Positions 1 to 64,000 of a DNA stretch of 64,000 bases are shown here, piece after piece. Below the pieces are notes generated by a model. That model had not been told where the DNA came from and made no database searches. It saw only the letters and a program-made list of their open reading frames with translations. A program made the translations under genes and the position numbers. Position 1 is the stretch's first letter. Every line of letters starts with the position of its first letter. The DNA is from an uncultured Eudoraea sp. GTDB lineage: Bacteria; Bacteroidota; Bacteroidia; Flavobacteriales; Flavobacteriaceae. The stretch covers positions 1 to 64,000 of the forward strand of contig CAMYIE010000006.1 of the NCBI GenBank assembly GCA_947258405.1, written 5' to 3'.

Positions 1-583
1 CCATTATAATTGCAGGGATCAATAAGGTAAATGTCTCATTCAAAGGGTAATTATAAGGTCCTAAACAGAGAACTACTCCCAAAGGCCCCCTTCGTATGTG
101 GGCATAAACCCCCGCATTTTTTTGGAATTTTGCTGAATTCCGATCCAGTTGTTTATAATCTTCAATAGTATCATAAATATAGTCGACGGTCCGATCGAAT
201 TCTTTTTCAGAATCAGCATGTGATTTACCAATTTCCCACATGAGTAATTTAACCACCTCCGCTCTCTTGGTCTCCATAATGCGGACGAAATTCTCCATGC
301 ATTCAATCCGGTCCTTCACCTTCATGGTTGGCCAGGCACCCTGACCCTGATCATAAGCCTTTACAGCAGCATTGAGAGCTGTTAATGCTTCTTCTTCAGC
401 CATATCGGGTACCGAACCCAATAGTGTTGGCGCATATAGCTCTGTACTTGAAATTGTGGAATAAACTTCTGATGTCTTTCCTTCCCAGCTAAGCAACTCA
501 CCGTTCACCAAATAATTACAATGGTGTATCGGTTCTACTATTCTCAATGCTTCCGGGATATTCTTTGTTACAATACTTTCCAT
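1..583 (-). CDS. NADP-dependent glyceraldehyde-3-phosphate dehydrogenase-type aldehyde dehydrogenase (3' part cut by window edge)
   Basis: The minus strand reads from an ATG at 583 to the left window edge without a stop, giving about 194 residues of the N-terminal half. It begins [13 protein letters not shown] and contains the Rossmann-side landmarks of the aldehyde dehydrogenase superfamily, including a [18 protein letters not shown] stretch near the edge, which is typical of non-phosphorylating GapN enzymes that oxidise glyceraldehyde 3-phosphate to 3-phosphoglycerate with NADP. The catalytic Cys and Glu lie beyond the window, so substrate assignment rests only on N-terminal resemblance. 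It starts 35 bp after the ilvC stop and may be transcribed with the ilv operon. The superfamily is certain; the GapN subfamily is likely. Confidence 0.75.
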
Positions 584-618
584 TTATTGCAATTTAATGA
601 CCTTTGATTTAGAAATAC

Positions 619-2094
619 TTACACGATCGGTTTCATAGCTGTCATGGACTCCCTAAGTCTATTTCCAACAACTTCGATCGGATGATTTCTAAGGGCTTTA
701 TTTACAGCTATCAACTGTGCATTGTCAACACCATTATCCTCACCTTGCCCATAGTGCTTACCAATTACATCGGTGTCTATGTTCTTCATAAAGTAGGTCA
801 ATAGCGGTTTGCATGCATGATCGAACAGATAACATCCATATTCTGCCGTATCTGAAATAACCCTGTTCATTTCAAAGAGTTTCTTTCTGGCAATGGTATT
901 GGCAATTAAGGGGGTTTCATGTAAAGATTCGTAATAGGCCGATTCACCGATGATTCCGGAATCGGTCATCGCCTCATAGGCCAACTCAACACCTGCCCTC
1001 ACTAAAGCAACCATCAAAACTCCATTGTCGTAAAACGCCTGCTCTGTAATTTCCACATCCCCTGCTGCTGTTTTTTCAAAAGCAGTTTCTGCTGTAGCAG
1101 CGCGCCAGTTTAGAAGGTTTTTATCATCATTAGCCCAATCCTCCATCATCGTTTTGGAAAAATGACCGCTCATGATGTCATCCATATGTTTTTGAAACAA
1201 CGGCCGCATGATCCCCTTTAACTCCTCTGATAATTCGAACGCCTTTATTTTTGCTGGATTAGAGAGACGGTCCATCATATTGGTAATCCCACCATATTTC
1301 AAGCCTTCGGTCACGGTCTCCCATCCGTACTGGATAAGCCTGGAAGCATAACCAGGATCGATATCTTTCTCAATCATCTTGTCGAAACAGAGGATAGAAC
1401 CGGTCTGTAGTAACCCACATAATATGGTCTGTTCGCCCATGAGATCCGATTTAACTTCCGCTACAAAAGAAGATTCCAATACACCGGCCCGATGACCGCC
1501 GGTAGCGACAGCATAGGCCTTAGCCTGCTCAAGGCCTTTCCCCTCAGGGTCATTGTCCGGATGTACGGCGATAAGTGTTGGTACTCCAAAACCTCTTTTG
1601 TATTCCTCTCTTACTTCTGATCCGGGGCATTTGGGTGCAACCATAATAACAGTGATGTCTTTTCGGATCTGCATACCCTCTTCCACAATATTAAATCCAT
1701 GTGAGTATGAAAGAGTGGCACCTTTTTTCATCAGAGGCATAACGGTGCTGATTACATTGGTGTGCTGCTTATCAGGTGTCAGATTAACTACAAGATCGGC
1801 TTTTGGAACTAACTCATCGTAGGTTCCTACAGCAAAGCCGTTCCCGGTAGCATTTTTATAAGACTGACGTTGTTCCTTTATGGCCGCCTCTCTCAAAGTA
1901 TAAGAAATATCGAGTCCTGAGTCGCGCATGTTCAGGCCTTGATTGAGTCCCTGAGCACCGCATCCGACGATAACGATCTTTTTCCCTTTTAAGGCAGAAA
2001 CGCCATCTGCAAATTCTGTAGCTGCCATAAACCGGCATTTCCCTAATTGCTTTAATTGATCGCGCAATGACAGGGTATTAAAATAGTTAGACAT
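619..2094 (-). CDS. ilvC: ketol-acid reductoisomerase, long class II form
   Basis: Converts acetolactate or acetohydroxybutyrate to the dihydroxy acid in valine, leucine and isoleucine synthesis, using NADPH and Mg2+. At 491 residues it has the length of the E. coli class II enzyme rather than the roughly 330-residue class I form. The nucleotide-binding GCGAQG is at residues 44-49, followed by R68, R76 and S78, the positions that contact the NADPH phosphate in E. coli IlvC, so NADPH preference is expected. The C-terminal half carries the duplicated knotted domain of the class II form. It is the last ilv gene, 17 bp after ilvN, consistent with the operon ilvD-ilvB-ilvN-ilvC. Assignment is firm. 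Confidence 0.97.
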
Positions 2095-2111
2095 GAATGT
2101 TCTCGTTTATT

Positions 2112-2639
2112 TTAGGTTTGATAAAATTCGTTAAGCATAGAAGTAATTGGCATTTCGGCCTTGGTAACCGAGATCCGCCCCGATCTTACAAACTGCATAA
2201 TACCAAAAGGTTCCAGGTTATCATGCATTTCGTCAATCTCATGTTTACGACCGGTTTTAGCCAGGACAAAGTACTCACGCGATACCGTTACGATCTTAGA
2301 TTTACTTTCGGCTATAATATTTTGGATCTGCGGTTCGTCGAACAATAGATGAGAAGCGATCTTGAACATAGCAGATTGCTGATAGATGGTCTCCTCATCA
2401 GTATGATAAAATGCTTTGATAACATCTATTTGCTTTTCGATCTGCCCTACAATCTTCTGTGTCCATGTTTCGGTAGTGTTGACCACTATGGTAAATTTTG
2501 AAACATGCTCGATCTCGGATTTAGATACGTTTAAACTCTCTATATTAATATGCCTTTTTAGAAAAATATCTGATATCCTGTTAAGCAAACCAATATTGTT
2601 CTCCGTATATACCGATATGGTAAACCATCTTTTTTCCAT
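2112..2639 (-). CDS. ilvN: acetolactate synthase small (regulatory) subunit
   Basis: The 175-residue protein opens with an ACT domain (ISVYTENNIGLLNRISDIF, about residues 8-26), the site where valine binds to regulate the catalytic IlvB subunit. A second ACT-like half with the family C-terminal domain follows (residues about 85-165). The length is normal for the small subunit of Bacteroidota. It begins 6 bp after the ilvB stop, so translation is probably coupled and the two subunits made together. Feedback inhibition by branched-chain amino acids is inferred from the family, not visible here. The symbol ilvH would be equally valid. Confidence 0.93.
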   Translation of the reverse strand: MEKRWFTISVYTENNIGLLNRISDIFLKRHINIESLNVSKSEIEHVSKFTIVVNTTETWTQKIVGQIEKQIDVIKAFYHTDEETIYQQSAMFKIASHLLFDEPQIQNIIAESKSKIVTVSREYFVLAKTGRKHEIDEMHDNLEPFGIMQFVRSGRISVTKAEMPITSMLNEFYQT

Positions 2640-2645
2640 TTGTAT

Positions 2646-4379
2646 TTATTTAAGTCTGATATCTGAGACGGATGCCCCTGAAGGGATCATTGGAAATACA
2701 TTATCTTCCTTCTCTACCTTAACTTCCAGGAAGTAAGGCTTATCTGAGGCGATCATTTGAGAGACCGCATCCGCAAGGTCTTCGCGCTTATTCACACTTC
2801 TCGCTTCTATGTGATAGCCTTCTGCGATTTTTACAAAGTCGGGGTTAGTCATTACTGTCGAGGCATAGCGCTTGTCAAAAAAGAGTTCCTGCCATTGACG
2901 TACCATACCAAGGTGCTCATTGTTAAGCACTACAATTTTTACAGCTGTATTGTTTTGATAAATGGTGGCGAGTTCCTGGATTGTCATCTGATAGCCCCCA
3001 TCCCCTATTATAGCTACTACTTCTCTTTGTTCCGCTCCCATTTTTGCACCAATGGCAGCCGGTAGCGCAAAGCCCATTGTACCTAAGCCTCCTGAAGTTA
3101 TGTTGCTTTTAGACTGTTTGAACCTGGCATAGCGGCAAGTGATCATCTGGTGCTGACCAACATCGGTCACAATAACCGCGTCGTTATTAGTCGCATTGTT
3201 TATCTCTTTTATAACCTCTCCCATGGTTAACCCATCTTTGGTTGGGTGAAGGTCGTTTTTAATCACAGTTTTAAACTCTTCTTCGTATTTCTCGGCAAAT
3301 TTGGCCAACCAGTCTTCATGACTATTGCTATCGATCATCGGCAGCAGTAATTCTAATGATTCTCTGGCATCACCAAGTACCGCCACATCCGCCTTAACAT
3401 TCTTATTGATCTCTGCCGGATCTATTTCAAAGTGTATGATCTTAGCTTGTTTGGCATAGGTATCCAGATTACCGGTTACGCGATCATCGAATCGCATACC
3501 TATCGCAATCAGTAAGTCGCATTCATTGGTAAGTACATTAGGTCCGTAGTTACCATGCATTCCAACCATTCCTACATTTAGCGGATGATCTGTAGCGAGA
3601 GCTGAAAGTCCCAGTATTGTCCAAGCCGCCGGGATCCCGGTTTTCTCAACAAGCTCCTTTAATTGTTCTTCTGCTTGCCCAAGAATAACCCCCTGACCAA
3701 ATACGATATAAGGTTTTTTAGCATTATTGATCAATGCGGCTGCCTGTTCTAATTTCTTAGTATCCGGTTTTGGGCGCGGATTATAACTTCGAACCCCAGT
3801 GCAATGCTTGTACTCGAAATCCAATTCTTCGAATTGTGCATTCTTAGTGATATCGATCAACACTGGCCCTGGTCGTCCGGATTTTGCGATAAAAAAGGCT
3901 TTAGCCATTATTTCAGGTATTTCAGAAGCCTTGGTAATTTGAAAATTCCATTTTGTCACGGGCATGGAAATCCCTATAATATCGGTTTCCTGAAATGCAT
4001 CGGACCCCAAAAGATGCCTTGGTACCTGACCGGTAATACAAACCATCGGAGTAGAATCGATTTGTGCGTCTGCCAGGCCTGTGACAAGGTTAGTTGCACC
4101 TGGACCCGATGTTGCCATCGCTACTCCCACTCTACCTGAAACCCGTGCGTACCCCTGTGCAGCATGGGTAGCTCCTTGCTCGTGACGTGTTAGAATATGC
4201 TGGAGCTTATCCTGGAATTTGTATAGTTCGTCATACACCGGCATAATAGCTCCGCCAGGATAGCCATAGATCAGGTCTACCCCTTCTGCCAGCAGGCAAT
4301 GAATAATAGCTTCTGCTCCGGTAATCTTTAAAGCGGCTTTTTGATTTTTCTTCTTTGTGGTCTCCTTAAGTGTTTCCAT
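2646..4379 (-). CDS. ilvB: acetolactate synthase large (catalytic) subunit
   Basis: Thiamine-diphosphate enzyme that condenses pyruvate with pyruvate or 2-oxobutyrate at the branch point of the pathway. The catalytic glutamate is in RHEQGATHAAQGYARV (E67), followed by the TSGPGATN segment; the C-terminal ThDP/Mg motif runs from GDGGYQ to the NN pair of VVLNNEHLG. The order is the usual PYR domain, central FAD-binding domain, then PP domain, and 577 residues is the usual length. It lies between ilvD (43 bp upstream) and ilvN (6 bp downstream). Assignment is firm; a catabolic acetolactate synthase is unlikely because of the adjacent regulatory subunit gene. Confidence 0.96.
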   Translation of the reverse strand: METLKETTKKKNQKAALKITGAEAIIHCLLAEGVDLIYGYPGGAIMPVYDELYKFQDKLQHILTRHEQGATHAAQGYARVSGRVGVAMATSGPGATNLVTGLADAQIDSTPMVCITGQVPRHLLGSDAFQETDIIGISMPVTKWNFQITKASEIPEIMAKAFFIAKSGRPGPVLIDITKNAQFEELDFEYKHCTGVRSYNPRPKPDTKKLEQAAALINNAKKPYIVFGQGVILGQAEEQLKELVEKTGIPAAWTILGLSALATDHPLNVGMVGMHGNYGPNVLTNECDLLIAIGMRFDDRVTGNLDTYAKQAKIIHFEIDPAEINKNVKADVAVLGDARESLELLLPMIDSNSHEDWLAKFAEKYEEEFKTVIKNDLHPTKDGLTMGEVIKEINNATNNDAVIVTDVGQHQMITCRYARFKQSKSNITSGGLGTMGFALPAAIGAKMGAEQREVVAIIGDGGYQMTIQELATIYQNNTAVKIVVLNNEHLGMVRQWQELFFDKRYASTVMTNPDFVKIAEGYHIEARSVNKREDLADAVSQMIASDKPYFLEVKVEKEDNVFPMIPSGASVSDIRLK

Positions 4380-4422
4380 TTGATATACTTATGGGATTCA
4401 ATAAACGGTTCTGGTCGATCTT

Positions 4423-6099
4423 TCAAATTTCATCGGTTACGCAACCTTCGGATGCGGAAGACACTGTTTTAGCATATTTATACAAGCTTCCTCTGCTTAC
4501 CTTTAATGCTGGTTGTTTCCACAAGGCACGCCTGTGTGTTATCTCTTCGATGGTGAGATCCGCATTTATAATGTTTTGCTCCGCGTTGATAGTAATTATG
4601 TCTCCATCTTTCAACAAGGCGATAAGCCCTCCTTCCTGAGCTTCCGGAGCAACATGCCCCACTACGAAACCATGTGTGCCGCCTGAAAATCTCCCGTCGG
4701 TAATAAGTGCCACCTCTTTTCCGAGTCCGGCACCCATAATGGCTGCTGTAGGCTTAAGCATTTCAGGCATCCCCGGACCTCCTTTGGGGCCTTCATAACG
4801 TATCACCACAACATCTCCTTTGCTAACCTGACCATCACCTATACCCCTATTTGCTTCAAATTCATCATTAAATACTTTAGCAGGTCCGGTAAAGTGTAAT
4901 CCTTCTTTTCCTGTAATTTTTGCTACCGCTCCTTCTTCGGCAAGATTACCATAAAGAATACGGATATGACCTGTTGGCTTAATTGGTTGGTCTAAAGGCA
5001 TAATTACCTTCTGACCCTCACTCAATCCGGATACTTCAGATAGGTTCTCTGCTACAGTTTTACCTGTTACCGTAAGGCAGTCTCCATGAAGCATTCCATT
5101 ATCCAACATGAATTTCATGACCGCAGGTGTTCCCCCAATCCTGTGTATATCTTCCATCAGAAATTTGCCACTGGGTTTAAGATCGGCAAGGAAAGGAGTA
5201 TTGTTACTGACTTCCTGGAAATCTTTTAAGGTAAGTTCAATACCAGCAGCTCTTGCGATGGCAAGAAAATGTAGCACTGCATTGGTAGATCCTCCCATTA
5301 CCGTAATAAGACGCAAGGCATTTTCAAGAGATTTTTTGTTGATAATATTGCTGGGCTTAATGTCTTTCTCTATCAGCAAGCGCAAGGCTTTGCCACTATT
5401 TATACAATCCTGCTTCTTTTCTGTCCCTGTCGCCGGATTGGACGAATTATATGGCAAGGCCATACCCAGGGCTTCTATTGCCGAGGCCATGGTATTGGCG
5501 GTATACATTCCACCACAAGCCCCCGCCCCTGGGCATGCATTTTGTATAACCGACTTATATTCTTCCTGGTTTATAGTACCTGCTACCTTTTCTCCCCAGG
5601 CTTCGAAAGCAGAAACCACATCTAACTTTTTATCCCCCAGACAACCTGACGCTATAGTACCACCATAGACTAATACCGAGGGCCTGTTGAGCCTGATCAT
5701 CGCCATCAGCGCACCAGGCATATTCTTATCGCAACCTACCACACTTACCAGTCCATCATAGTTCATGGCCTGCACTACCGTTTCCATTGAGTCCGCTATG
5801 ATATCTCGTGAAGGAAGAGAATAACGCATGCCATAGGTGCCCATAGAAATACCATCACTAACGCCTATAGTATTAAACACCAGGCCTACAAGATCTTCCT
5901 CCTGGATCCCCTGCTTAACATATTGCGCCAAGTCATTCAGATGCATATTACAAGGGTTTCCCTCATAACCAGTGCTTCCTATGCCGATAAATGGTTTTGC
6001 AAGGTCCTCTTCCGTAAGGCCAAGGGCGTATAACATGGCCTGTGCCGCGGGCTGGGTGGGATCCTGGGTTACATTCTTACTGTACTTGTTTAGTTCCAA
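4423..6099 (-). CDS. ilvD: dihydroxy-acid dehydratase
   Basis: Dehydrates 2,3-dihydroxy-isovalerate or -methylvalerate to the 2-oxo acids. The three cluster-ligand cysteines of the IlvD/Edd family are present: C50 (GNPCNMH), C123 (GCDKNMPG) and C195 (GACGGMYTA). The 558-residue length is normal. The start is a TTG at 6099, giving [14 protein letters not shown]; no ATG works, because the frame upstream reads ATG AGA TAG AAT TTG, that is, a two-codon reading frame ending in TAG two codons before the chosen start. The next in-frame ATG is residue 22, inside the conserved N-terminus. First gene of the ilv operon. See the finding on its start. Confidence 0.95.
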
Positions 6100-6127
6100 A
6101 TTCTATCTCATTGTATTAACCGATTTT

Positions 6128-6135
6128 CAAAGATA
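6128..6135 (-). promoter_or_regulatory. candidate Bacteroidota -7 promoter element of the ilv operon
   Basis: Read on the minus strand this is TATCTTTG, matching the Bacteroidota -7 consensus TAnnTTTG, and it lies about 30 bp before the ilvD start. A convincing -33 TTG at the usual 19-21 bp spacing was not found: the nearest TTTTG lies about 27 bp away. The call rests on one element and position only. Confidence 0.35.
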
Positions 6136-6259
6136 TACCTTTCGTACAGCATGTTTTTTTAACAAAACCTCTTAGTTTAAACTCAATAAATCAATTATCT
6201 ATTTATTGACCTGATAATCAATATTTTAAATAGTTATTTCATATCATATTCAATACTTG

Positions 6260-6306
6260 TTACCACAATATGGTAAGCCTTTAAAATAACAACGTTTGTA
6301 GTTATT
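6260..6306. other. two inverted repeats between pxpC and ilvD
   Basis: TTACCA (6260-6265) and TGGTAA (6271-6276) form a perfect 6-bp inverted repeat with a 5-nt loop. AATAAC (6285-6290) and GTTATT (6301-6306) form a second with a 10-nt loop. They sit downstream of the pxpC stop and about 160-200 bp upstream of ilvD. They may be weak transcription-end hairpins for the pxp operon or operator half-sites for ilv. Neither has a strong U-tract, so the function is unresolved. Confidence 0.25.
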
Positions 6307-6342
6307 CGTGGGTGGAAAATTGTAATTTTTTGAAATTCTGGA

Positions 6343-7182
6343 TCAGACCTGTTTGAAGAATATTTTATCGCCGAATTTTTTTTGGGCCAATACTGAAATA
6401 GAGCTTTCTTTAAGTTGCAATACTCTGGGATAACCTCCTGTGGTCTGGCCATCGCGCATCAGAATAATTAACTTCCCTGATGGGGTAAGCTGAACAGTGC
6501 CGGGAAGGTTGGCTGAAGTAATCATAGAAATACGATGTGCACTGATCTTTTCCTGTAATTGATATGCCATCCTGTTATAATCTTTTGCTATTGTAAAGGC
6601 TGAATCAAATATTTTTACTTTGCTTTCAGCATCCAGGGCCGAAAACTCCGGGCCCGGAAAAACATCCAGATGCTTTTGTTTTAAATGGGAGTTGGTTTTT
6701 ATAGAGGAGATTTTTGGATGGAAATCGCTGTGTGGACTATACGGGATCTCATCACCCGATTTTATTCTGCTTCGCTCCGTTAAGGGCTTAAAATAGGACC
6801 GACTTCCCAATATCTCAGCGGATTGAATGCCTCCTTTGATGGCCAAATAGGTTCGGAAACCATTTTTGAGTTTCCCAAATGAAAGCACATCACCGGAATC
6901 TATCTGTCTTACCTCATTATTTATCAATAACTCCTTATTGACATATGCTGGCATTTCTGCCCCACCCAAAGCAATAAATGTGGGTTCTTCGAATTGAAGC
7001 GTTGGCCCCGTCATAGTGATCTCCAGGATAGCATCCCCCGAATTGTTTTCAAGCAATGAATTCACCATTTGGGCAGATTTAATATCCAAATACCCACTGC
7101 TAGGAACCCCTTTATCTCTCAACCCTTTGCGGCCTGCGTCTTGTATGGTGGTAAAAAAGCCCGGTTCTAATACCTTAAACAT
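6343..7182 (-). CDS. pxpC: 5-oxoprolinase subunit C (biotin-dependent carboxyltransferase-like)
   Basis: Third subunit of the prokaryotic ATP-dependent 5-oxoprolinase PxpABC, which opens 5-oxoproline (pyroglutamate) to glutamate. The family N-terminus FKVLEPGFFTTIQDAGRKG with the following GVPSSGYLD is clear, and the C-terminus has the RDGQTTGGYPRVLQL segment of the KipA/carboxyltransferase fold. The 279-residue length is slightly short for the family but shows no break. Its ATG overlaps the end of pxpB by 8 bp, so the two are translationally coupled. It is the distal gene of the Nramp-pxpA-pxpB-pxpC operon. Older annotations call this KipA or an allophanate hydrolase subunit 2 homologue. Confidence 0.9.
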   Translation of the reverse strand: MFKVLEPGFFTTIQDAGRKGLRDKGVPSSGYLDIKSAQMVNSLLENNSGDAILEITMTGPTLQFEEPTFIALGGAEMPAYVNKELLINNEVRQIDSGDVLSFGKLKNGFRTYLAIKGGIQSAEILGSRSYFKPLTERSRIKSGDEIPYSPHSDFHPKISSIKTNSHLKQKHLDVFPGPEFSALDAESKVKIFDSAFTIAKDYNRMAYQLQEKISAHRISMITSANLPGTVQLTPSGKLIILMRDGQTTGGYPRVLQLKESSISVLAQKKFGDKIFFKQV

Positions 7183-7912
7183 CTACTATGCTGTGTTCTA
7201 TTTTGTAAATACCAACTTGTGTTTCAATCTTATAAAGATCGTAGGCAGCTCTTGTTATTGGATAGAATTTAATGCGATCCCCTACAGAGACAAAGCAGGG
7301 TTTATCCTCCCCTACGCTGAATATCGGGATAGGACAGTTTCCAATTATATTCCAACCTCCGGGTGATTCCTGTGGGTAAATCCCAGTCTGTTGTCCAGCC
7401 AGGCCTACTGAACCCTTGGGGACATGAAGTCTGGGTGATTCTTTTCTCGGAATTTTGAGCTCATCGGACAATCCGCCGAGGTACATAAAACCCGGCAGGA
7501 AACCTATTCCGTAGACAGTGTATACAGGTTTGGTATGAATCTCAATGATCTGGTCGATGCTCAGTTCCAGGGTGCTGGCAACCGTTTCCTGGTCGATACC
7601 AAATTCGAGATCATAGCAAACGGGCAGCTTCCAGAGTTGACGCTTTACCGGGACCAAACTCTTTACACCATTATACCAGCCTTTTAATTGTTCTATAAGC
7701 TGATCTGTATCCTTGATTTTTTTGCTGCAGATTAAAGTGAGTGAATTGTATGCCGGGACTAATTCCCATAAAGAAGCATCGAGTTGGTCTGATCTTAGAT
7801 GTTCTGCAAAGGCCAGAATATCATATAAGATGCTTTCAGACACCTCGGCCGGCCATTCAATAAGGATGGCTTTCTCTCCGAAGAGTTTTAGAGAAATGGG
7901 ATATTTACTCAC
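7175..7912 (-). CDS. pxpB: 5-oxoprolinase subunit B (KipI-like)
   Basis: Second subunit of PxpABC, of the KipI / allophanate hydrolase subunit 1 fold. The conserved block GIGFLPGFMYLGGL, then a KGSVGLAGQQTGIYP segment and SPGGWNIIG, is intact in residues about 135-195. Translation starts with GTG at 7912, whose GTGA overlaps the pxpA stop by 4 bp; it overlaps pxpC by 8 bp at the other end. The 245-residue length is normal. The neighbours argue for the oxoprolinase role rather than a KipI kinase inhibitor acting on sporulation, which this lineage lacks. Confidence 0.9.
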   Translation of the reverse strand: MSKYPISLKLFGEKAILIEWPAEVSESILYDILAFAEHLRSDQLDASLWELVPAYNSLTLICSKKIKDTDQLIEQLKGWYNGVKSLVPVKRQLWKLPVCYDLEFGIDQETVASTLELSIDQIIEIHTKPVYTVYGIGFLPGFMYLGGLSDELKIPRKESPRLHVPKGSVGLAGQQTGIYPQESPGGWNIIGNCPIPIFSVGEDKPCFVSVGDRIKFYPITRAAYDLYKIETQVGIYKIEHSIVDV

Positions 7913-8652
7913 CGTTCAATACTAATCCGCTGCCTGGGTAATTCCTCAGCAAGATACATCAATATTTGTAATGCTGAAGAGGTATCGCCATGAATGCAGT
8001 ATGTATTTGCCTTTATATTGACCATTTGTCCTTGAAGTGTTTTCACCTCACCTCTATGAACCATTCGCACCACGTGTTCCAGTACCGATTCAGGAGATGT
8101 GATCAGAGCACCGGCTTCAGACCTTGAGACCAGGCTAAGGTCTTTGTTGTAGTTACGGTCTGCAAACGCTTCATAGGAAACCGCTATATCATGACGAGTG
8201 GCTGCCATTGCCAGGGCGGAATTACCAGGAGCATATAGCTTTACCCCATTGATAAAAGGCTTAATCGCCTGGATAAAGTTTTCGGCAAGTTTCGAATCTT
8301 TTATCATATCATTATAGAGAGCACCATGGGCTTTAATATGATGTAATTCAGCTTGTTTTTGATCCAATATCATCCTGAAATCGGAAAGTTGACCCCTGAT
8401 ACTTTGCAATAGATCGCCGGGAGAAAGTTTTATGCTAATCCTTCCAAAATTCTTTCTGTCCGGATATGATGGATGGGCACCAATACGGACACCATGTTTT
8501 TGTGCCAGTGAAATACTCATCGACATCGATTCCTCATCTCCGGCATGTCCTCCACATGCAATACTACATGAAGAAATCAGTGGCAGGAGTTGAGACTCGT
8601 TCCCCATACCTTCTCCTACATCGCAATTAATATCGATACTAAACTTCTTCAT
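7909..8652 (-). CDS. pxpA: 5-oxoprolinase subunit A (LamB/YcsF family)
   Basis: First subunit of PxpABC. The N-terminus SIDINCDVGEGMGNE and the SCSIACGGHAGD motif are signatures of the LamB/YcsF family, followed by GVRIGAHPSYPDR and HIKAHGALYND. The ATG at 8652 was chosen: it starts one base after the TGA of the upstream transporter gene (TGATATG), whereas the longer TTG-initiated form would overlap that gene by 20 bp and adds no conserved sequence. It overlaps pxpB by 4 bp. The product is cytoplasmic and is expected to act in a complex with PxpB and PxpC. Confidence 0.92.
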   Translation of the reverse strand: MKKFSIDINCDVGEGMGNESQLLPLISSCSIACGGHAGDEESMSMSISLAQKHGVRIGAHPSYPDRKNFGRISIKLSPGDLLQSIRGQLSDFRMILDQKQAELHHIKAHGALYNDMIKDSKLAENFIQAIKPFINGVKLYAPGNSALAMAATRHDIAVSYEAFADRNYNKDLSLVSRSEAGALITSPESVLEHVVRMVHRGEVKTLQGQMVNIKANTYCIHGDTSSALQILMYLAEELPRQRISIER

Positions 8653-8653
8653 A

Positions 8654-9859
8654 TCAACTTGTAAACACACCAAAAATACTCTTAATACCCAAAAGAAATA
8701 CGAGGCCTATGATCACTAATGACACAATATTTTGCCAAAATGAATTTTTATTGGACCCCATAAGCTCTTTTCTGTTTATCAACCAAAGCAATATCATGGC
8801 GATTAATGGCAGTAAGAGTCCATTGGCCACCTGGGCAAACTGGATGATCTCAATCGGCCTGATTTGTAAACTCAATGACCCTGCGCCAATCAACAGAACT
8901 ATTATCCAAACCAACCTGAACCTGAAATCCTTCATATTCGCATGCCATCCAAAGCAATTATTAACCACATACGCTGCCGCTAATGGTGCTGTGATGGCCG
9001 AGGTAATTCCTGCCGCAAACAAACCAATACCCATAAAAAGTGTTGCAGCATTGCCGTATAGGGGTTCCAGGCTTTTGGCCATATCCAATGCATTTGAGAT
9101 CTCTTCTTTGGGGATAGCTGTGGCTGCAATTATTACGGCCATAGAAACAAATCCTCCCAGCATTACCGAGAACAACGTGTCTTTCTTAGCTTTTGAAAGA
9201 TCGGATAAGGAAGTCCATTTTTCTCGTACCAAAGAGGCATGAAGAAAGAGATTATAGGGCACAACTGTAGTCCCGATCAGCGCTATAATCGTAAAAATAC
9301 TACCCGTTGGAATCTCTGGTGTAAACAGGCCTTTTAATATACCTGTAATAGAGGCCCTGGTTAAAATGGCCGTAATTATAAAGGAAAGGCTCATCAGTCC
9401 TACAAGGGCGACAAATGTTTTTTCCAAAATTTTGTATGATCCGATATATAATAAAACAAAAGCAAGAAAACCTATCACCCATGGATAATACTTAAGTCCG
9501 CCACTACCGAACAGAGCTTCTAAACCAAGGGTGGCACCGCTTATGTTGCCTGCTTCATAGGCTGTATTACCAATTACTATTGCTGAGAGGATTATACCAA
9601 GAACAAAAGTCCGGACCAGCTGATTGGGAATTTCCTCCTTTAAAAGAGAAGTAAGTCCTTTTTGTGTAACAATCCCCAAACGGGCAGCCATTTCCTGTAA
9701 AACCGCGGTAGCCACAGCAGAGAGAAGCATGGCCCATAGGAGCGCATAGCCAAATTTCACCCCGGCTACCGTACAAACAGTTATAGTGCCAGGGCCAATG
9801 AATGCCGCAGCGACCAAAATTCCTGGTCCTATATTTTTAAACAAGTTCTTAATACCCAC
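8654..9859 (-). CDS. Nramp-fold transporter with substituted metal-site motifs, first gene of the pxp operon
   Basis: An 11-TM LeuT-fold protein of 401 residues, recognisable as Nramp-like by GPGILVAAAFIGPGT in TM1 and NLFLHASLV in TM6. The canonical Nramp metal site is replaced: the TM1 DPGN is GPGT (residues 22-25), and the TM6 MPH is VPY (200-202). The Asp, Asn and Met that bind Mn2+ or Fe2+ are therefore all missing. Translation starts at GTG 9859. The gene is joined to pxpA by 1 bp, so it probably supplies the oxoprolinase. I infer import of 5-oxoproline or a related organic solute rather than metal; annotations usually say 'divalent metal cation transporter'. The fold is confident, the substrate unknown. 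Confidence 0.88.
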   Translation of the reverse strand: MGIKNLFKNIGPGILVAAAFIGPGTITVCTVAGVKFGYALLWAMLLSAVATAVLQEMAARLGIVTQKGLTSLLKEEIPNQLVRTFVLGIILSAIVIGNTAYEAGNISGATLGLEALFGSGGLKYYPWVIGFLAFVLLYIGSYKILEKTFVALVGLMSLSFIITAILTRASITGILKGLFTPEIPTGSIFTIIALIGTTVVPYNLFLHASLVREKWTSLSDLSKAKKDTLFSVMLGGFVSMAVIIAATAIPKEEISNALDMAKSLEPLYGNAATLFMGIGLFAAGITSAITAPLAAAYVVNNCFGWHANMKDFRFRLVWIIVLLIGAGSLSLQIRPIEIIQFAQVANGLLLPLIAMILLWLINRKELMGSNKNSFWQNIVSLVIIGLVFLLGIKSIFGVFTS

Positions 9860-9955
9860 AATACTATTGAGTCGGGTAAATATAAAATCTTTTAGGACTT
9901 AAAACCGAGAAGTTGAAAAAGTGTTCTACGGACAAAATTTTAACATAAATCATGT

Positions 9956-9987
9956 ATTTCATCTAAAAATTTGCATTTCATCTAAAA
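9956..9987. repeat. 13-bp direct repeat in the divergent promoter region
   Basis: ATTTCATCTAAAA occurs at 9956-9968 and again at 9975-9987, start to start 19 bp, between the minus-strand transporter/pxp operon (start 9859) and the plus-strand gene at 10072. The placement suggests a regulator binding site for one or both transcripts. No regulator is known and no promoter element was firmly recognised. Confidence 0.4.
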
Positions 9988-10071
9988 TAGGGGTGCTGTA
10001 CGTCGATATCGCATAATAATCGTTTAATCGTCTGGTTATAATTAATCCAAATCAAAAACTTACCTACTTCA

Positions 10072-10515
10072 ATGACTTGTTTGGAATGTAATAAGGAACT
10101 CAGCTATATGGATCATCGATCATCGATGGATCATCTGGGTGTTGAGCTTTGCAATAAACACAAAAAGCGAATAGATAAACTGGTCAGGGCAAAAAATACT
10201 CCTGTGGCTGCTATTCAATTGTATTATGGTCTCAAGTCGGCAGGGGAAAGTCCTATGCTCGAATGGTGGGATGGCAACAAGCATGTGGATCTGGCTTTTT
10301 CAAGGGTAAAGCTCAATATTGAAATAGACGACCGATATGAGAAATTAACCGATGAGCAGGCTCTTGAGCATTTACAAAAAACGATGCAGTCGTTTGGAAA
10401 TGGATTTACCACGATTAAAATCCCCAATACGCTAATAAAATATCATTTAAAGGAGACCATACAGAATATATTGGGAATTATGGAAGGTTTGAGGGCGAAT
10501 GTAAAACTGATCTAA
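10072..10515 (+). CDS. putative zinc-binding protein with a PD-(D/E)XK-like nuclease core
   Basis: Not recognised as a named family. The 147-residue protein begins with C3-x2-C6 and then C27-x2-H30, a possible zinc site. The middle has VDLAF (D73) followed 11 residues later by LNIEIDD (E84, D86), the spacing and local sequence seen in DUF559-type PD-(D/E)XK nuclease cores. The C-terminal helix-rich part follows. ATG at 10072; 22 bp separate it from the next small membrane gene. A nuclease role is an inference from the motif; a DNA-repair or stand-alone endonuclease-like function is possible, but no partner gene supports it. Confidence 0.7.
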   Translation: MTCLECNKELSYMDHRSSMDHLGVELCNKHKKRIDKLVRAKNTPVAAIQLYYGLKSAGESPMLEWWDGNKHVDLAFSRVKLNIEIDDRYEKLTDEQALEHLQKTMQSFGNGFTTIKIPNTLIKYHLKETIQNILGIMEGLRANVKLI

Positions 10516-10537
10516 GAAGAAAATTCAAAAATTCTGA

Positions 10538-10837
10538 ATGATGGATGCAAATACGTATTACACAGACCAATCGTACAAGGTGAGTAAGCTTATTATATTT
10601 CTTCTCACTTTCGCGGCACTTACTATAGTTATAAATATTCAACCAGAGATATCACGGTATCTTTTTGGATTGCCTATTATCGCATCAGGATTATTGGGAA
10701 TATTTGGTGCCTATGTCCTATACAAAGGCAGAAATGAGCCTACAAATGAAAAAAAGCTGGTGGCCCTGGTGGTACACTCGGCCATGGTTATTCTTATTCT
10801 CACCATTCTTATTTCAAATACCTTATATAAGCTCTGA
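10538..10837 (+). CDS. small hypothetical membrane protein
   Basis: A 99-residue protein with three predicted hydrophobic segments, about residues 19-34 (IIFLLTFAALTIVINI), 41-60 (LFGLPIIASGLLGIFGAYVL) and 75-97. The soluble N-terminus is short and the loop between the second and third segments is charged. It follows the zinc-finger/nuclease-like gene by 22 bp on the same strand and probably shares its transcript. No family recognised and no catalytic motif visible. Confidence is in its being a real gene, from coherent hydrophobicity and spacing. Confidence 0.6.
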   Translation: MMDANTYYTDQSYKVSKLIIFLLTFAALTIVINIQPEISRYLFGLPIIASGLLGIFGAYVLYKGRNEPTNEKKLVALVVHSAMVILILTILISNTLYKL

Positions 10838-10972
10838 AGCAAGTTTGCCGATTAACAGATCTGGTAAATAGTTTCCCCCAGCTTTTTAAATCCAGGGCTG
10901 CCTATTTTTAATTACCGTCGATTACCCAATACTTTTATGATTCTTCGTATCTTTTTTCATAATCTTTAGAAA

Positions 10973-12085
10973 ATGAAAAACATAGATCGAAGAAAATGGC
11001 TTAAAACCGTTGGTATGTCTGGTGGTTTTGCCTTGCTTGGAGGATTGGAAAGTCTGGCCTTCTCCCCTAATTTAAATCACAGGAGCAACCTTTCTCCTAT
11101 TTCTTTAAACGCAAATGAAAATCCTTATGGTCCCTCTGCAAATGTAAGAGAAGTGCTTTCAGCTTCTTTTGATTTGGCTTGTCGTTACCCTTTTCGTACA
11201 CTTTCGGGGGTTGTTAAAATTATCGCCGAAAAGGAAGGTGTTAGTAAAGACCATATTGTGATTACCGGCGGATCCACGGAGGGTCTTAAAGCCTGCGGTT
11301 TGTTATATGGGGGGCAGGATTCGGAGATCATTGCGGCCGACCCTACCTTTCAGGCCTTATTGCGATATTCGGAAAATTTCGATACCATAGTGCATAGGGT
11401 TCCCTTAAATGAACGTATGGAGCACGATCTGGAGGCAATAAGCAGGAAGATAAATGATAAGACCAGCCTCATCTTTATTTGTAACCCAAATAATCCTACA
11501 GGTACCTTACTACCTGCCGATGCAATGAGAGATTTTTGTCTTTCATACGAGAAAGATACGGTGATTTTTAGCGATGAAGCTTATTACGATTTTATCACCG
11601 AAGCCAATTACCCCTCCATGGTAGACCTGGTTAAAGAGGATAGGAATATTATCGTTTCGAGGACTTTTTCCAAAGTATATGGTCTTGCAGGCATGCGTAT
11701 CGGATATCTAGTTGCGAGACCAGACACGGCTCGTGAACTTAAGAAGGTTGTTATGGCCAATACCAATATTCTTGCATTGGAAGCGGCCAAAGCAGCAATG
11801 GAGGATAATGAATTTTACAAGTTCAGCATCGCTAAGAACCATCAGGCCAAAACAGCGATATACAATACATTGGAAAAATTGAAAATTCCGTTTATCCCTT
11901 CCCATACAAACTTTGTCTTTTTTAAGTCGGGCATGTCGATTTATAATTTGATACCCGCTATGGAAGAGAAAGGAGTTCTCATCGGCCGGCCCTTCCCTCC
12001 TCTTACGGATTGGGCCAGGATTAGTACGGGTACGGAAAAGGAAATGAAACTGTTTTCCGATGCTTTAAAAGCAGTACTAGGCTGA
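10973..12085 (+). CDS. Tat-signal PLP aminotransferase, HisC-like
   Basis: Fold-type I aminotransferase resembling histidinol-phosphate aminotransferase, 370 residues. Visible features are NPNNPTG (171-177), D201 and Y204 that contact the PLP ring, and the Schiff-base lysine K234 in SRTFSKVYGLAGMRIGY. Unlike cytoplasmic HisC it begins MKNIDRRKWLKTVGMSGG, a twin-arginine motif followed by a hydrophobic stretch to about residue 30, so export of the folded, cofactor-loaded enzyme by Tat is predicted. It is not in a his operon. The substrate is unknown; it may act on extracellular or periplasmic amino acids. Aminotransferase fold is certain; export is well supported by motif only. Confidence 0.88.
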   Translation: MKNIDRRKWLKTVGMSGGFALLGGLESLAFSPNLNHRSNLSPISLNANENPYGPSANVREVLSASFDLACRYPFRTLSGVVKIIAEKEGVSKDHIVITGGSTEGLKACGLLYGGQDSEIIAADPTFQALLRYSENFDTIVHRVPLNERMEHDLEAISRKINDKTSLIFICNPNNPTGTLLPADAMRDFCLSYEKDTVIFSDEAYYDFITEANYPSMVDLVKEDRNIIVSRTFSKVYGLAGMRIGYLVARPDTARELKKVVMANTNILALEAAKAAMEDNEFYKFSIAKNHQAKTAIYNTLEKLKIPFIPSHTNFVFFKSGMSIYNLIPAMEEKGVLIGRPFPPLTDWARISTGTEKEMKLFSDALKAVLG

Positions 12086-12127
12086 TTTCGTCTTTTTATA
12101 CCAATTGAATAGGATGTTTTTTCCAAG

Positions 12128-12851
12128 ATGAGAATGAATCTCAAAACACAGGCCACTGAAAAATAGATTTGAAAAATACCTGGGTGAATTTGTCTATGGC
12201 GGTATCGATGGATGCGTAACAACCTTTGCAGTTGTGGCGGGATCGGTTGGTGCCGGACTGGACAGTGCGATTATCATTGTCCTTGGTTTTGCCAATCTCC
12301 TTGCAGACGGATTTGCCATGTCAGTTGGGGCTTACTTATCCAGCAAGTCCAATAAGGATAATTATCAAAAGTACCGGCAGATTGAATACCAGGAGATAAA
12401 AGACACACCAGAGGATGAGCGGGAAGAAGTAAGACAGATCTATAGGGCTAAAGGCTTTAGCGGAGATCTTCTGGAACAGGTGGTACAGGTAATTACAAGT
12501 GATAAAGATCGGTGGGTTAACGATATGATGCGGGAGGAACTGGAAATGTTCGACGAAGACAAATCGCCTATTGCCATTGGTGCGGTGACTTATATCTCTT
12601 TTATTTTTATCGGGCTGATACCATTGATCATCTATGTGGTTGATCTTTTTTACCCTTTAAATGAGAATCTGTTTTTAATCTCTTCTATACTTACAGCTTT
12701 AGGCTTTCTGATCATTGGGTTATTTAAGGCGCATGTAAACCATACCTTCTATTGGAAGGGAATGCTTGAAACACTACTGCTCGGTGGTATAGCGGCAGTG
12801 GTAGCTTATTATGTGGGTGACTTGTTGCAAAGCCTGGTTACAATGCATTAA
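12128..12851 (+). CDS. VIT1/CCC1 family transporter with a frameshift at its 5' end
   Basis: Membrane protein of the VIT family (Fe2+/Mn2+ transport across membranes). The conserved N-terminal helix FVYGGIDGCVTTFAVV lies in frame upstream of the first in-frame start codon (GTG 12234, which falls inside this helix), so the true protein begins earlier. In frame back to a stop at 12135 there is no ATG, GTG or TTG. A neighbouring-frame ATG at 12128 (second ATG 12134) reads MNLKTQATEK and stops in TAG at 12164. Removing one A from the A5 run 12159-12163 joins it to RFEKYLGEFVYGG. The remainder, with a cytoplasmic helical domain (about 12340-12560) and three C-terminal TM helices, is intact. Either an assembly indel or a genuine lesion. 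Confidence 0.8.
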
Positions 12852-13025
12852 ATGAATATTAATAAATTGTAGGAAAATACTTTATAATATATTAGGAATA
12901 ATGTATTCTGATAGGCTTTTGTAGGTAAAATATGTCATTTTATCGATAACACAGGTCCCAAAACGATTAAATTTCAATTATTAAATATTTAAGTGTTGAT
13001 TTGAGCAACAGTTTACAGTTGACTG

Positions 13026-13246
13026 TTAAAGCCCCATCATATGAACAAAAAAACTACGATTTCCTACATGCTGTACGCTTTCTGTACGTTCTGCATACTT
13101 TGGGCAGTTTACATTATGCTTTTTCGCATCTGATCTTTTCAGCTGCTCGAGCGAAAGCATTTTAATGGTTCTTACGGAAATCATGTAAGACCCTGTATTT
13201 TCAATCAATTTTCTCAACACTTCTTTACCAATTCAATAGTTTTCAT
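13026..13246 (-). other. possible broken small gene in the 12852-13524 gap
   Basis: The 670-bp gap between the VIT gene and the YegP gene is AT-rich and has no clear gene. The minus strand holds a frame with codon-like composition ending at 13026, in which RKLIENTGSY and RTIKMLSLEQLKR are readable. A start ATG at 13246 reads MKTIEL in another frame, and a single-base deletion near 13229 would explain the break. No family recognised. It may be a decayed small gene or chance. The rest of the gap shows nothing beyond the terminator at 13473. Confidence 0.2.
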
Positions 13247-13472
13247 AGTCCGATTCTATGATAGTGATCAACGCAAAGTCTTCAATTAATACTTGGTCGA
13301 TTGGTTAAATATGCCTTTGTATTCTTTTAATTTATATCATTCAAACGACCAGAACAGCAGGTTTAATAGTTAATCCCCGCATAGTAGCCTAATTTGATGG
13401 CAGTATTCTGGGTGTCTTTATAATTGAACTAGGCTGGATTAATTTCACATCTGTTGTGATGTATGTAAATTA

Positions 13473-13501
13473 AAAAAGACAACCCTGAGGATTGTCTTTT
13501 T
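13473..13501 (-). terminator. rho-independent terminator after the YegP gene
   Basis: AAAAAGACAA (13473-13482) pairs with TTGTCTTTTT (13492-13501) around a CCCTGAGGA loop. On the minus strand, downstream of the YegP stop at 13525, the stem is followed by T residues; because A and T runs lie on both sides it could also act in the other direction. Confidence 0.7.
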
Positions 13502-13524
13502 ATAGTTTTGATGCTACTGTAGAA

Positions 13525-13851
13525 TTATAATTCTACCACTGCAGCTTTCGGGGCATTTTTCTTTACAGAGGAAATACCGTTTTCCATTGCAGAATTGCTG
13601 GAATACATCTGACTGGTTCCGATCACCTGGCCATTGGTGGATTTCAAATTGAATCGTGGTTTTCCATTCGACGCGGTGGTGCGTTCAAAACAGTTGTCGT
13701 TAGAACAGTTCTTCTGAACAGAAGCAATTCCATTTTCGCAGGCGCTCTTAGAATTATAACCTTCGCTGCTTAGAACTACCTGCCCATTGCTCGCTTTTAA
13801 ATTGAATCGAAACTTGCCGGCTTTGTCTTTTTTAATTTCAAATTTACCCAT
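13525..13851 (-). CDS. YegP / DUF1508 family protein, two-repeat form
   Basis: A 108-residue protein made of two copies of the DUF1508 unit: GKFRFNLKASNGQVV at about residues 11-25, ending in ENGIASVQKN, and GKPRFNLKSTNGQVI at about 63-77, ending in ENGISSVKKN. This is the tandem form typical of E. coli YegP. The molecular role of the family is not established. It stands alone, with a terminator directly downstream. The region upstream to the next gene (13852-14256) is AT-rich and I see no further gene, RNA or clear promoter there. Confidence 0.88.
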   Translation of the reverse strand: MGKFEIKKDKAGKFRFNLKASNGQVVLSSEGYNSKSACENGIASVQKNCSNDNCFERTTASNGKPRFNLKSTNGQVIGTSQMYSSNSAMENGISSVKKNAPKAAVVEL

Positions 13852-14256
13852 GGTACTTTTTTGTTACGTTTAAATTTAATGGTATGTGTTTAATTTCCCG
13901 ATAAATATAAAAATTAAAAGCGTGTATTCCTCGATTTTCAAGGTCATTTTCCACGATCTTTTCAACAACAATAAAATATGAGAAGCTCGAAAGCTTTTAT
14001 TTCTCTAATGCTGATTTCCTTTCACTTGCAAAAAAATTCATAATTGATATAAGCGGTTGCTCATAATATTCAATTCAAAAATCCTATATCGCTTTCATTA
14101 AGTTGATTAAAAATTTGAGAAAGCTTTTAGTTAGTTGAGGTAAATTAAATATTAATTACTAACTTAACTAACATAAAACTAGACAGTTGGCAGCCCAAAC
14201 CTCCTATGGGCACAGCAACATCCCCTCTTTTGGTTTTAATTAGGAAATTTTTAGAC

Positions 14257-16044
14257 ATGAGACTTTCCAAAATTATATCAGAGCTTAATAGAAGAAACGT
14301 CTTCAAAGCAACCCTGGCCTATCTGGCCGTCGCCTGGCTTGTTATTCAAATCGCTTCCATAATACTGCCTGCCTTTGATGCCCCGGATTACGCCATTAAG
14401 ATATTGATCTATTTACTTTCCGGAGGCCTTTTCTTTTGGGTCGTTTTTTCATGGATCTATGACCTTACTCCGGAGGGTCTTAAAAAGACGGGAGATGCCC
14501 CTGTAGATATTGAAATCAACAGGCTGAACAACCGCCGACTAAACACTGTAATCGTCAGTGCCTTATTCCTTGCTGTTTTTCTGCTGGTAATAGCCAGTTT
14601 TTGGGCCGGATCACAATGGAATGAAGGGGTGTTTTCATCTGAAACCAAAAGGGTCGCCATTTTACCATTTGTAGAGAAAGCGAATGGTGGTAGCCAAGAA
14701 TATTTCAGATCTGGACTTACTGAAGGACTTATAGATGAGCTTTCCAAGGTAGATCAGTTGAAAGTTCTTAGTTTATCCTCCTCAAGTTTACTGGCAGCAG
14801 GGTTTAGTCCCACAAATATGCTAATGGTCAATGAAGTTAAATTGGTAGACTATTTTATCAGTGGCGCATTTGAGCGATACGAAAATAGTCTGGCTGTAAC
14901 ATTAAGGATCAACGAAGCCATGGATGCCAATCCAATATGGCAGAAAAGCTATAATGGCGATCTTTCCGAAATCAGACAGTTATGGGCCAGAGCCGCAAGA
15001 GACCTGGCCAGTCATCTAGGGGTTGAAGTGCAGCAGGAAGACCTTGCACTTTGGGCAAACCTCAGGTCGATTAGACCTGAAACTTATGAATTATACCTGA
15101 AAGGAAAGCATTATTTAAACAAATCCACTTACGAGGATTGGAATAGAGGACTTGTCTATCTACAAGAGGCTATCGATCAGAACCCGGGCGATCCATATGC
15201 CTATGCCGGAATGGCAGAGGGATATATTACCATTGGTCATAGTCTTATGCCGCCTTCCGATGTTTTTTATAAAGCCGAGGCTGCCGCCAAACGGGCTATT
15301 CAATTAGATTCATTAAATGCTGAAGGCTGGGCTGCACTGGCCCATTATCACACTTATTTCGGGTGGGATTGGCAACTCGCTGAATATGCGTTTAAGAAGG
15401 CCGATGAGCTGAATCCGAATATGGCATACAATCACTACCATCGGGCCTGGTACCTGGCCCTTTTCGGGCGAATGAATGAGGCTATTGAAGAGCACAAACG
15501 AGCTCAGGAAATCGACCCCTTTACACCTCTGCACTCAGCATGGCTTGGGATATTGTATAGCTGGGTTGGTTTATATGAAGAGGGAATGGCAGAAGCCGAT
15601 AAGGCATTGCAATCACAAAAAAACTATGCCCTGAGTATTTTTGTGAAAGGGACTATTTTAATGGAAAAAGGAGAGACGGAAGCCGGACTGAAATATCTTA
15701 AAAAAGCTGCAGAGATTAACTCTGGATGGAAATACATGGGCTATGGCAGAGCTTTGCTACAGGCAGGACATCTTGAGGAAGGCAGTAAAATCATCGAAGA
15801 ATTGGAAAGTATGGAAACCACTCCTTTCGGATCCTTATGTTTGGCCTATATGTATGTGGAACTAAAAAAATACGACAGGGCTTTCGAATGTTTAGACAAA
15901 GCCAAAGGCCATGCCTTCTATCCCTGGATAAGAGTAATGATGACGGACGAAGGCTTTAAAAAAGATCCAAGATACCTGGAATTAATTCACGAAATGAACC
16001 TGCCTGATCCCGCACCCCTGAACTTCGACCCCGATCTTCTTTAA
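14257..16044 (+). CDS. membrane-anchored TolB-like / TPR protein
   Basis: About 595 residues. The N-terminus RLSKIISELNRRNVFK with two following TM helices (about residues 18-40 and 50-70) and a third near 105 matches the membrane module found on many TPR proteins related to class III adenylate cyclases and CadC-type regulators, but there is no cyclase or winged-helix domain. Next comes a TolB-like domain (RVAILPFVEK onward, with SGLTEGLIDELSKV), then tetratricopeptide repeats over about residues 290-570. I chose ATG 14257; an in-frame ATG at 14206 would add 17 residues of poor quality. It is a single gene. Probably a scaffold or signalling protein; function unknown. Confidence 0.75.
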   Translation: MRLSKIISELNRRNVFKATLAYLAVAWLVIQIASIILPAFDAPDYAIKILIYLLSGGLFFWVVFSWIYDLTPEGLKKTGDAPVDIEINRLNNRRLNTVIVSALFLAVFLLVIASFWAGSQWNEGVFSSETKRVAILPFVEKANGGSQEYFRSGLTEGLIDELSKVDQLKVLSLSSSSLLAAGFSPTNMLMVNEVKLVDYFISGAFERYENSLAVTLRINEAMDANPIWQKSYNGDLSEIRQLWARAARDLASHLGVEVQQEDLALWANLRSIRPETYELYLKGKHYLNKSTYEDWNRGLVYLQEAIDQNPGDPYAYAGMAEGYITIGHSLMPPSDVFYKAEAAAKRAIQLDSLNAEGWAALAHYHTYFGWDWQLAEYAFKKADELNPNMAYNHYHRAWYLALFGRMNEAIEEHKRAQEIDPFTPLHSAWLGILYSWVGLYEEGMAEADKALQSQKNYALSIFVKGTILMEKGETEAGLKYLKKAAEINSGWKYMGYGRALLQAGHLEEGSKIIEELESMETTPFGSLCLAYMYVELKKYDRAFECLDKAKGHAFYPWIRVMMTDEGFKKDPRYLELIHEMNLPDPAPLNFDPDLL

Positions 16045-16076
16045 ACTGAGTCTAATTATTCGCTGTAAAATCCTAA

Positions 16077-16206
16077 TTAATATCTGTACTTAATCTATTG
16101 GGATATTGAAAATGACAGTGGTATTCTATACGATGGCTCGAGAATCATGCTCGCACAGCCAACAGAGCCTTTAGTCTTTGTAAATAGCTCGGCTGCAGGC
16201 AACTAA
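16077..16206 (+). other. unexplained coding-like fragment
   Basis: After a stop, the plus strand reads 42 codons ending TAA at 16204-16206, with protein-like composition (for example YWDIENDSGILYDG, then LAQPTEPLVFVNSSAAGN) and no start codon at the expected place. It lies between the TPR gene and the convergent hydrolase gene. It looks like the 3' end of a lost gene; no family recognised. Positions 16135-16160 within it also resemble the REP palindrome described further right (19 of 26 bases), which may be chance. Confidence 0.25.
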
Positions 16207-17561
16207 AATTGAGGAATAGCCGTTGCAATACCGCTATACACCGGTTTTGCACTGGACCGATCGAAGGTGCTTTTAACTATTTCGTAGAGATCTGGGATAA
16301 CGGTTCTTGCAAGCCTGGAATTACTATTTAATAGTACACAAATCCCCAGGTCGGCCTCAGGATAGACAGCGATTTCATTTCTATAGTTGTTTACACTTCC
16401 GCCGTGATGCCAGATGGTTTGTTCCTGGGTGGTGTCGTCCTCTAAAAATTTATGGACCCTCCACCCAAGGGCGTAATGAGACGATAAGTGTCCGGGCCAT
16501 CGCTGGTAGTATTTACTACGACCCTTGATTTCAACTTTTGGACTGAATGCCTCTTTTATGGCCAACTCGCTCATTATTTCCGGGTTATTACCTAAAATGA
16601 AACGCATCCATTTGGCCATATCAAGGGCGGTGGCATTTATTCCACCTGCTGCCACGGCATTGTAATAACTGTTGGTAAGCCGCCTGGCATTCCAGCCTTT
16701 TCGTCTTTTTATATGGGGTAAGGCTACATTATTGGCTTTTGCTAAGTTTTCATAATCCATTATGATGGAGCACATTTCCAGTGGGTTAAAAAACCTGTTT
16801 TCCAGTAATGTAGTGATATCATGCCCCGTAACTTTACGCATCATTTCTTCGGAGAGGGCAAACAAAGCATTCTGATAACTATATAAGGTCCCGGGAGCAC
16901 TAACAGGTTTTACATCCTTGAAACGATTTGCGATGTCGGTTAAAGGCAAACCGGCCTCAACCAGATTAGTATAACTGTGATAGGGCGCACCCGATGAGTG
17001 TGATAAAATAGTGGAAAGAGTAATTTTATCTGTGTTATTTTCGTCTCCTAGCCGAAATTGGGGAATATAATCGCTGACTTTGTCTTCCCATCGTATTTTG
17101 CCTTCATTTTTTAAACTGGCCGCTAATATCCCTGTAAATCCTTTGGAGAGGGATCCGAGTCTGAAGAGTGTCTGACTGTTAACTAGGTCATTTTCATTTA
17201 TATTTCTTTTACCGAACCCATCTGAAAAAACCACCGAATCGCCACTTACGATGCTCACCCCGGCACCAACGATCTCTCCCGCTGCAATGGCCTTATCGAA
17301 ATAGTTTTTTAAAGCATTTTTTAATTTTTGCTGTTGCCATTCATATTGTTTGGCTGCAGATTGATCTGCAAAGCTTCGACTTGACTTATGAGCAGCGTCT
17401 TTTCGAAATGATCTGGTTTCTGAAAAAGAGATACCAAACGTGATAGCAAGAGCCAGAACCACCACCGCTATAATGCTGATAATGGCAAAGATCTTAAAAC
17501 GCCGAAAGGCTAACACTCGCTTTAGGTTAAGTCGGAACAAGATAAAAATGGGTTTAGACAC
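16203..17561 (-). CDS. membrane-anchored serine hydrolase, class C beta-lactamase fold
   Basis: A 452-residue protein with an N-terminal membrane anchor (IFAIISIIAVVVLALAITFG, about residues 24-43) and an extracytoplasmic beta-lactamase/DD-peptidase domain. The catalytic S137-x-x-K140 is in RLGSLSKGFTG, the YxN element is YQN in LYSYQNALF, and the third box is HHGG in IWHHGGSVNN. Such proteins range from peptidases and esterases to penicillin-binding proteins; the sequence does not fix the substrate and there is no evidence for antibiotic hydrolysis. Another family member lies at 61103-62284, a lipoprotein of separate subgroup. Single gene, convergent with the TPR gene. Confidence 0.88.
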   Translation of the reverse strand: MSKPIFILFRLNLKRVLAFRRFKIFAIISIIAVVVLALAITFGISFSETRSFRKDAAHKSSRSFADQSAAKQYEWQQQKLKNALKNYFDKAIAAGEIVGAGVSIVSGDSVVFSDGFGKRNINENDLVNSQTLFRLGSLSKGFTGILAASLKNEGKIRWEDKVSDYIPQFRLGDENNTDKITLSTILSHSSGAPYHSYTNLVEAGLPLTDIANRFKDVKPVSAPGTLYSYQNALFALSEEMMRKVTGHDITTLLENRFFNPLEMCSIIMDYENLAKANNVALPHIKRRKGWNARRLTNSYYNAVAAGGINATALDMAKWMRFILGNNPEIMSELAIKEAFSPKVEIKGRSKYYQRWPGHLSSHYALGWRVHKFLEDDTTQEQTIWHHGGSVNNYRNEIAVYPEADLGICVLLNSNSRLARTVIPDLYEIVKSTFDRSSAKPVYSGIATAIPQF

Positions 17562-17791
17562 TAAAATAACCGATAAAGTACATATTTATTATGTTTTCCG
17601 TCTCTTTTTAACATCGCCTTCCCATTCTGGTCGTGCTCTAATATTTTAGGCTCCGGCTAATAGAATGTATATTGAATGAGCAGGATAGTCAAGCTGGCAG
17701 AGGAAAGGTGATAAGCACGAATTAAGATAAAATAAAAACGTTTGCGGCGGCGTTAAGGTATTGATACAAAACCAACCCTAAATCTTATACC

Positions 17792-18487
17792 ATGAATACT
17801 TCAGTTATTTACCGCTTTTTTGTCGTATTGCTTACCGTCTTTTGTACACTACATACTTATGGGCAAAAAAAGGCAAAACTGACTGCTGAAGAAAAAGAAA
17901 AAATCAAAAATTCTAAAGTCCTGGTAGTAAGGTATGAAGCCCCTCCTCTCTCATTTATGACACCAAAAGATGCGGCAGGAGCCGGTTTGATCGCTAGCGC
18001 TACGAAATCTGACGTTGTCGAAAACAGAGAGCGTTTCAGATATTATCCCTCGGCAAGATTACAAAAGAAAGTCGACAGTCTCTTCCGGGCAGAAGACTTA
18101 ATCACGGAGGTGGAGATAAAAGATGACGCCTATGAGTTTATGATGCCTGCAAAACTCAAAGACCTGGACCGTCATAAAGATGTTGATGCGGACTATATTA
18201 TGGAGATCATTGTACCATTAATGGGCTGGCGGGCTACTTATGGGGTAACCAAATGGAGGACATACCATTTAAACCTCGGTGTTGAGGTGAGGATTATACG
18301 TAAAAGCGATATGGCGATGGTATGGAAAAACAATGTGGGGTATGGCGGTTATAATGACAAAAACATGAGATTTCACATTACAGAACTCGAAGAAGGAGGT
18401 AAAGAATTAATAGATTCTAAACTTAATGTGATGGTCCTTGAGAGCAGCAGAAAACTGGTTGAAGACTATGTGAAGGCCAAAAAATAA
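17792..18487 (+). CDS. secreted protein of unknown function
   Basis: Not recognised. The 231-residue product begins with a Sec signal peptide (FFVVLLTVFCTLHTYG, cleavage expected after about residue 24, at GQ), followed by a highly charged segment and then a mixed alpha/beta domain with the repeated pattern of a small outer-surface or periplasmic protein (for example DADYIMEIIVPLMGWRATYG at about 130-150). No cysteine pair or catalytic motif is seen. The gene stands alone between two convergent neighbours. The 230-bp region before it holds a TTTG at 17741 but no matching -7 element. Confidence 0.65.
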   Translation: MNTSVIYRFFVVLLTVFCTLHTYGQKKAKLTAEEKEKIKNSKVLVVRYEAPPLSFMTPKDAAGAGLIASATKSDVVENRERFRYYPSARLQKKVDSLFRAEDLITEVEIKDDAYEFMMPAKLKDLDRHKDVDADYIMEIIVPLMGWRATYGVTKWRTYHLNLGVEVRIIRKSDMAMVWKNNVGYGGYNDKNMRFHITELEEGGKELIDSKLNVMVLESSRKLVEDYVKAKK

Positions 18488-18504
18488 TGTACCTATAAGT
18501 CGTC

Positions 18505-18583
18505 GTGAGTGTCACGCTGTTTAATTGAGGAAGTATCAAGGATGAACTTGTAAATGCGAAGTCCGAAGCGTGAGATATTATGG
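18505..18583 (+). repeat. degenerate left end of a four-helix-bundle cassette (REP-like plus heptamers)
   Basis: GTGAGTGTCACGCTGT near 18505-18520 resembles the core of the REP palindromes at 23.5-26.9 kb. GAGGAAGT follows and then six consecutive 7-base units (18535-18576), of which GCGAAGT, CCGAAGC and GTGAGAT are close to the ACGAA(A/G)T heptamers and their terminal ACGAGAT at 25744-25785, followed by ATTAT as there. The order REP, GAGGAAG, heptamers, GAGATTAT is the same as at 25708-25788. No four-helix-bundle coding sequence follows. Strongly decayed; moderate to low confidence. Confidence 0.35.
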
Positions 18584-18680
18584 GGTACGAGGAGACAGGG
18601 ACCAAGTACAGACTACTTTCGTTTTGCAAATGATGTGGTGGATATTCTGGCGATTAGTTTGATAGGGATTCCTATGATGA

Positions 18681-19823
18681 TCACCTCAATTCGCGAATTG
18701 CCCTTACCTTAAATTTCCGGTGTTCTACATTTTTATTGTAATGATATGATGTATTACCATCTTTAAATCTTATTAATCTGGCCTGGTATTCATCATAAGC
18801 AGTTGCACTCCAATACAGTTCATCGGTAAATTCCCCAATATTGGCTGCGCCCCGTCCTATAGTCTGGTACATGAGGTATAATTCATCGAATGATGGTAAT
18901 CTCCATCCTTCCCCCCATTGCTCGTGAATTTTGACAGCATCTTGCCATGGCATAGGGCCGGCGTCTTCAAGATGTGCAATCTTACCCGTATTGTTAGCAG
19001 GATCAATTGTAAAAATAATTCCCCCGTCGTAGATGTCACCAACTCCTAATTTAGTGGAAGTCGTTGCCTTATTTGAAGATTCGATACTCGTTTTTTTCAA
19101 ATCATTCGGATCCTCTAATTCGGCTTCTTCAATTATTGGCAGTGCGGGTTGCTGTGCTTCGGGAGGCGAATTAAATTTTGAAATAGCCCATATTGCTGCC
19201 ACAAAAAGTAATATTGCCAGTGATCCCCTGAGTATTAATTTTTTTAAGCTACTACCTTTTCCCACTTGTGTTCCTGCAGCTTTCATCTGGGCTTTGGTTG
19301 CAAGTTTTCTTTGCCTTTCTCCTTCTGCAAGACGTTTGGCCTCCATTTCTTCATTATGTATTTTCTCGCGTCCTGCTCTTTGATTCGTTGCCGTACCTAA
19401 TTTTTCTACATGCCTTACTTCTTCCCCTGTAATTTTTTCAATTTCTTCTTTTTTCTTGCCTTTTTTCTTCTCCTCCGCTTTTTTAGTAGCTGATACTTCT
19501 GCTTTTTCTCTGATTCTTTTTTCGTTCTCGGCTATTCTTCTCACCATAGCTTCCTCCCATAATCTATCCTCTTCGGCTCTTTTTTTGGCCGATGCTTCTG
19601 CTTCTTCCCTTATTCTTTTTGCTACCGCGGCCCTTCTTTTGGTTTCGGCCTCCTCCGCGGCTTCAGACACTTCCCCTGCAACGCTATCTGCTTCTCCTTT
19701 TTCTGTATTACTGACCTCTATTTGGTCTTCATTTTGATCTTTGGCCACTTCCTTTTCTCTTTCATTTTTAAATTCCTCCTGATCCATATTTTCTACAATT
19801 GGTGTATTTCTCTTCCGACTCAT
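18681..19823 (-). CDS. membrane-anchored coiled-coil protein with C-terminal DUF1566 (Lcl-like) domain
   Basis: A 380-residue protein. Residues about 1-190 are extremely rich in Glu, Lys, Ala and Arg, with repeated EEA-type heptads, and are predicted to be a long coiled coil. One TM helix follows (LRGSLAILLFVAAIWAI, about 193-209). The C-terminal domain (about 255-380) is of the DUF1566 type: GDIYDGGIIFTID, then WRLPSFDELYLMY and YWSATAYDEYQ, ending RAIRELR. The family often occurs on surface or periplasmic proteins of Bacteroidota. If the N-terminus is cytoplasmic, the DUF1566 domain is outside. Function unknown; the low-complexity N-terminus makes homology there unreliable. Confidence 0.75.
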   Translation of the reverse strand: MSRKRNTPIVENMDQEEFKNEREKEVAKDQNEDQIEVSNTEKGEADSVAGEVSEAAEEAETKRRAAVAKRIREEAEASAKKRAEEDRLWEEAMVRRIAENEKRIREKAEVSATKKAEEKKKGKKKEEIEKITGEEVRHVEKLGTATNQRAGREKIHNEEMEAKRLAEGERQRKLATKAQMKAAGTQVGKGSSLKKLILRGSLAILLFVAAIWAISKFNSPPEAQQPALPIIEEAELEDPNDLKKTSIESSNKATTSTKLGVGDIYDGGIIFTIDPANNTGKIAHLEDAGPMPWQDAVKIHEQWGEGWRLPSFDELYLMYQTIGRGAANIGEFTDELYWSATAYDEYQARLIRFKDGNTSYHYNKNVEHRKFKVRAIRELR

Positions 19824-19990
19824 TTACTTAGCAAAATCATAATATATTCTAGAGTCCCGGCATGTTGGTCTAATACGCTTAGAATAGGCTTTCTATCTTA
19901 TCTAAGATAGAAAATAATAACATCAATACATAATGTCATCCGGCTAATCCCAGTTCTTAACTGGCTGTCAATGTGTTGTGTATGAATGAA

Positions 19991-20048
19991 CTACCTCCAA
20001 GCACCCTTCCCTGTCCAAACTCCTGAATTAGATTGCTTCTTCGATATC
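19991..20048 (-). pseudogene. ghost 1: decayed copy of the last codons of comM
   Basis: On the minus strand this stretch reads D-I-E-E-A-I-stop-F-R-S-L-D-R-E-G-C, closely matching the real comM C-terminus (HIAEAIQYRSLDREGWLG at 27166-27220), with the DNA alignment continuing to the stop codon (CTA at 19991 on the plus strand). It lies in the 329-bp gap between the DUF1566 gene and the acyl-CoA synthetase gene. No other part of comM was seen beside it. The rest of the gap holds nothing I can support. Confidence 0.6.
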
Positions 20049-20152
20049 AGGATTATTTTAAGTATTCGTCTGGTAGAAAAATTCTGTAAATTGGAGGGTA
20101 ATATTGCCATCATAGAATTCAGTTGATAATATTAAAAACAGACATATAAATT

Positions 20153-21853
20153 ATGACAGCCATTAGTTATAGCTGCGGGCTTTGTGACAAACCATTATTA
20201 GGAATCACCATTGGTGATAAATTTGACGAGATAGTAAACCGGTTCCCGGACAATGAAGCACTGGTTGTACCTCATCAGAATAAGAGATTTACATATTCCC
20301 AGCTAAAAGTGCAGGTGGATGAATGTGCAAAAGCTCTTTTGGCCCTTGGGATTAAGAAAAGAGACCGAGTAGGCATCTGGAGCTCAAATCGTTATGAGTG
20401 GACTGTTTTACAGTTTGCCACTGCTAAAGTGGGTGCTATTTTGGTCAATATAAACCCTTCATATCGCATCCACGAACTGGAATATGCCTTAAATCAGGCC
20501 GGTTGCAGAATGTTGGTCATCGCCGATAAATTCAAATCCTCTAATTATGAAAAGATGATTATGGAATTGGCTCCTGAACTGGCCTTTTCGGATATTGGTA
20601 AACTACATGCCTCTATCTTACCGGTACTGACAACGGTTGTTTCGTTGTCTGGTAATCCTCCGAAGGGAATATTATCATGGTCTGCCTTTATGGGCAAATC
20701 AGAATTATGTTCCACTAATATGCTGGAAAAAAGGCAAAAGGAACTAGACTTTGACGATCCGATAAACATTCAATATACCAGTGGCACCACCGGATTTCCC
20801 AAAGGTGCAACATTGAGCCATCATAATATTCTGAACAACGCCTATTTTGTAGCGAGCACTATGGAATTAACGGAAAAAGATCGTGTTGTAATACCCGTAC
20901 CCTTATATCATTGTTTCGGCATGGTTCTCGGGAACCTGGGGTGCATGACACATGGAGCTACAACGATCTATCCGAGTGAAGGCTTCGAACCACTTGCTGT
21001 CTTAAAAGCAGTGGAAAGAGAAAAAGCAACGGCTTTATATGGGGTGCCAACGATGTTTATCGCTGAACTAGAACATCCCGAATTCGATGATTTTGACTTG
21101 AGCAGCCTGCGGACCGGAATTATGGCGGGTTCTCCATGCCCTGTAGAAGTGATGAAAAAAGTGCACTCGCTGATGCACATGAGCGACGTTCAGATAGCTT
21201 ATGGAATGACTGAAATTAGTCCTGTATGCACCCAAACCAAAATGGGAACACCACTTGAAAAACAGATAAGTACCGTTGGCCAGGTCCATCCCCATCTGGA
21301 GGTAAAGATTATTGATCATGAAACCGGACAGGTGGTTCCTCTAGGTACCACAGGGGAACTTTGCGCCAGAGGGTACAGTTTGATGCTGGGGTATTGGGAT
21401 AATGAAAAACAAACCAAAATTGCCATTGATTCCGCCCGATGGATACATACCGAGGATCTTGCCACAATGGATGAGGAAGGGTATATTAATATCGTAGGGC
21501 GTATTAAGGATATGATTATCAGAGGAGGTGAAAATATATATCCGAAAGAAATTGAGGAATTCCTGTTCGATCATCCCAAAGTTAGCGATGTAAAGATAAT
21601 TGGTGTTCCGGATGCTAAATATGGAGAGGCGGTAATGGCCTGGGTCAAATTAATAGAGGGTGAAAAGGCCAGTGCCCAAGAGTTGACAGATTTCTGTAAA
21701 GGCAAGATCGCACATTTTAAGGTACCGAAGTATTTTAAATTTACCGATCATTTTCCAATGACGATTACCGGGAAGATCAGAAAGGTGGAAATGCGTCAGA
21801 TGAGTATTAAGGAATTGAACTTAGACAGTGTATCGGACATAGAAATTGCATAA
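20153..21853 (+). CDS. fatty acyl-CoA synthetase (AMP-binding family)
   Basis: Activates a fatty acid to acyl-CoA through an acyl-adenylate. The P-loop [18 protein letters not shown] lies at about residues 204-221, the adenine-binding YGMTEISP near 347, and the C-terminal [20 protein letters not shown], with the conserved lysine of TGKIRK near the end. At 566 residues it fits the medium/long-chain acyl-CoA synthetase group (ACSF2-like). ATG at 20153. Single gene. The length of its substrate cannot be told from sequence. Acetyl-CoA synthetase is excluded by length and motif details. Confidence 0.9.
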
Positions 21854-22163
21854 TCAACCCCGAAGTTCCTGCTAGCTTCTAACCCTTGGTCTCCCAGGCG
21901 TCCTAATATGCATAACTCCATACCCACCATATGTGTGGAGAATATCTTCTTTGCACTGCGCAAGCAGGGAGCCTATTGATCAGTAAATTGCCACCTTAAA
22001 GACCATATTTTAGAATTGGCTTCCATCGACAGAGCATCCCTTAATTATCGTAGAATTAGCTGTTTATATCGTTGGTAATATCCTTTATATAAATGCGTAG
22101 GTGAAATATATTGTAAGTAAAATCGTTCTAGATTCTTAACACCAATATAAAAAACAAATAATT
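21854..22163. other. 310-bp intergenic region with an imperfect hairpin
   Basis: CTCCATAC (21915-21922) and GTGTGGAG (21932-21939) form a 7 of 8 bp inverted repeat; it could be the transcript end of the acyl-CoA synthetase gene, though no U-tract follows. The plus strand also holds a short frame from ATG 21908 of 23 codons without recognisable features. Nothing else in the gap can be supported. Confidence 0.25.
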
Positions 22164-22430
22164 ATGTTTAAGAAATGTATTTTAGGAATTTCCATTGTAG
22201 CTGCTATGGCATTAGGTTTTAGCAGTTGCTCCGACGACGATGGCGATGATAGAATTTGTGAAAGCTGTGATCTGCAGGGCCAAAATGTAGAGATATGCGA
22301 TAATGGAGACGGAACCTATACCATTTCAGCTGCCGGTCAATCCGAAACGATCACGGAAGAAGAGCTTGAAGGGGTCACACCAGAAGAGTATATTGATTTG
22401 ATCTGCAGTTTCGATGATTTTATTCTTTAA
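22164..22430 (+). CDS. small lipoprotein
   Basis: An 88-residue protein with a lipoprotein signal: GISIVAAMALGFSSCSDDDG, lipobox cysteine at residue 22. The Asp-rich stretch right after the cysteine is the kind of acidic segment common in exported lipoproteins of Bacteroidota and may support surface export. The mature part has four cysteines that may form disulfides and a GDGTYTISAAGQSETI beta-hairpin. A strong terminator follows. Single gene; no homology-based function can be given. Confidence 0.75.
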   Translation: MFKKCILGISIVAAMALGFSSCSDDDGDDRICESCDLQGQNVEICDNGDGTYTISAAGQSETITEEELEGVTPEEYIDLICSFDDFIL

Positions 22431-22460
22431 GTTATTAAGTAACTAAATATCAGAATTTAG

Positions 22461-22488
22461 CCCAACCTCGACCAGGTTGGGTTTTTTT
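22461..22488 (+). terminator. rho-independent terminator after the small lipoprotein gene
   Basis: CCCAACCT (22461-22468) and AGGTTGGG (22474-22481) form an 8-bp perfect stem with a CGACC loop, followed by seven T at 22482-22488. It lies 31 bp after the stop of the lipoprotein gene. Confidence 0.9.
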
Positions 22489-22707
22489 ATTTAATCCCCT
22501 ACCAACTTTAGCTTAATCCTCTTTCCTTGGTAGAATTCTTTTCAGGGATAACAAAATTCCTATAGGTAAGATTAAAAGGCTCTATAAGTGATAAGTGCTA
22601 TTTCTGTGACTCTGTCCCATACCTGTGATTGTCAATTAAATAATTCACTAACTTGGGCTGATACATGTTTTCTAAGAAATACATGGAAGCACTAACCAAT
22701 TCTTTTC

Positions 22708-23460
22708 ATGATAGGCTTTTTCCGTAAAATACGTAAGCAACTAGCCGACACTAATAAACCCTTAAAATATTTTCGATATGCTTTGGGCGAGATCGTTCTG
22801 GTGGTCATCGGTATTTTGATAGCCCTCTCTATCAATAACTGGAATCAAAACAGGATAGCCCTTGAGGAAGAAAGGAGATGGTATACTAAAATGATAGGGG
22901 ATCTTAAAATTGCTCTTGAAAACATCGAGTTTGAATCTGATAGGTTTCAAGGCTACCAAATTATTCACAGGCATATCTATGATGAAACCAAAGGAAGAGC
23001 CTCTTATGATCCTGAAGTTAAATACCAGGCCATACGCTGGAATCCCGAATATATAGCTGTAATAACAGAAAATCATGGGGGTGATATATCTAAATTCATA
23101 AATGAGCGGGTAAGAGAGGAATTGAATGAGTATATAAAAGAAGAAAGATTAGCCATAAAGGCCTACAGCGACTTTAACCGAATAAAACTGGAAATTGTAC
23201 GGCCCTTTGCGGATAAACACGGATTTATGGATTCTGAAATTGTCTTTGACCAGGTGGCATTGAATTGGAAAAATGTCCGTGAGAAAGAAGTTAATATTAT
23301 AGACCATGAAAAACTAAAGGCTCAGTATGACTCTGAAGAATTTGATCAAATACTCTCCACCTTATGGATTCAATGCGGTTATGTAATATATCGGCTTGAA
23401 GTTCAGAAAGAACAGATTTATAAGCTGAAACAGGTTCTGGAAGAGGAATTGATCAATTAA
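22708..23460 (+). CDS. DUF6090-type membrane protein
   Basis: A 250-residue protein with the family N-terminus IGFFRKIRKQLADTNKPLKY, then FRYALGEIVLVVIGILIALS as the single TM helix (about residues 25-46) and a mainly helical, charged C-terminal part. This pattern is common and often repeated in genomes of Flavobacteriaceae and corresponds to DUF6090; its function is unknown. ATG at 22708. No neighbour suggests a role. Topology: short cytoplasmic N-terminus, large periplasmic domain is likely. Confidence 0.8.
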   Translation: MIGFFRKIRKQLADTNKPLKYFRYALGEIVLVVIGILIALSINNWNQNRIALEEERRWYTKMIGDLKIALENIEFESDRFQGYQIIHRHIYDETKGRASYDPEVKYQAIRWNPEYIAVITENHGGDISKFINERVREELNEYIKEERLAIKAYSDFNRIKLEIVRPFADKHGFMDSEIVFDQVALNWKNVREKEVNIIDHEKLKAQYDSEEFDQILSTLWIQCGYVIYRLEVQKEQIYKLKQVLEEELIN

Positions 23461-23498
23461 ACCAGCGCGGTTTGATATCAAAGAAGCAAGAGATCCAT

Positions 23499-23534
23499 CT
23501 ACCCCAACCACCCTTCTCTATCCAGGCTCCCCTG
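23499..23534 (-). pseudogene. ghost 2: last codons of comM beside REP A
   Basis: The minus strand reads QGSLDREGWLG and a TAG stop (23499-23501). It matches the comM C-terminal RSLDREGWLG and stop over eleven codons. Upstream, on the minus strand, REP A begins at once (23534). This is the shortest but best-conserved of the comM tail copies. Confidence 0.6.
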
Positions 23535-23559
23535 CTAGCGTGAGCGTTACGTTCGTGAC
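23534..23559 (+). repeat. REP-like palindrome A
   Basis: A 26-bp copy of the palindrome seen next to the RAYT gene; it keeps GCTAGCG, GAGCGTTACGTTC in the stem-loop and GTGAC at the end. Ten bases separate it from the left heptamer array (23570-23590) of the internally deleted cassette. Confidence 0.75.
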
Positions 23560-23569
23560 CTGTGGAAGG

Positions 23570-23733
23570 ACGAAATACGAAGTGCGAGATTATAATTATT
23601 GGTTTTGTTTGACCTTGTTTTTCCGGACAGTTTTAATTGATGCTACTACTATCGCCAAAAGTACGTACGCATCTCGTTTTAACAATTTGATTTCTTTTCC
23701 CTCATACTTCCAACTTCCTACCTCCAACTTCGA
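23570..23733 (-). pseudogene. internally deleted four-helix-bundle cassette
   Basis: It keeps both ends of the cassette. Left: three heptamers (ACGAAAT, ACGAAGT, GCGAGAT, 23570-23590). Middle: 23596-23703 encodes on the minus strand the C-terminal ~36 residues of the four-helix-bundle protein, in frame and without stops (EIKLLKRDAYVLLAIVVASI, ending KNKVKQNQ and TAA), against EIKNLKQEANELLAIVVASI in the intact gene. Right: four degenerate heptamers (ACTTCCA, ACTTCCT, ACCTCCA, ACTTCGA, 23706-23733) abutting comM ghost 3. The N-terminal two thirds of the gene are absent. The surrounding gap (23461-23828) holds only this module, its REP and the comM ghosts. Confidence 0.75.
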
Positions 23734-23778
23734 CTAGCCTAACCTCCCTTCCTGATTTAGTATCCGGTATTTAATTGC
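23734..23778 (-). pseudogene. ghost 3: last codons of comM beside the deleted cassette
   Basis: The minus strand reads AIKYRILNQEGRLG and TAG (stop at 23734-23736), aligned without gaps to comM AIQYRSLDREGWLG and stop. As at the real comM, four heptamer units directly abut the stop codon (23706-23733 here, 27138-27165 there). Confidence 0.65.
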
Positions 23779-23828
23779 TAAACTAATGTGATGTCTTATT
23801 TTTCCAATAATACACTTTGCACCTGGGA

Positions 23829-24188
23829 TCAGGTTTTGTTGATCTTTTCGTTTGCTTCCCGAAGCCGGTTCGACATTTTTTCCAGCAACCTGTAGGCCAG
23901 GGAAGAGTCGCGCTTTATAGACTTAAAGAAATTTCGCTTGTCAATAGTAAGTATCCTGACCTCCCCGGCGGCCCGGACGGTACATGACCGCACATCGTCC
24001 TCAAAAAGGCCCATTTCTCCGAAAAAGTCCGACTCGCTCAGTTCCGCTACCTTGGTCTCCCTTTCAGGCGTTTCATGGATCACATCCACCATGCCTTCCT
24101 GGATCACATAAAGGCAGCTACCCTTTTCTCCCTGTTTAATAATGATCTCTTTGTCCTTATAGAGTTTGCCGAGCTTCTTGCTTTTCAT
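23829..24188 (-). CDS. stand-alone cyclic nucleotide-binding domain protein
   Basis: A 119-residue protein that consists of one CNBD: KDKEIIIKQGEKGSCLYVIQ in the beta-roll, the phosphate-binding cassette FFGEMGLFEDDVRSCTVRA (about residues 57-75) with the Glu and Arg that contact the cyclic phosphate and ribose retained, then the C-helix. There is no DNA-binding domain, so it is not a Crp-type transcription factor. Its ATG at 24188 lies inside the end of the upstream oxidoreductase gene (32-bp overlap), so the two are co-translated. Likely senses a cyclic nucleotide and may regulate the flavoprotein; this is inference. Confidence 0.85.
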   Translation of the reverse strand: MKSKKLGKLYKDKEIIIKQGEKGSCLYVIQEGMVDVIHETPERETKVAELSESDFFGEMGLFEDDVRSCTVRAAGEVRILTIDKRNFFKSIKRDSSLAYRLLEKMSNRLREANEKINKT

Positions 24189-25542
24189 GAGTGTGGCGAT
24201 TATTTATTGATAAGTTCGATGTTAAGGTGCTTCTGATGAGTCCAAAAAGAAGACCAGGATGAAGGAAGCGCCTAAAGATATTTCTGTAACCCGCACTGCC
24301 TGTGAAAGTATCCCAAAGGGCAGAACTCATCCTTAGAGTCGAATGCTCTTTTGCTTGTTCTTTTCCAACCTGGTAGAGCAACCCTCTTTTTAATACAGCA
24401 GATTTCTGAATGATTCTTGTGACCCGGAAGATCCATTTTCCAACCCAGTTGTCGCTGTCCAGGTCCCTGCATATAGGTTTATAATATTTTTCAAAGTGCC
24501 TTTTGCTTATCCCTTCAAAAACTGCAGGACTCGCTGCAGCTTTTGCCGTTATGAAAGCGGCACCGATCCCATTCTTGTACAATTTGGAAGAGGCCGAGTC
24601 GCCGATCAGCACCACCCGATCTGCATAAGCATTATTGCCTTGTTTTATATTGATATAGGGATAGCACTGACATGGAAGAGCTCTTTTTACCGGAAAATCT
24701 TCGGGGAAACAAGACCTTACCTGATGGGAGTTGATAAAATTCTGTACGATATCTTTATCTATGTCTTTGCCCAATAATACGAGGGTTATATAATTGTATT
24801 TGGGTATTAGTGCTCCGAAGGTAATTTGTGGAAGATCCAACAGGAAAACATGCATGGAACTTCCCAGGCTTCTCACAATATCCCCGGGCTTCATTATAAA
24901 TTCGCTGATGTAAGCGCGGGTAACTTCTGGCAACGAATAGGAAGGACAAATACCTTTAAAAAGTTCTAATGCATTGATGTTGAGCCCAACAGCTCCAATT
25001 ACCAAATCATATTTTCGCATATCTGACTTTGAACACCCCACCATCACCCCGTTCTCCGTCCTTTCCAGGAGGGTTACTTTTTCAGGGATTAGCTTCGCGC
25101 CCTTCTCCTGGCAAAGACCCAGCAAGTAATTGTCAAACCCCTTCAGACTCTTGTCTAAGCAGCCTCTCGGCCCAGATCCCCTAAAAACGGCCGCAATACG
25201 ATGTTCATCAGTCGGGGCATGGATGCTCCTTTTCCCCTGCTCGGTATGCATAGTATAGGTGTTGATCCCGCGTTGTATAATCTCTGAAGGGATCACCAAA
25301 CCATCTGCAGCCAATTCCTGAACCAGGGATTCAGATACAATGCCCCCGCAGTGATTGCACCCTGAAGAACCTATCTTTGTGAAATCTTTAGCTTCAAAAA
25401 TATCGAGTTCAAGGTCAAGGCCGAATCTTCTGGCGTACTCCAGGGCATAGTAGCTAAAAAAACTTCCGGCAGGACCGCCCCCAATGACCGCAATGCGGGA
25501 GCCGTCTGTCAATTCCATCCCCTTCGTATTTTTAAAAGACAT
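24157..25542 (-). CDS. FAD-dependent oxidoreductase, geranylgeranyl-reductase-like
   Basis: A flavoprotein of about 461 residues. The FAD-binding GGGPAGS lies at residues 21-27, and the second conserved FAD box is VLIGDSASSKLYKNGIG. Between them is an unusual GCNHCGG (about 61-67) with two cysteines, which could be redox-active or bind metal. The ATG at 25542 (MSFKNTKG) was chosen; the open frame runs 47 codons further up, but that part lacks protein-like conservation and ends at a TA-rich region. It overlaps a cyclic-nucleotide-binding protein gene by 32 bp. Resembles geranylgeranyl reductase or lycopene-cyclase-type flavoproteins; the substrate is unknown. Confidence 0.82.
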   Translation of the reverse strand: MSFKNTKGMELTDGSRIAVIGGGPAGSFFSYYALEYARRFGLDLELDIFEAKDFTKIGSSGCNHCGGIVSESLVQELAADGLVIPSEIIQRGINTYTMHTEQGKRSIHAPTDEHRIAAVFRGSGPRGCLDKSLKGFDNYLLGLCQEKGAKLIPEKVTLLERTENGVMVGCSKSDMRKYDLVIGAVGLNINALELFKGICPSYSLPEVTRAYISEFIMKPGDIVRSLGSSMHVFLLDLPQITFGALIPKYNYITLVLLGKDIDKDIVQNFINSHQVRSCFPEDFPVKRALPCQCYPYINIKQGNNAYADRVVLIGDSASSKLYKNGIGAAFITAKAAASPAVFEGISKRHFEKYYKPICRDLDSDNWVGKWIFRVTRIIQKSAVLKRGLLYQVGKEQAKEHSTLRMSSALWDTFTGSAGYRNIFRRFLHPGLLFGLIRSTLTSNLSINNRHTHEKQEARQTL

Positions 25543-25707
25543 AATAGTTACTTCTGGAAATGACTTGAAAGAGTCGATGATGAGGCATGTTAAATATGGA
25601 ATATGCGCCCGCAACCCAAACGCATTCAAGCCCGTAGGATAAAAATAGGTCCTTATATTCCAAGATAGTATGATATATATCATCCATAAGTGTCTATTAC
25701 TTCCCCA

Positions 25708-25733
25708 GCTAACGCAAGCATCACGCTCGTGAC
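25708..25733 (+). repeat. REP-like palindrome B
   Basis: 26 bp, same orientation as A and C: GCTAACGCAAGC, then ATCACGCTCGTGAC. It is followed by GTGAGGAAGG and the left heptamer array of the intact cassette. Confidence 0.75.
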
Positions 25734-25743
25734 GTGAGGAAGG

Positions 25744-25785
25744 ACGAAATACGAAATACGAAGTACGAAATACGAAGTACGAGAT
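25744..25785 (+). repeat. left heptamer array of the intact cassette
   Basis: Six tandem 7-bp units: three ACGAAAT, two ACGAAGT and a terminal ACGAGAT, ending six bases before the stop codon of the four-helix-bundle gene (25791). The reverse complement of the unit, ACTTCGT, borders the other side of the gene. Confidence 0.85.
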
Positions 25786-25790
25786 TATAA

Positions 25791-26153
25791 TTATTGGTTT
25801 TGTTTGACCTTGTTTTTCCGGGCAGTTTTAATTGATGCCACTACGATCGCCAAAAGTTCATTTGCCTCTTGCTTCAAATTTTTGATTTCTTTTCTACCCG
25901 GGTCAAGGACCTCTTGAAATAATTCTAACCAATAAATGGATTCGTCTGCTTCTTCTTCTACAATTTTAAGTTTATTTATAAAATCTGCTGATGACCTAGC
26001 CCGTTGGGAGGCTCTATAATTGGCTCCTACTGAACTTGAACATCTTATTAGCTGTCTGGCCCATGCATCAAATTCTCGTGATTTGGGAATATTTTTGCAT
26101 AACTTCCAACACTCAACTGCAAATCTTTTAGTTCTAAATTTCAAATCTCGCAT
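25791..26153 (-). CDS. four-helix-bundle protein (23S rRNA intervening-sequence protein family)
   Basis: A 120-residue protein of the four-helix-bundle/IVP family (also related to Avd of diversity-generating retroelements): KRFAVECWKLCKNIP in helix 1, FDAWARQLIRCSSSVGANYR in helix 2, then SADFINKLKIVEEEADESIY and the C-terminal LLAIVVASIKTARKNK. No reverse transcriptase is nearby, so a DGR role is unlikely. It is bordered by inverted heptamer arrays (25744-25785 and 26199-26212) and by REPs B and C. Two further partial copies of the gene lie at 23596 and 26946. Function of the family is not established; binding of nucleic acid is possible. Confidence 0.88.
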   Translation of the reverse strand: MRDLKFRTKRFAVECWKLCKNIPKSREFDAWARQLIRCSSSVGANYRASQRARSSADFINKLKIVEEEADESIYWLELFQEVLDPGRKEIKNLKQEANELLAIVVASIKTARKNKVKQNQ

Positions 26154-26198
26154 TGATCTTTTATAATTTCTTTTCTAAATATTGTCACCAAAAATTTT

Positions 26199-26212
26199 AC
26201 TTCGTACTTCGT
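26199..26212 (-). repeat. right heptamer array of the intact cassette
   Basis: Two ACTTCGT units followed by ACTTCCCC, then REP C at 26221. It is the reverse complement of the left array; together they could form an imperfect stem of about 14-18 bp in RNA around the gene. Confidence 0.75.
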
Positions 26213-26220
26213 ACTTCCCC

Positions 26221-26246
26221 GCTGGCGCGAGCGTCACGCTCGTGAC
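26221..26246 (+). repeat. REP-like palindrome C
   Basis: 26 bp beginning GCTGGC; its core GCGAGCGTCACGCTCGT folds into a 7-bp stem with a TCA loop (one G:T pair). It lies 27 bp from the 3' end of the RAYT gene, in opposite orientation to D and E on the other side. Confidence 0.85.
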
Positions 26247-26272
26247 ATTACAGCTAGCAGCAATTTGATCTT

Positions 26273-26845
26273 TCAAAGGTCCATCATACCTAAGTGCATT
26301 CCTTTATTATCGATTTTGAGAATAGTTTCATCATCTGCATAATTTCTCGCACTGCTGTATTTCCATTCAACCGGGTTCGTTACGAATCCTTGTTCTACAG
26401 GATTATTATGTATATAATCAATCTTTTGCTTTAAAACTTTATCGCTCCACAATTCTATCGGTTTATTGTGATGCTGCCAAAACTGTCTTTTTTTCACATT
26501 ACTATTTTTACTGCCAGCACGTTCCATCATCAATAGCAACCATTCTTTTCTACTTTCTTGCAGATTTTCTTGTATAGCTTTTATAATTTTTCTTGCCGTA
26601 AACCCTTTAAAATCCCTTAATAATCCAGATGGATCTTCATTATCTGATCGAAAGATCATATGAATATGACTAGGCATAAAACAATAGGCAAATACCTCCA
26701 TGCCCTTTTCTGCGCGACAATATGTAATACTTTCCTCTAAAATTGAAAAATACTCTTGCCTGGTAAATACATCAATCCAATAAACTGTTGCCAAACTCAC
26801 GAAATAGGCTGCAGTTGGATTTTTGAATTTATATTTTCTACTCAT
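26273..26845 (-). mobile_element. REP-associated tyrosine transposase (RAYT, Y1 HUH family)
   Basis: A 190-residue single-domain Y1 transposase. The HUH motif is in AYCFMPSHIHMIF (about residues 53-65), and the catalytic tyrosine is in KIDYIHNNPVEQGF (Y142-Y143 region), followed by WKYSSARNY, which is usual in RAYTs. ATG at 26845. It appears complete. REP C lies 27 bp downstream and REPs D and E lie 41-97 bp upstream in inverted orientation, the arrangement of a REPtron. RAYTs are usually single-copy and act on REP palindromes rather than moving as IS elements. Cutting of these particular palindromes is inference. Confidence 0.92.
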
Positions 26846-26885
26846 AATTGATTGTCTTTTAATGAATTACTTTGTGAGTGATATA

Positions 26886-26942
26886 GGCACGAGCATGATG
26901 CTCGCGCCAGCATATGGGCACGAGCATGATGCTTACGCCAGC
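26886..26942 (-). repeat. REP-like palindromes D and E, tandem
   Basis: Two 26-bp copies in minus orientation at 26886-26911 and 26917-26942, start to start 31 bp. D contains GGCACGAGCATGATGCTCGC; E differs by CTTACG in place of CTCGCG. They lie before the RAYT start and are inverted relative to REP C. E directly borders the truncated four-helix-bundle copy. Confidence 0.85.
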
Positions 26943-26945
26943 ACA

Positions 26946-27087
26946 TGATAATGCGTGCCAATTGAACTTGAACATCTTATTAGCTGTCTGGCCCATGCAT
27001 CAAATTCACGTGAATTTGGGATGTTTTTGCATAACTTCCAGCAGTCAATTGCAAATCTTTTAGTGCTTATTTTCAGAACTTGCATCT
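26946..27087 (-). pseudogene. 5' fragment of a four-helix-bundle gene cut at REP E
   Basis: From ATG 27087 the minus strand reads MQVLKISTKRFAIDCWKLCK and then FDAWARQLIRCSSS, close to the intact copy (MRDLKFRTKRFAVECWKLCK, FDAWARQLIRCSSS). Similarity fades after about residue 45 (SIGTHYH against SVGANYR), where REP E begins, and a TAA follows. The rest of the gene is missing on this side. The heptamers 27138-27165 lie upstream of it and abut the comM stop. The gap 26846-27165 is filled by REPs D and E, this fragment and the heptamers. Confidence 0.8.
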
Positions 27088-27137
27088 TTCTATTTTATTT
27101 CCGGTTCTAATTGTCGCAACAGAAAATGGCACATCGT

Positions 27138-27165
27138 ACTTCGTACTTCCCACCTCGCACCTCAA
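27138..27165 (-). repeat. heptamer array abutting the comM stop codon
   Basis: Four 7-bp units on the plus strand (ACTTCGT, ACTTCCC, ACCTCGC, ACCTCAA) end exactly at 27165; the comM stop codon begins at 27166. The same junction, four units then a stop, occurs at comM ghost 3 (23706-23736). Confidence 0.7.
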
Positions 27166-28701
27166 CTAACCTAACCAACCTTCCCTATCCAAACTCCTGT
27201 ACTGAATGGCTTCAGCAATATGATGATCTGCTACTTCATTCGTCTTCTCCAAATCCGCTATCGTACGTGCCAATTTTAGAATACGATCATAAGCCCTGGC
27301 AGTTAAGTGAAGTCGATCCATAGCACTTTTTAGAAGTTTCAGTGATGCGCTGTCAAGTATGCAAAACTCTCGTATTTGTTTGGTGTTCATTTGTGCGTTG
27401 TAATGGATATTTTCAAAATGACTAAAACGGAAGGTTTGCAATTCTCTGGCTGCCAAAACTCTGCGCCTAATTTCCAGACTTTGCTCCCCTTTGCGCTTGT
27501 CTGAAAGCTTTTCAAAGGGAACCGGGGTCACCTCGATATGCATATCGATCCTGTCGAGTAATGGGCCGGATATCCTGCTGAGATAGCGTTGCATTTCGGC
27601 AGGGGTAGATGATAGTGGCGCATCAGGATTCCTGAAATAACCACTGGGGCTTGGATTCATACTGGCTACCAGCATAAAACTGCAGGGATAGGTGATGGTG
27701 AATTTTGCCCTGGAGATGGTTACTTCCCTGTCTTCCAGAGGCTGTCTCATTACCTCCAACACACTGCGTTTAAATTCCGGTAGTTCATCCAGGAAAAGCA
27801 CGCCATTATGCGAAAGTGAGATCTCCCCGGGCTGGGGATAGGTCCCCCCCCCTACTAAGGCAACGTCAGAAATAGTATGATGCGGACTCCTGAAAGGGCG
27901 TTCATGCATCAGACCATGCTGCTTTAATTTCCCAACCACCGAATGTATTTTTGTGGTTTCCAATGCCTCCCTGACGGTCATAGGCGGCAGGATTGTTGGT
28001 AATCGTTTAGCGAGCATAGTTTTACCCGAACCAGGCGGACCGATCAGTAAGATATTATGCCCGCCGGCAGCAGCTATTTCCATACAGCGCTTCACACTTT
28101 CCTGGCCTTTGACATCACTAAAATCGTGTGTAGAAACCACCGCCTCAGTCTGGGAACGATCTGCAAAACCTGATGTGAAGGGTGTAATACTGTTGTGTTG
28201 CTTTAAATGATCGATCACCTCGGTAATATTTGAAACACCGTACACATCCAGATCACCTACGATTGCGGCTTCTTCAGCATTAGCCATAGGTAGTATAAAT
28301 CCTTTATACCCATCCTCCTTTGCTTTAATAGCAATAGGAAGCGCCCCTCGTATTGGTTGCAGGCTGCCATCGAGTGATAATTCACCCATGATCAGGAATT
28401 CTTCAAGTTTAGGTGCAAGTATCTGACCGGAAGCCGAAAGTATTCCCATTGCCAGAGGGAGGTCATAAGCAGCACCTTCCTTGCGCAGGTCTGCAGGGGC
28501 CATGTTGATGGTGATTTTCTTGCCCGGAATTCTGAAACCATTGTTTTTCAGGGCTGCTGCAATCCTGAAGTTGCTCTCCTTAATAGCATTGTCGGGCAGG
28601 CCCACCAGATGATAGCCAATACCCCGGTCAATATTGACTTCTATTGTAATAGTAGTGGCCTCAATCCCAAATACCGCTCCACCATAAACCTTTGATAACA
28701 T
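27166..28701 (-). CDS. comM: YifB/ComM family Mg-chelatase-like AAA+ helicase
   Basis: A 511-residue hexameric AAA+ protein; in competent bacteria ComM is a branch-migration helicase in natural transformation. Order: N-terminal Lon-like S5 domain (about 1-170), AAA+ core with Walker A GPPGSGKTMLAKRL (about 221) and Walker B LFLDELPEF (about 297), then the C-terminal Mg_chelatase_C domain ending EAIQYRSLDREGWLG. ATG at 28701. Complete. The stop codon directly abuts a heptamer array, and at least three decayed copies of its last codons occur up to 7 kb away (19991, 23499, 23734). Mobile islands in other bacteria use comM as a target, which may be relevant. Confidence 0.95.
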   Translation of the reverse strand: MLSKVYGGAVFGIEATTITIEVNIDRGIGYHLVGLPDNAIKESNFRIAAALKNNGFRIPGKKITINMAPADLRKEGAAYDLPLAMGILSASGQILAPKLEEFLIMGELSLDGSLQPIRGALPIAIKAKEDGYKGFILPMANAEEAAIVGDLDVYGVSNITEVIDHLKQHNSITPFTSGFADRSQTEAVVSTHDFSDVKGQESVKRCMEIAAAGGHNILLIGPPGSGKTMLAKRLPTILPPMTVREALETTKIHSVVGKLKQHGLMHERPFRSPHHTISDVALVGGGTYPQPGEISLSHNGVLFLDELPEFKRSVLEVMRQPLEDREVTISRAKFTITYPCSFMLVASMNPSPSGYFRNPDAPLSSTPAEMQRYLSRISGPLLDRIDMHIEVTPVPFEKLSDKRKGEQSLEIRRRVLAARELQTFRFSHFENIHYNAQMNTKQIREFCILDSASLKLLKSAMDRLHLTARAYDRILKLARTIADLEKTNEVADHHIAEAIQYRSLDREGWLG

Positions 28702-28951
28702 AATACGCCATGTTCATCAACACTAAGATAAGAAAGAAATGATTCATATAGAATATTATCTATAATATATGCGATTTAAATCTATATATGAAGTAATTAA
28801 TTATGAGGTTTAAAGCATCAATTATAGAAACTAGTCTTGCTAGAGCACGGCACGTTGGTTGATTTCGAAGACAATACCTGATATCGGATAAATTTAACCG
28901 CCTAGCAAATAGGACAGTTATTTAAACTAATAATTGGTTAAATTTGGGGTC

Positions 28952-29431
28952 ATGCATTTTCTAAAACTAATATTTTCCATAACGCTGATCAGCACATGCT
29001 TTGTTGGTGAAGCTCAATCTTTACGATATCAGATTTATGAAGAATCGAAAGGATGGCATCCCTGGGTAAAAGAGAATACTATAGTTGGGGAAAGAGGCAA
29101 AAGGATCGAGGCGATTAAGATATTACCCTTCGATTTTCCTCCTGGAGCTTCTCTTCAGTACAGGGTTCATATTAAAACTGATGGGTGGCAACCCTGGACC
29201 AATGCCGGGGAAACCGCGGGTACTGAGGATGAAGACCGCAGAATTGAGGCCATAGAAATAAAGCTTACCAATTTTCCAGGGCAATCGGTTTGTTATTGGA
29301 TCTGGACGGGATACAGGGAAAGCACTACCAGAGATGTTCCCAGAAAGTATGAAGCCTGTGATGGTCAGTTGGCAGGAACAACACAAAGAAGAAAACCTCT
29401 TGAGCAGCTGAGAATTTGGCTCACTCCCTGA
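28952..29431 (+). CDS. secreted protein with two ChW-type repeats
   Basis: A protein of about 159 residues with signal peptide LKLIFSITLISTCFVGEAQS. The mature part contains two repeats that resemble clostridial hydrophobic-with-conserved-W (ChW) repeats: YQIYEESKGWHPWVKENTIV with GKRIEAIKI, and YRVHIKTDGWQPWTNAGETA with RRIEAIEIKL; a third, weaker unit with VCYWIWTGYRE ends the protein. ATG 28952 was chosen over a TTG at 28934, since the signal peptide starts there. ChW repeats are mostly known from surface proteins of Gram-positive bacteria. Single gene; probable extracellular binding protein. Confidence 0.75.
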   Translation: MHFLKLIFSITLISTCFVGEAQSLRYQIYEESKGWHPWVKENTIVGERGKRIEAIKILPFDFPPGASLQYRVHIKTDGWQPWTNAGETAGTEDEDRRIEAIEIKLTNFPGQSVCYWIWTGYRESTTRDVPRKYEACDGQLAGTTQRRKPLEQLRIWLTP

Positions 29432-29495
29432 TCATTACAAAAAATCCACTATTTTGAATGGAGCGATAGGACTATTGGATAATAGAATGTAGCTT

Positions 29496-31286
29496 TTATT
29501 CTACAGTAAATTGTTTTCTAAGCGACACCGGTTCCCCTTCTGAACTATATCCTTTTAGTTCCACCTCGAATTTTCCCTTGACATCTGATGTAGAAAATCT
29601 GTAGACCGTGTAATCATTACCAAGTGCGATATCTGGTACCCAAAAAAGCTGATATCTGAAATCAGGTATGCGGGAAGCATCTGAATCATTAATATAATCT
29701 GCGAAATAATAACGCCTAACAGGCTCGGGCCTATCGACTTCTCTTCTCAATAAATGTTCTCTATAAAGCGTTTTATAGAATTCGCCAGATTTGGTTTCCA
29801 GTGAAAGCAGTCCCTGAAAAATTTGTGATCCAACTAAATAACGGTCACGGGAAAGTGAAATCGATCTGATTTCTTTGGAATTATAATTCACTAAATTCTT
29901 GTGATCCTGAATAAACAATCCATCCACAAAAACCATGGGAAGTAATCCTCCTGCATCGAGGTAACCAACGAGAGGGCGCACACCAAAGGTAGGGTCCTTT
30001 TCGCCGTTCTCATCGATCCAGGCATTATCAACGATCTCTACCATGGTCTCTCTTAATGTATTGAATCGTGTATAGTCGTCCAGGAAAAATCGCTGCTGAT
30101 AGTTCCTGTAAAATGGAATATCTTCTGCCGGGTTTACAATAGTGTCCGATTTGGCAATGGCATAAGCATTTTCAATCTGGTTGTGAATGCTACGTTCCAG
30201 AATCGCTGCTTCCAGATCATCAGATAAAGTGAATTCAACAAAATCTTCAGGTTGGTAGTCCGGTACTGGTGATGGATCGAGTTGTAATTCATACTGTTCC
30301 CTGTCTTTGCTCAAAAATTGAAATACTGCCTGAGTACTACTTATGGGCGTATCCAGATTATAATAAAATCTGCCATCTGCATTAGATTGTACAATTTCAA
30401 CTACGAAAGGATCGCCTGGTAAAGAGAGTATAACTTTAATTCCTGCAGCTGGTTGTCCATCGTTTCGGTTCACCACGCGCCCACTGAATAACTCACCCCG
30501 TAATTCTGGCATAGTACCCGGATTGCTCATGTTCCGTGTCCAGAAGCTGCCATACTTGCTCCATACTTCTATTGAAGGCTCTTGCATTTGTGGGAAGCTA
30601 CTGTCCACCTTACGCACAGTAAGGGAATAATGACCACCAGTCGCCGTATATCTAAGTGGCTCAAGCGTGATATTCACTGGTGAACGGGTATTAAATGAGG
30701 TATCGTTGAGTGTCATGGATACGATCTGATCTCCCTTCGATTCGAATTGTAAAATTTCGGCCTTCCTGGGCACGGCCGTTACGGTGGTGCTATCAGGATT
30801 TATACTGTCTTTTGAAATTTTTTCAAGATATGTCTCTGCCGTTGCCTTATAGGGGTTTATGATCAGTAAGTTGGATTCAAAATACTGGTTTTCGGCCCTG
30901 CTCAGCATCCAGTTGGTATAGGCCTTTAACTTATAACTCCCGGTCGGCAACTCGGCCGGAATAGAAAAATCTCCGGTTCCGATACCGTTATTTAATCTAA
31001 TCTTATGCCTGAAAATCGTTTCACCCTGGCTGTTATAAAGCTGGACATACCCAATTTTGCTGAGGTCACTCAGTTTTTTTTCATTAAGATTGAGACAATA
31101 TAATTTGTAGTAGAGTCTTTCTCCAGCAAATAAAAGCGTATTACTCTGATGAAGGTAAATACCTTCCTGAGCAATTATACCAAAACCCTTAGGACCAGTG
31201 GCATTATTCTGACCCAATACCGGCATGGTTATGAACGTGGCCCATAAAAGCGTCACTAAAAATAAATTGCTTACTTGTCTCAGCAT
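29496..31286 (-). CDS. secreted MG2-like (macroglobulin-type) protein of the TonB receptor operon
   Basis: A 596-residue exported protein; signal peptide LFLVTLLWATFITMPVLGQ. The N-terminal part (about 40-150) has the beta-sandwich pattern of an MG2 domain (GIYLHQSNTLLFAGERLYYK, then LPTGSYKLKAYTNWML), and a carboxypeptidase-regulatory-like segment follows (FSGRVVNRNDGQPAAGIKV, about 270). Such proteins accompany TonB-dependent receptors and DUF4249 lipoproteins in Flavobacteriaceae; their role is unknown. It is the last gene of the operon, 10 bp after the DUF4249 gene. The domain calls are from sequence pattern and are less secure than the operon link. Confidence 0.75.
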   Translation of the reverse strand: MLRQVSNLFLVTLLWATFITMPVLGQNNATGPKGFGIIAQEGIYLHQSNTLLFAGERLYYKLYCLNLNEKKLSDLSKIGYVQLYNSQGETIFRHKIRLNNGIGTGDFSIPAELPTGSYKLKAYTNWMLSRAENQYFESNLLIINPYKATAETYLEKISKDSINPDSTTVTAVPRKAEILQFESKGDQIVSMTLNDTSFNTRSPVNITLEPLRYTATGGHYSLTVRKVDSSFPQMQEPSIEVWSKYGSFWTRNMSNPGTMPELRGELFSGRVVNRNDGQPAAGIKVILSLPGDPFVVEIVQSNADGRFYYNLDTPISSTQAVFQFLSKDREQYELQLDPSPVPDYQPEDFVEFTLSDDLEAAILERSIHNQIENAYAIAKSDTIVNPAEDIPFYRNYQQRFFLDDYTRFNTLRETMVEIVDNAWIDENGEKDPTFGVRPLVGYLDAGGLLPMVFVDGLFIQDHKNLVNYNSKEIRSISLSRDRYLVGSQIFQGLLSLETKSGEFYKTLYREHLLRREVDRPEPVRRYYFADYINDSDASRIPDFRYQLFWVPDIALGNDYTVYRFSTSDVKGKFEVELKGYSSEGEPVSLRKQFTVE

Positions 31287-31296
31287 TTTAATATCA

Positions 31297-32517
31297 TTAT
31301 TCTTCGGTCCAAAATTCGGGTACTTCGATGCTTCCTATTTCCGTGCAATCACCGCAAACACGGGGTACAACCAGGTAGGGGCCTTCATTCAGAGGTGGGT
31401 CCTGATTTAGGTCCAGATAGCGTATAATATTGGCCTCAACCTGAACTCTTAGGACGCAGCCTCCCTCATTAGCAATGACCGGTGCTGATGGCATACACGG
31501 ATTTACATAAGGAGGTAAAGGTTCCCCCGGGTAGAAATCCTCATAATTGAAAAATAATCGTTTTTCATCAACGGTTGCAACATCGAAATAGCCCAGCACT
31601 TTTTCATTCCCATTGGTATCCGAGCTCACATTGCCATTGAGGAATCCCGGTTGAGTGCTCGAAAACAGGCTTTCTATGCTCGAAAATTCGTTTAAAGTTT
31701 CATAGAACGCATAACTCTGGTCGGACTGTATCAATTGACGTACTTGGATTGTATACCGGTGTGAAATAATATAGTCCTGGTTGCTGATAAAACGAATCAG
31801 AAACCGGCTTATTCTGTCTTCTTCCAGGTCGTTGGTCTGAAATTGTATAATATCTGTCGAGAAATCGGTACGGTAACACGTCTGCTCTTCGCTTTCCTTT
31901 GGCACTAATTTTACAGCGCAGGGACCAACTAGCTGAGAATCATCCGGGGCCAGATCGTCCGGTTTCCACCTGGGTGCTATAATCCTAAAAGTTTCCTCGT
32001 AGGTATATCGATAATTGTTCGAAGAGTTGGTCTGATCGAAACTATCGGCATAAATAGCGATACCGTCTACCCCATTACTATCAACTATTCTTTCGGCATA
32101 AATACTATCCAACTCCGTAGTGGGCGGAAGTTCCATGGCAGACGAACTATAGCCACGACCATCAGAAGTGGTAATATTAAGTGTATAGTCCCTCCCTGTA
32201 ATGGCCCCGAATTCTGCTACAGACCTGTAAATACCTGGTTCGCTTTCTACAAAGGCAAAACTACTACCCTGATCGTCTGTCACCCCGACAGTGGCACTGG
32301 TCTCGCTTTCCGGACCATCTTCCTCAAAAGCAAAGGTCCTGCTCAGGTATATTTCCTGAGTTTTTACTTCGTCCGTAATAGTAGCTTCCACCACCAGGGC
32401 GCTTTCAAAAGTGATCGTTTCGGGTTCAAATTCTTCAACACAGGTGGTCAAAAACAACCCTGCCATAAGGATCGCACTATTTTTTAGTATTGTTTTTAAC
32501 TTCTTCATCTGCAACAA
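31297..32517 (-). CDS. DUF4249 lipoprotein
   Basis: A 406-residue lipoprotein; lipobox ILMAGLFLTTCVEEFEPET with cysteine near residue 26. The rest has the layout of DUF4249: an N-terminal beta domain with VVEATITDEVKTQEIYLSRT, the YTLNITTSDGRGYSS segment, and cysteines in the second half (four or more, for example CAVKLV and GGCVLRVQV). Members are usually encoded next to TonB-dependent receptors and are thought to be outer-membrane partners. It begins 2 bp after the receptor gene ends, so is co-transcribed with it. Confidence 0.85.
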   Translation of the reverse strand: MLQMKKLKTILKNSAILMAGLFLTTCVEEFEPETITFESALVVEATITDEVKTQEIYLSRTFAFEEDGPESETSATVGVTDDQGSSFAFVESEPGIYRSVAEFGAITGRDYTLNITTSDGRGYSSSAMELPPTTELDSIYAERIVDSNGVDGIAIYADSFDQTNSSNNYRYTYEETFRIIAPRWKPDDLAPDDSQLVGPCAVKLVPKESEEQTCYRTDFSTDIIQFQTNDLEEDRISRFLIRFISNQDYIISHRYTIQVRQLIQSDQSYAFYETLNEFSSIESLFSSTQPGFLNGNVSSDTNGNEKVLGYFDVATVDEKRLFFNYEDFYPGEPLPPYVNPCMPSAPVIANEGGCVLRVQVEANIIRYLDLNQDPPLNEGPYLVVPRVCGDCTEIGSIEVPEFWTEE

Positions 32518-32519
32518 AA

Positions 32520-35276
32520 TTAAAACCTGAAATTATAGGTTATTGTAGGTATGGGAATGGCAAATATTGAACTTTGATATGCTTTTATCTCCCCATTCTC
32601 CGTCACAAAAAAGACAGAAAATGGATTATTTCGACCAAGCACATTATAAATGGAGAAATTCCAAAAGCTGTGGGCTAATTTATTGGTTTTATGATTTCCC
32701 TCCATATTGAAACTTACATCGAGTCTGTAAAAGTCGGGGATCCTAAACGCATTACGGTCGCTATAGAACACAAAATCTGCGTTGTTAAAATTAAAGCTGC
32801 CTATAGGGTATGTAACTGGTCGGCCGGTCTGATATACAAAATTTGCCGAGGCACTAAACCGTTTTGTAAACTTATAATTGGTTACTATGCTTAGATCGTG
32901 TGGCTTATCGAAATTGGAGGGGAAGTATTCTCCATTATTAACTGTCTCTTCTGGAAACTCACTATCGAGCCGGATAAACGAACGTGAATAAGTATATCCC
33001 AGCCAGCCATTTAGGCGACCTGCATTCTTCTTCAAAAGAAACTCAATCCCATAAGATCTTCCATCGCCTTGTAAAACATCGGTTTCCAGCGTTTCGTTCA
33101 ACAATAACTGTGCACCTACCTTGTAATCCAGGATATTCTCAGATCGTTTGAAATAGCCTTCCAGGCTTATCTCGTAATCATTACCATTAATATTTTTATA
33201 CAGACCCAGCGATGCCTGATATCCCTGCTGTGGTTTTATATTCAGATCCGAAAGTTTCCAGGTGTCGGTCGGGGAAGCTGTAGTATTATTGGTCAGCAGG
33301 TGTATAAATTGATACGTATTGTTGAAACTGGCCTTGATCGAGAGATCTTCTGCCAGGAAATAACGGGCAGAAATACGTGCTTCAGGTCCGCCGTAGGTTT
33401 CAATTATTTCATTATTGCCAAATTGCCTCACCTCTACCAGAGTCCCCGGGTTTTTTGGCAGGTTTTCTTCATAGATCCGCTGTTCTGCTTCTCCCAATGC
33501 TGCGTAAAAGGCATATCGAATTCCGGCATCAATAAGGAATTTATCGCTAACCTTAAAGCTGTCAGAAATAAAAACACCTCCTTCAAGCGCCTGTTCTCCT
33601 GGGATTTCCACTGGTGTTATTATAGATGCTGCATCCAATGGATCTATCGAACCCGGATCAACGCGATAATATTTGGCCGAAACCCCATAGTCGAACGTAT
33701 GGGCTTCGCTATGCAAATACTTCATTTTTAGTTTAAGTTCGGTTTCGTTGATCTTGTAACGAAGATCAAAATTGGTATCGGTTAGTCCATCGAACTCAAT
33801 ATTGAACTGATACTCACTGTTGGCCAACGATACCACTGCCGTATTTTTCTCATTGAATTTATGGTCCCATTCCAGTGATAATATCCTGTTGCTAAACCGA
33901 AAGAGCGAATCCGAGGTCACGCTAAAAGCGTCCTTGCTGTAGTATCCGGTGGCTTTTATTTCGTTATTCTCATTAATGACATGATTGTACTTTCCGATGA
34001 CGTCGTAAAATGAAGCCTGACTATTTTGTAGTTCCGGTTCATCTAATGCGCGTAAAATCCAATCGGAATAAGTGGCCCTTCCCCCCACAAGTAAACCTGA
34101 TTTGCCTTTTACAATCGGTGTTTCGAGCATTAGATTTGCTGTTACCGGACCAATTGATCCTTCTCCGGAAAACTTATCGGTATTGGCATCCTTGGTATTA
34201 ATATCGAATACCGATGAAAGTCGCCCACCGAATTCCGCAGGGATTCCACCTTTATATATGCTTACATCTCCTGTGGTAAATGGATTTAAGGCCGAAAATA
34301 TCCCGAAAAAGTGCGTTGGATTGTACAATACTCCTTTGTCGAGTAAAAACAAGTTCTGATCAACCCGGCCACCCCTCACGTTGTACCCCTGGGCACCTTC
34401 ACCGGCAGTTGTGATACCCGGAAGAGTTACCGCCGCCTTAAGAATATCTCTTTCTCCCAAAACCAGTGGAATAGTTTTTATTTTTTCAACCTCAAGTACT
34501 GTCACCCCAGTCACTGCTGCGGATACGTTTCTATCGGTTTCACCACTTACCACCACCTCATCGAGTTGTGTGAAACTTTCCTCCATACTGAAATCCAAGG
34601 TGCCGTTATTATAAATGATCACCCTTTTCCGATTGGTGCCAATCCCAAGGGATCTTGCCTCCAGTATATTAACACCTGCTGGTAATTCTATACTATAACG
34701 CCCATCAGCATCGGTAGTAGTTCCAAGGTTGGTTCCCTGTACGATGATTGCGAGTTCGGGAATGGGCTTAGCTGTTTCAGAATTTAGTGCCACTCCTGAA
34801 AGCGTAAAATTCCTTCTGCGGTTATTTCGTGTTTGCCTGCCGATACGGACCGTTTCCATTGCCCGGAGTTCTTCCACCTGTTCCTCATTTACGAAAAGCG
34901 GGTTTACCTCATCTTCCAACAGACCTGTGACCTGTTGATCTTCTTCGCCGAAATACTCCTCTGGCAATTGATCAATTATAATATTATTACGGGTCAGGAT
35001 TACCGATCCCTCATCGGTTAGGAAATAGTTTATCAGCGTATCCCGAAAAATCTTATCCAACACTTCATCCAGAGGTGTATCGTTGAAATCAGCAGTAACA
35101 CGTGATTCTCCCAGCCATTCCTCAACAAAATAGAACTTAAGCCCGGTTAGCCCTTCGATATTTGAGATAACTTCATCGAGGGGGGTGTCGTCGAAAGAAA
35201 CGGTAATACGCTCTTCCTGGGAATACCCTACAGCAACAAAAATCAACATGAAAAATAGTGTAAAGATCTTTTTCAT
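32520..35276 (-). CDS. TonB-dependent receptor with N-terminal STN domain
   Basis: A 918-residue outer-membrane receptor. Signal peptide to about residue 19 (GYSQ), STN-like domain (ITVSFDDTPLDEVISNIEGL and a second DTPLDEVLDKIF, about 24-100), a CarboxypepD_reg-like domain (FTLSGVALNSETAKPIPEL, about 157-235), plug with YNVRGGRVDQNLFLLDKGVL and GGIPAEFGGRLSSVFD, then the beta-barrel to a C-terminal aromatic F. STN domains in receptors of the FecA type signal to an anti-sigma factor, but no sigma/anti-sigma pair is in the window. The substrate is unknown. ATG at 35276 overlaps the upstream gene by 4 bp. Confidence 0.93.
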   Translation of the reverse strand: MKKIFTLFFMLIFVAVGYSQEERITVSFDDTPLDEVISNIEGLTGLKFYFVEEWLGESRVTADFNDTPLDEVLDKIFRDTLINYFLTDEGSVILTRNNIIIDQLPEEYFGEEDQQVTGLLEDEVNPLFVNEEQVEELRAMETVRIGRQTRNNRRRNFTLSGVALNSETAKPIPELAIIVQGTNLGTTTDADGRYSIELPAGVNILEARSLGIGTNRKRVIIYNNGTLDFSMEESFTQLDEVVVSGETDRNVSAAVTGVTVLEVEKIKTIPLVLGERDILKAAVTLPGITTAGEGAQGYNVRGGRVDQNLFLLDKGVLYNPTHFFGIFSALNPFTTGDVSIYKGGIPAEFGGRLSSVFDINTKDANTDKFSGEGSIGPVTANLMLETPIVKGKSGLLVGGRATYSDWILRALDEPELQNSQASFYDVIGKYNHVINENNEIKATGYYSKDAFSVTSDSLFRFSNRILSLEWDHKFNEKNTAVVSLANSEYQFNIEFDGLTDTNFDLRYKINETELKLKMKYLHSEAHTFDYGVSAKYYRVDPGSIDPLDAASIITPVEIPGEQALEGGVFISDSFKVSDKFLIDAGIRYAFYAALGEAEQRIYEENLPKNPGTLVEVRQFGNNEIIETYGGPEARISARYFLAEDLSIKASFNNTYQFIHLLTNNTTASPTDTWKLSDLNIKPQQGYQASLGLYKNINGNDYEISLEGYFKRSENILDYKVGAQLLLNETLETDVLQGDGRSYGIEFLLKKNAGRLNGWLGYTYSRSFIRLDSEFPEETVNNGEYFPSNFDKPHDLSIVTNYKFTKRFSASANFVYQTGRPVTYPIGSFNFNNADFVFYSDRNAFRIPDFYRLDVSFNMEGNHKTNKLAHSFWNFSIYNVLGRNNPFSVFFVTENGEIKAYQSSIFAIPIPTITYNFRF

Positions 35277-36055
35277 GACTGTGATTTGGGTTGGCTTTGA
35301 AGTAAAAGGTCTTCAATTCTGTTAACCAAGGCGCTCATAAATGCATCCATATCCCTGCTACGCAGCCTCTTGTTCTGCTGATAAAAATTCTCTATTTCTT
35401 TTTTGAATTGTGGAAACAAGACATTGATACTTTTTTTCTTTCCAATTGGACTGTATTCACCGTTAAATTCAAGGAGATATTCTTTTTTCAGATCGACGAA
35501 TTCATAGTAGAGCGATCGCCTGTCCTTTCGTAAAAAATCATTCTTCTGATGTTTAGCCAACAGACGCATATGATCTTTATCCCAAAGCAATTCGTAAAAC
35601 CCCTTGCGGCCAGAAGCCTCAGAAATATTACTTATATTGACAAAAACGGCGCCGTCGATTGTGAAATTCGATACTTTGTCTTTGAATAGCAATAAGGCAC
35701 CTCCTCCAAGTTGATCATTGAGCTTGATCAGCAGCTGGTCTCCAAATACGTCATATCTCATTGGGACATTGGTAAATAACTGACCTGCGTATTTCACTGT
35801 GCCGTTAATCCATGCTGAAGACTTGTAGAATTTGATCTTTTCATTAATTGTCCGATAGGTCTCTTTATATATTATACCATCATACAAAGCTGTATTTTCA
35901 AGGCCTACCTCTTGATCGAACCAATTCAGGTATGAAACTTTTTGTGGTTTTTCCTGGGATCTTATCGTGAAACTACCCGATAGTATGAGTGCGAAGGTTA
36001 CGAGTCGGAAAAAAGCTGTGAAATTCTTTGGAATCAAAAGTATTCTATTTATCAA
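35273..36055 (-). CDS. secreted protein of unknown function, first gene of the TonB receptor operon
   Basis: Not recognised. About 260 residues with a signal-like N-terminus (LVTFALILSGSFTIRSQ) and a mature part of beta-strand-rich then helical character, ending in a charged amphipathic C-terminus. There is no ATG: TTG at 36055 is the first possible start and TTG at 36037 an alternative closer to the signal peptide. Its last 4 bp overlap the receptor ATG, so it is co-translated with the STN-TonB receptor. It may be a periplasmic partner of the STN domain; that is inference. A strong terminator lies immediately upstream. Confidence 0.65.
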   Translation of the reverse strand: MINRILLIPKNFTAFFRLVTFALILSGSFTIRSQEKPQKVSYLNWFDQEVGLENTALYDGIIYKETYRTINEKIKFYKSSAWINGTVKYAGQLFTNVPMRYDVFGDQLLIKLNDQLGGGALLLFKDKVSNFTIDGAVFVNISNISEASGRKGFYELLWDKDHMRLLAKHQKNDFLRKDRRSLYYEFVDLKKEYLLEFNGEYSPIGKKKSINVLFPQFKKEIENFYQQNKRLRSRDMDAFMSALVNRIEDLLLQSQPKSQS

Positions 36056-36060
36056 ACAAT

Positions 36061-36103
36061 AAAAAAAGCTAAATACGGCAATACGGTTTCGTCATATTTA
36101 GCT
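36061..36103 (-). terminator. rho-independent terminator after the penicillin acylase gene
   Basis: On the minus strand the 9-bp perfect stem AGCTAAATA (36095-36103) and TATTTAGCT (36067-36075), with a 19-nt loop, is followed by seven T (36061-36067 region). It lies 10 bp after the acylase stop at 36113 and only 6 bp before the next gene start at 36055. Confidence 0.85.
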
Positions 36104-36112
36104 AATGGTTTT

Positions 36113-38506
36113 TTAAAGCGGCCTAAATATAAGTAAAGATTTGGAAGAGTTCATAATCTCCTCCTTATTCATCATCATTTTTCGATATTCTCCCCTGTTA
36201 TACATTTTAGCCTGATCTTCATAATGATCGCTAAATGGATTTCCGGACTGCCCGGTTGGTAAAATACTCCATCCATTTTCAATGTCGGAAAAGTCGATTA
36301 CCCTGCGCGTAGACGGGCCTGAATACACCTGGAATGTGCTGGTGGTGTCGTACTTAAAAGCCATATTATTGATCACTTCCCGGGTTCCATCAATCGGAAA
36401 TGGTCCCGAATTAAAAAAGGATCTGAGGGACGGTACCTCCCCTATCGGATGCTTGTGCTCTAATATGTGAATCGCACCCCACTTCCATTCATCGGTGTCT
36501 GGTCCTAGATCTTCGTATAGGGAGTCGAAAGCCAATCTGAGGGACCTGTTGATAATATCGATCTGTGTTTCCTTTTGATCTTCGGTCTGCACATCGTCCC
36601 ACCAAATAGATTCTTTATTAGAGATCATTGGGGCTATTAGTCTTTTGATCAGGTGAGTTGACAGGAGTTGAGAAAATCGTTCTTGGCCCAATTCGTCCTC
36701 CAGCGTGTTCTTTAGGATGTAGTAGATCCACCGATGATAAATTGTTGGTTCGAGCTGAACAACCTCATAGGAGCCATCCCATTGAAAGAGCATATCCAGG
36801 ATTGCTGCCTCAGTTTCATTTAGCGGCTCTTTGTCTACATTCATCAATAAAACCCTGGTTATCTCGGGGTTTACCGCCGAAACTACATCGGTAACCATAT
36901 GGGCTACTTCCTCTTTATTCCAATTATCCTTTGCTTCGAGCAGTTTTACGATTCGCCTGGCACGGTTTTCAGGCAGGTAATAACCAGGATAAAGCATACC
37001 GGCAATTGAATCGGGCTGGTTATTGGCTGAATATACATAGTTCCAGGGTGGATTTACAGCCTGTGGATTATGTTCGAAATCGAGGTAATTTACCAGTTTA
37101 GTGCTATTAGACCTCCCATCCATGATCAATTTGGTGTTCAGGGAATCAGGGATGTCATATAATTTGGCGGTAGCCCACCAGGCGATATTTCCTTTGGCAT
37201 CTCCATACATTATATTCAGGCCCGGGGCATGAATATCGGGCAGTGACGCACTAAACTCTTCGATATTCCTGCCATGGCTCATTCGATATAAGGCTTCCAG
37301 GAGCTTATTTTCATATTGGGTGTAAATCCAATGAACACTTACAGGGGTATCTCCCTTGATCTGATCTGCAATATCGTTGAGAATAGGGCCGTTTTTCGAT
37401 TTGTTGTATGAAAAAGACACCTCTGCACTGTCCTTAACAACTATCTCTCTGTTTACCACTTCAAAAGTCTCGTAACCGTCTTCCGTAAGATATCGTGTAC
37501 TATCGTTGGGATGGAGCTCTTCGTGGTAAAAATTCAGGTCATCATTTTCGAACATGGTAATCCCGTAAGCCAGATTCCTGTCGTGAGCCAGAAGAGGAAA
37601 AGGGATGCCTGCGATATGGTAGCCATATTTCTCGTAATCCGGACTAACCACATGTGCTTCGTACCATACCGAAGGCTGAGCGAAGCCAATATGAGGGTCG
37701 TTGGCAAGGATCACCTTACCATCTTTTGTTTTTGCCGGAGCAAGAACCCAACTATTGCTACCGATAAAAGAGGGTACGGGTAATTTCTCCAGGGCCTCAT
37801 TCACCGTAGAGACCATCGCGACAAGTGTCTCTTTGTCTTCTTTTGGATTATAATTACGAATCCATTCTGTATTGGGATCTACACTGATTCCCAGATCTAA
37901 GGTGTATTCATTACCCAGACTATTGTAAATATCGGTAAGAAGTGGATCGGTTTTAAGGCCCATGGCAAAACTAAAGGCCATATACCCTATAACATTATGT
38001 ATATCCTCCAGGGTAAAAGGAGATTTATCAACTCCTGTTAGATAAAATTCTACCGGGGTGGGGCCGGTTTCTATAAATCGATTGATGCCGGCAAGGTAAT
38101 TGCGAGCCATTATAACACTCCTGGCATCGGGTTCCAGCTGTGATACCGTTTTCTGCGTTGCATCGTCAATCCCGAGGGACAGAAAGAATTTGTCAGTAGA
38201 TACCAGGTCTCGTCCAAACACTTCTGAGAGTTGTCCTTTTGCAATCCTTCGTAACAGCTCCATCTGCCATAAACGATCTTGTGCATGAACATAGCCCAAT
38301 ATGCGAACAGCATCCTCTTCACTGTTGGAAAAGATATGCGGAATTCCATATTCGTCGTAGTACACTTTGACTTCTTCCTCAATGCCCGGAAAATCGATTT
38401 CTCCAGCATAATCGGGCTTTAAGGATTGTACAATAAAATAACCCACAACGCCAAATACAACGAAAATGACAAGCAGAATCCGTAAAATTCTTCTGATATA
38501 TTTCAA
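36113..38506 (-). CDS. penicillin acylase family (Ntn hydrolase) protein
   Basis: A 797-residue N-terminal-nucleophile amidase. An N-terminal membrane anchor (ILRILLVIFVVFGVVGYFIV) precedes the alpha-chain part. The predicted autocleavage site and nucleophile are in FIGSNSWVLAPAKT: S250 would become the first residue of the beta chain, by analogy with the SNMW start of the penicillin G acylase beta subunit. NDPHIGF and a conserved late Asn segment follow. Members hydrolyse penicillins, acyl-homoserine lactones or other amides; nothing here fixes the substrate. Single gene with a clear terminator downstream. Confidence 0.92.
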   Translation of the reverse strand: MKYIRRILRILLVIFVVFGVVGYFIVQSLKPDYAGEIDFPGIEEEVKVYYDEYGIPHIFSNSEEDAVRILGYVHAQDRLWQMELLRRIAKGQLSEVFGRDLVSTDKFFLSLGIDDATQKTVSQLEPDARSVIMARNYLAGINRFIETGPTPVEFYLTGVDKSPFTLEDIHNVIGYMAFSFAMGLKTDPLLTDIYNSLGNEYTLDLGISVDPNTEWIRNYNPKEDKETLVAMVSTVNEALEKLPVPSFIGSNSWVLAPAKTKDGKVILANDPHIGFAQPSVWYEAHVVSPDYEKYGYHIAGIPFPLLAHDRNLAYGITMFENDDLNFYHEELHPNDSTRYLTEDGYETFEVVNREIVVKDSAEVSFSYNKSKNGPILNDIADQIKGDTPVSVHWIYTQYENKLLEALYRMSHGRNIEEFSASLPDIHAPGLNIMYGDAKGNIAWWATAKLYDIPDSLNTKLIMDGRSNSTKLVNYLDFEHNPQAVNPPWNYVYSANNQPDSIAGMLYPGYYLPENRARRIVKLLEAKDNWNKEEVAHMVTDVVSAVNPEITRVLLMNVDKEPLNETEAAILDMLFQWDGSYEVVQLEPTIYHRWIYYILKNTLEDELGQERFSQLLSTHLIKRLIAPMISNKESIWWDDVQTEDQKETQIDIINRSLRLAFDSLYEDLGPDTDEWKWGAIHILEHKHPIGEVPSLRSFFNSGPFPIDGTREVINNMAFKYDTTSTFQVYSGPSTRRVIDFSDIENGWSILPTGQSGNPFSDHYEDQAKMYNRGEYRKMMMNKEEIMNSSKSLLIFRPL

Positions 38507-38554
38507 GATCTTTCTTTTCGATTAAAGATAGACCTTATTGGAAGATATAAAAAC

Positions 38555-40555
38555 TCAATTATCCAATGCAGTACTCCATTTAGAATCGGACTGATGGAAA
38601 TTTTCAAGGCCTTTTTTCAACCAATCCCTGTAGGTATCAGCGTCTGTATTCTGAATAGAGGTAGTCAACACTTCGAGTTCTGGTGATAAAAGCACATAAT
38701 AGGGTTGTGATGCTGCGCCAAAGTTGACCGTCTGGAATGTACCCCACTTTTCCCCAATTGTATTGATGGTCTTAATATTGCCCGATTTAAATTCGAAATT
38801 GAACTGTTCCTCTTCTGCCAGGGGTGTACGGTCATCGATATATAATGAGATCAGTATAAATTCGTCCTTTATCAATGAATAAACAGCCGGATCGCTCCAG
38901 ACCTTTTCTTCCATTTTACGACAATTAACACAGGCCCAGCCTGTAAAGTCGAGTAGAATAGGTTTCTTTGATTCCTTTGCCTGGGCGATCCCAGGTTCAA
39001 AATCCTTATAACAATCCAGGCCCAGTGGGCAATTGGAACTACTTTCTACAACCGAATAAAAATCAGGTGGCGGGAATCCACTAAGATGTTTTAGAGAGGT
39101 GTAATTCAAAGCCCCGGACAATAAATAGATCGAGAAAAAGATGCTTAAAAGTCCCATTCCTTTACGAAGACCTGATATCCTCGCTTTTTTAGGCTCATGA
39201 GGAAACCTGATCAGGCCCAAGAGATATAGGGCCAGGAGCAGGAAAAGCAAGATCCAGACACCGAGAAATACTTCACGCTTGAGTATCCCCCAATTCCCTA
39301 CCAGATCGGCATTCGAGAGGAATTTAAAAGCCAGTGCGAGTTCTAAAAAGCCCAGAAAAACCTTTACTGTATTCATCCATGATCCCGACTTTGGGATCGA
39401 ATTCAGCCATGATGGGAAAAGTGCAAATAGACCAAAGGGAAGGGCTAGCGCCAATCCAAATCCGGTCATTCCGGCCGTTAAATTAGTGGCAACATCTCCG
39501 ATGGATAATGTGGTGCTTCCCAATAAACCGCCTAAGATCGGGCCGGTACATGAGAAAGAAACAATGGCCAGTGTAACTGCCATAAAAAAGATGCCGAGAG
39601 CTCCTCCTGCCCTGGAAGAAACCGCATCCATTTTGTTAGCCCAGGAATTAGGCAAGGTGAGCTCATAATAGCCAAAAAATGAAAAGGCAAAAAACACAAA
39701 AATGATGAAGAATAAAATGTTGACCCAAATATTGGTAGCGATCGTGTTAAGAATTTGGGAATCAATAGTATCGAAAGCATGAAAGGGAAGACTTAGCAAA
39801 AAATAAATGAGCACGATACAGAAACCATAAAAAATTGCATTGGCCACTCCCCTACTTTTATTTTGAACCCGTTTGGTAAAAAATGATACGGTAAGAGGAA
39901 TCATTGGAAAGACACATGGTGTCAGCAGCGCGATAAGACCTCCGATAAATCCGAGTCCAAATACAGTCCACAAACCATTTTTAGATTTTGAATCGAACCC
40001 ATTGGCCCCAGAAAGCATTTCTTTATTTTTCAAATCCAGCCTGAGAGAATTACCGAGTAATTCACTGTTCGCATCAACCGTTTTCTTATCTGCGGCAGCC
40101 GTACTTCCATCGAGCGATAAACTAAAATCTATTTCCATAGGTATACAAACTTCCTTGCATACCTGGTAGAATAAACTAACATTTACCTGCCTGAGTTGGG
40201 GAGAAAGAGGCTTTATTTTTTGTTTGAACAAGGCTTCCACTTTAAAGAAGGTCTCCTCAACACCGAAAATTTCACTAAAGGCAGTTTGTGTAGGCCCTTC
40301 TTCTGTATTACCTATCAACTCGTATGTTTCGCCAGCATTTTCAAAAATAAACTCGCTGGGCAACGATCCTCCTTCAGCCGTAAATTGTGAATAAACATGC
40401 CAGCCTTCAAGGATCTGACCTTTAAAAGTGAGTTCATAGGTTCCATCTCCTATATCCCTGACTTCATGAGTCCATTGAACAGGATCTTCTTCGTTTTGCG
40501 CCATCGCTCCGATCCAGGTCGAGGATCCTAATAAAATGAGTAAAATATATTTCAT
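38555..40555 (-). CDS. dsbD: DsbD-type thiol:disulfide reductase
   Basis: Carries electrons from cytoplasmic thioredoxin across the inner membrane to periplasmic thiol proteins. Signal peptide, then the N-terminal alpha domain with the pair C133 and C137 (QVCKEVCIP). The membrane domain has eight or so TM helices with C214 (LLTPCVFPMIP) and C336 (VSFSCTGPILGG). The C-terminal thioredoxin-like domain has C542-x-x-C545 in GWACVNCRKMEE. All redox cysteines are therefore present; 666 residues is typical. It overlaps tilS by 4 bp at its start, so the pair is translationally coupled. Confidence 0.93.
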   Translation of the reverse strand: MKYILLILLGSSTWIGAMAQNEEDPVQWTHEVRDIGDGTYELTFKGQILEGWHVYSQFTAEGGSLPSEFIFENAGETYELIGNTEEGPTQTAFSEIFGVEETFFKVEALFKQKIKPLSPQLRQVNVSLFYQVCKEVCIPMEIDFSLSLDGSTAAADKKTVDANSELLGNSLRLDLKNKEMLSGANGFDSKSKNGLWTVFGLGFIGGLIALLTPCVFPMIPLTVSFFTKRVQNKSRGVANAIFYGFCIVLIYFLLSLPFHAFDTIDSQILNTIATNIWVNILFFIIFVFFAFSFFGYYELTLPNSWANKMDAVSSRAGGALGIFFMAVTLAIVSFSCTGPILGGLLGSTTLSIGDVATNLTAGMTGFGLALALPFGLFALFPSWLNSIPKSGSWMNTVKVFLGFLELALAFKFLSNADLVGNWGILKREVFLGVWILLFLLLALYLLGLIRFPHEPKKARISGLRKGMGLLSIFFSIYLLSGALNYTSLKHLSGFPPPDFYSVVESSSNCPLGLDCYKDFEPGIAQAKESKKPILLDFTGWACVNCRKMEEKVWSDPAVYSLIKDEFILISLYIDDRTPLAEEEQFNFEFKSGNIKTINTIGEKWGTFQTVNFGAASQPYYVLLSPELEVLTTSIQNTDADTYRDWLKKGLENFHQSDSKWSTALDN

Positions 40556-41859
40556 CCCAACAGCTTAATACGAATTATTTCTTTGGTCTTCTGGCCAACC
40601 TTGAAGCGCTCATCTGCCCGCCTGCCGATCACCCATAGGAGGCGGTCTCCTGAGAACAAAAGCCATTGTCTCTCTTTTTCCAGGGCGTTCATTTTCTGAT
40701 CCTTAAAATATTTAGACACCAGTTTCTTTCCTCCCAGTCCCAAAGGGTAAAAATAGTCCCCTTTTCTCCATTTTCTTATTGCCAACCTATGGTTTAACGT
40801 TTCTTTATCAACATATAGTATTTTATCCGATAAGCTGCCGATAGACGGCACCTCGTCGATGATCATAGAAACTGGCTTGATAACCTCACCGGCCTGGGGA
40901 TTAATAAAATAGGTCTGATCATCAATTGTTTCACACCTGGAGAGCAGAAGATCATCACGATCCTTGACAAGCCTATGTGAACTGGAACTGATCTGTTTCC
41001 CGCTGGGCGCGTTTAACAGATCGGCAATGCTGTCCCAATCAGTAAATCCGTAATCGCTTAATAGTGCATAGAGATACGCCTCTAAAGGTTGTAGCTTTCT
41101 TAAAGATTCGATGGTAATACTTAAATACCCATCGGTTTCTCTAAAAAGCTCTTTTCTGATTTGTTCGAGCTCAACCTTTAATATAGCCTTCATGGCCTGA
41201 AGATTGGATTGCGTCTTCTTAAAATTTTGAAGGAATGTTGGATGTAGCTCCTTTAAAACAGGAACCAGCTCGTGTCTGATCTTGTTTCGCAGATATACCG
41301 ACTCACGATTGCTACTGTCTTCACGCCATTGTAGTTTTTCATCTCTTGCAAAAGCTTCAATATCGTTCCGGGAAAAAATAAGCAGCGGTCTGTATACCAG
41401 ATCGGTTTGGGCCGGTATACCGGTAAGTCCTGCTAAACCTGTTGAACGCGAAAGATTAATGATAAATGTCTCCAGGGCATCATCAGCATGATGTGCGGTT
41501 AGTACCCGGGTATATGGTTCAGATTCGATCAGTTCCTCAAACCAGCTATAGCGCAAGGCTCTTGCCGCAATTTGAACTGATTGTTTAGTTTCTTCAACAT
41601 ATTTTCTTGTATCAAAGTGTTTTAAATGAAAAGGAACGTCGAGCTGTTTAGCGAGATCTTCCACAAAATGAGCATCCTGATCGCTCTCTTCTCCCCTCAA
41701 TTGGAAATTACAATGTGCCAGTGCAAAGTTATATCCAGAGCGTGAACAGAGATGTGAGAGAACCACTGAATCTACTCCGCCGCTGCACGCTACCAAGAAT
41801 TTTGTTTTGGATGGGTCGGGGAATGATTCTGCAATATGGGCCTGGAATTGTTTTATCAC
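40552..41859 (-). CDS. tilS: tRNA(Ile)-lysidine synthetase
   Basis: Converts C34 of tRNA-Ile(CAU) to lysidine, making the tRNA read AUA codons; an essential enzyme. The PP-loop SGGVDS lies at residues 26-31 and is followed by HCNFQLRGEESDQDAHF and RVLTAHHADDALETF. The C-terminal TilS domains end with GDYFYPLGLGGKKLVSKYFK and GDRLLWVIGRR. 435 residues, normal. Its stop overlaps the dsbD ATG by 4 bp. Assignment is firm. Confidence 0.95.
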   Translation of the reverse strand: MIKQFQAHIAESFPDPSKTKFLVACSGGVDSVVLSHLCSRSGYNFALAHCNFQLRGEESDQDAHFVEDLAKQLDVPFHLKHFDTRKYVEETKQSVQIAARALRYSWFEELIESEPYTRVLTAHHADDALETFIINLSRSTGLAGLTGIPAQTDLVYRPLLIFSRNDIEAFARDEKLQWREDSSNRESVYLRNKIRHELVPVLKELHPTFLQNFKKTQSNLQAMKAILKVELEQIRKELFRETDGYLSITIESLRKLQPLEAYLYALLSDYGFTDWDSIADLLNAPSGKQISSSSHRLVKDRDDLLLSRCETIDDQTYFINPQAGEVIKPVSMIIDEVPSIGSLSDKILYVDKETLNHRLAIRKWRKGDYFYPLGLGGKKLVSKYFKDQKMNALEKERQWLLFSGDRLLWVIGRRADERFKVGQKTKEIIRIKLLG

Positions 41860-41905
41860 CCTGCAAAATTAACTAAGAATAATTTGATGCTTTAGTTTTA
41901 GCGAA

Positions 41906-43210
41906 CTATTTTACATCGTCCTTTTCAAGCACCAATCGCATTGCCTTGGCTTTCAACAGACATTCCTGATATTCCTTTTCCGGTAGCGCTTTTGCCGTAA
42001 TAGCGCTCCCTACAGAAAAAGATAAGTATTGACGCTTATGATTATACAGTATACTTCGAATAACAACATTAAAATCGAAATTCTTATCCGGTTCGAAATA
42101 ACCAACAGCCCCGCTATACAATCCGCGTTTAGTCCGTTCTAATTCCTCAATTATTTTCATTGCGGAATATTTAGGAGCGCCGGTCATACTCCCCATAGGA
42201 AAAGTTGCTTTTAAAAGATCTGCTGGGTGTGTGTTCTTTGCTACTGTGGCTTCTATCGTAGAAATCATTTGATGGACCTGTTCGAAGGAGTAAACCTTGC
42301 AAAGCTCCTTAACTTTAACGCTACCCTTCAGGGCAAATTTGGAAAGGTCGTTGCGCACCAGGTCTACGATCATAATATTCTCCGCTCGTTCCTTAGGGTC
42401 GCTACCCAGATCCTTTTTCAGTTGTTCATCCTCAGCACTATCTGATGACCGCCTGGCTGTTCCCTTGATCGGCTGAGAAACCAAAAGGTCTCCCTGCTTT
42501 TTTAAAAAACGTTCAGGGGATGCAGAGATAAGATACAGTGGGCCAATTTTCAGATATGCTGCAAATGGTGGTCTGGAGATTTTATTAAGGCGGCGGTAGG
42601 CAGTAACGGGATCGATAATTGTCTGCTGAGCGTAGAACTCCTGACAAAAATTTGCTTCATAAATATTCCCTCGCTGAATATGCTTAAGCATTTGACCGAC
42701 CTTATGGTAATACGTCTCTTTAAACATCCTCATACGGATCTTTATCGGATCATGAGTGGCCGGGACAGCTTCTTTGTCATTAGAATTGATCTTTTCAATA
42801 TCGTCCAAAACTTCCTCCTGGCAGGAGGACAGGTAAAGGAATTCCGCCATCTGGTCTTTTATTCGTATGATTTTTTTTGGTTGGAAAAAATAAAGGTCAG
42901 GAAATCCCAACCCGTCGTATCCATTTGAAGACAGGTCTTCCAAATCGTTTTTTAGGTCATAGGATAAATAACCAAATATCCAATCTTCGGTCTGGTCTAT
43001 AAATTCCTTTAGTTTTAAGAAAGCTCCTTTTGCCTGGTATTGAATTGAGGAGGCTGCCCCAACGGCCAAAATACCATCCTTGCTGCCATAGATATCCTTA
43101 TGATCGTTGCTGTCCAGCCAAACCACCTCATTATAGCCCTGTGCCCATAGCAGAAGCCGCCGTTTAAAGGCACTTTTGTCTTTAATCCGGTAATGGTAGG
43201 CCGTACGCAA
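41906..43210 (-). CDS. pabB: aminodeoxychorismate synthase component I (PabB-like)
   Basis: Chorismate-utilising enzyme of folate synthesis. The catalytic half has VSQPIKGTARRSSDS (the lysine of PIKGT is typical of PabB, in contrast to TrpE), RAENIMIVDLVRNDLSKF and GSMTGAPKYSAMKIIEE. 434 residues, with the usual N-terminal beta domain but no fused amidotransferase or lyase. It lies 4 bp after the NAD(P)H reductase gene on the same strand and 46 bp before tilS. An anthranilate synthase is possible but less likely on the motif and context. Confidence 0.9.
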   Translation of the reverse strand: MRTAYHYRIKDKSAFKRRLLLWAQGYNEVVWLDSNDHKDIYGSKDGILAVGAASSIQYQAKGAFLKLKEFIDQTEDWIFGYLSYDLKNDLEDLSSNGYDGLGFPDLYFFQPKKIIRIKDQMAEFLYLSSCQEEVLDDIEKINSNDKEAVPATHDPIKIRMRMFKETYYHKVGQMLKHIQRGNIYEANFCQEFYAQQTIIDPVTAYRRLNKISRPPFAAYLKIGPLYLISASPERFLKKQGDLLVSQPIKGTARRSSDSAEDEQLKKDLGSDPKERAENIMIVDLVRNDLSKFALKGSVKVKELCKVYSFEQVHQMISTIEATVAKNTHPADLLKATFPMGSMTGAPKYSAMKIIEELERTKRGLYSGAVGYFEPDKNFDFNVVIRSILYNHKRQYLSFSVGSAITAKALPEKEYQECLLKAKAMRLVLEKDDVK

Positions 43211-43214
43211 CGCG

Positions 43215-43742
43215 CTATTTCTTTGAGAGGAAGACTTTTAGAGCATTCTTATGCTCCGTGGCAAGATCGGAATCTACAATCCCTTGTTTAGGATCAAAAG
43301 TCTCATAAAAAGAGGGTAAAGAAAATGTAGCTGCCACCTCACCCCCAAAACGAACAACCATCTTTTCCACAATTCCCAAAGCACCGATAGCACCTCTTCC
43401 ACCGGGGGAGGCAGACATCAAAAACACTTTTTTACCGTCTAAGAAATTCCGCTCTAACCTGGACAACCAGTCGATTAAATTTTTAAAGTAGGCAGAGGGG
43501 TTGCTATTGTGTTCATTAACTGAAATAATAAGCCCTTCAGAATTCCTGATATCATCGCGTAGTTCCATCAGTGAATTTGAAAATCCCTTGGCTTTCTCAT
43601 AGTCCTCACTGTACATTGGGAAAGGATAATTGGCCATATTCAGAACCTGTACTGTGCTGTCTGAGACCAAACCGGCAGTAAATTTTACCAATTTATAATT
43701 TATGGAGGCCGGCGAATTGCTTCCGGCAAATGCTAATATCAT
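43215..43742 (-). CDS. NAD(P)H-dependent FMN reductase family flavoprotein
   Basis: A protein of about 175 residues of the flavodoxin-fold NADPH-dependent FMN reductase family: ILAFAGSNSPASINYKLVKF at the N-terminus (phosphate-binding loop) and GLIISVNEHNSNPSAYFKNL with the FMN-contacting SASPGGRGAIG. The ATG at 43742 was chosen; the open frame extends 70 codons further but that segment has no protein-like features and overlaps the divergent gene start. It precedes pabB by 4 bp. Physiological substrate (quinone, chromate, azo dye or other) cannot be told. Confidence 0.88.
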   Translation of the reverse strand: MILAFAGSNSPASINYKLVKFTAGLVSDSTVQVLNMANYPFPMYSEDYEKAKGFSNSLMELRDDIRNSEGLIISVNEHNSNPSAYFKNLIDWLSRLERNFLDGKKVFLMSASPGGRGAIGALGIVEKMVVRFGGEVAATFSLPSFYETFDPKQGIVDSDLATEHKNALKVFLSKK

Positions 43743-43874
43743 TTTGTGAGTGTTTCGATTTACTGGCGAAAATACCCCAAATACGGCTTTTATGCGAGTA
43801 TTTTGTCTAATTTTGCCCTCGAAAACATCCAAATACCCTGTCGGGCAAGTATATAGAGAGAGGAAGAGATAACT

Positions 43875-45062
43875 ATGGGAAGTAAAACTGCACGACTGTT
43901 TTTCATTGACGCCATGCGGGCTTGGGCGATCCTGATGATGTTGCAGGGGCATTTTGTAGATGGATTGCTGGAAGAGAGTTTTAGAGATCCGGATAGTAGT
44001 GTTTACAGCATATGGAAATATTTTAGGGGAATTACCGCCCCGGTATTTTTTACGGTTTCGGGATTTATCTTTACCTATCTACTTATCCGTGTACCTCAAA
44101 AAGGGCTGGACAATCCACGGGTTTTTAAAGGCATCCGCAGAGGTATTCAATTACTTTTTATCGGCTATTTGCTAAGGCTTAATTTCTTTGGTCTTTTTAA
44201 TGGTGAGATGTACGAGACTTTTTATCTGGTGGATGTCTTGCACATCATCGGCTTGTCGATATTGGGAATAGTTGCATTGTACTTACTTACTTATTCAAGG
44301 CCGCGGGTCACATTTGCTTCAATTCTTTTATGTGTCACGGTACTTTTGTTCACTTTAGAGCCAGTCTATAGTCAGTGGACATTTGCATTTATGCCAGATG
44401 CCGTGGCCAATTACTTTACCAGGGCTAATGGTTCGGTTTTTAGTATTATACCCTGGTTTGGATATGCAACTTTTGGTGCATTCAGCTCTGTGGTATTTAC
44501 CAAATTCAGGGACTATAAATACCTATATCCGGTTTCCATTGGGATCAGCCTGGCCGCAGGATTGAGTCTTATCTTTTATTCTTCACAGGTACTTATGGCG
44601 CTCCATGGCCTTACCGGAGTGCAGTTGTTTCAAGGGATTCACTCCAATAATTACCTGTTTATACGATTGGGAGACGTCTTTATAGTATTTGCTGCTTTTA
44701 TGATGCTAAGGCATCTGCTTACTGGCACAACGATTCTGAGGATCGGTCAGAACACTTTGTCGATCTATGTAATTCACTTTATTATACTTTATGGAAGTTT
44801 TACAGGCCTTGGACTGTATCGATTCTTTCATAACAGCCTTTCTCCAAGTGTCGTTATCCCAGGAGCTCTACTATTCATGATTTGCTGTGCATATACGGCC
44901 TTATGGTATTCACGACATGAACAGACCATAAAAATACATATATCCAGGGCGGTTGCCCAAATTGGACAATCTACAGAACCTTATGTTACTCATGCTATTA
45001 GATATAGCAGGATCTTCATTTATCGGTTTTTAAGGTCAATATTCGCCAGGGTAAGACCGTGA
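43875..45062 (+). CDS. multi-pass membrane acyltransferase-like protein (DUF1624 / HGSNAT type)
   Basis: A 395-residue membrane protein with about ten TM helices. The first is FIDAMRAWAILMMLQGHFVD, whose histidine (residue about 27) corresponds to the catalytic His of heparan-alpha-glucosaminide N-acetyltransferase-like proteins; the KYFRGITAPVFFTVSGFIFT segment also fits the family. A charged C-terminal tail of about 45 residues is cytoplasmic or amphipathic. Divergent from the FMN reductase gene by 132 bp. A periplasmic acyl transfer to a glycan is plausible but not shown. Confidence 0.8.
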   Translation: MGSKTARLFFIDAMRAWAILMMLQGHFVDGLLEESFRDPDSSVYSIWKYFRGITAPVFFTVSGFIFTYLLIRVPQKGLDNPRVFKGIRRGIQLLFIGYLLRLNFFGLFNGEMYETFYLVDVLHIIGLSILGIVALYLLTYSRPRVTFASILLCVTVLLFTLEPVYSQWTFAFMPDAVANYFTRANGSVFSIIPWFGYATFGAFSSVVFTKFRDYKYLYPVSIGISLAAGLSLIFYSSQVLMALHGLTGVQLFQGIHSNNYLFIRLGDVFIVFAAFMMLRHLLTGTTILRIGQNTLSIYVIHFIILYGSFTGLGLYRFFHNSLSPSVVIPGALLFMICCAYTALWYSRHEQTIKIHISRAVAQIGQSTEPYVTHAIRYSRIFIYRFLRSIFARVRP

Positions 45063-45088
45063 CCTCTTCATTTTACTTTTATATTTTT

Positions 45089-45105
45089 CTCTGTTTAAAA
45101 CAGAG
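45089..45105. other. 17-bp palindrome between convergent genes
   Basis: CTCTGTTTAAAACAGAG is a perfect inverted repeat (8-bp arms around one A) between the membrane protein gene (plus, stop 45062) and lpdA (minus, stop 45158). It may be a transcription-end hairpin; the U-tract on the appropriate side is weak for either direction. Confidence 0.35.
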
Positions 45106-45157
45106 TATTCAAGATAAGTGCGACCCAAATACGATGTCTTGTTGAGGAGGTATTTGT

Positions 45158-46564
45158 TTAAATATGCAGCGGTCTATTCTCTGTAGCCGCCAACGCTGCT
45201 TCTTTAACTGCCTCGGCATATGTAGGGTGGGCATGGCTCATCCTCGCGATATCTTCAGCTGAAGCTCTGAACTCCATAGCAGTTACGGCTTCTGTTATCA
45301 GATCAGCACAACGGGCACCTATCATATGTACTCCAAGCACTTCATCTGTGGTCTTATCAGCAAGGATCTTGACAAAACCATCGATATCCATACTGGCCCG
45401 TGATCTTCCCAAAGCTCGCATCGGAAACTGACCTGATTTATAATCTATCCCCTCTTCTTTAAGCTGCTCCTCGGTTTTTCCTACCGCTGCCACCTCCGGC
45501 CAGGTATAAACCACGCCAGGGATCAGATTATAATCAATATGAGGCTTCTGACCTGCGATCAATTCTGCCACCATTGTACCTTCCTCTTCAGCCTTGTGAG
45601 CGAGCATCGCACCGCGAACTACATCGCCTATGGCATAGATATGATCCACATTGGTCTGTAAATGTTCGTTCACCTCTACCCTGCCCTTCTCATCCAATTT
45701 CACTCCGGCAGCCTCGGCATTTAATCCTTCGGTATATGGCTTTCTGCCAACGGAAACCAAACAGTAGTCGCCCTGGAACTCAACTTCTTTGCCATTTTTA
45801 TCATCTGCTGTGACTTTAACCACATTATTTTTTCTTTCTACCCCCTTGACTTTATGTGAGAGGAAAAATTTCATTTTTTGCTTTTTCAGCACTTTCATCA
45901 ACTCTTTAGATAGCCCTCCATCCATACCAGGAATAATACGATCCAAAAATTCGATCACGGTAACTTCCGCACCCAGTCTTTTGTATACCTGACCGAGTTC
46001 CAGCCCAATTACACCACCACCGATAATGATCATATGTTTTGGGATCTCCTTGAGTTTTAAGGCCTCTGTAGAAGTAATAATTCGTTCCTTGTCTAGAGTG
46101 ATAAAGGGGAGTGATGCCGGTTTAGAGCCCGTAGCTATGATGATATTCTTACCTTCAATAACCTCTGCCTTGCTTCTTCCTTTTTTAATGGATATTTCAT
46201 TGGCGCCCTTAAAACTACCATGGCCTTCATAAACATCGATCTTGTTCTTATCCATCAAGAACTGTATTCCCTTTGTCGTCTGATCGACAACAGCTTGTTT
46301 ACGGGCGATCATTTTTTTGAGGTTTACCTTAACTTCACCAGCAATGTCTATCCCATGTGTCTCAAAATGTTTAACAGCATCCTCATAATGATGACTCGAA
46401 TCTAATAAAGCCTTGGAAGGAATACAGCCCACATTAAGGCAGGTTCCCCCCAGAGTAGAATACTTTTCAACTATCGCTGTTTTCATCCCCAGCTGGGCAC
46501 ATCTGATGGCTGCCACATAACCGCCTGGTCCTGAGCCAACTATCACTACATCGTATTTAGACAT
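45158..46564 (-). CDS. lpdA: dihydrolipoyl dehydrogenase
   Basis: E3 component of 2-oxoacid dehydrogenase complexes; reoxidises dihydrolipoamide with NAD+. FAD-binding GSGPGGY (residues about 10-16), the redox disulfide GGTCLNVGCIPSKALL (C42, C47 region), NAD-binding IGGGVIGLELGQVYKRLG, and the C-terminal HAHPTYAEAVKEAAL with the catalytic His-Glu pair. 468 residues, normal. Preceded by an ATG at 46564. It is not next to E1/E2 genes here, which is common in Flavobacteriaceae. Confidence 0.96.
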   Translation of the reverse strand: MSKYDVVIVGSGPGGYVAAIRCAQLGMKTAIVEKYSTLGGTCLNVGCIPSKALLDSSHHYEDAVKHFETHGIDIAGEVKVNLKKMIARKQAVVDQTTKGIQFLMDKNKIDVYEGHGSFKGANEISIKKGRSKAEVIEGKNIIIATGSKPASLPFITLDKERIITSTEALKLKEIPKHMIIIGGGVIGLELGQVYKRLGAEVTVIEFLDRIIPGMDGGLSKELMKVLKKQKMKFFLSHKVKGVERKNNVVKVTADDKNGKEVEFQGDYCLVSVGRKPYTEGLNAEAAGVKLDEKGRVEVNEHLQTNVDHIYAIGDVVRGAMLAHKAEEEGTMVAELIAGQKPHIDYNLIPGVVYTWPEVAAVGKTEEQLKEEGIDYKSGQFPMRALGRSRASMDIDGFVKILADKTTDEVLGVHMIGARCADLITEAVTAMEFRASAEDIARMSHAHPTYAEAVKEAALAATENRPLHI

Positions 46565-46693
46565 ATGAATTGAGTTTTATTCTATTTCACCTAAGTGACC
46601 GGTCGAAGGCTCAAAAGTACGAATGTTTTATGGTTGTGCCAACGGAAGAAATACGCTCATAATTTAAAACCACTAAGCTAAAAGAGTATCTGA

Positions 46694-47152
46694 TTACAAA
46701 TTTAAAGCGGTGCTAAATTTCACTTCATTAATTACAAAAGAGCTCTGTGTACTACCGATATTGCTTATGGCGGTGAGCTTGCTTACCATAAAGTCGCGAT
46801 AAGCTTCCATATCGCTTACGTGTACCTTTAATATATAATCGTAATCACCGCTGATGTGGTAACATTCTGCGACTTCTTCCAATTCCTTAACTTCTTGCTC
46901 GAACTGAAGGACATTTTTTTCGATATGCTGTACTAGTTTTACATGACATAATACCTGAAATGCTTTTTCTACTTTTTTCTTATCGAGCAGTGCGACATAT
47001 TGCTTGATCACGCCCGTTTTTTCTAGCCTTTTGATCCGCTCGTAGACTGCGGTATTTGATAAACCCAAAGAGTTGGCGTATTCCTTGGTTGTCTTTTTGC
47101 TATCGCGCTGTAGCATTCGCAATAATTGGGCATCGATCGAATCAAATTTCAT
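46694..47152 (-). CDS. Lrp/AsnC family transcriptional regulator
   Basis: A 152-residue regulator: N-terminal winged HTH (DAQLLRMLQRDSKKTTKEYA, then LGLSNTAVYERIKRLEKTGVI) and a C-terminal RAM/ACT-like ligand-binding domain (CHVKLVQHIEKNVLQF to the end). Divergent from a methionine-gamma-lyase-type gene (start 47307) across 154 bp containing two palindromes. Such regulators usually control the neighbouring amino-acid gene and themselves in response to an amino acid; the effector is inferred only. Confidence 0.9.
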   Translation of the reverse strand: MKFDSIDAQLLRMLQRDSKKTTKEYANSLGLSNTAVYERIKRLEKTGVIKQYVALLDKKKVEKAFQVLCHVKLVQHIEKNVLQFEQEVKELEEVAECYHISGDYDYILKVHVSDMEAYRDFMVSKLTAISNIGSTQSSFVINEVKFSTALNL

Positions 47153-47154
47153 AA

Positions 47155-47192
47155 CGAAAAATTTTCGGTTCTTTCCGGCTAAAAAACGGAAA
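47155..47192. promoter_or_regulatory. two palindromes, candidate operator of the Lrp-type regulator
   Basis: CGAAAAATTTTCG (47155-47167) is a perfect 13-bp palindrome, and TTTCCG (47172-47177) with CGGAAA (47187-47192) is a perfect inverted repeat with a 9-nt gap. They immediately follow the regulator start (47152) in the divergent intergenic region and would suit autoregulation. Confidence 0.4.
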
Positions 47193-47306
47193 TTATTAAA
47201 TATTAACTATAATAAAGCCTAAATATAGTTTTATTTCCTATTATTGATAAATATCATTGACATATTTACGGTATAAACCTAATTTTATGGACTAAACTCA
47301 TTTGAA

Positions 47307-48530
47307 ATGAAAAAAAATAGAGCGTCTGATCGTATCCTCGACTTACATAATTTTGGTGAATTTGGAGGTGTGAATCCCTCCATTTCTGATTCCTCCACCT
47401 ACACTTTTTTGTCGGCCAAAACCATGTTCGACACTTTTGAAGGCAATACCGAGGGTTGCTATCTCTACAGCAGACATTCCTCTCCATCTAATCTATATCT
47501 GGGAGAAGCGTTAGCCGCTTTGGAGGGAACAGAATATGCGCATGTTACCGCAAGTGGTATGGGAGCTATTACCGCTGTAATTCTTCAATTGTGTAATTCT
47601 GGTGATCATATTATCAGCAGCAGGACAATCTATGGTGGCACATACGCCTTCCTGAAAAATTTCCTTAAGAACTTTGATATAGAAACCTCTTTCGTAGATA
47701 TCACCAACCTGGAGGCGGTGGCACTGGCAATAGGGCCAAAGACCAAGATGATCTATTGTGAAAGTGTAAGCAATCCGCTTCTCGAAGTGGCAGACATAAA
47801 GGCCCTGTCTAAAATCGCCCGTAAAAGTGGAATCTCATTAGTGGTAGACAATACCTTCACCCCCATGTCTATTGCTCCTGCTAAACTTGGAGCAGATATT
47901 GTGGTACACAGTCTTACCAAGTTTATAAATGGCACAAGCGATTGCGTAGCCGGTGCGGTTTGTGCTTCAAAGGATTTCTGTGTTGATCTGAAAGATGTAA
48001 ATTCAGGGGCTGCAATGCTTTTGGGAAGCACTCTCGACAGTCTTAGAGCTGCCTCCATACTTAAGAATATCCGAACCTTGCACCTTAGGATGATCAAGCA
48101 TAGTGAAAATGCTTTATATCTGGCAAATCGTTTCGAAGAGGATGGTCTTAGGGTGGTTTACCCGGGACTGCCATCACACGCCGGACACGAACTGATGACT
48201 CAACAAATGATCGCTGAATACGGATATGGCGGTATTATGACAATCGATGTAGGATCGCTCGACAATGCGAACAGGTTGATGGAACTGATGCAACATAAAG
48301 ATTTGGGGTACTTGGCGGTCAGTCTTGGATTTTACAAAACACTATTTAGTGCCCCGGGCACTTCCACTTCCTCAGAAATACCCGAAAAGGAGCAGGTTAC
48401 AATGGGCCTTACCGATGGCCTGATCAGGTTTTCTATCGGATTGGATGATGACATTGAACGTACTTATCTAACGATGAAGGCCTGTATGAGAAGATTGGGA
48501 ATCCTTCCAAAAAAGGAGGTGTTGGTTTAA
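47307..48530 (+). CDS. Cys/Met-metabolism PLP enzyme, methionine gamma-lyase-like
   Basis: A 407-residue fold-type I PLP enzyme of the Cys/Met metabolism family. Landmarks: YLYSRHSSPSNLYLGEALAA (phosphate contact), ASGMGAITAVI, VVDNTFTPMSIAPAKLGADI and the Schiff-base lysine in VVHSLTKFINGTSDC. It ends with the FSIGLDDDIE segment of gamma-family enzymes. Divergent from an Lrp-type regulator and followed by an NhaC antiporter after 60 bp. Methionine gamma-lyase is the best fit, though cystathionine lyase or synthase activity cannot be excluded. Confidence 0.88.
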   Translation: MKKNRASDRILDLHNFGEFGGVNPSISDSSTYTFLSAKTMFDTFEGNTEGCYLYSRHSSPSNLYLGEALAALEGTEYAHVTASGMGAITAVILQLCNSGDHIISSRTIYGGTYAFLKNFLKNFDIETSFVDITNLEAVALAIGPKTKMIYCESVSNPLLEVADIKALSKIARKSGISLVVDNTFTPMSIAPAKLGADIVVHSLTKFINGTSDCVAGAVCASKDFCVDLKDVNSGAAMLLGSTLDSLRAASILKNIRTLHLRMIKHSENALYLANRFEEDGLRVVYPGLPSHAGHELMTQQMIAEYGYGGIMTIDVGSLDNANRLMELMQHKDLGYLAVSLGFYKTLFSAPGTSTSSEIPEKEQVTMGLTDGLIRFSIGLDDDIERTYLTMKACMRRLGILPKKEVLV

Positions 48531-48590
48531 GCAGAGGTTGCACAAACCTCTTCAAAGTCGTAATATTACGACTAAACCAATCCAGCGACC

Positions 48591-50078
48591 ATGCCTCAGA
48601 AAAAATCCGGTAAGTTTCGGGAAAACGAGAATATTGTAGAGAACATAGAACTCAATATCTGGGAGGCCTTGATCCCGGTTATTGCATTGGTAGGCATGTT
48701 AGCATACAATGTGCTGGTGTTCAAAGACGATGCCATTGAAGGTTCTAATCAGTTTATTCTGCTATTAGGAGGGGCTGTTGCCGCAGTGGTTGGTTTTTTC
48801 AACAAGGTTTCCTATAAACAAATGCTGGCCGAAGTGGCCGAGAATGTAAAATCTACAACCGGAGCACTGCTGATACTTCTTATGGTTGGAGCCCTGGCAG
48901 GCACCTGGCTCATCAGTGGTATTATCCCTGCCATGATCTATTATGGACTACAAATTTTAAATCCCACAATTTTTCTTGGAGCTTGCGTGGTGATCAGCGC
49001 TATCATATCTATTGCCACAGGCAGTAGCTGGACTACCGCTGCCACTGTGGGCATAGCCCTTGTCGGTATTGGAGATGCACTGGGCATTTCTCTTGGCATG
49101 ACCGCAGGAGCTGTATTGTCTGGAGCCTATTTCGGGGATAAAATGTCGCCTCTAAGCGATACCACCAATCTGGCGCCTGCTATGGCCGGCGGCGAACTCT
49201 TCGGTCATATCCGCTATATGACCTATACCACGATACCTACCATAACGGTAACACTTATTGTATTTATCATAATTGGATTTAACCTGGAAACCGTGGGTAT
49301 TGCAGATACTTCCACCATATTAAATTCGATCGATTCTGCCTTTAATATCAATCCCTGGCTATTTTTTGTACCTCTTGTAGTTATTGGGATGATCATCCGT
49401 AAAACCCCACCGTTGGTTGCCCTGTTAATAGGGACGCTCCTGGGAGGAGTTTTTGCATTGATATTCCAACCAGATGTCGTAGCTAATATTACAGGTGCAA
49501 AGGAGCTTAATTTTGAGACCGGATATAAAGGAATTCTCAATGCTATTACTGTAAAAACTTCAGTACCTACCGATAATCCTGCACTTAACGACCTATTTCA
49601 AGCAAAAGGTATGGCCGGTATGCTTAAGACCATATGGCTGATAGTTTGTGCGATGGTATTTGGAGGCATTATGGATGGAATCGGTGCGCTTTCCAGGATC
49701 ACCAAATCTCTTTTGGGACTGGCAAAGAGTACATTCGGGCTTTTTGCAAGTACAGTGGGCAGCTGTCTGGCACTGAATGTAACCGCTTCAGATCAGTACC
49801 TGGCCATTGTTGTACCTGGAAAAATGTTTGCCAAAGCATATGAGGACCGGGGACTGGCACCTGAAAATCTGAGTCGTACTTTAGAAGATTCTGGTACGGT
49901 AACCTCTGTACTGATACCCTGGAACACCTGTGGCGCATATCATAGTGGTGTGTTGGGGGTTAGCGTGGCAGAATATTTCTTCTACGCGATCTTTAATTGG
50001 CTGAGTCCGATTACCACTTTGTTTTTTGCCGCTATGGGTATCAAGATTAAACAGTTGGCCACTGCTTCGAGCAAATAA
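48591..50078 (+). CDS. nhaC: NhaC family Na+/H+ antiporter
   Basis: A 495-residue membrane protein with 11-12 TM helices of the NhaC type: TGSSWTTAATVGIALVGIG, AYFGDKMSPLSDTTNLAPA with the conserved Asp pair, and LEDSGTVTSVLIPWNTCGAY late in the protein. It follows the methionine-gamma-lyase-like gene by 60 bp on the same strand, probably one transcript, and is followed by a terminator at 50118. The family includes Na+/H+ and malate/lactate-coupled (MleN) antiporters, so the substrate is not fixed by sequence; a role tied to the lyase is possible. Confidence 0.88.
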   Translation: MPQKKSGKFRENENIVENIELNIWEALIPVIALVGMLAYNVLVFKDDAIEGSNQFILLLGGAVAAVVGFFNKVSYKQMLAEVAENVKSTTGALLILLMVGALAGTWLISGIIPAMIYYGLQILNPTIFLGACVVISAIISIATGSSWTTAATVGIALVGIGDALGISLGMTAGAVLSGAYFGDKMSPLSDTTNLAPAMAGGELFGHIRYMTYTTIPTITVTLIVFIIIGFNLETVGIADTSTILNSIDSAFNINPWLFFVPLVVIGMIIRKTPPLVALLIGTLLGGVFALIFQPDVVANITGAKELNFETGYKGILNAITVKTSVPTDNPALNDLFQAKGMAGMLKTIWLIVCAMVFGGIMDGIGALSRITKSLLGLAKSTFGLFASTVGSCLALNVTASDQYLAIVVPGKMFAKAYEDRGLAPENLSRTLEDSGTVTSVLIPWNTCGAYHSGVLGVSVAEYFFYAIFNWLSPITTLFFAAMGIKIKQLATASSK

Positions 50079-50117
50079 TAATGACTTTAAGTTATCTGCG
50101 TTAATTTTGCGCTTTCC

Positions 50118-50145
50118 AATGGGATTTTCCCCATTAAATTTTTTA
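50118..50145 (+). terminator. rho-independent terminator after nhaC
   Basis: AATGGG (50118-50123) and CCCATT (50130-50135) form a 6-bp stem with an ATTTTC loop, followed by AAATTTTTT. It lies 40 bp after the nhaC stop and before tpx. Confidence 0.65.
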
Positions 50146-50211
50146 ATTTCACAGCGAGTAGGTTTCTAATTAGGGACCTTAAAATATTATGAACTATTTA
50201 TTTATAATTCT

Positions 50212-50718
50212 ATGGCAACAGTAACACTAAAAGGCAACGAAATTCACACAAGTGGCGAGTTACCCTCCGTTGGAAGTCTGGCTCGGGAATTCACCTTAAC
50301 ACGAGGGGATTTGTCCTCGTCGAGTTTGGATGATTATAAGGGTAAGAAAATAGTGATGAACATATTTCCCAGTATCGACACAGGAACTTGTGCCCAATCT
50401 GTAAGACAATTCAATACGGAAGCGGCCGAGCTAGATAATACGGTGGTTTTATGTATTTCCCGGGATCTCCCATTTGCTCTGAACAGGTTTTGCGCTGCTG
50501 AAGGCATTGAGAATGTTGAGACACTTTCAGATTTTAAAGATCGTAATTTTGGTAAAGATTATGGACTTGAATTTGTTGATGGGCCTCTACAGGGGTTGCT
50601 ATCTCGGGTCATCATCGCACTGGATCAAAACGGATCGGTGATCCATACAGAACAGGTTCAGGAAACCGTTGAAGAGCCAAATTACAAGGCAGCTTTAGAA
50701 GCACTGATGGATGCCTAG
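50212..50718 (+). CDS. tpx: thiol peroxidase (Tpx)
   Basis: Atypical 2-Cys peroxiredoxin that reduces peroxides. VTLKGNEIHTSGELPSVGS at the N-terminus and the peroxidatic cysteine in FPSIDTGTCAQSVRQFN (about residue 61); the resolving cysteine is in LNRFCAAEGIENVETLSDF (about 95). 168 residues, normal. ATG at 50212. It overlaps dgkA by 8 bp, so the two are co-translated, and starts the cluster tpx-dgkA-ftsK-lolA-lptF-ribB. Confidence 0.94.
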   Translation: MATVTLKGNEIHTSGELPSVGSLAREFTLTRGDLSSSSLDDYKGKKIVMNIFPSIDTGTCAQSVRQFNTEAAELDNTVVLCISRDLPFALNRFCAAEGIENVETLSDFKDRNFGKDYGLEFVDGPLQGLLSRVIIALDQNGSVIHTEQVQETVEEPNYKAALEALMDA

Positions 50719-51076
50719 AAAAAGCTTTGTTCGCAATCGGATACGGGGTATAGGGATTGCTTTCAGAGGTGCCTTTCTCTTGGTTAAGACCGAGAGCAGT
50801 ATCCAGATACAGGTGGTTATTGCGGCGTTGGTTACCGCTGCTGGTTTTTATTTTGAGATTACCGCTATTGAGTGGATACTTCAGATATTGGCTATTGCCC
50901 TGGTCCTCGGTGTGGAAGGCCTCAATACCGCGATAGAAAAAATGTCGGATTATACCCAACCCGAATTCGACGATAAGATTGGTTTTATAAAAGATGTTTC
51001 GGCCGGTGCAGTAATGTGGGTCTCAATGGCGGCAGTTATTGTGGGGTTGATAATATATATACCTAAAATATTTTAG
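50711..51076 (+). CDS. dgkA: diacylglycerol kinase family membrane protein
   Basis: A 121-residue three-TM protein of the DgkA family: a basic N-terminus (RKSFVRNRIRGIGIAFRGAF), TETS-like KTESSIQIQVV with the conserved Glu, and VLGVEGLNTAIEKMSDY with the Glu/Asn/Glu catalytic cluster. Three TM segments at about residues 36-50, 55-72 and 97-118. The enzyme recycles diacylglycerol or undecaprenol (UdpK-type). It overlaps tpx by 8 bp and precedes ftsK by 62 bp. Confidence 0.9.
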   Translation: MPRKSFVRNRIRGIGIAFRGAFLLVKTESSIQIQVVIAALVTAAGFYFEITAIEWILQILAIALVLGVEGLNTAIEKMSDYTQPEFDDKIGFIKDVSAGAVMWVSMAAVIVGLIIYIPKIF

Positions 51077-51138
51077 AGATTACGGGCTTACCGATTGCTT
51101 CCTAAATTCGTAATTTAGCCCCATCGAAGGAACGATTA

Positions 51139-53487
51139 ATGGCAAAAAGGAGAAAAAAGTCCAGATCCACTAAGGGTAAAAAGCTTTCATTCGGATTATC
51201 AAAACAGAATAAGGTTATTCTGGGCAGTCTGCTGGTCTTGCTCAGTATCGCTCTGTTTTTCTCGTTTATTTCCTATTATTTTACATGGCAGGAAGATCAG
51301 AGTCTTTTAACCGAATTTGCCGACCGTAATGCTAAAGCCGAAAATTTGCTCAACAAATTCGGAGCTTCGGTAAGTCATTTTTTTATGTACAGAGGGTTTG
51401 GACTGGCCTCTTTTATTTTTCCGCTTTTGCTTTGTATCACCGGGCTCTATCTTTTCCTGAGTATCGACAAAAAAGGTCTGATCAGCAAATGGATATGGGG
51501 TCTTGTATTTCTCATCTGGACCTCCGTAGCACTGGGCTTTTTCGCCTTTGAACAACCGTTACTTGGAGGCTTGATCGGTTATGAAATGAACGATTTTCTG
51601 CAGGACTATACCGGTAAGATCGGGGTAATGCTTTTACTTCTGTTCGGGCTAACGGTTATCCTGGTTCGGCTCTTCAAACTCACCCCGGAGAACGTTGCAG
51701 CTTTTATAAAGAAGAAACGATCGGGAATTATCAAAGATTTCAAAAGACCTTCCACTGAGGAAGATTCTATCGAACTTATCCCTGAGGAAGAAGAAGCTCC
51801 GGTAATCCTCGATACCTATACACATAAGGAGGATATTCCTCTCCTGGATGAAGAAAAGGTCGGTGCAGCTTCGGAAGGCGAGGCTGATTCCATCGAAATG
51901 GAAGTGGAGGAGCTGGCGGAAGAAAAAGAGGAAACAGATATACTTGCCGATAAACTGGTATCCGATTTTGGAGAGTTCGATCCAACCCTCGAACTGGGCA
52001 GTTATAAATTTCCACATCTCGATCTTTTAGATCCGCATGGATCTACCGGAGGCATCACAATCAACCAGGAGGAACTTGAGGAAAATAAAAATCGGATCGT
52101 TAATACCCTTAAAAACTATAAAATTGGGATTGCCCAGATCAAAGCCACAATCGGACCAACGGTTACACTTTACGAGATCGTACCCGAGGCCGGAGTTAGA
52201 ATCTCTAAGATCAAAAACCTGGAAGATGATATAGCGCTGTCTTTGGCTGCCCTTGGTATCAGGATCATCGCCCCTATCCCTGGAAAAGGCACTATCGGCA
52301 TTGAGGTTCCCAACAAGAATGCCACTATCGTTTCTATGCGCTCTGTGATCGCCTCCTCTAAATTTCAAAAGGCAGAAATGCAATTACCTATTGCTTTCGG
52401 TAAGACCATCAGTAACGAAACTTTTGTAGTAGACCTTGCAAAAATGCCCCATTTATTAATGGCAGGGGCTACAGGTCAGGGGAAATCAGTTGGGCTAAAT
52501 GCGGTTATCACTTCTCTTCTGTATAAGAAACACCCGGCTGAAGTGAAATTCATCCTCGTAGACCCGAAAAAGGTCGAACTAACCCTTTATAACAAGATTG
52601 AACGTCATTTCTTGGCCAAACTACCCGATTCTGCGGAGGCGATTATCACAGACAATACCAAGGTTATCCATACATTGAATTCACTGTGTATTGAGATGGA
52701 TAACCGATATGAACAGCTTAAACTGGCGATGGTCAGGAATATTAAAGAATATAACACGAAATTTAAAGCGCGTAAACTCAATCCTAATGATGGTCATAAA
52801 TTCCTTCCTTATATAGTATTGATCATCGACGAGTTTGCAGATCTGATCATGACGGCTGGAAAGGAAGTTGAAGCCCCGATAGCCAGACTCGCGCAACTCG
52901 CCCGAGCCATTGGGATTCACCTTGTTATTGCCACCCAAAGACCCTCTGTTAATGTCATTACGGGATTGATAAAAGCTAATTTCCCGGCACGTATCGCTTT
53001 TAGAGTAACATCTAAAATAGATTCGAGGACTATTCTCGACCATCAGGGTGCGGATCAGCTTATTGGGCGCGGAGACATGCTTTTTACCCAGGGCAACGAT
53101 ATGACCAGGATCCAGTGTGCCTTTGTCGATACACCTGAGATATCAAAAATTACCGAATATATTGGGTCGCAGCGCGCCTATCCAAGTGCCCACCTGCTTC
53201 CGGAGTATGTTGGAGAAGATTCTGGCACAGGTCTTGATTACGATATATCGGAACGGGATTCTATGTTCAGGGATGCCGCTGAAGTAATCGTAAATGCACA
53301 ACAAGGATCGGCTTCATTGATACAGCGCAAATTGAAACTCGGTTATAACCGGGCGGGCAGGATCATCGACCAGTTAGAGGCTGCGGGGATCGTAGGACCC
53401 TTTGAAGGAAGTAAAGCCCGTCAGGTGCTGGTACCGGACATGTATGCCTTAGATCAATTATTAAAGAACGAAACATCAAAAACATGA
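51139..53487 (+). CDS. ftsK: DNA translocase FtsK
   Basis: Septal DNA pump for chromosome dimer resolution and segregation. Four N-terminal TM helices (about 28-180), an acidic linker (about 200-280, rich in Glu), then the motor domain with Walker A GATGQGKSVGLNAV (about 443), IVLIIDEFADLIM as Walker B, and ATQRPSVNVITG. The C-terminal gamma winged-helix domain ends the protein (RKLKLGYNRAGRIIDQLEAA). 782 residues. It overlaps lolA by 4 bp. Confidence 0.95.
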   Translation: MAKRRKKSRSTKGKKLSFGLSKQNKVILGSLLVLLSIALFFSFISYYFTWQEDQSLLTEFADRNAKAENLLNKFGASVSHFFMYRGFGLASFIFPLLLCITGLYLFLSIDKKGLISKWIWGLVFLIWTSVALGFFAFEQPLLGGLIGYEMNDFLQDYTGKIGVMLLLLFGLTVILVRLFKLTPENVAAFIKKKRSGIIKDFKRPSTEEDSIELIPEEEEAPVILDTYTHKEDIPLLDEEKVGAASEGEADSIEMEVEELAEEKEETDILADKLVSDFGEFDPTLELGSYKFPHLDLLDPHGSTGGITINQEELEENKNRIVNTLKNYKIGIAQIKATIGPTVTLYEIVPEAGVRISKIKNLEDDIALSLAALGIRIIAPIPGKGTIGIEVPNKNATIVSMRSVIASSKFQKAEMQLPIAFGKTISNETFVVDLAKMPHLLMAGATGQGKSVGLNAVITSLLYKKHPAEVKFILVDPKKVELTLYNKIERHFLAKLPDSAEAIITDNTKVIHTLNSLCIEMDNRYEQLKLAMVRNIKEYNTKFKARKLNPNDGHKFLPYIVLIIDEFADLIMTAGKEVEAPIARLAQLARAIGIHLVIATQRPSVNVITGLIKANFPARIAFRVTSKIDSRTILDHQGADQLIGRGDMLFTQGNDMTRIQCAFVDTPEISKITEYIGSQRAYPSAHLLPEYVGEDSGTGLDYDISERDSMFRDAAEVIVNAQQGSASLIQRKLKLGYNRAGRIIDQLEAAGIVGPFEGSKARQVLVPDMYALDQLLKNETSKT

Positions 53488-54128
53488 AAAATATTATCTC
53501 CTCAATGCTAATTTTACTCTGTTCCACTGCATTAATGGCGCAGGATTCCGATAAGGCCAGAGCACTTCTGGAGGAAGTATATAGCAAAGTAAAAAGCTAT
53601 GAGAATATTGAAGTGGATTTTAAGTACTCCCTTCAAAATACCGAGGCTGATATCAATCAGGAGACTCGTGGCGATGTTACCCTGGCCGGCGATAAGTACT
53701 TATTCAATTATCTGGGGTCCCAGCAATTATATGACGGCAAGAAAGTCTATACTATCGTTCCGGAAAATGAAGAGGTAACCATTGAAGATCGATCAGAAGA
53801 AGACAATACGGTTACACCTTCAAAAATGTTGACATTCTACCGCGAAGGGCATCGCTACCAATGGGATATTCTTCAGGATGTTCAGGGTCGAAAAGTACAA
53901 TTTGTAAAGCTGATCCCAATAGATACAAACTCAGAGATCGCTTCCATTTTATTGGGAATAGATGTCGAAACCCGGCATATCTATAAATTAATCGAAACTG
54001 GAAAGAACGGAACGAAGACCACCATCACTGTTAATTCTTTTAAAACTAATCAGCCGATCTCGGAAACCTTATTTACTTTTGATGAGGCAAAGTACCAAGA
54101 TGCCGGGTACTATATCATCAGAAATTAG
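53484..54128 (+). CDS. lolA: LolA-like outer-membrane lipoprotein carrier
   Basis: A 214-residue periplasmic protein with signal peptide KNIISSMLILLCSTALMAQ and the LolA-type open beta-barrel pattern: VDFKYSLQNTEADINQETRG, DVTLAGDKYLF, and TITVNSFKTNQPISETLFTFD at the end. The position between ftsK and lptF is usual in Flavobacteriaceae. It carries lipoproteins from the inner to the outer membrane. ATG at 53484 overlaps the ftsK stop by 4 bp. Confidence 0.88.
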   Translation: MKNIISSMLILLCSTALMAQDSDKARALLEEVYSKVKSYENIEVDFKYSLQNTEADINQETRGDVTLAGDKYLFNYLGSQQLYDGKKVYTIVPENEEVTIEDRSEEDNTVTPSKMLTFYREGHRYQWDILQDVQGRKVQFVKLIPIDTNSEIASILLGIDVETRHIYKLIETGKNGTKTTITVNSFKTNQPISETLFTFDEAKYQDAGYYIIRN

Positions 54129-54132
54129 AGCA

Positions 54133-55629
54133 TTGCGCATATTAGATCAGTATATACTTAAGCGGTTTCTATACAATTTTGTAAGCTCATTCGTCATTCT
54201 GATGTTTATTTTCATCTTTCAGACGATATGGCTGTTTATAGACGATCTGGCGGGTAAAGGGCTGGATATCATCATCATCGCCAAATTTATTTTTTACCTC
54301 CTCCCTGACCTGACTGAAAAAGTACTGCCGCTAACGGTTTTACTGGCCTCTATCATCACCTTTGGAAATTTTGCCGAGAACTATGAATTTGCTGCGATGA
54401 AAGCCTCGGGGATCTCCCTTCAGCGTTCTATGTTAAGCCTGATAATTTTCGTGACTTTCCTCGGTGGTGTCGCTTTTTTCTTTTCTAACAGTGTTATACC
54501 CGCTTCCCAGCAAAAAATCTATAACCTTAAAAGAAATATTGCCAAACTAAAACCTGCTGCCATTATTCAGGAAGGAGTTTTTAGCGATATTGAAGGAAGG
54601 AGTATAAAGGTGGAACGCAAATATGGCCCAAATGACCGGTTTTTAGATCATGTCATTATTCATGAAAAGTCTAATCAACAAAAGAATACTACTGTAATCA
54701 AGGCGAAAAGCGGAGAATTTATCAGTAGCGAAGAATCTGAGGTAATACAGTTGATATTACATGATGGTCATTATTATGAGGAAATCGAGCCCAAATCGAG
54801 TGAGGACAAAAGGCTCCAGCCCTTTACCCGGGCCAATTTTGAGAGTTATACCATTAATATTGAATTGCCCGAACAACAAGATCTGGAGGAAGACCGTAAT
54901 GTAACCACCGATAAGATGAAAAATGTTTACCGGCTGAATAAAGACATCGATTCTTTGAAAAAGAATAATATCACCATCATCACTGCGTTTTCCAAAAACA
55001 TAGCCAACCGTATGGGGGCCTTTGTATCTATGGATAGTGATACTGTATTATCGAAAGGAAAGCAATCAAAACCCGCCACTATCTTAGCGGTAAAATATGA
55101 TAAAAAACCAGAAAGAATACTTCCCGATTCACTCCACACAGCTGCCGATATCATAGGTCTTTATAAGCCTTGGGAGCAAGACCAACTAATCACTTCGGCC
55201 AAGGGTTCAGTTACCAATATACTCAACTCCGTAAGTGGTAAAAAAGATGAGTTGGAAAAAAGATTCAGGATCTACAATATGCATATCCTTTCACTGCACA
55301 AAAAATATGCATTGGGACTTTCCTGCATAATTCTGTTTTTTGTGGGTGCACCCCTGGGAGCTATTATTAGAAAAGGAGGACTTGGACTGCCTATGGTCAT
55401 CGCCATTGGTCTTTTCCTTTCCTATTTCTTTTTGGGCGTATTTGCAGGTAATTATGCCAAAGAAGGTAATATTCATCCGGTGTTGGGCGCATGGCTTTCT
55501 ACCTTAATAATGTTACCTTTGAGCGTTTACCTTACTAAGAAAGCTACGGCAGACAGAGGACTGATGGATTTTAGTCATATGTTTGATCGCATAAAAGGTT
55601 ATTTCAAAAAGAACAAAGAAGAGGAATGA
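54133..55629 (+). CDS. LptF/LptG family permease
   Basis: Inner-membrane component of the lipopolysaccharide transporter (LptBFG). Start at TTG 54133, giving [16 protein letters not shown], the family's normal N-terminus and 4 bp after the lolA stop. The frame is open further up, with ATGs at 54079 and 54100 that would overlap lolA and add unrelated residues. The first TM pair lies at about residues 12-70, then a periplasmic beta-jellyroll domain (about 110-330), then three further TM helices. It overlaps ribB by 4 bp (ATGA at 55626-55629). LptF and LptG cannot be told apart here. Confidence 0.9.
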
Positions 55630-55640
55630 TTACGACCAGA

Positions 55641-56768
55641 ATGGATAAAATAAAACTCAATACAATTGAGGAGGCCATTGAAGATATCAGGCAAGGAAAA
55701 ATCATCATCGTTGTTGATGATGAGAACCGGGAAAATGAGGGCGATTTTATTGCCGCCGCTGAAATGGTTACCCCGGAGTTAATCAATTTCATGACGAAGA
55801 ACGGCAGAGGACTGATTTGTGTTCCGCTTACAGAAGAACGATGCGAGGACCTGCAACTAAATATGATGGTCGAAAATAATACAGTGATGCATCATACACA
55901 ATTCACTGTCTCTGTAGATCTAATAGGTGAGGGCTGTACAACGGGTATATCTGTGCAGGACAGAGCAAAAACGGTGCAGGCCCTGGTAGATAAAAACACC
56001 CAACCTCACAAACTTGGAAGACCGGGTCATGTTTTCCCGCTTAAAGCTAAAAACGGTGGAGTACTAAGGCGTACAGGACATACTGAAGCCGCTGTAGACT
56101 TTGCAAGACTGGCCGGCTTTGAACCTGCGGGGATATTGGTGGAAATCTTAAATGAAGATGGCACCATGGCACGGATTCCGGAACTGGTGGAAGTAGCAAA
56201 GAAATTTGATCTGAAATTAGTATCCATTGAAGACCTGGTGGCCTACCGTATGCGCCACGATAGCCTGATCGACAAAAGAGAATGCTTCGAGCTGGAAACA
56301 AGGTTTGGTCATTTTACACTTCACGCATATCAGCAAACCACTAACGATCAGGTGCATTTAGCGCTTACAAAAGGTCATTGGAAATTAAATGAACCGGTAC
56401 TCACCCGTATCAATTCCACATTGGTAAACAATGATATCCTGGGAACACTAACCACCAACGCAGATAAGCGACTCGATGATATGTTCAGACTGATCAATGA
56501 GGAAGGTAGTGGGGCCATCGTATTTATCAATCAGCAAAACCAGTCATTCAACCTTTTAAAACGACTTCATGGTTTAAAAGAGAACCAGGCAAAAGGTATA
56601 TTAAAAGCGCCCAAAATAGAGATGGATGCAAGGGACTTTGGGATTGGAGCTCAGATCCTTCATGATCTGGATATCACCAAAATGAGGTTAATGACGAATT
56701 CTGCACAAGCTAAAAGGGTAGGTATTGTGGGCTATGGACTAGAAATTGTGGACTACGTGCCCTATTAA
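55641..56768 (+). CDS. ribB: 3,4-dihydroxy-2-butanone-4-phosphate synthase with a degenerate GTP cyclohydrolase II domain
   Basis: Riboflavin synthesis. The N-terminal half is a complete Rib[26 protein letters not shown] and [16 protein letters not shown] with [14 protein letters not shown]. The C-terminal half has the GTP cyclohydrolase II fold but none of the three zinc cysteines: the segment from LTRINSTLV to TTNADKRL (residues about 259-282 counting from 55626) replaces the Cys-containing block, and the GRGIGL loop is also lost. So only the dihydroxybutanone phosphate step is expected. ATG 55641 (MDKIKLNT) is preferred; an ATG at 55626 overlaps lptF and adds five residues. Last gene of the cluster. 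Confidence 0.92.
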
Positions 56769-56772
56769 GCAA

Positions 56773-57810
56773 TTAAAACTCGGTTATCATTGTTATTCCT
56801 GGACCGGACTTAGCATTTAAGTCTGGAAGTTCGGTTACTACCTCTTCCAATGTGATGTGCTTTTTTATCATTTTATTCAGCTCTATACCTCCTTCATTGA
56901 TCAGGCTAAACACTTCCGGGTATTTGAAAGACTGCAAACCATGACTGCCAATTATTTCTAATTCATTGGAAATTATCATAGACATGGGCACAGCGGCATG
57001 TGCATGTTCTTCTGTCATTAGGCCAACCTGAATATGCTTACCTCCCTTTTTCAAGCTATGCAAAGAATTCAGGAAGGTTTCGGTATGGCCCAGGGCGTCA
57101 ATCGAAACGTCAGCCCCTCCATGGCTCAAATCCCGGACCTCCTTTGCTGCTTTTGTATTGGAGCCATTGATGGTATGATGCGCTCCAAGTTCATGGGCAA
57201 GATCGCATTTTGCTTTATTGATATCAATAGCGATTACCCTTGCCCCCAAAGCCTTTCCAATCTGAATGCACGACAGGCCTACTCCCCCACAGCCATAAAC
57301 AGCCAAAACCTGATTATCTTGAAGTTGGCCCTGATCTTTTACAGCTCTGTAAGCCGTCGCAAAGCGGCATCCCAAGGAGGCTGCCGATACCGAATCGATC
57401 TCCGGAGGCAGATGAACCAGGTTTATGTCGGCATATTCTATAGAAACATATTCTGCAAAAGAACCCCAAGCGGTAAAGCCGGGTTGAAATTGGTGATCGC
57501 AAACCTGAGGGTTGCCAGATTGGCAATATCTACATTGGCCACATCCCCCTACAAAAGGTACGGTAACCCTGTCTCCTAACTTAAAGTTCTCTACGTGATT
57601 ACCAATTTCTACTACTATGCCCGCCAGCTCATGGCCCGGTACATGAGGTAATTTTATATCAGGATCATGACCCTGCCACCCATGCCAGTCGCTAAGGCAT
57701 AAACCTGAGGCTTCGAGCTGAATTACCACTCCCGAGGACGTGGGTTCAGGGTCGGGAAGAATTTCGATGGAAATGTCTCCCTTGAATGAATTATAATATG
57801 CGGCCTTCAT
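56773..57810 (-). CDS. zinc-dependent alcohol dehydrogenase
   Basis: MDR-superfamily zinc dehydrogenase of 345 residues. Catalytic-zinc site: ASGLCLSDWHGW and PGHELAGIV; structural-zinc cysteines in GGCGQCRYCQSGNPQVC (four cysteines, about residues 90-106); coenzyme motif GCGGVGLSCIQIG (about 170). It oxidises an alcohol with NAD(P); the alcohol is unknown. It lies 94 bp downstream of an AraC-type regulator on the same strand and converges with ribB by 4 bp. Confidence 0.9.
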   Translation of the reverse strand: MKAAYYNSFKGDISIEILPDPEPTSSGVVIQLEASGLCLSDWHGWQGHDPDIKLPHVPGHELAGIVVEIGNHVENFKLGDRVTVPFVGGCGQCRYCQSGNPQVCDHQFQPGFTAWGSFAEYVSIEYADINLVHLPPEIDSVSAASLGCRFATAYRAVKDQGQLQDNQVLAVYGCGGVGLSCIQIGKALGARVIAIDINKAKCDLAHELGAHHTINGSNTKAAKEVRDLSHGGADVSIDALGHTETFLNSLHSLKKGGKHIQVGLMTEEHAHAAVPMSMIISNELEIIGSHGLQSFKYPEVFSLINEGGIELNKMIKKHITLEEVVTELPDLNAKSGPGITMITEF

Positions 57811-57904
57811 CTGCTGTTCAAGGTAGTATTATTTGCATTTACGAAGGAATGAAAAGATGAAAATTTAAAGGCTGGCTACCTTTAATCAATAATTACCAGT
57901 CTCC

Positions 57905-58723
57905 TTAAACTGCAACCTGCCTGGCATATCTGGAAGGAAGAATACCAAATGTTTCATTAAAACATCGGGCGAAATGAGAGGCGTTCTTAAAGCCGGTTTC
58001 ACTAGCAATCTTAGAAATATTTCCCCGTCGATCATGTAGCAATTGTAAGGCTCGTTTTAATCTGAACTCACGGATAAAAAGATGAGGGGATTTACCTGTC
58101 AGTTTTTTAATATACCGGTAAAAGGTAGACCGACTATATCCTAATGTTGCTCTTAGCTGCTCAAGCCCGGGAGAACCATATCTGGAGAAACGCTGACTGG
58201 CCTTCATCAACTGATTAAGAAATTCGAGTTCTCTCGATTTGAGAGTGCGTATATGTTCTGCATCGATTCGTGCATTCTTATTCTCTTTTTCATATCGCAT
58301 CTTCACCATAGCAGAGATAACAAGGGTATCTTTTACCACCTCACACATCTGCGTGGCTTGAGCTATGGCAATATCGATGTTTCCTGCTTTTTGATCGGTT
58401 GTATCTACCGCAGACAGACCGATCTGTAGCTTTCGATTGCCCTCATCGAACTTCGGGGTTACATATTTGAATTTTTGTTCGAGTTGCAATGCACATAGAA
58501 CGGCGTTCGTAGCCGATTCAAAAGAAACCAAATATTTGCAGTTATCCTGATTAAGAATATAGCCTTCAAAATGCGTTAAAGTTTTGGAAACACTATAATG
58601 AAACTTTTGGGTAAAAATACTGAACTGTTTGGCTTCCAGTCGATTGAGATAATTACTGCTCTCCATGACCATAATAACCGCCGGCAAGTCTAAAATATTG
58701 ATATCTGACTTTATTTTACCCAT
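57905..58723 (-). CDS. AraC family regulator with a degenerate nucleotide-cyclase-like domain
   Basis: A 272-residue protein. The C-terminal part (about 165-272) is an AraC HTH pair: TLGYSRSTFYRYIKKLTGKS, REFRLKRALQLLHDRRGNIS and GFKNASHFARCFNETFGILPSRYAR. The N-terminal part (about 25-150) follows the pattern of class III nucleotide cyclases (ALCALQLEQKF-like helix, QIGLSAVDTTDQK, DIAIAQATQMCEVVKD, LVISAMVKM), but the metal-binding Asp pair is not evident, so it is probably a ligand-sensing or dimerising pseudo-cyclase. It may regulate the adjacent alcohol dehydrogenase, inferred from position. Confidence 0.8.
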   Translation of the reverse strand: MGKIKSDINILDLPAVIMVMESSNYLNRLEAKQFSIFTQKFHYSVSKTLTHFEGYILNQDNCKYLVSFESATNAVLCALQLEQKFKYVTPKFDEGNRKLQIGLSAVDTTDQKAGNIDIAIAQATQMCEVVKDTLVISAMVKMRYEKENKNARIDAEHIRTLKSRELEFLNQLMKASQRFSRYGSPGLEQLRATLGYSRSTFYRYIKKLTGKSPHLFIREFRLKRALQLLHDRRGNISKIASETGFKNASHFARCFNETFGILPSRYARQVAV

Positions 58724-58904
58724 TAAAAACCTTGTTACTCAAATATAAGCCATTCAAAATCAGGAAGCAACGGGTTAAAAGGGGATTTATGAAATGGTTG
58801 TTAACAATTAGCAAAATAGTTTTTGTTATTACTCCCTGTGGCTTAGGAGTTAATCATGCGACTTTATTTAGTATATTTTGGCACGATAATCAACTGCCAG
58901 ACCA

Positions 58905-61097
58905 TTGGATTCTAATAAGATCTCAGGTAAAAAATTTGGAACCTTCGGAGGTGTATTTACGCCTACCCTACTCACTATTTTGGGGGTTATCATGTACCTG
59001 AGAATGGGATGGGTGGTTGGTAATGCCGGACTTCTGGGTGCCTGGTTTATTATACTGATTTCTTTTCTCATTACACTCACTACAGCGCTCTCCATGAGTG
59101 CCATTACCACCAATATCCGAATTGGGGCCGGTGGAGCTTATGCGATCATTTCACAGGCTCTGGGCCTTGAAGTAGGCGGTAGTCTTGGAATTCCCCGATA
59201 TGTATCACAAGGCCTGGCCGTTACGATGTACATTTTTGGATTTAGGGAAGGATGGTTGGGTATATTCCCCGATCATAATGCCTTCCTGGTCGATATAGCC
59301 GTTTTTGCAGTGCTTTTGACCATAGCCTACATCAGTGCCGATCTGGCGATCAAGACCCAGTATTTTATTATGGTAGTGATTGTTCTATCACTGATTTCGA
59401 TTGTTGTAGCAGCATATCAGGGATCGATGACTATCCCTGCCGAGGATGCCCTTAGATGGGGTAGTTTTAAGGGATCACCGGAGAACAACTTCACCGGTAG
59501 TGATTTCTGGATCGTATTTGCGGTGTTTTTCCCGGCATCGACCGGTATTATGGCCGGCGCCAATATGTCTGGGGAACTCAAAGATCCGCGCAAAAGTATC
59601 CCTCTCGGTACACTTTGGGCTATCGGGATAAGTTTTGTGATTTACATGGTAATGGCCTACTGGCTGGCCAGGAGTGCTACAGAGCAGGAATTGATCTCCA
59701 ACTATAACATTATAATTGATAAAGCCTGGATAGGTGCCCTGGTAATTGCAGGTATTCTGGGGGCAACTTTTTCTTCTGCTCTTGGATCGCTGGTGGGTTC
59801 CTCCCGTATACTATTTGCCATGGGCGAGCATCGGGTCCTTCCTTACGGAAAATTCCTTGCTGGCCAAAGCAACAATGGCCAACCCCGAAATGCGATGATC
59901 GTTACGGGGATAATGATCTTTTTAGCTATGCTGCTTCGTGATCTTAATGCAGTGGCGCCGTTGGTAACCCTCTTTTTCCTCATCACTTATGCAATGATCA
60001 ACATTGTGGTCATCATAGAACAAAACCTTGGCTTGATCAGCTATCGGCCAATTTTCAAGGTCAATAAATGGGTCCCCTGGATAGGACTGGTCTCTTCTGT
60101 CCTGGCCATGTTTATTATCAATCCCACTATCAGCCTGATATCGATCAGCGTTGTATTCGTGATGTATTGGTTCCTGTCTAAACAAAATATTGAAACCCCT
60201 TTCGAAGATGTAAGGTCTGGTTTGTTTGTGTCTTTTGCAGAATGGGCAGCAAAACATACCTGGGGTATGAAAAGCATGCAACAACGGGCATGGAAACCAA
60301 ATCTGATGGTTCCTATCAGAGATGTTACCGGAGCGAAGGGGAACTTTCAGTTTTTGCGCAACATTGCCCGCCCGAAGGGCTCTATTAAACTCCTTGGAAT
60401 TGAACCGAACTCAGAAGACGGTTACCTGGTAAATGAACTCAACACTATGTCGGAAGATTTTCGTAATAAAGGCGTATTTTCCTCCTGGACAGTGATCAAC
60501 AGCGATGATTTTGCCAGAGGGGTCAATTATGGGAATCAGGCTCTTAAAGGTGCCTTTTTCCGTCCTAATATCGTATTTCTCAATCTTCAACAGCACGATA
60601 ATTACGACACCGAGATCAGACCAGTGATTAAAGAATGCATTCGCCTGGAGATTGGTGTATTGTTATTTCAGGCTCATCCTACGGCACTTTTAGGAAAGCG
60701 AAATATGATCAATGTCTGGGTAAGCGACCGCTCTGGTAACTGGAATCTGGGCTGGGATATAGGCAATCTGGATCTTTCCACCTTGATTGCTTACAAGTTA
60801 AAACGAAACTGGCTGGCAACAATACGACTGGTCATAGTTATTCGTGATACATCTGAGCAGGAAAATGCGCAGAACTTCCTAAACTCACTTATTAATCTGG
60901 CCCGATTACCAAATACGCTCACCGAGGTCCATGTTGGCGATTTTAAAGAAGTGGTCTCCATGGCTCCTTCGGCTGATCTTAATATTTTTGGTATGGATGA
61001 GAAAATTCAATCGGAATTTGTTCAGGAGATGACCCAAAAAACCAAAAGCTCCTGTCTGTTTGTTAAAGACTCAGGTCATGAAAGTATTCTGGCTTAA
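58905..61097 (+). CDS. SLC12-type cation-chloride cotransporter / APC permease
   Basis: A 730-residue transporter. The APC/LeuT-fold core of 12 TM helices occupies about residues 12-420, opening with FGTFGGVFTPTLLTILGVIM and RIGAGGAYAIISQALGLEVG, motifs of the SLC12 Na-K-Cl cotransporter group. A soluble domain of about 270 residues follows, as in eukaryotic and bacterial SLC12 members, and is of UspA-like alpha/beta appearance. The start is TTG 58905 (MDSNKISGKK), the first start codon before the conserved N-terminus. Substrate not known: ions or amino acids. Confidence 0.85.
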   Translation: MDSNKISGKKFGTFGGVFTPTLLTILGVIMYLRMGWVVGNAGLLGAWFIILISFLITLTTALSMSAITTNIRIGAGGAYAIISQALGLEVGGSLGIPRYVSQGLAVTMYIFGFREGWLGIFPDHNAFLVDIAVFAVLLTIAYISADLAIKTQYFIMVVIVLSLISIVVAAYQGSMTIPAEDALRWGSFKGSPENNFTGSDFWIVFAVFFPASTGIMAGANMSGELKDPRKSIPLGTLWAIGISFVIYMVMAYWLARSATEQELISNYNIIIDKAWIGALVIAGILGATFSSALGSLVGSSRILFAMGEHRVLPYGKFLAGQSNNGQPRNAMIVTGIMIFLAMLLRDLNAVAPLVTLFFLITYAMINIVVIIEQNLGLISYRPIFKVNKWVPWIGLVSSVLAMFIINPTISLISISVVFVMYWFLSKQNIETPFEDVRSGLFVSFAEWAAKHTWGMKSMQQRAWKPNLMVPIRDVTGAKGNFQFLRNIARPKGSIKLLGIEPNSEDGYLVNELNTMSEDFRNKGVFSSWTVINSDDFARGVNYGNQALKGAFFRPNIVFLNLQQHDNYDTEIRPVIKECIRLEIGVLLFQAHPTALLGKRNMINVWVSDRSGNWNLGWDIGNLDLSTLIAYKLKRNWLATIRLVIVIRDTSEQENAQNFLNSLINLARLPNTLTEVHVGDFKEVVSMAPSADLNIFGMDEKIQSEFVQEMTQKTKSSCLFVKDSGHESILA

Positions 61098-61102
61098 ATG
61101 TT

Positions 61103-62284
61103 TTAAAGCTCTTTGAATACTTCACTAAGAACAGATTCGACTAATTGATACCTGTAGAGAGGTCCGTTTTCAGACCGACTTTGGTTGTTTAGCATGGCAA
61201 TACTAACTTTTGAAACGGGGTCATAGAACATATAAGATCCATAACCTCTCATACCACCAGTATGTCCCCACATATTCCTGCCTGCGAGTAGTACCCTTCT
61301 AACGCCTAAACCATATCCATTGGCAATGGGGTCTTCCAGGTCTAAAAAAGTAACCATCTGCTCTGTTGAAGATTCACTAAGCGCATGGGCATTAAATAAC
61401 AAATGAGCCCAATTTGAAAGATCCGATGCTGTTGCGAATACATCTGCTGCCGTATAAAAAATACTGTGGTAAGCCGGACCGTATTGGTCCGAAATATTTT
61501 CAAGAAATCCATCGCCATTATTATCGCGCCATGGGGCAGCAATGGGTCCTTCAATAGTTTCATTTACGCCAAAATAGATTTGACTCAAGCCCAGGAAATC
61601 CCAGAATTTTTCTCTCATTACCTCCCCTACTGTCTTTCCGCTTACGGCCTCGATCACAAGGCCCAGAATCAAATAATGAGAATTGGAATATTGATATTGC
61701 GTGCCTGGATCAAAAAGTGGCTCTCCGATATAAGCTGCAATTTCAATAGGTGCCAGTGGTGTGAGCAGATCCGATTCTACTCTTGGCCAGATATCAGGGT
61801 GTTGAAAATAGCCCTTTAACCCAGCCAAATGATTTAATAATTGGAAAATGGTTATCGATTCGTCAATATTGGCATTGTTTAATGTAATATAATCTCCAAT
61901 AGGATCATCAAGAGTCAGATGTCCGTCTTCAACCAGCGCCATGATCGTTGCTGCCACCATAGTCTTGGTGATCGAAGCTATACCGAAACGCATAGCGCTG
62001 TTTATGGGCGTAGAATCATCCGAATATCCGGATATAAAACTCCAGCGTTCCTCACCGTCAACACGAATTGACAAGGAGACCCCTAGTAACTTTTCCGGCC
62101 CTACTCGCGAGTCGATGATCGCCTGTAGTTTTTCCTCAAATGATTGTGTATTGGTTGGAGGATCAAGGAGCGGGTCGTTTTGAGTGCTTTCGGGTATATC
62201 AGCAACAGGGTCCGGACTGTCTTTGGAACAACCAGCCGTAGAGAATGCAAGAAGCAGTACCAGAAAACGAAGCGATTTAAACAT
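61103..62284 (-). CDS. serine hydrolase lipoprotein, class C beta-lactamase fold
   Basis: A 393-residue lipoprotein with lipobox VLLLAFSTAGCSKDSPDP (cysteine near residue 19). Catalytic motifs: S-x-x-K in GIASITKTMVAATI, YSN in YQYSNSHYLILG, and HTG in MWGHTGGMRGYGS. The fold is that of DD-peptidases, esterases and class C beta-lactamases; the substrate cannot be inferred. Convergent with the SLC12 gene by 5 bp. Distinct from the membrane-anchored family member at 16203-17561. Confidence 0.9.
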   Translation of the reverse strand: MFKSLRFLVLLLAFSTAGCSKDSPDPVADIPESTQNDPLLDPPTNTQSFEEKLQAIIDSRVGPEKLLGVSLSIRVDGEERWSFISGYSDDSTPINSAMRFGIASITKTMVAATIMALVEDGHLTLDDPIGDYITLNNANIDESITIFQLLNHLAGLKGYFQHPDIWPRVESDLLTPLAPIEIAAYIGEPLFDPGTQYQYSNSHYLILGLVIEAVSGKTVGEVMREKFWDFLGLSQIYFGVNETIEGPIAAPWRDNNGDGFLENISDQYGPAYHSIFYTAADVFATASDLSNWAHLLFNAHALSESSTEQMVTFLDLEDPIANGYGLGVRRVLLAGRNMWGHTGGMRGYGSYMFYDPVSKVSIAMLNNQSRSENGPLYRYQLVESVLSEVFKEL

Positions 62285-62473
62285 ATTATATCTCTGAAGT
62301 AACCCTACAATCTAATAAATATTAATTGAATCATATCCTGGCATACCTATTTCACGTTCGATAAACTTGGTCATTAATAAGGCGACAGTCCATATAAGGT
62401 GTACTCTTTAGGTTGTCTTTTACGCTGCCAACACTTAATTTTATAACTTCACCGTGAATCAATTTACTCATAA

Positions 62474-63277
62474 ATGAAACTTAAGAATCTTACCGGCTTT
62501 CTACTCATATGGGTTTTACTCCTGGTGGTGTTCGGATGTTCACCATTAAAAAATGTTCAGGTTGAAGAAAGGAGCGGGAAAAGGATCGCATTTATTAAGG
62601 AAGGTGTTGGGTCACCCAGTGTTATTTTCGAATCGGGATTCGAGGGAGGTATGGAAACCTGGGCAGGTATCATCGATTCTGTCGCCATGTATACAAGCGT
62701 TTATGCCTATGACAGGGCGGGTTATGGCCGTAGTAATTTAAAAGATCCTCCACATAGCATTGAGGAATTAGCACAGCAATTACACACCAACCTGATCGCA
62801 CGTAATATTCCACCGCCATATGTGCTGGTTGGATATTCAGGAGGTGCATTATTTATAAGCATGTTCGCTCGCTTATATCCAGACAAAGTAAAGGGTGTAC
62901 TAATGATAGATCCAACCCACCCAGACCTTTACGATTATTTGAGGGAGAACGAAGCGCTTATCTACGATCTATTGTTCGATTATGTGGGCGAAGGGCAAAG
63001 GAGGTATGAATTTGATCTGATTAAGAACAGTTCTAAGGAATTTAGGGATGCCCCCGATTTCCCCGATGTTCCACTCATCGTTTTGATGGCTGGCAGGCAT
63101 ACGACACTTGAAAGTGAGGCATTAAGAGATAAAATGCTTGAGTTTCACGAAGACCTTAAGAAACTGTCTCCTTACGGAACAAGGTATCTGATTGAGGATA
63201 GTGGCCATTCTATTCATAAAAGTGATCCCCAACTGGTAGTGGATCACATCCTGGGTTTTCTTGACGGTGCGAATTAA
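62474..63277 (+). CDS. alpha/beta hydrolase lipoprotein
   Basis: A 267-residue protein with a lipoprotein signal (LLIWVLLLVVFGCSPLKN, cysteine near 22). Alpha/beta-hydrolase landmarks: oxyanion region FESGFEGGMETW, DRAGYGRSNLKDPP, nucleophile elbow GYSGGA (serine at about 119), and a late acid/His pair (EDSGHSIHKSDP, His at about 245). Esterase- or lipase-like; substrate unknown. Divergent from the serine hydrolase gene across 189 bp in which I see no clear promoter. Confidence 0.88.
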   Translation: MKLKNLTGFLLIWVLLLVVFGCSPLKNVQVEERSGKRIAFIKEGVGSPSVIFESGFEGGMETWAGIIDSVAMYTSVYAYDRAGYGRSNLKDPPHSIEELAQQLHTNLIARNIPPPYVLVGYSGGALFISMFARLYPDKVKGVLMIDPTHPDLYDYLRENEALIYDLLFDYVGEGQRRYEFDLIKNSSKEFRDAPDFPDVPLIVLMAGRHTTLESEALRDKMLEFHEDLKKLSPYGTRYLIEDSGHSIHKSDPQLVVDHILGFLDGAN

Positions 63278-63283
63278 AATATA

Positions 63284-63309
63284 AAGGCGGGATGAAAACA
63301 TCCCGCCTT
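63284..63309 (+). terminator. hairpin between convergent genes, candidate terminator
   Basis: AAGGCGGGAT (63284-63293) and ATCCCGCCTT (63300-63309) form a perfect 10-bp GC-rich stem with a 6-nt loop, directly after the hydrolase stop (63277). The U-tract is weak, but the position is right for the hydrolase transcript. Confidence 0.65.
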
Positions 63310-63390
63310 ACTGATTTAACACCACTGTTCCTTATGGCACAGGAACCAAATCAAAATTTTCAGCAATTTTTAGTCGATAGAGCTTAACTT

Positions 63391-63485
63391 GTTGCATATG
63401 CAACCGTAAGAACTTCAAATATCCGCATTTTCCTACAAACAAAACCCCTATTCAGGCTTTTTTCGATAAACGGAAACCCCTATTC
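63391..63485. repeat. palindrome and 12-bp direct repeats in a convergent intergenic region
   Basis: GTTGCATATGCAAC (63391-63404) is a perfect 14-bp palindrome. AAACCCCTATTC occurs at 63442-63453 and 63474-63485, start to start 32 bp. A related CACCCCTGTT lies near 63522. All are within the 282-bp gap between the hydrolase and the APC permease, which converge, so an ordinary promoter role is not expected. No RNA gene recognised. Confidence 0.5.
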
Positions 63486-63559
63486 TTATTGGGATAGCAG
63501 TGTTATTGGTCGATCGTGATACACCCCTGTTAAGCAGATCGATAAAATGCAATCGTTAA

Positions 63560-64000
63560 TTATTTTTTTAAAAATCCGGCCTTATTCAGCCTAAAAAGAA
63601 GGAATCCTATCAATATATTGATCAAACCAAGTCCGGTTTCTAATGGTTGAGCCATTATCAAATACACCAGTACCCAGCCACTAAAAAACAAAAAAATCAG
63701 CTGGGGTAGAGGGTAAAATGGGCTCCTGAATCCTATATGGTCTTTCCCACGACTTCGAATAACGAATACTGCAGCAACCGCCAGGGCCGAAAACAGCTGT
63801 AATATAAATCCACTGTAAATGATAACCTGCTCAAAAGAACCTGTGAGAACCATTGCAATACTGATAAAGGCCTGAAGCCATATCGCCCTTAATGGTATTC
63901 CTCTTGAAGATTTAACCGAGAACCATCTCCAGAGTCTATGATCCTCTCCCATCACCTGGGTCACTCTGGGTCCGGCCCATACCATAGCACTGATACTGGA
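63560..64000 (-). CDS. APC family amino acid permease (5' part beyond window)
   Basis: About 146 residues of the C-terminal end are visible, up to the window edge. The segment begins with AMVWAGPRVTQVMGED, the cytoplasmic motif of APC permeases, and continues with four TM helices (for example IWLQAFISIAMVLTGSFEQV and LINILIGFLLFRLNK). The gene continues to the right, so start, substrate and full length are not visible. It converges with the alpha/beta hydrolase gene. Confidence 0.85.
   Translation of the reverse strand, partial: SSISAMVWAGPRVTQVMGEDHRLWRWFSVKSSRGIPLRAIWLQAFISIAMVLTGSFEQVIIYSGFILQLFSALAVAAVFVIRSRGKDHIGFRSPFYPLPQLIFLFFSGWVLVYLIMAQPLETGLGLINILIGFLLFRLNKAGFLKK

Follow-up and report, generated by a model that had tools for sequence, protein, structure and literature searches.

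The stretch of DNA analysed here (the window, 64,000 nucleotides of contig CAMYIE010000006.1 from an uncultured Eudoraea sp.) contains an S23 gene enclosed by two heptamer arrays, the arms. As a whole, this arrangement is best explained as a relocating DNA cassette whose arms are made by fold-back, an account that we consider probable. The arms are complementary tandem repeats of period 7 that travel with the gene, and the block that changes place includes them. Judged by sequence comparison, the unit is very likely to be an arm-bounded relocating cassette of 0.42-0.5 kb, of the type represented by the intervening sequences (IVSs) of rRNA genes.

The cassette and its neighbourhood in the window

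Unit B, the intact cassette with the S23 gene between its two arms, occupies 25737..26218 on the minus strand, next to comM and a reductase-like gene. It was delimited as a block homologous to cassettes at other sites: blastn matches to Eudoraea L118 (85%, 485 nt) and to L042 (88%, 482 nt) begin and end at the arms. The 3' arm (25744..25785, minus strand) consists of six heptamers (ACGAAAT, ACGAAAT, ACGAAGT, ACGAAAT, ACGAAGT and ACGAGAT) and largely coincides with the strongest lag-7 array of the window (25736-25782). The 5' arm (about 26198..26217, minus strand), found as inverted repeat I3, is composed of two ACTTCGT heptamers, GAAGTACGAAGTACGAAGTA on the gene strand. The heptamers at the two ends are reverse complements, as the initial annotation had stated, with 20 nt pairing at 95% (26198-26217 vs 25760-25779).

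The gene itself (25791..26153, minus strand) encodes a four-helix-bundle protein of 120 aa that belongs to the S23/IVP family, since it passes both curated cut-offs (PF05635, 58.1 bits, cut-off 33.8; TIGR02436, 81.6 bits, cut-off 24), and it matches the sequence of PDB entry 2rld_A (E 2.7e-16). Its homologues are pentamers built of such bundles; for Xcc0516 this is given in a title cited in PMC3936711. The dN/dS of the window gene against four relatives is 0.12-0.24, and over 14 S23 pairs (omitting pair L102/L112, whose ratio of 1.0 reflects a frame error) it ranges from 0.01 to 0.28. The S23 protein is under purifying selection, and the arm mismatches look neutral. The lowest ratio, 0.013, found in some his-operon groups, would also suit a rarely moving host gene.

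Unit B shows the layout of a 23S IVS, that is, complementary ends with an S23 ORF in the loop, and this resemblance, already pointed out in the initial annotation, is seen outside rRNA: an Rfam search of 18000-30000 gave zero matches, which places the unit outside any rRNA gene. In the predicted fold of the window transcript the arms form a stem whose loop holds the gene (z -3.4), with both the heptamers and the REPs contributing.

Two broken units accompany the intact one, and both contain the gene parts previously attributed to them. Unit A (23565..23733, minus strand) has suffered an internal deletion: both arms and S23 residues 87-120, the C-terminal third, are retained (S23 match 23599-23700), the middle is lost, and the remainder is 88% identical to unit B over 135 nt (repeat D2). 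Unit 3 (26946..27165, minus strand) has a 5' arm abutting the comM stop and keeps S23 residues 1-58 (match 26912-27085, containing one stop) up to the point where a tandem REP pair breaks it (26881..26942, direct repeat D5); it is 80% identical to unit B over 211 nt (repeat D1). In exact form, the heptamers are specific to these units. With up to two mismatches, ACGAARTACGAAR has 17 matches in the window against 4.4 expected, a number reached in 0 of 100 shuffles, and the exact heptamer dimer occurs six times in the whole 3.27-Mb genome, always inside one of the three units. Exact heptamers scattered over this genome with no link to the gene were therefore not found. For comparison at the genome scale, the analysis drew on searches of genomes and on 800 kb from two of them.

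Three copies of direct repeat D4 lie beside the units: REP A (23530..23559) next to unit A, REP B (25704..25733) adjoining unit B from outside, and REP C (26217..26246), which has an inverted match to 26888-26911. Between REPs there is also a gene for a REP-associated tyrosine transposase (RAYT) of 190 aa (26273..26845, minus strand; NF047646, 96.1 bits, cut-off 80), one of two RAYT genes in this genome. The cassette might thus be a REP-bounded composite moved by the RAYT in the window lineage; REPs B and C flank unit B, REP A flanks unit A, and the units of Eudoraea and D16 likewise adjoin a REP. However, the homology shared with other species reaches only as far as the arms (25737-26218), inside the REPs, REP B being absent from the homologous block, so that the REPs are neighbours and not parts of the unit. 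No REP of this kind was present in the his-operon and Nostoc cassette flanks examined, and the RAYT would explain at most a local duplication in the comM clade, which makes it a very improbable agent of cassette movement. Accordingly, the order REP B-heptamers-gene-heptamers-REP C given in the initial annotation holds, but its inclusion of the REPs in the unit does not.

The comM ORF (27166..28701, minus strand) offers at its 3' end the insertion neighbourhood of the window clade, and comM is also the neighbour in L042, L043 and L044. The last 32 nt of comM are repeated on the 3' side of unit A (23499..23530, minus strand; local alignment score 34, 0 mismatches in the pattern search), a further tail copy lies at 19999-20053, and directly before unit A there may be a degenerate one (23734..23796, minus strand), whose local alignment score of 26 is near noise level. 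The tail copies noted earlier are thus real, but comM is not the general site of the cassette: it is used in one clade of five, and the his operon is commoner.

Relocation of the cassette among genomes

Comparison of 80 related loci showed that the unit, arms included, relocates as one block. In Flavobacteriaceae it occupies differing junctions of an otherwise collinear his operon, or a place beside comM. For instance, the hisA-hisF cassette of Winogradskyella and the hisH-hisA cassette of Algibacter share 433 columns within collinear operons, and their homology ends at the arms. Similarly, two Nostoc plasmids have 418 nt in common and no other homology within the compared 2.7-kb stretches. 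His junctions that carry a unit measure 414-640 nt, and most empty ones 0-200 nt. G103, the only further genome of the genus that was compared, has comM but lacks the unit. Heptamer-bounded units are therefore found at many sites instead of one ancestral position lacking heptamers at its edges, and the mobile cassette put forward in the initial annotation is supported. Unnamed 'alien' genes have been described in Bacteroidota his operons (PMC8305728).

The unit also leaves its mark on neighbouring proteins. HisH tails have 14 aa without a cassette and 18 aa with one (p 2e-6), the extra residues (LEVKS, EIRNTKYEIRNTK) being coded by the arm, which overwrites the hisH stop codon. When the unit lands at a gene end, the arm can thus supply a new stop codon. 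No target duplication was found at the insertion sites, nor was a move observed between strains of a single species.

On a tree of S23 proteins (built on 119 columns, 42 of its 78 forks being unresolved), the 13 site classes require 18 changes most simply, the least possible number being 12, and the comM group forms a single clade (95*) nested in the his-operon clade. Site labels are strongly clustered on this tree, indicating mostly vertical descent, and this clustering, together with dN/dS values down to 0.013, would suit an ordinary host gene with a role in the his operon, its sites being changed by operon reshuffling and its arms being neutral microsatellites. Such an explanation appears quite improbable, because the his genes remain collinear and the S23 block alone changes place. 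Moreover, the genomes carry several cassette copies, including the broken ones of the window and plasmid copies beside unrelated genes, and in each of four independent sets the arm scores greatly exceed those of control genes (see below).

Structure and origin of the arms

Autocorrelation peaks at 7, 14, 21 and 28 are confined to S23 flanks. The best lag is 7 in 74 of 90 arms, compared with 10 of 166 hairpins taken from two genomes, and arm scores exceed those of 190 control genes in each of the four sets (p 3e-24, 2e-10, 5e-7 and 1e-5); six additional plasmid cassettes score 59-80. Complementary period-7 arms, with differing unit sequences, are also present at S23 genes of other Bacteroidota, Cyanobacteriota, Chloroflexota and a Treponema. 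Not every S23 gene has them: two on gut contigs show no arms, 17 of 30 in a wider Bacteroidota set fall under the 99% control level for arm score, and a few units have period 6, 8 or 9. What is fixed in the arms is their period and their complementarity; the sequence of the heptamers varies, and the differing units (AAGTACG, TTAGAAG, AATTCGT, GGAAGTC and AAAATTC) rule out a constant recognition heptamer. Four tandem copies of ARRTNNR were also discarded as a genome-wide marker, this motif being so purine-rich that the reversed control matches equally often.

Complementary arms could act in RNA. They would then pair in the transcript and RNase III would cut the stem, removing the cassette or splitting a polycistronic mRNA, and the RNA stem would be selected. 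The layout and size are those of the Coxiella IVS, which has a 28-bp stem, an S23 ORF in the loop and RNase III cleavage (PMC4990558), and the predicted fold of the window transcript is of this form. In addition, Bacteroidota cassettes nearly always follow a co-directional gene. However, the arm mismatches show no excess of G-U wobbles (159 G-U vs 180 A-C, expected 167:172), and within site groups there is no compensatory covariation (z -0.8), the arms of neighbours fitting equally well. An excess of arm fit between loci in a first permutation (z 8.9), taken as continuing arm co-evolution, vanished when permuted inside site groups and hence reflects a difference between clades. On cyanobacterial plasmids, three cassettes run antisense to the genes on either side, and in two of these cases the flanking genes are cas2 and cas1; 18 S23 genes have been reported in cas loci (PMC3936711). 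Strict co-orientation, suggested by 41 of 41 cases with the ORF caller, was abandoned because 5 of 17 annotated cyanobacterial plasmid cassettes have an antisense upstream gene; with a background co-orientation of 74-83%, there remains a trend confined to Bacteroidota. An RNA-level element is therefore unlikely, and the arms are read as DNA-level fold-back products and not as a maintained RNA stem. Of the 'similar RNA or DNA structure' invoked in the initial annotation, the cassette is supported, and the RNase III stem finds no support.

Alternatively, the hairpins might have come first, as independent intergenic repeats spread by other means, with S23 genes inserted or persisting in their loops. 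Heptamer hairpins without the gene occur at further his junctions, and also at hisA-hisF in other Flavobacterium, and G023 contains many 7-mer and 8-mer arrays without S23, which shows that the gene is not required for heptamers. This origin is nevertheless improbable: the moving block contains the arms, which means that these relocate jointly with the gene, genome-wide it is rare to find paired inverted arrays that lack S23, the window genome has no exact dimer lacking S23, and unit A illustrates the reverse route, in which the gene was lost from a unit. Internal deletion of this kind would likewise account for the gene-less hairpins at the same junctions. The gene could instead be a late guest of pre-existing hairpins.

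For the relocating cassette, the following course of events may be envisaged. While the unit moves, one of its strands would fold back on itself, and slipping DNA synthesis, advancing 7 nt at a time, would use one arm as the template for the other, yielding new, perfectly complementary arms that decay afterwards. We give roughly even chances to the arms being made by such DNA-level copying at insertion. One Nostoc unit carries an identical non-heptamer insert in both arms, 40/40 complementary, which is missing from its 88% relative. The S23 protein might bind the folded arms or the loop and assist host replication or repair enzymes; that it is an accessory of movement rather than a host gene seems possible, with chances slightly below even. 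No promoter belonging to the cassette could be recognised, and its transcription probably starts from the upstream gene.

Comparison with known systems

Among known elements, REPIN/RAYT systems share with the cassette intergenic inverted-repeat units, an associated small gene, gene-less derivatives and multiple copies per genome. However, S23 is not a nuclease family, the cassette arms are 7-nt tandem repeats without fixed sequence, and the moving block excludes the REPs. The Avd protein of diversity-generating retroelements (DGRs) has a homologous four-helix-bundle fold (Avd, 4DWL, is related to PF05635, 2GSC; PMC10053308), but the reverse transcriptase of DGRs (PF00078) is absent from the whole window genome, which is 99.99% complete.

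Period 7 and complementary hairpin arms are also characters of the cyanobacterial trnL P6b motif (TDNGATT/NNTGAGT), which, with the TAACTGA arrays, belongs to the heptamer repeats of cyanobacteria and Beggiatoaceae. Tandem TDNGATT pairs occur in the arms of 3 of 16 S23 cassettes and are absent from farther flanks. A role of TAACTGA arrays as S23 arms found no support in G131, where one such array is 140 kb from any S23 gene. We know of no report of an S23 gene with these repeats, and the papers searched contained no link between S23 genes outside rRNA and heptamer arms. The cassette machinery is a possible source of heptamer repeats known for decades. It is a rather doubtful but broader proposal that S23 proteins drive a mobile-DNA class of their own, with freshly made complementary 7-nt ends, which would also yield the 23S IVSs, the gene-less hairpins of Bacteroidota and at least part of the cyanobacterial heptamer repeats, such as those with the trnL P6b motif. 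Ends with a fixed period and a free sequence would be unusual among mobile DNA, and the widely annotated and unexplained 'four helix bundle protein' gains here a concrete genetic context.

How the IVSs of rRNA genes arise and move has, to our knowledge, been an open question since their first description, and PMC4990558 still describes their function and origin as unclear. Should units of IVS type move freely among ordinary genes, cultured flavobacteria and Nostoc would allow this question to be tested: the his operon is a simple locus, the borders of the unit are precise, and both occupied and empty sites exist in nature. The 23S IVSs with an S23 ORF (Leptospira, Coxiella) resemble the cassette in protein family, in the gene lying in a loop between complementary ends, in sporadic presence and in size (0.43-0.48 kb, against 0.42-0.5 kb here). 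The Coxiella IVS even has tandem GACAGAT heptamers of varying copy number before the S23 ATG (PMC4990558), comparable to the GAAGTAC-type heptamers of the window cassette. However, the cassettes described here lie outside rRNA, at gene ends and operon junctions, and the sequence of their arms differs between elements, with no signature of RNA-level pairing.

The S23 cassette, its copies and its borders

The intact cassette of the window (unit B, 25737-26218, minus strand) contains a gene for a four-helix-bundle protein of 120 aa (25791-26153, minus strand; PF05635 and TIGR02436, both above cut-off) located between inverted arrays of 7-nt repeats, as the initial annotation had described. The arm at the 3' side of this S23/IVP gene is composed of six heptamers (25744-25785), and the 5' side, with two exact heptamers, pairs with it over 20 nt at 95%. 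Two partial further units were also correctly recognized: unit A (23565-23733) retains both arms and S23 residues 87-120, and in unit 3 (26946-27165), which stops at a REP pair, the 5' arm remains together with residues 1-58. The heptamer pattern has 17 matches in the window versus 4.4 expected, and the six occurrences of the dimer ACGAARTACGAAR in the genome are all within these units, confirming the suggested link between heptamers and gene. This arrangement is not due to chance.

Unit borders were taken from pairwise DNA comparison. The window unit aligns with Eudoraea and D16 units over 25737-26218, with the arms inside and the REPs outside. Thus, of the unit initially drawn from REP B to REP C, the heptamers and the gene hold together but the REPs do not belong to the homologous block. 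For the same reason the RAYT/REP system is an unlikely mover. The his operons of Winogradskyella (unit at hisA-hisF) and Algibacter (hisH-hisA) are collinear, the sole relocated piece being a 433-column block whose ends are the arms adjoining the stop and start codons. Two Nostoc plasmids have 418 nt in common and otherwise share no sequence within the 2.7-kb stretches compared. In the one other genome of the genus that was compared (G103), comM is present, the cassette is absent, and there are no heptamers in the sequence after the comM stop. No target duplication was found at cassette borders.

One scan of named genomes provided 80 related loci belonging to 13 site classes, so that heptamer-bounded units do occur at many sites in relatives. 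According to the site labels of the tree analysis, 57 of the 80 are in the his operon, at varying junctions (hisH-hisA, hisB-hisH, hisA-hisF, dinB-hisF); the remaining ones adjoin comM (five species, including that of the window), follow a different group of genes, or occupy single sites. At L050, L055, L075 and L120, one his operon carries two S23 copies at different junctions. On the S23 protein tree (119 alignment columns, many open forks) the 13 site classes require 18 changes, the minimum possible being 12 and the shuffled mean 51.5. Since site labels are clustered on this tree, the unit appears to be inherited over long spans, moving now and then. Values of dN/dS ranged from 0.01 to 0.28 in 14 usable pairs, and for this reason the S23 protein matters while the arms drift. 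This constraint would be compatible both with a host function and with the protein assisting the element.

Several genomes possess short heptamer hairpins in his junctions empty of the cassette. Moreover, 400 kb of contig 1 of genome G023 (780-1180 kb, L212-L231) contain 18, 32, and 35 tandem arrays of periods 7, 8, and 11, respectively, mostly distant from S23 genes. Both observations show that heptamer arrays do not require the S23 gene; in an alternative and less probable origin, heptamer hairpins may have preceded the gene. Unit A shows an intermediate stage in the passage from a cassette to a gene-less hairpin of this type. The hisA-hisF junctions of Flavobacterium (L254-L282) hold small hairpins that differ between almost all species (7-mer, 8-mer, GTAGAGACG palindromes, CTTTGCGAATCTCTGTG type), and this junction thus resembles a hotspot for hairpin elements.

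Landing places and orientation

The HisH tail after the HPEKS motif has a median of 18 aa when the unit is behind hisH versus 14 without it (p 2e-6, a generous value since the sequences are related). The extra residues are arm-encoded (LEVKS, LEVRN; EIRNTKYEIRNTKYEIRNTK in one genome); accordingly, the left arm entered at the end of the hisH coding sequence and supplied a new stop. Unnamed "alien" genes have been reported in Bacteroidota his operons (PMC8305728).

In Bacteroidota the unit is almost always behind a co-directional gene (background co-orientation, 74-83%). However, three cassettes on cyanobacterial plasmids run antisense to the genes on either side; of these, L188 and L287 from Nostocales are placed between cas2 and cas1. 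The cassette of a Pseudanabaena plasmid (L191) adjoins csx2/cas1, and S23 genes in cas loci were previously noted (PMC3936711). Plasmids of Gloeocapsa, Chlorohelix, and Dolichospermum (L183, L184, L283, L284) carry the cassette within defence-like operons (DUF1156/Swt1-HEPN; helicase/DNA methylase).

The last 30-60 nt of comM recur as fragments away from this gene, both in the window (19999-20053 and 23499-23530, minus strand; 59235-59261, plus strand) and in related species (L042, 3468-3525; L044, 5142-5190; L118, 419-472 and 2758-2808; L233, 860-910). In L042 the S23 unit lies between two comM tails separated by 683 bp. The 3' end of comM could represent a recurrent attachment-like site.

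Distribution and formation of the arms

Autocorrelation at lags 7, 14, 21, and 28 is elevated in both S23 flanks of 81 loci, and this elevation is absent inside the gene and at a distance of 1.1-1.4 kb. The best lag was 7 in 74 of 90 arms versus 10 of 166 genome-wide hairpins of the two scanned genomes. When compared with 190 control genes, arm scores (upstream flank against the reverse complement of the downstream flank) were higher in each of four sets: 79 loci of close Flavobacteriaceae (p 3e-24), 30 of other Bacteroidota (p 2e-10), ten plasmid-borne genes from Cyanobacteriota, Chloroflexota, Spirochaetota, and one Bacteroidota (p 5e-7), and every S23 gene (seven) found in an unbiased scan covering 800 kb from two genomes (p 1e-5). 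These p-values overstate significance because loci inside each set are related. In the wider Bacteroidota set, 13 of 30 loci pass the 99% control level; therefore, degraded or missing arms are frequent. Another six plasmid cassettes, from Nostocales, scored 59-80 and are thus almost perfectly complementary over about 30-40 nt, and two S23 genes on gut contigs labelled phage had no arms by this score. The heptamer sequence varies among units (AAGTACG, TTAGAAG, AATTCGT, GGAAGTC, AAAATTC, TTAGATT), and close relatives at different places have a common one.

Maintenance of the arms as an RNA stem would predict G-U mismatches to be commoner than A-C, but 159 and 180 were observed, respectively (expected, 167:172). 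Continuing co-evolution was also rejected: within one site, the two arms of a genome match each other no better than they match the arms of sister genomes (z -0.8). The between-locus excess of arm fit (z 8.9) therefore stems from differences among clades and hence among insertions. In the Nostoc unit L289 a non-heptamer insert is present in both arms, complementary at 40/40 nt, whereas only plain heptamers make up the arms of its relative L286 (88% identical); apparently, one arm of L289 served as template for the other. In the favoured reading, complementary arms would be generated when DNA is synthesized on a fold-back during or close to insertion, and would decay afterwards. Reverse transcriptase is absent from the window genome.

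Comparison with known elements

The arms of three cassettes (L182, L183, L184) contain tandem TDNGATT, which was not found in their farther flanks. This is the class I motif of the P6b stem of the Nostoc trnL intron, whose origin has been described as unknown (PMC4476775).

No papers linking S23 genes outside rRNA with heptamer arms were found, subscription literature being mostly beyond the scope of the search. The window cassette resembles S23-bearing intervening sequences (IVS) of 23S rRNA in its complementary ends with the S23 ORF in the loop; these IVS are about 0.43 kb long and RNase III cuts in their stem (PMC4990558). However, the cassette is located outside rRNA, the location that defines an IVS, and for this reason it is classed as an IVS-type variant outside rRNA and not as a 23S IVS proper. 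In Coxiella, tandem GACAGAT heptamers, whose copy number is strain-variable, immediately precede the S23 start (PMC4990558); they are an independent match to the heptamer feature of these cassettes.
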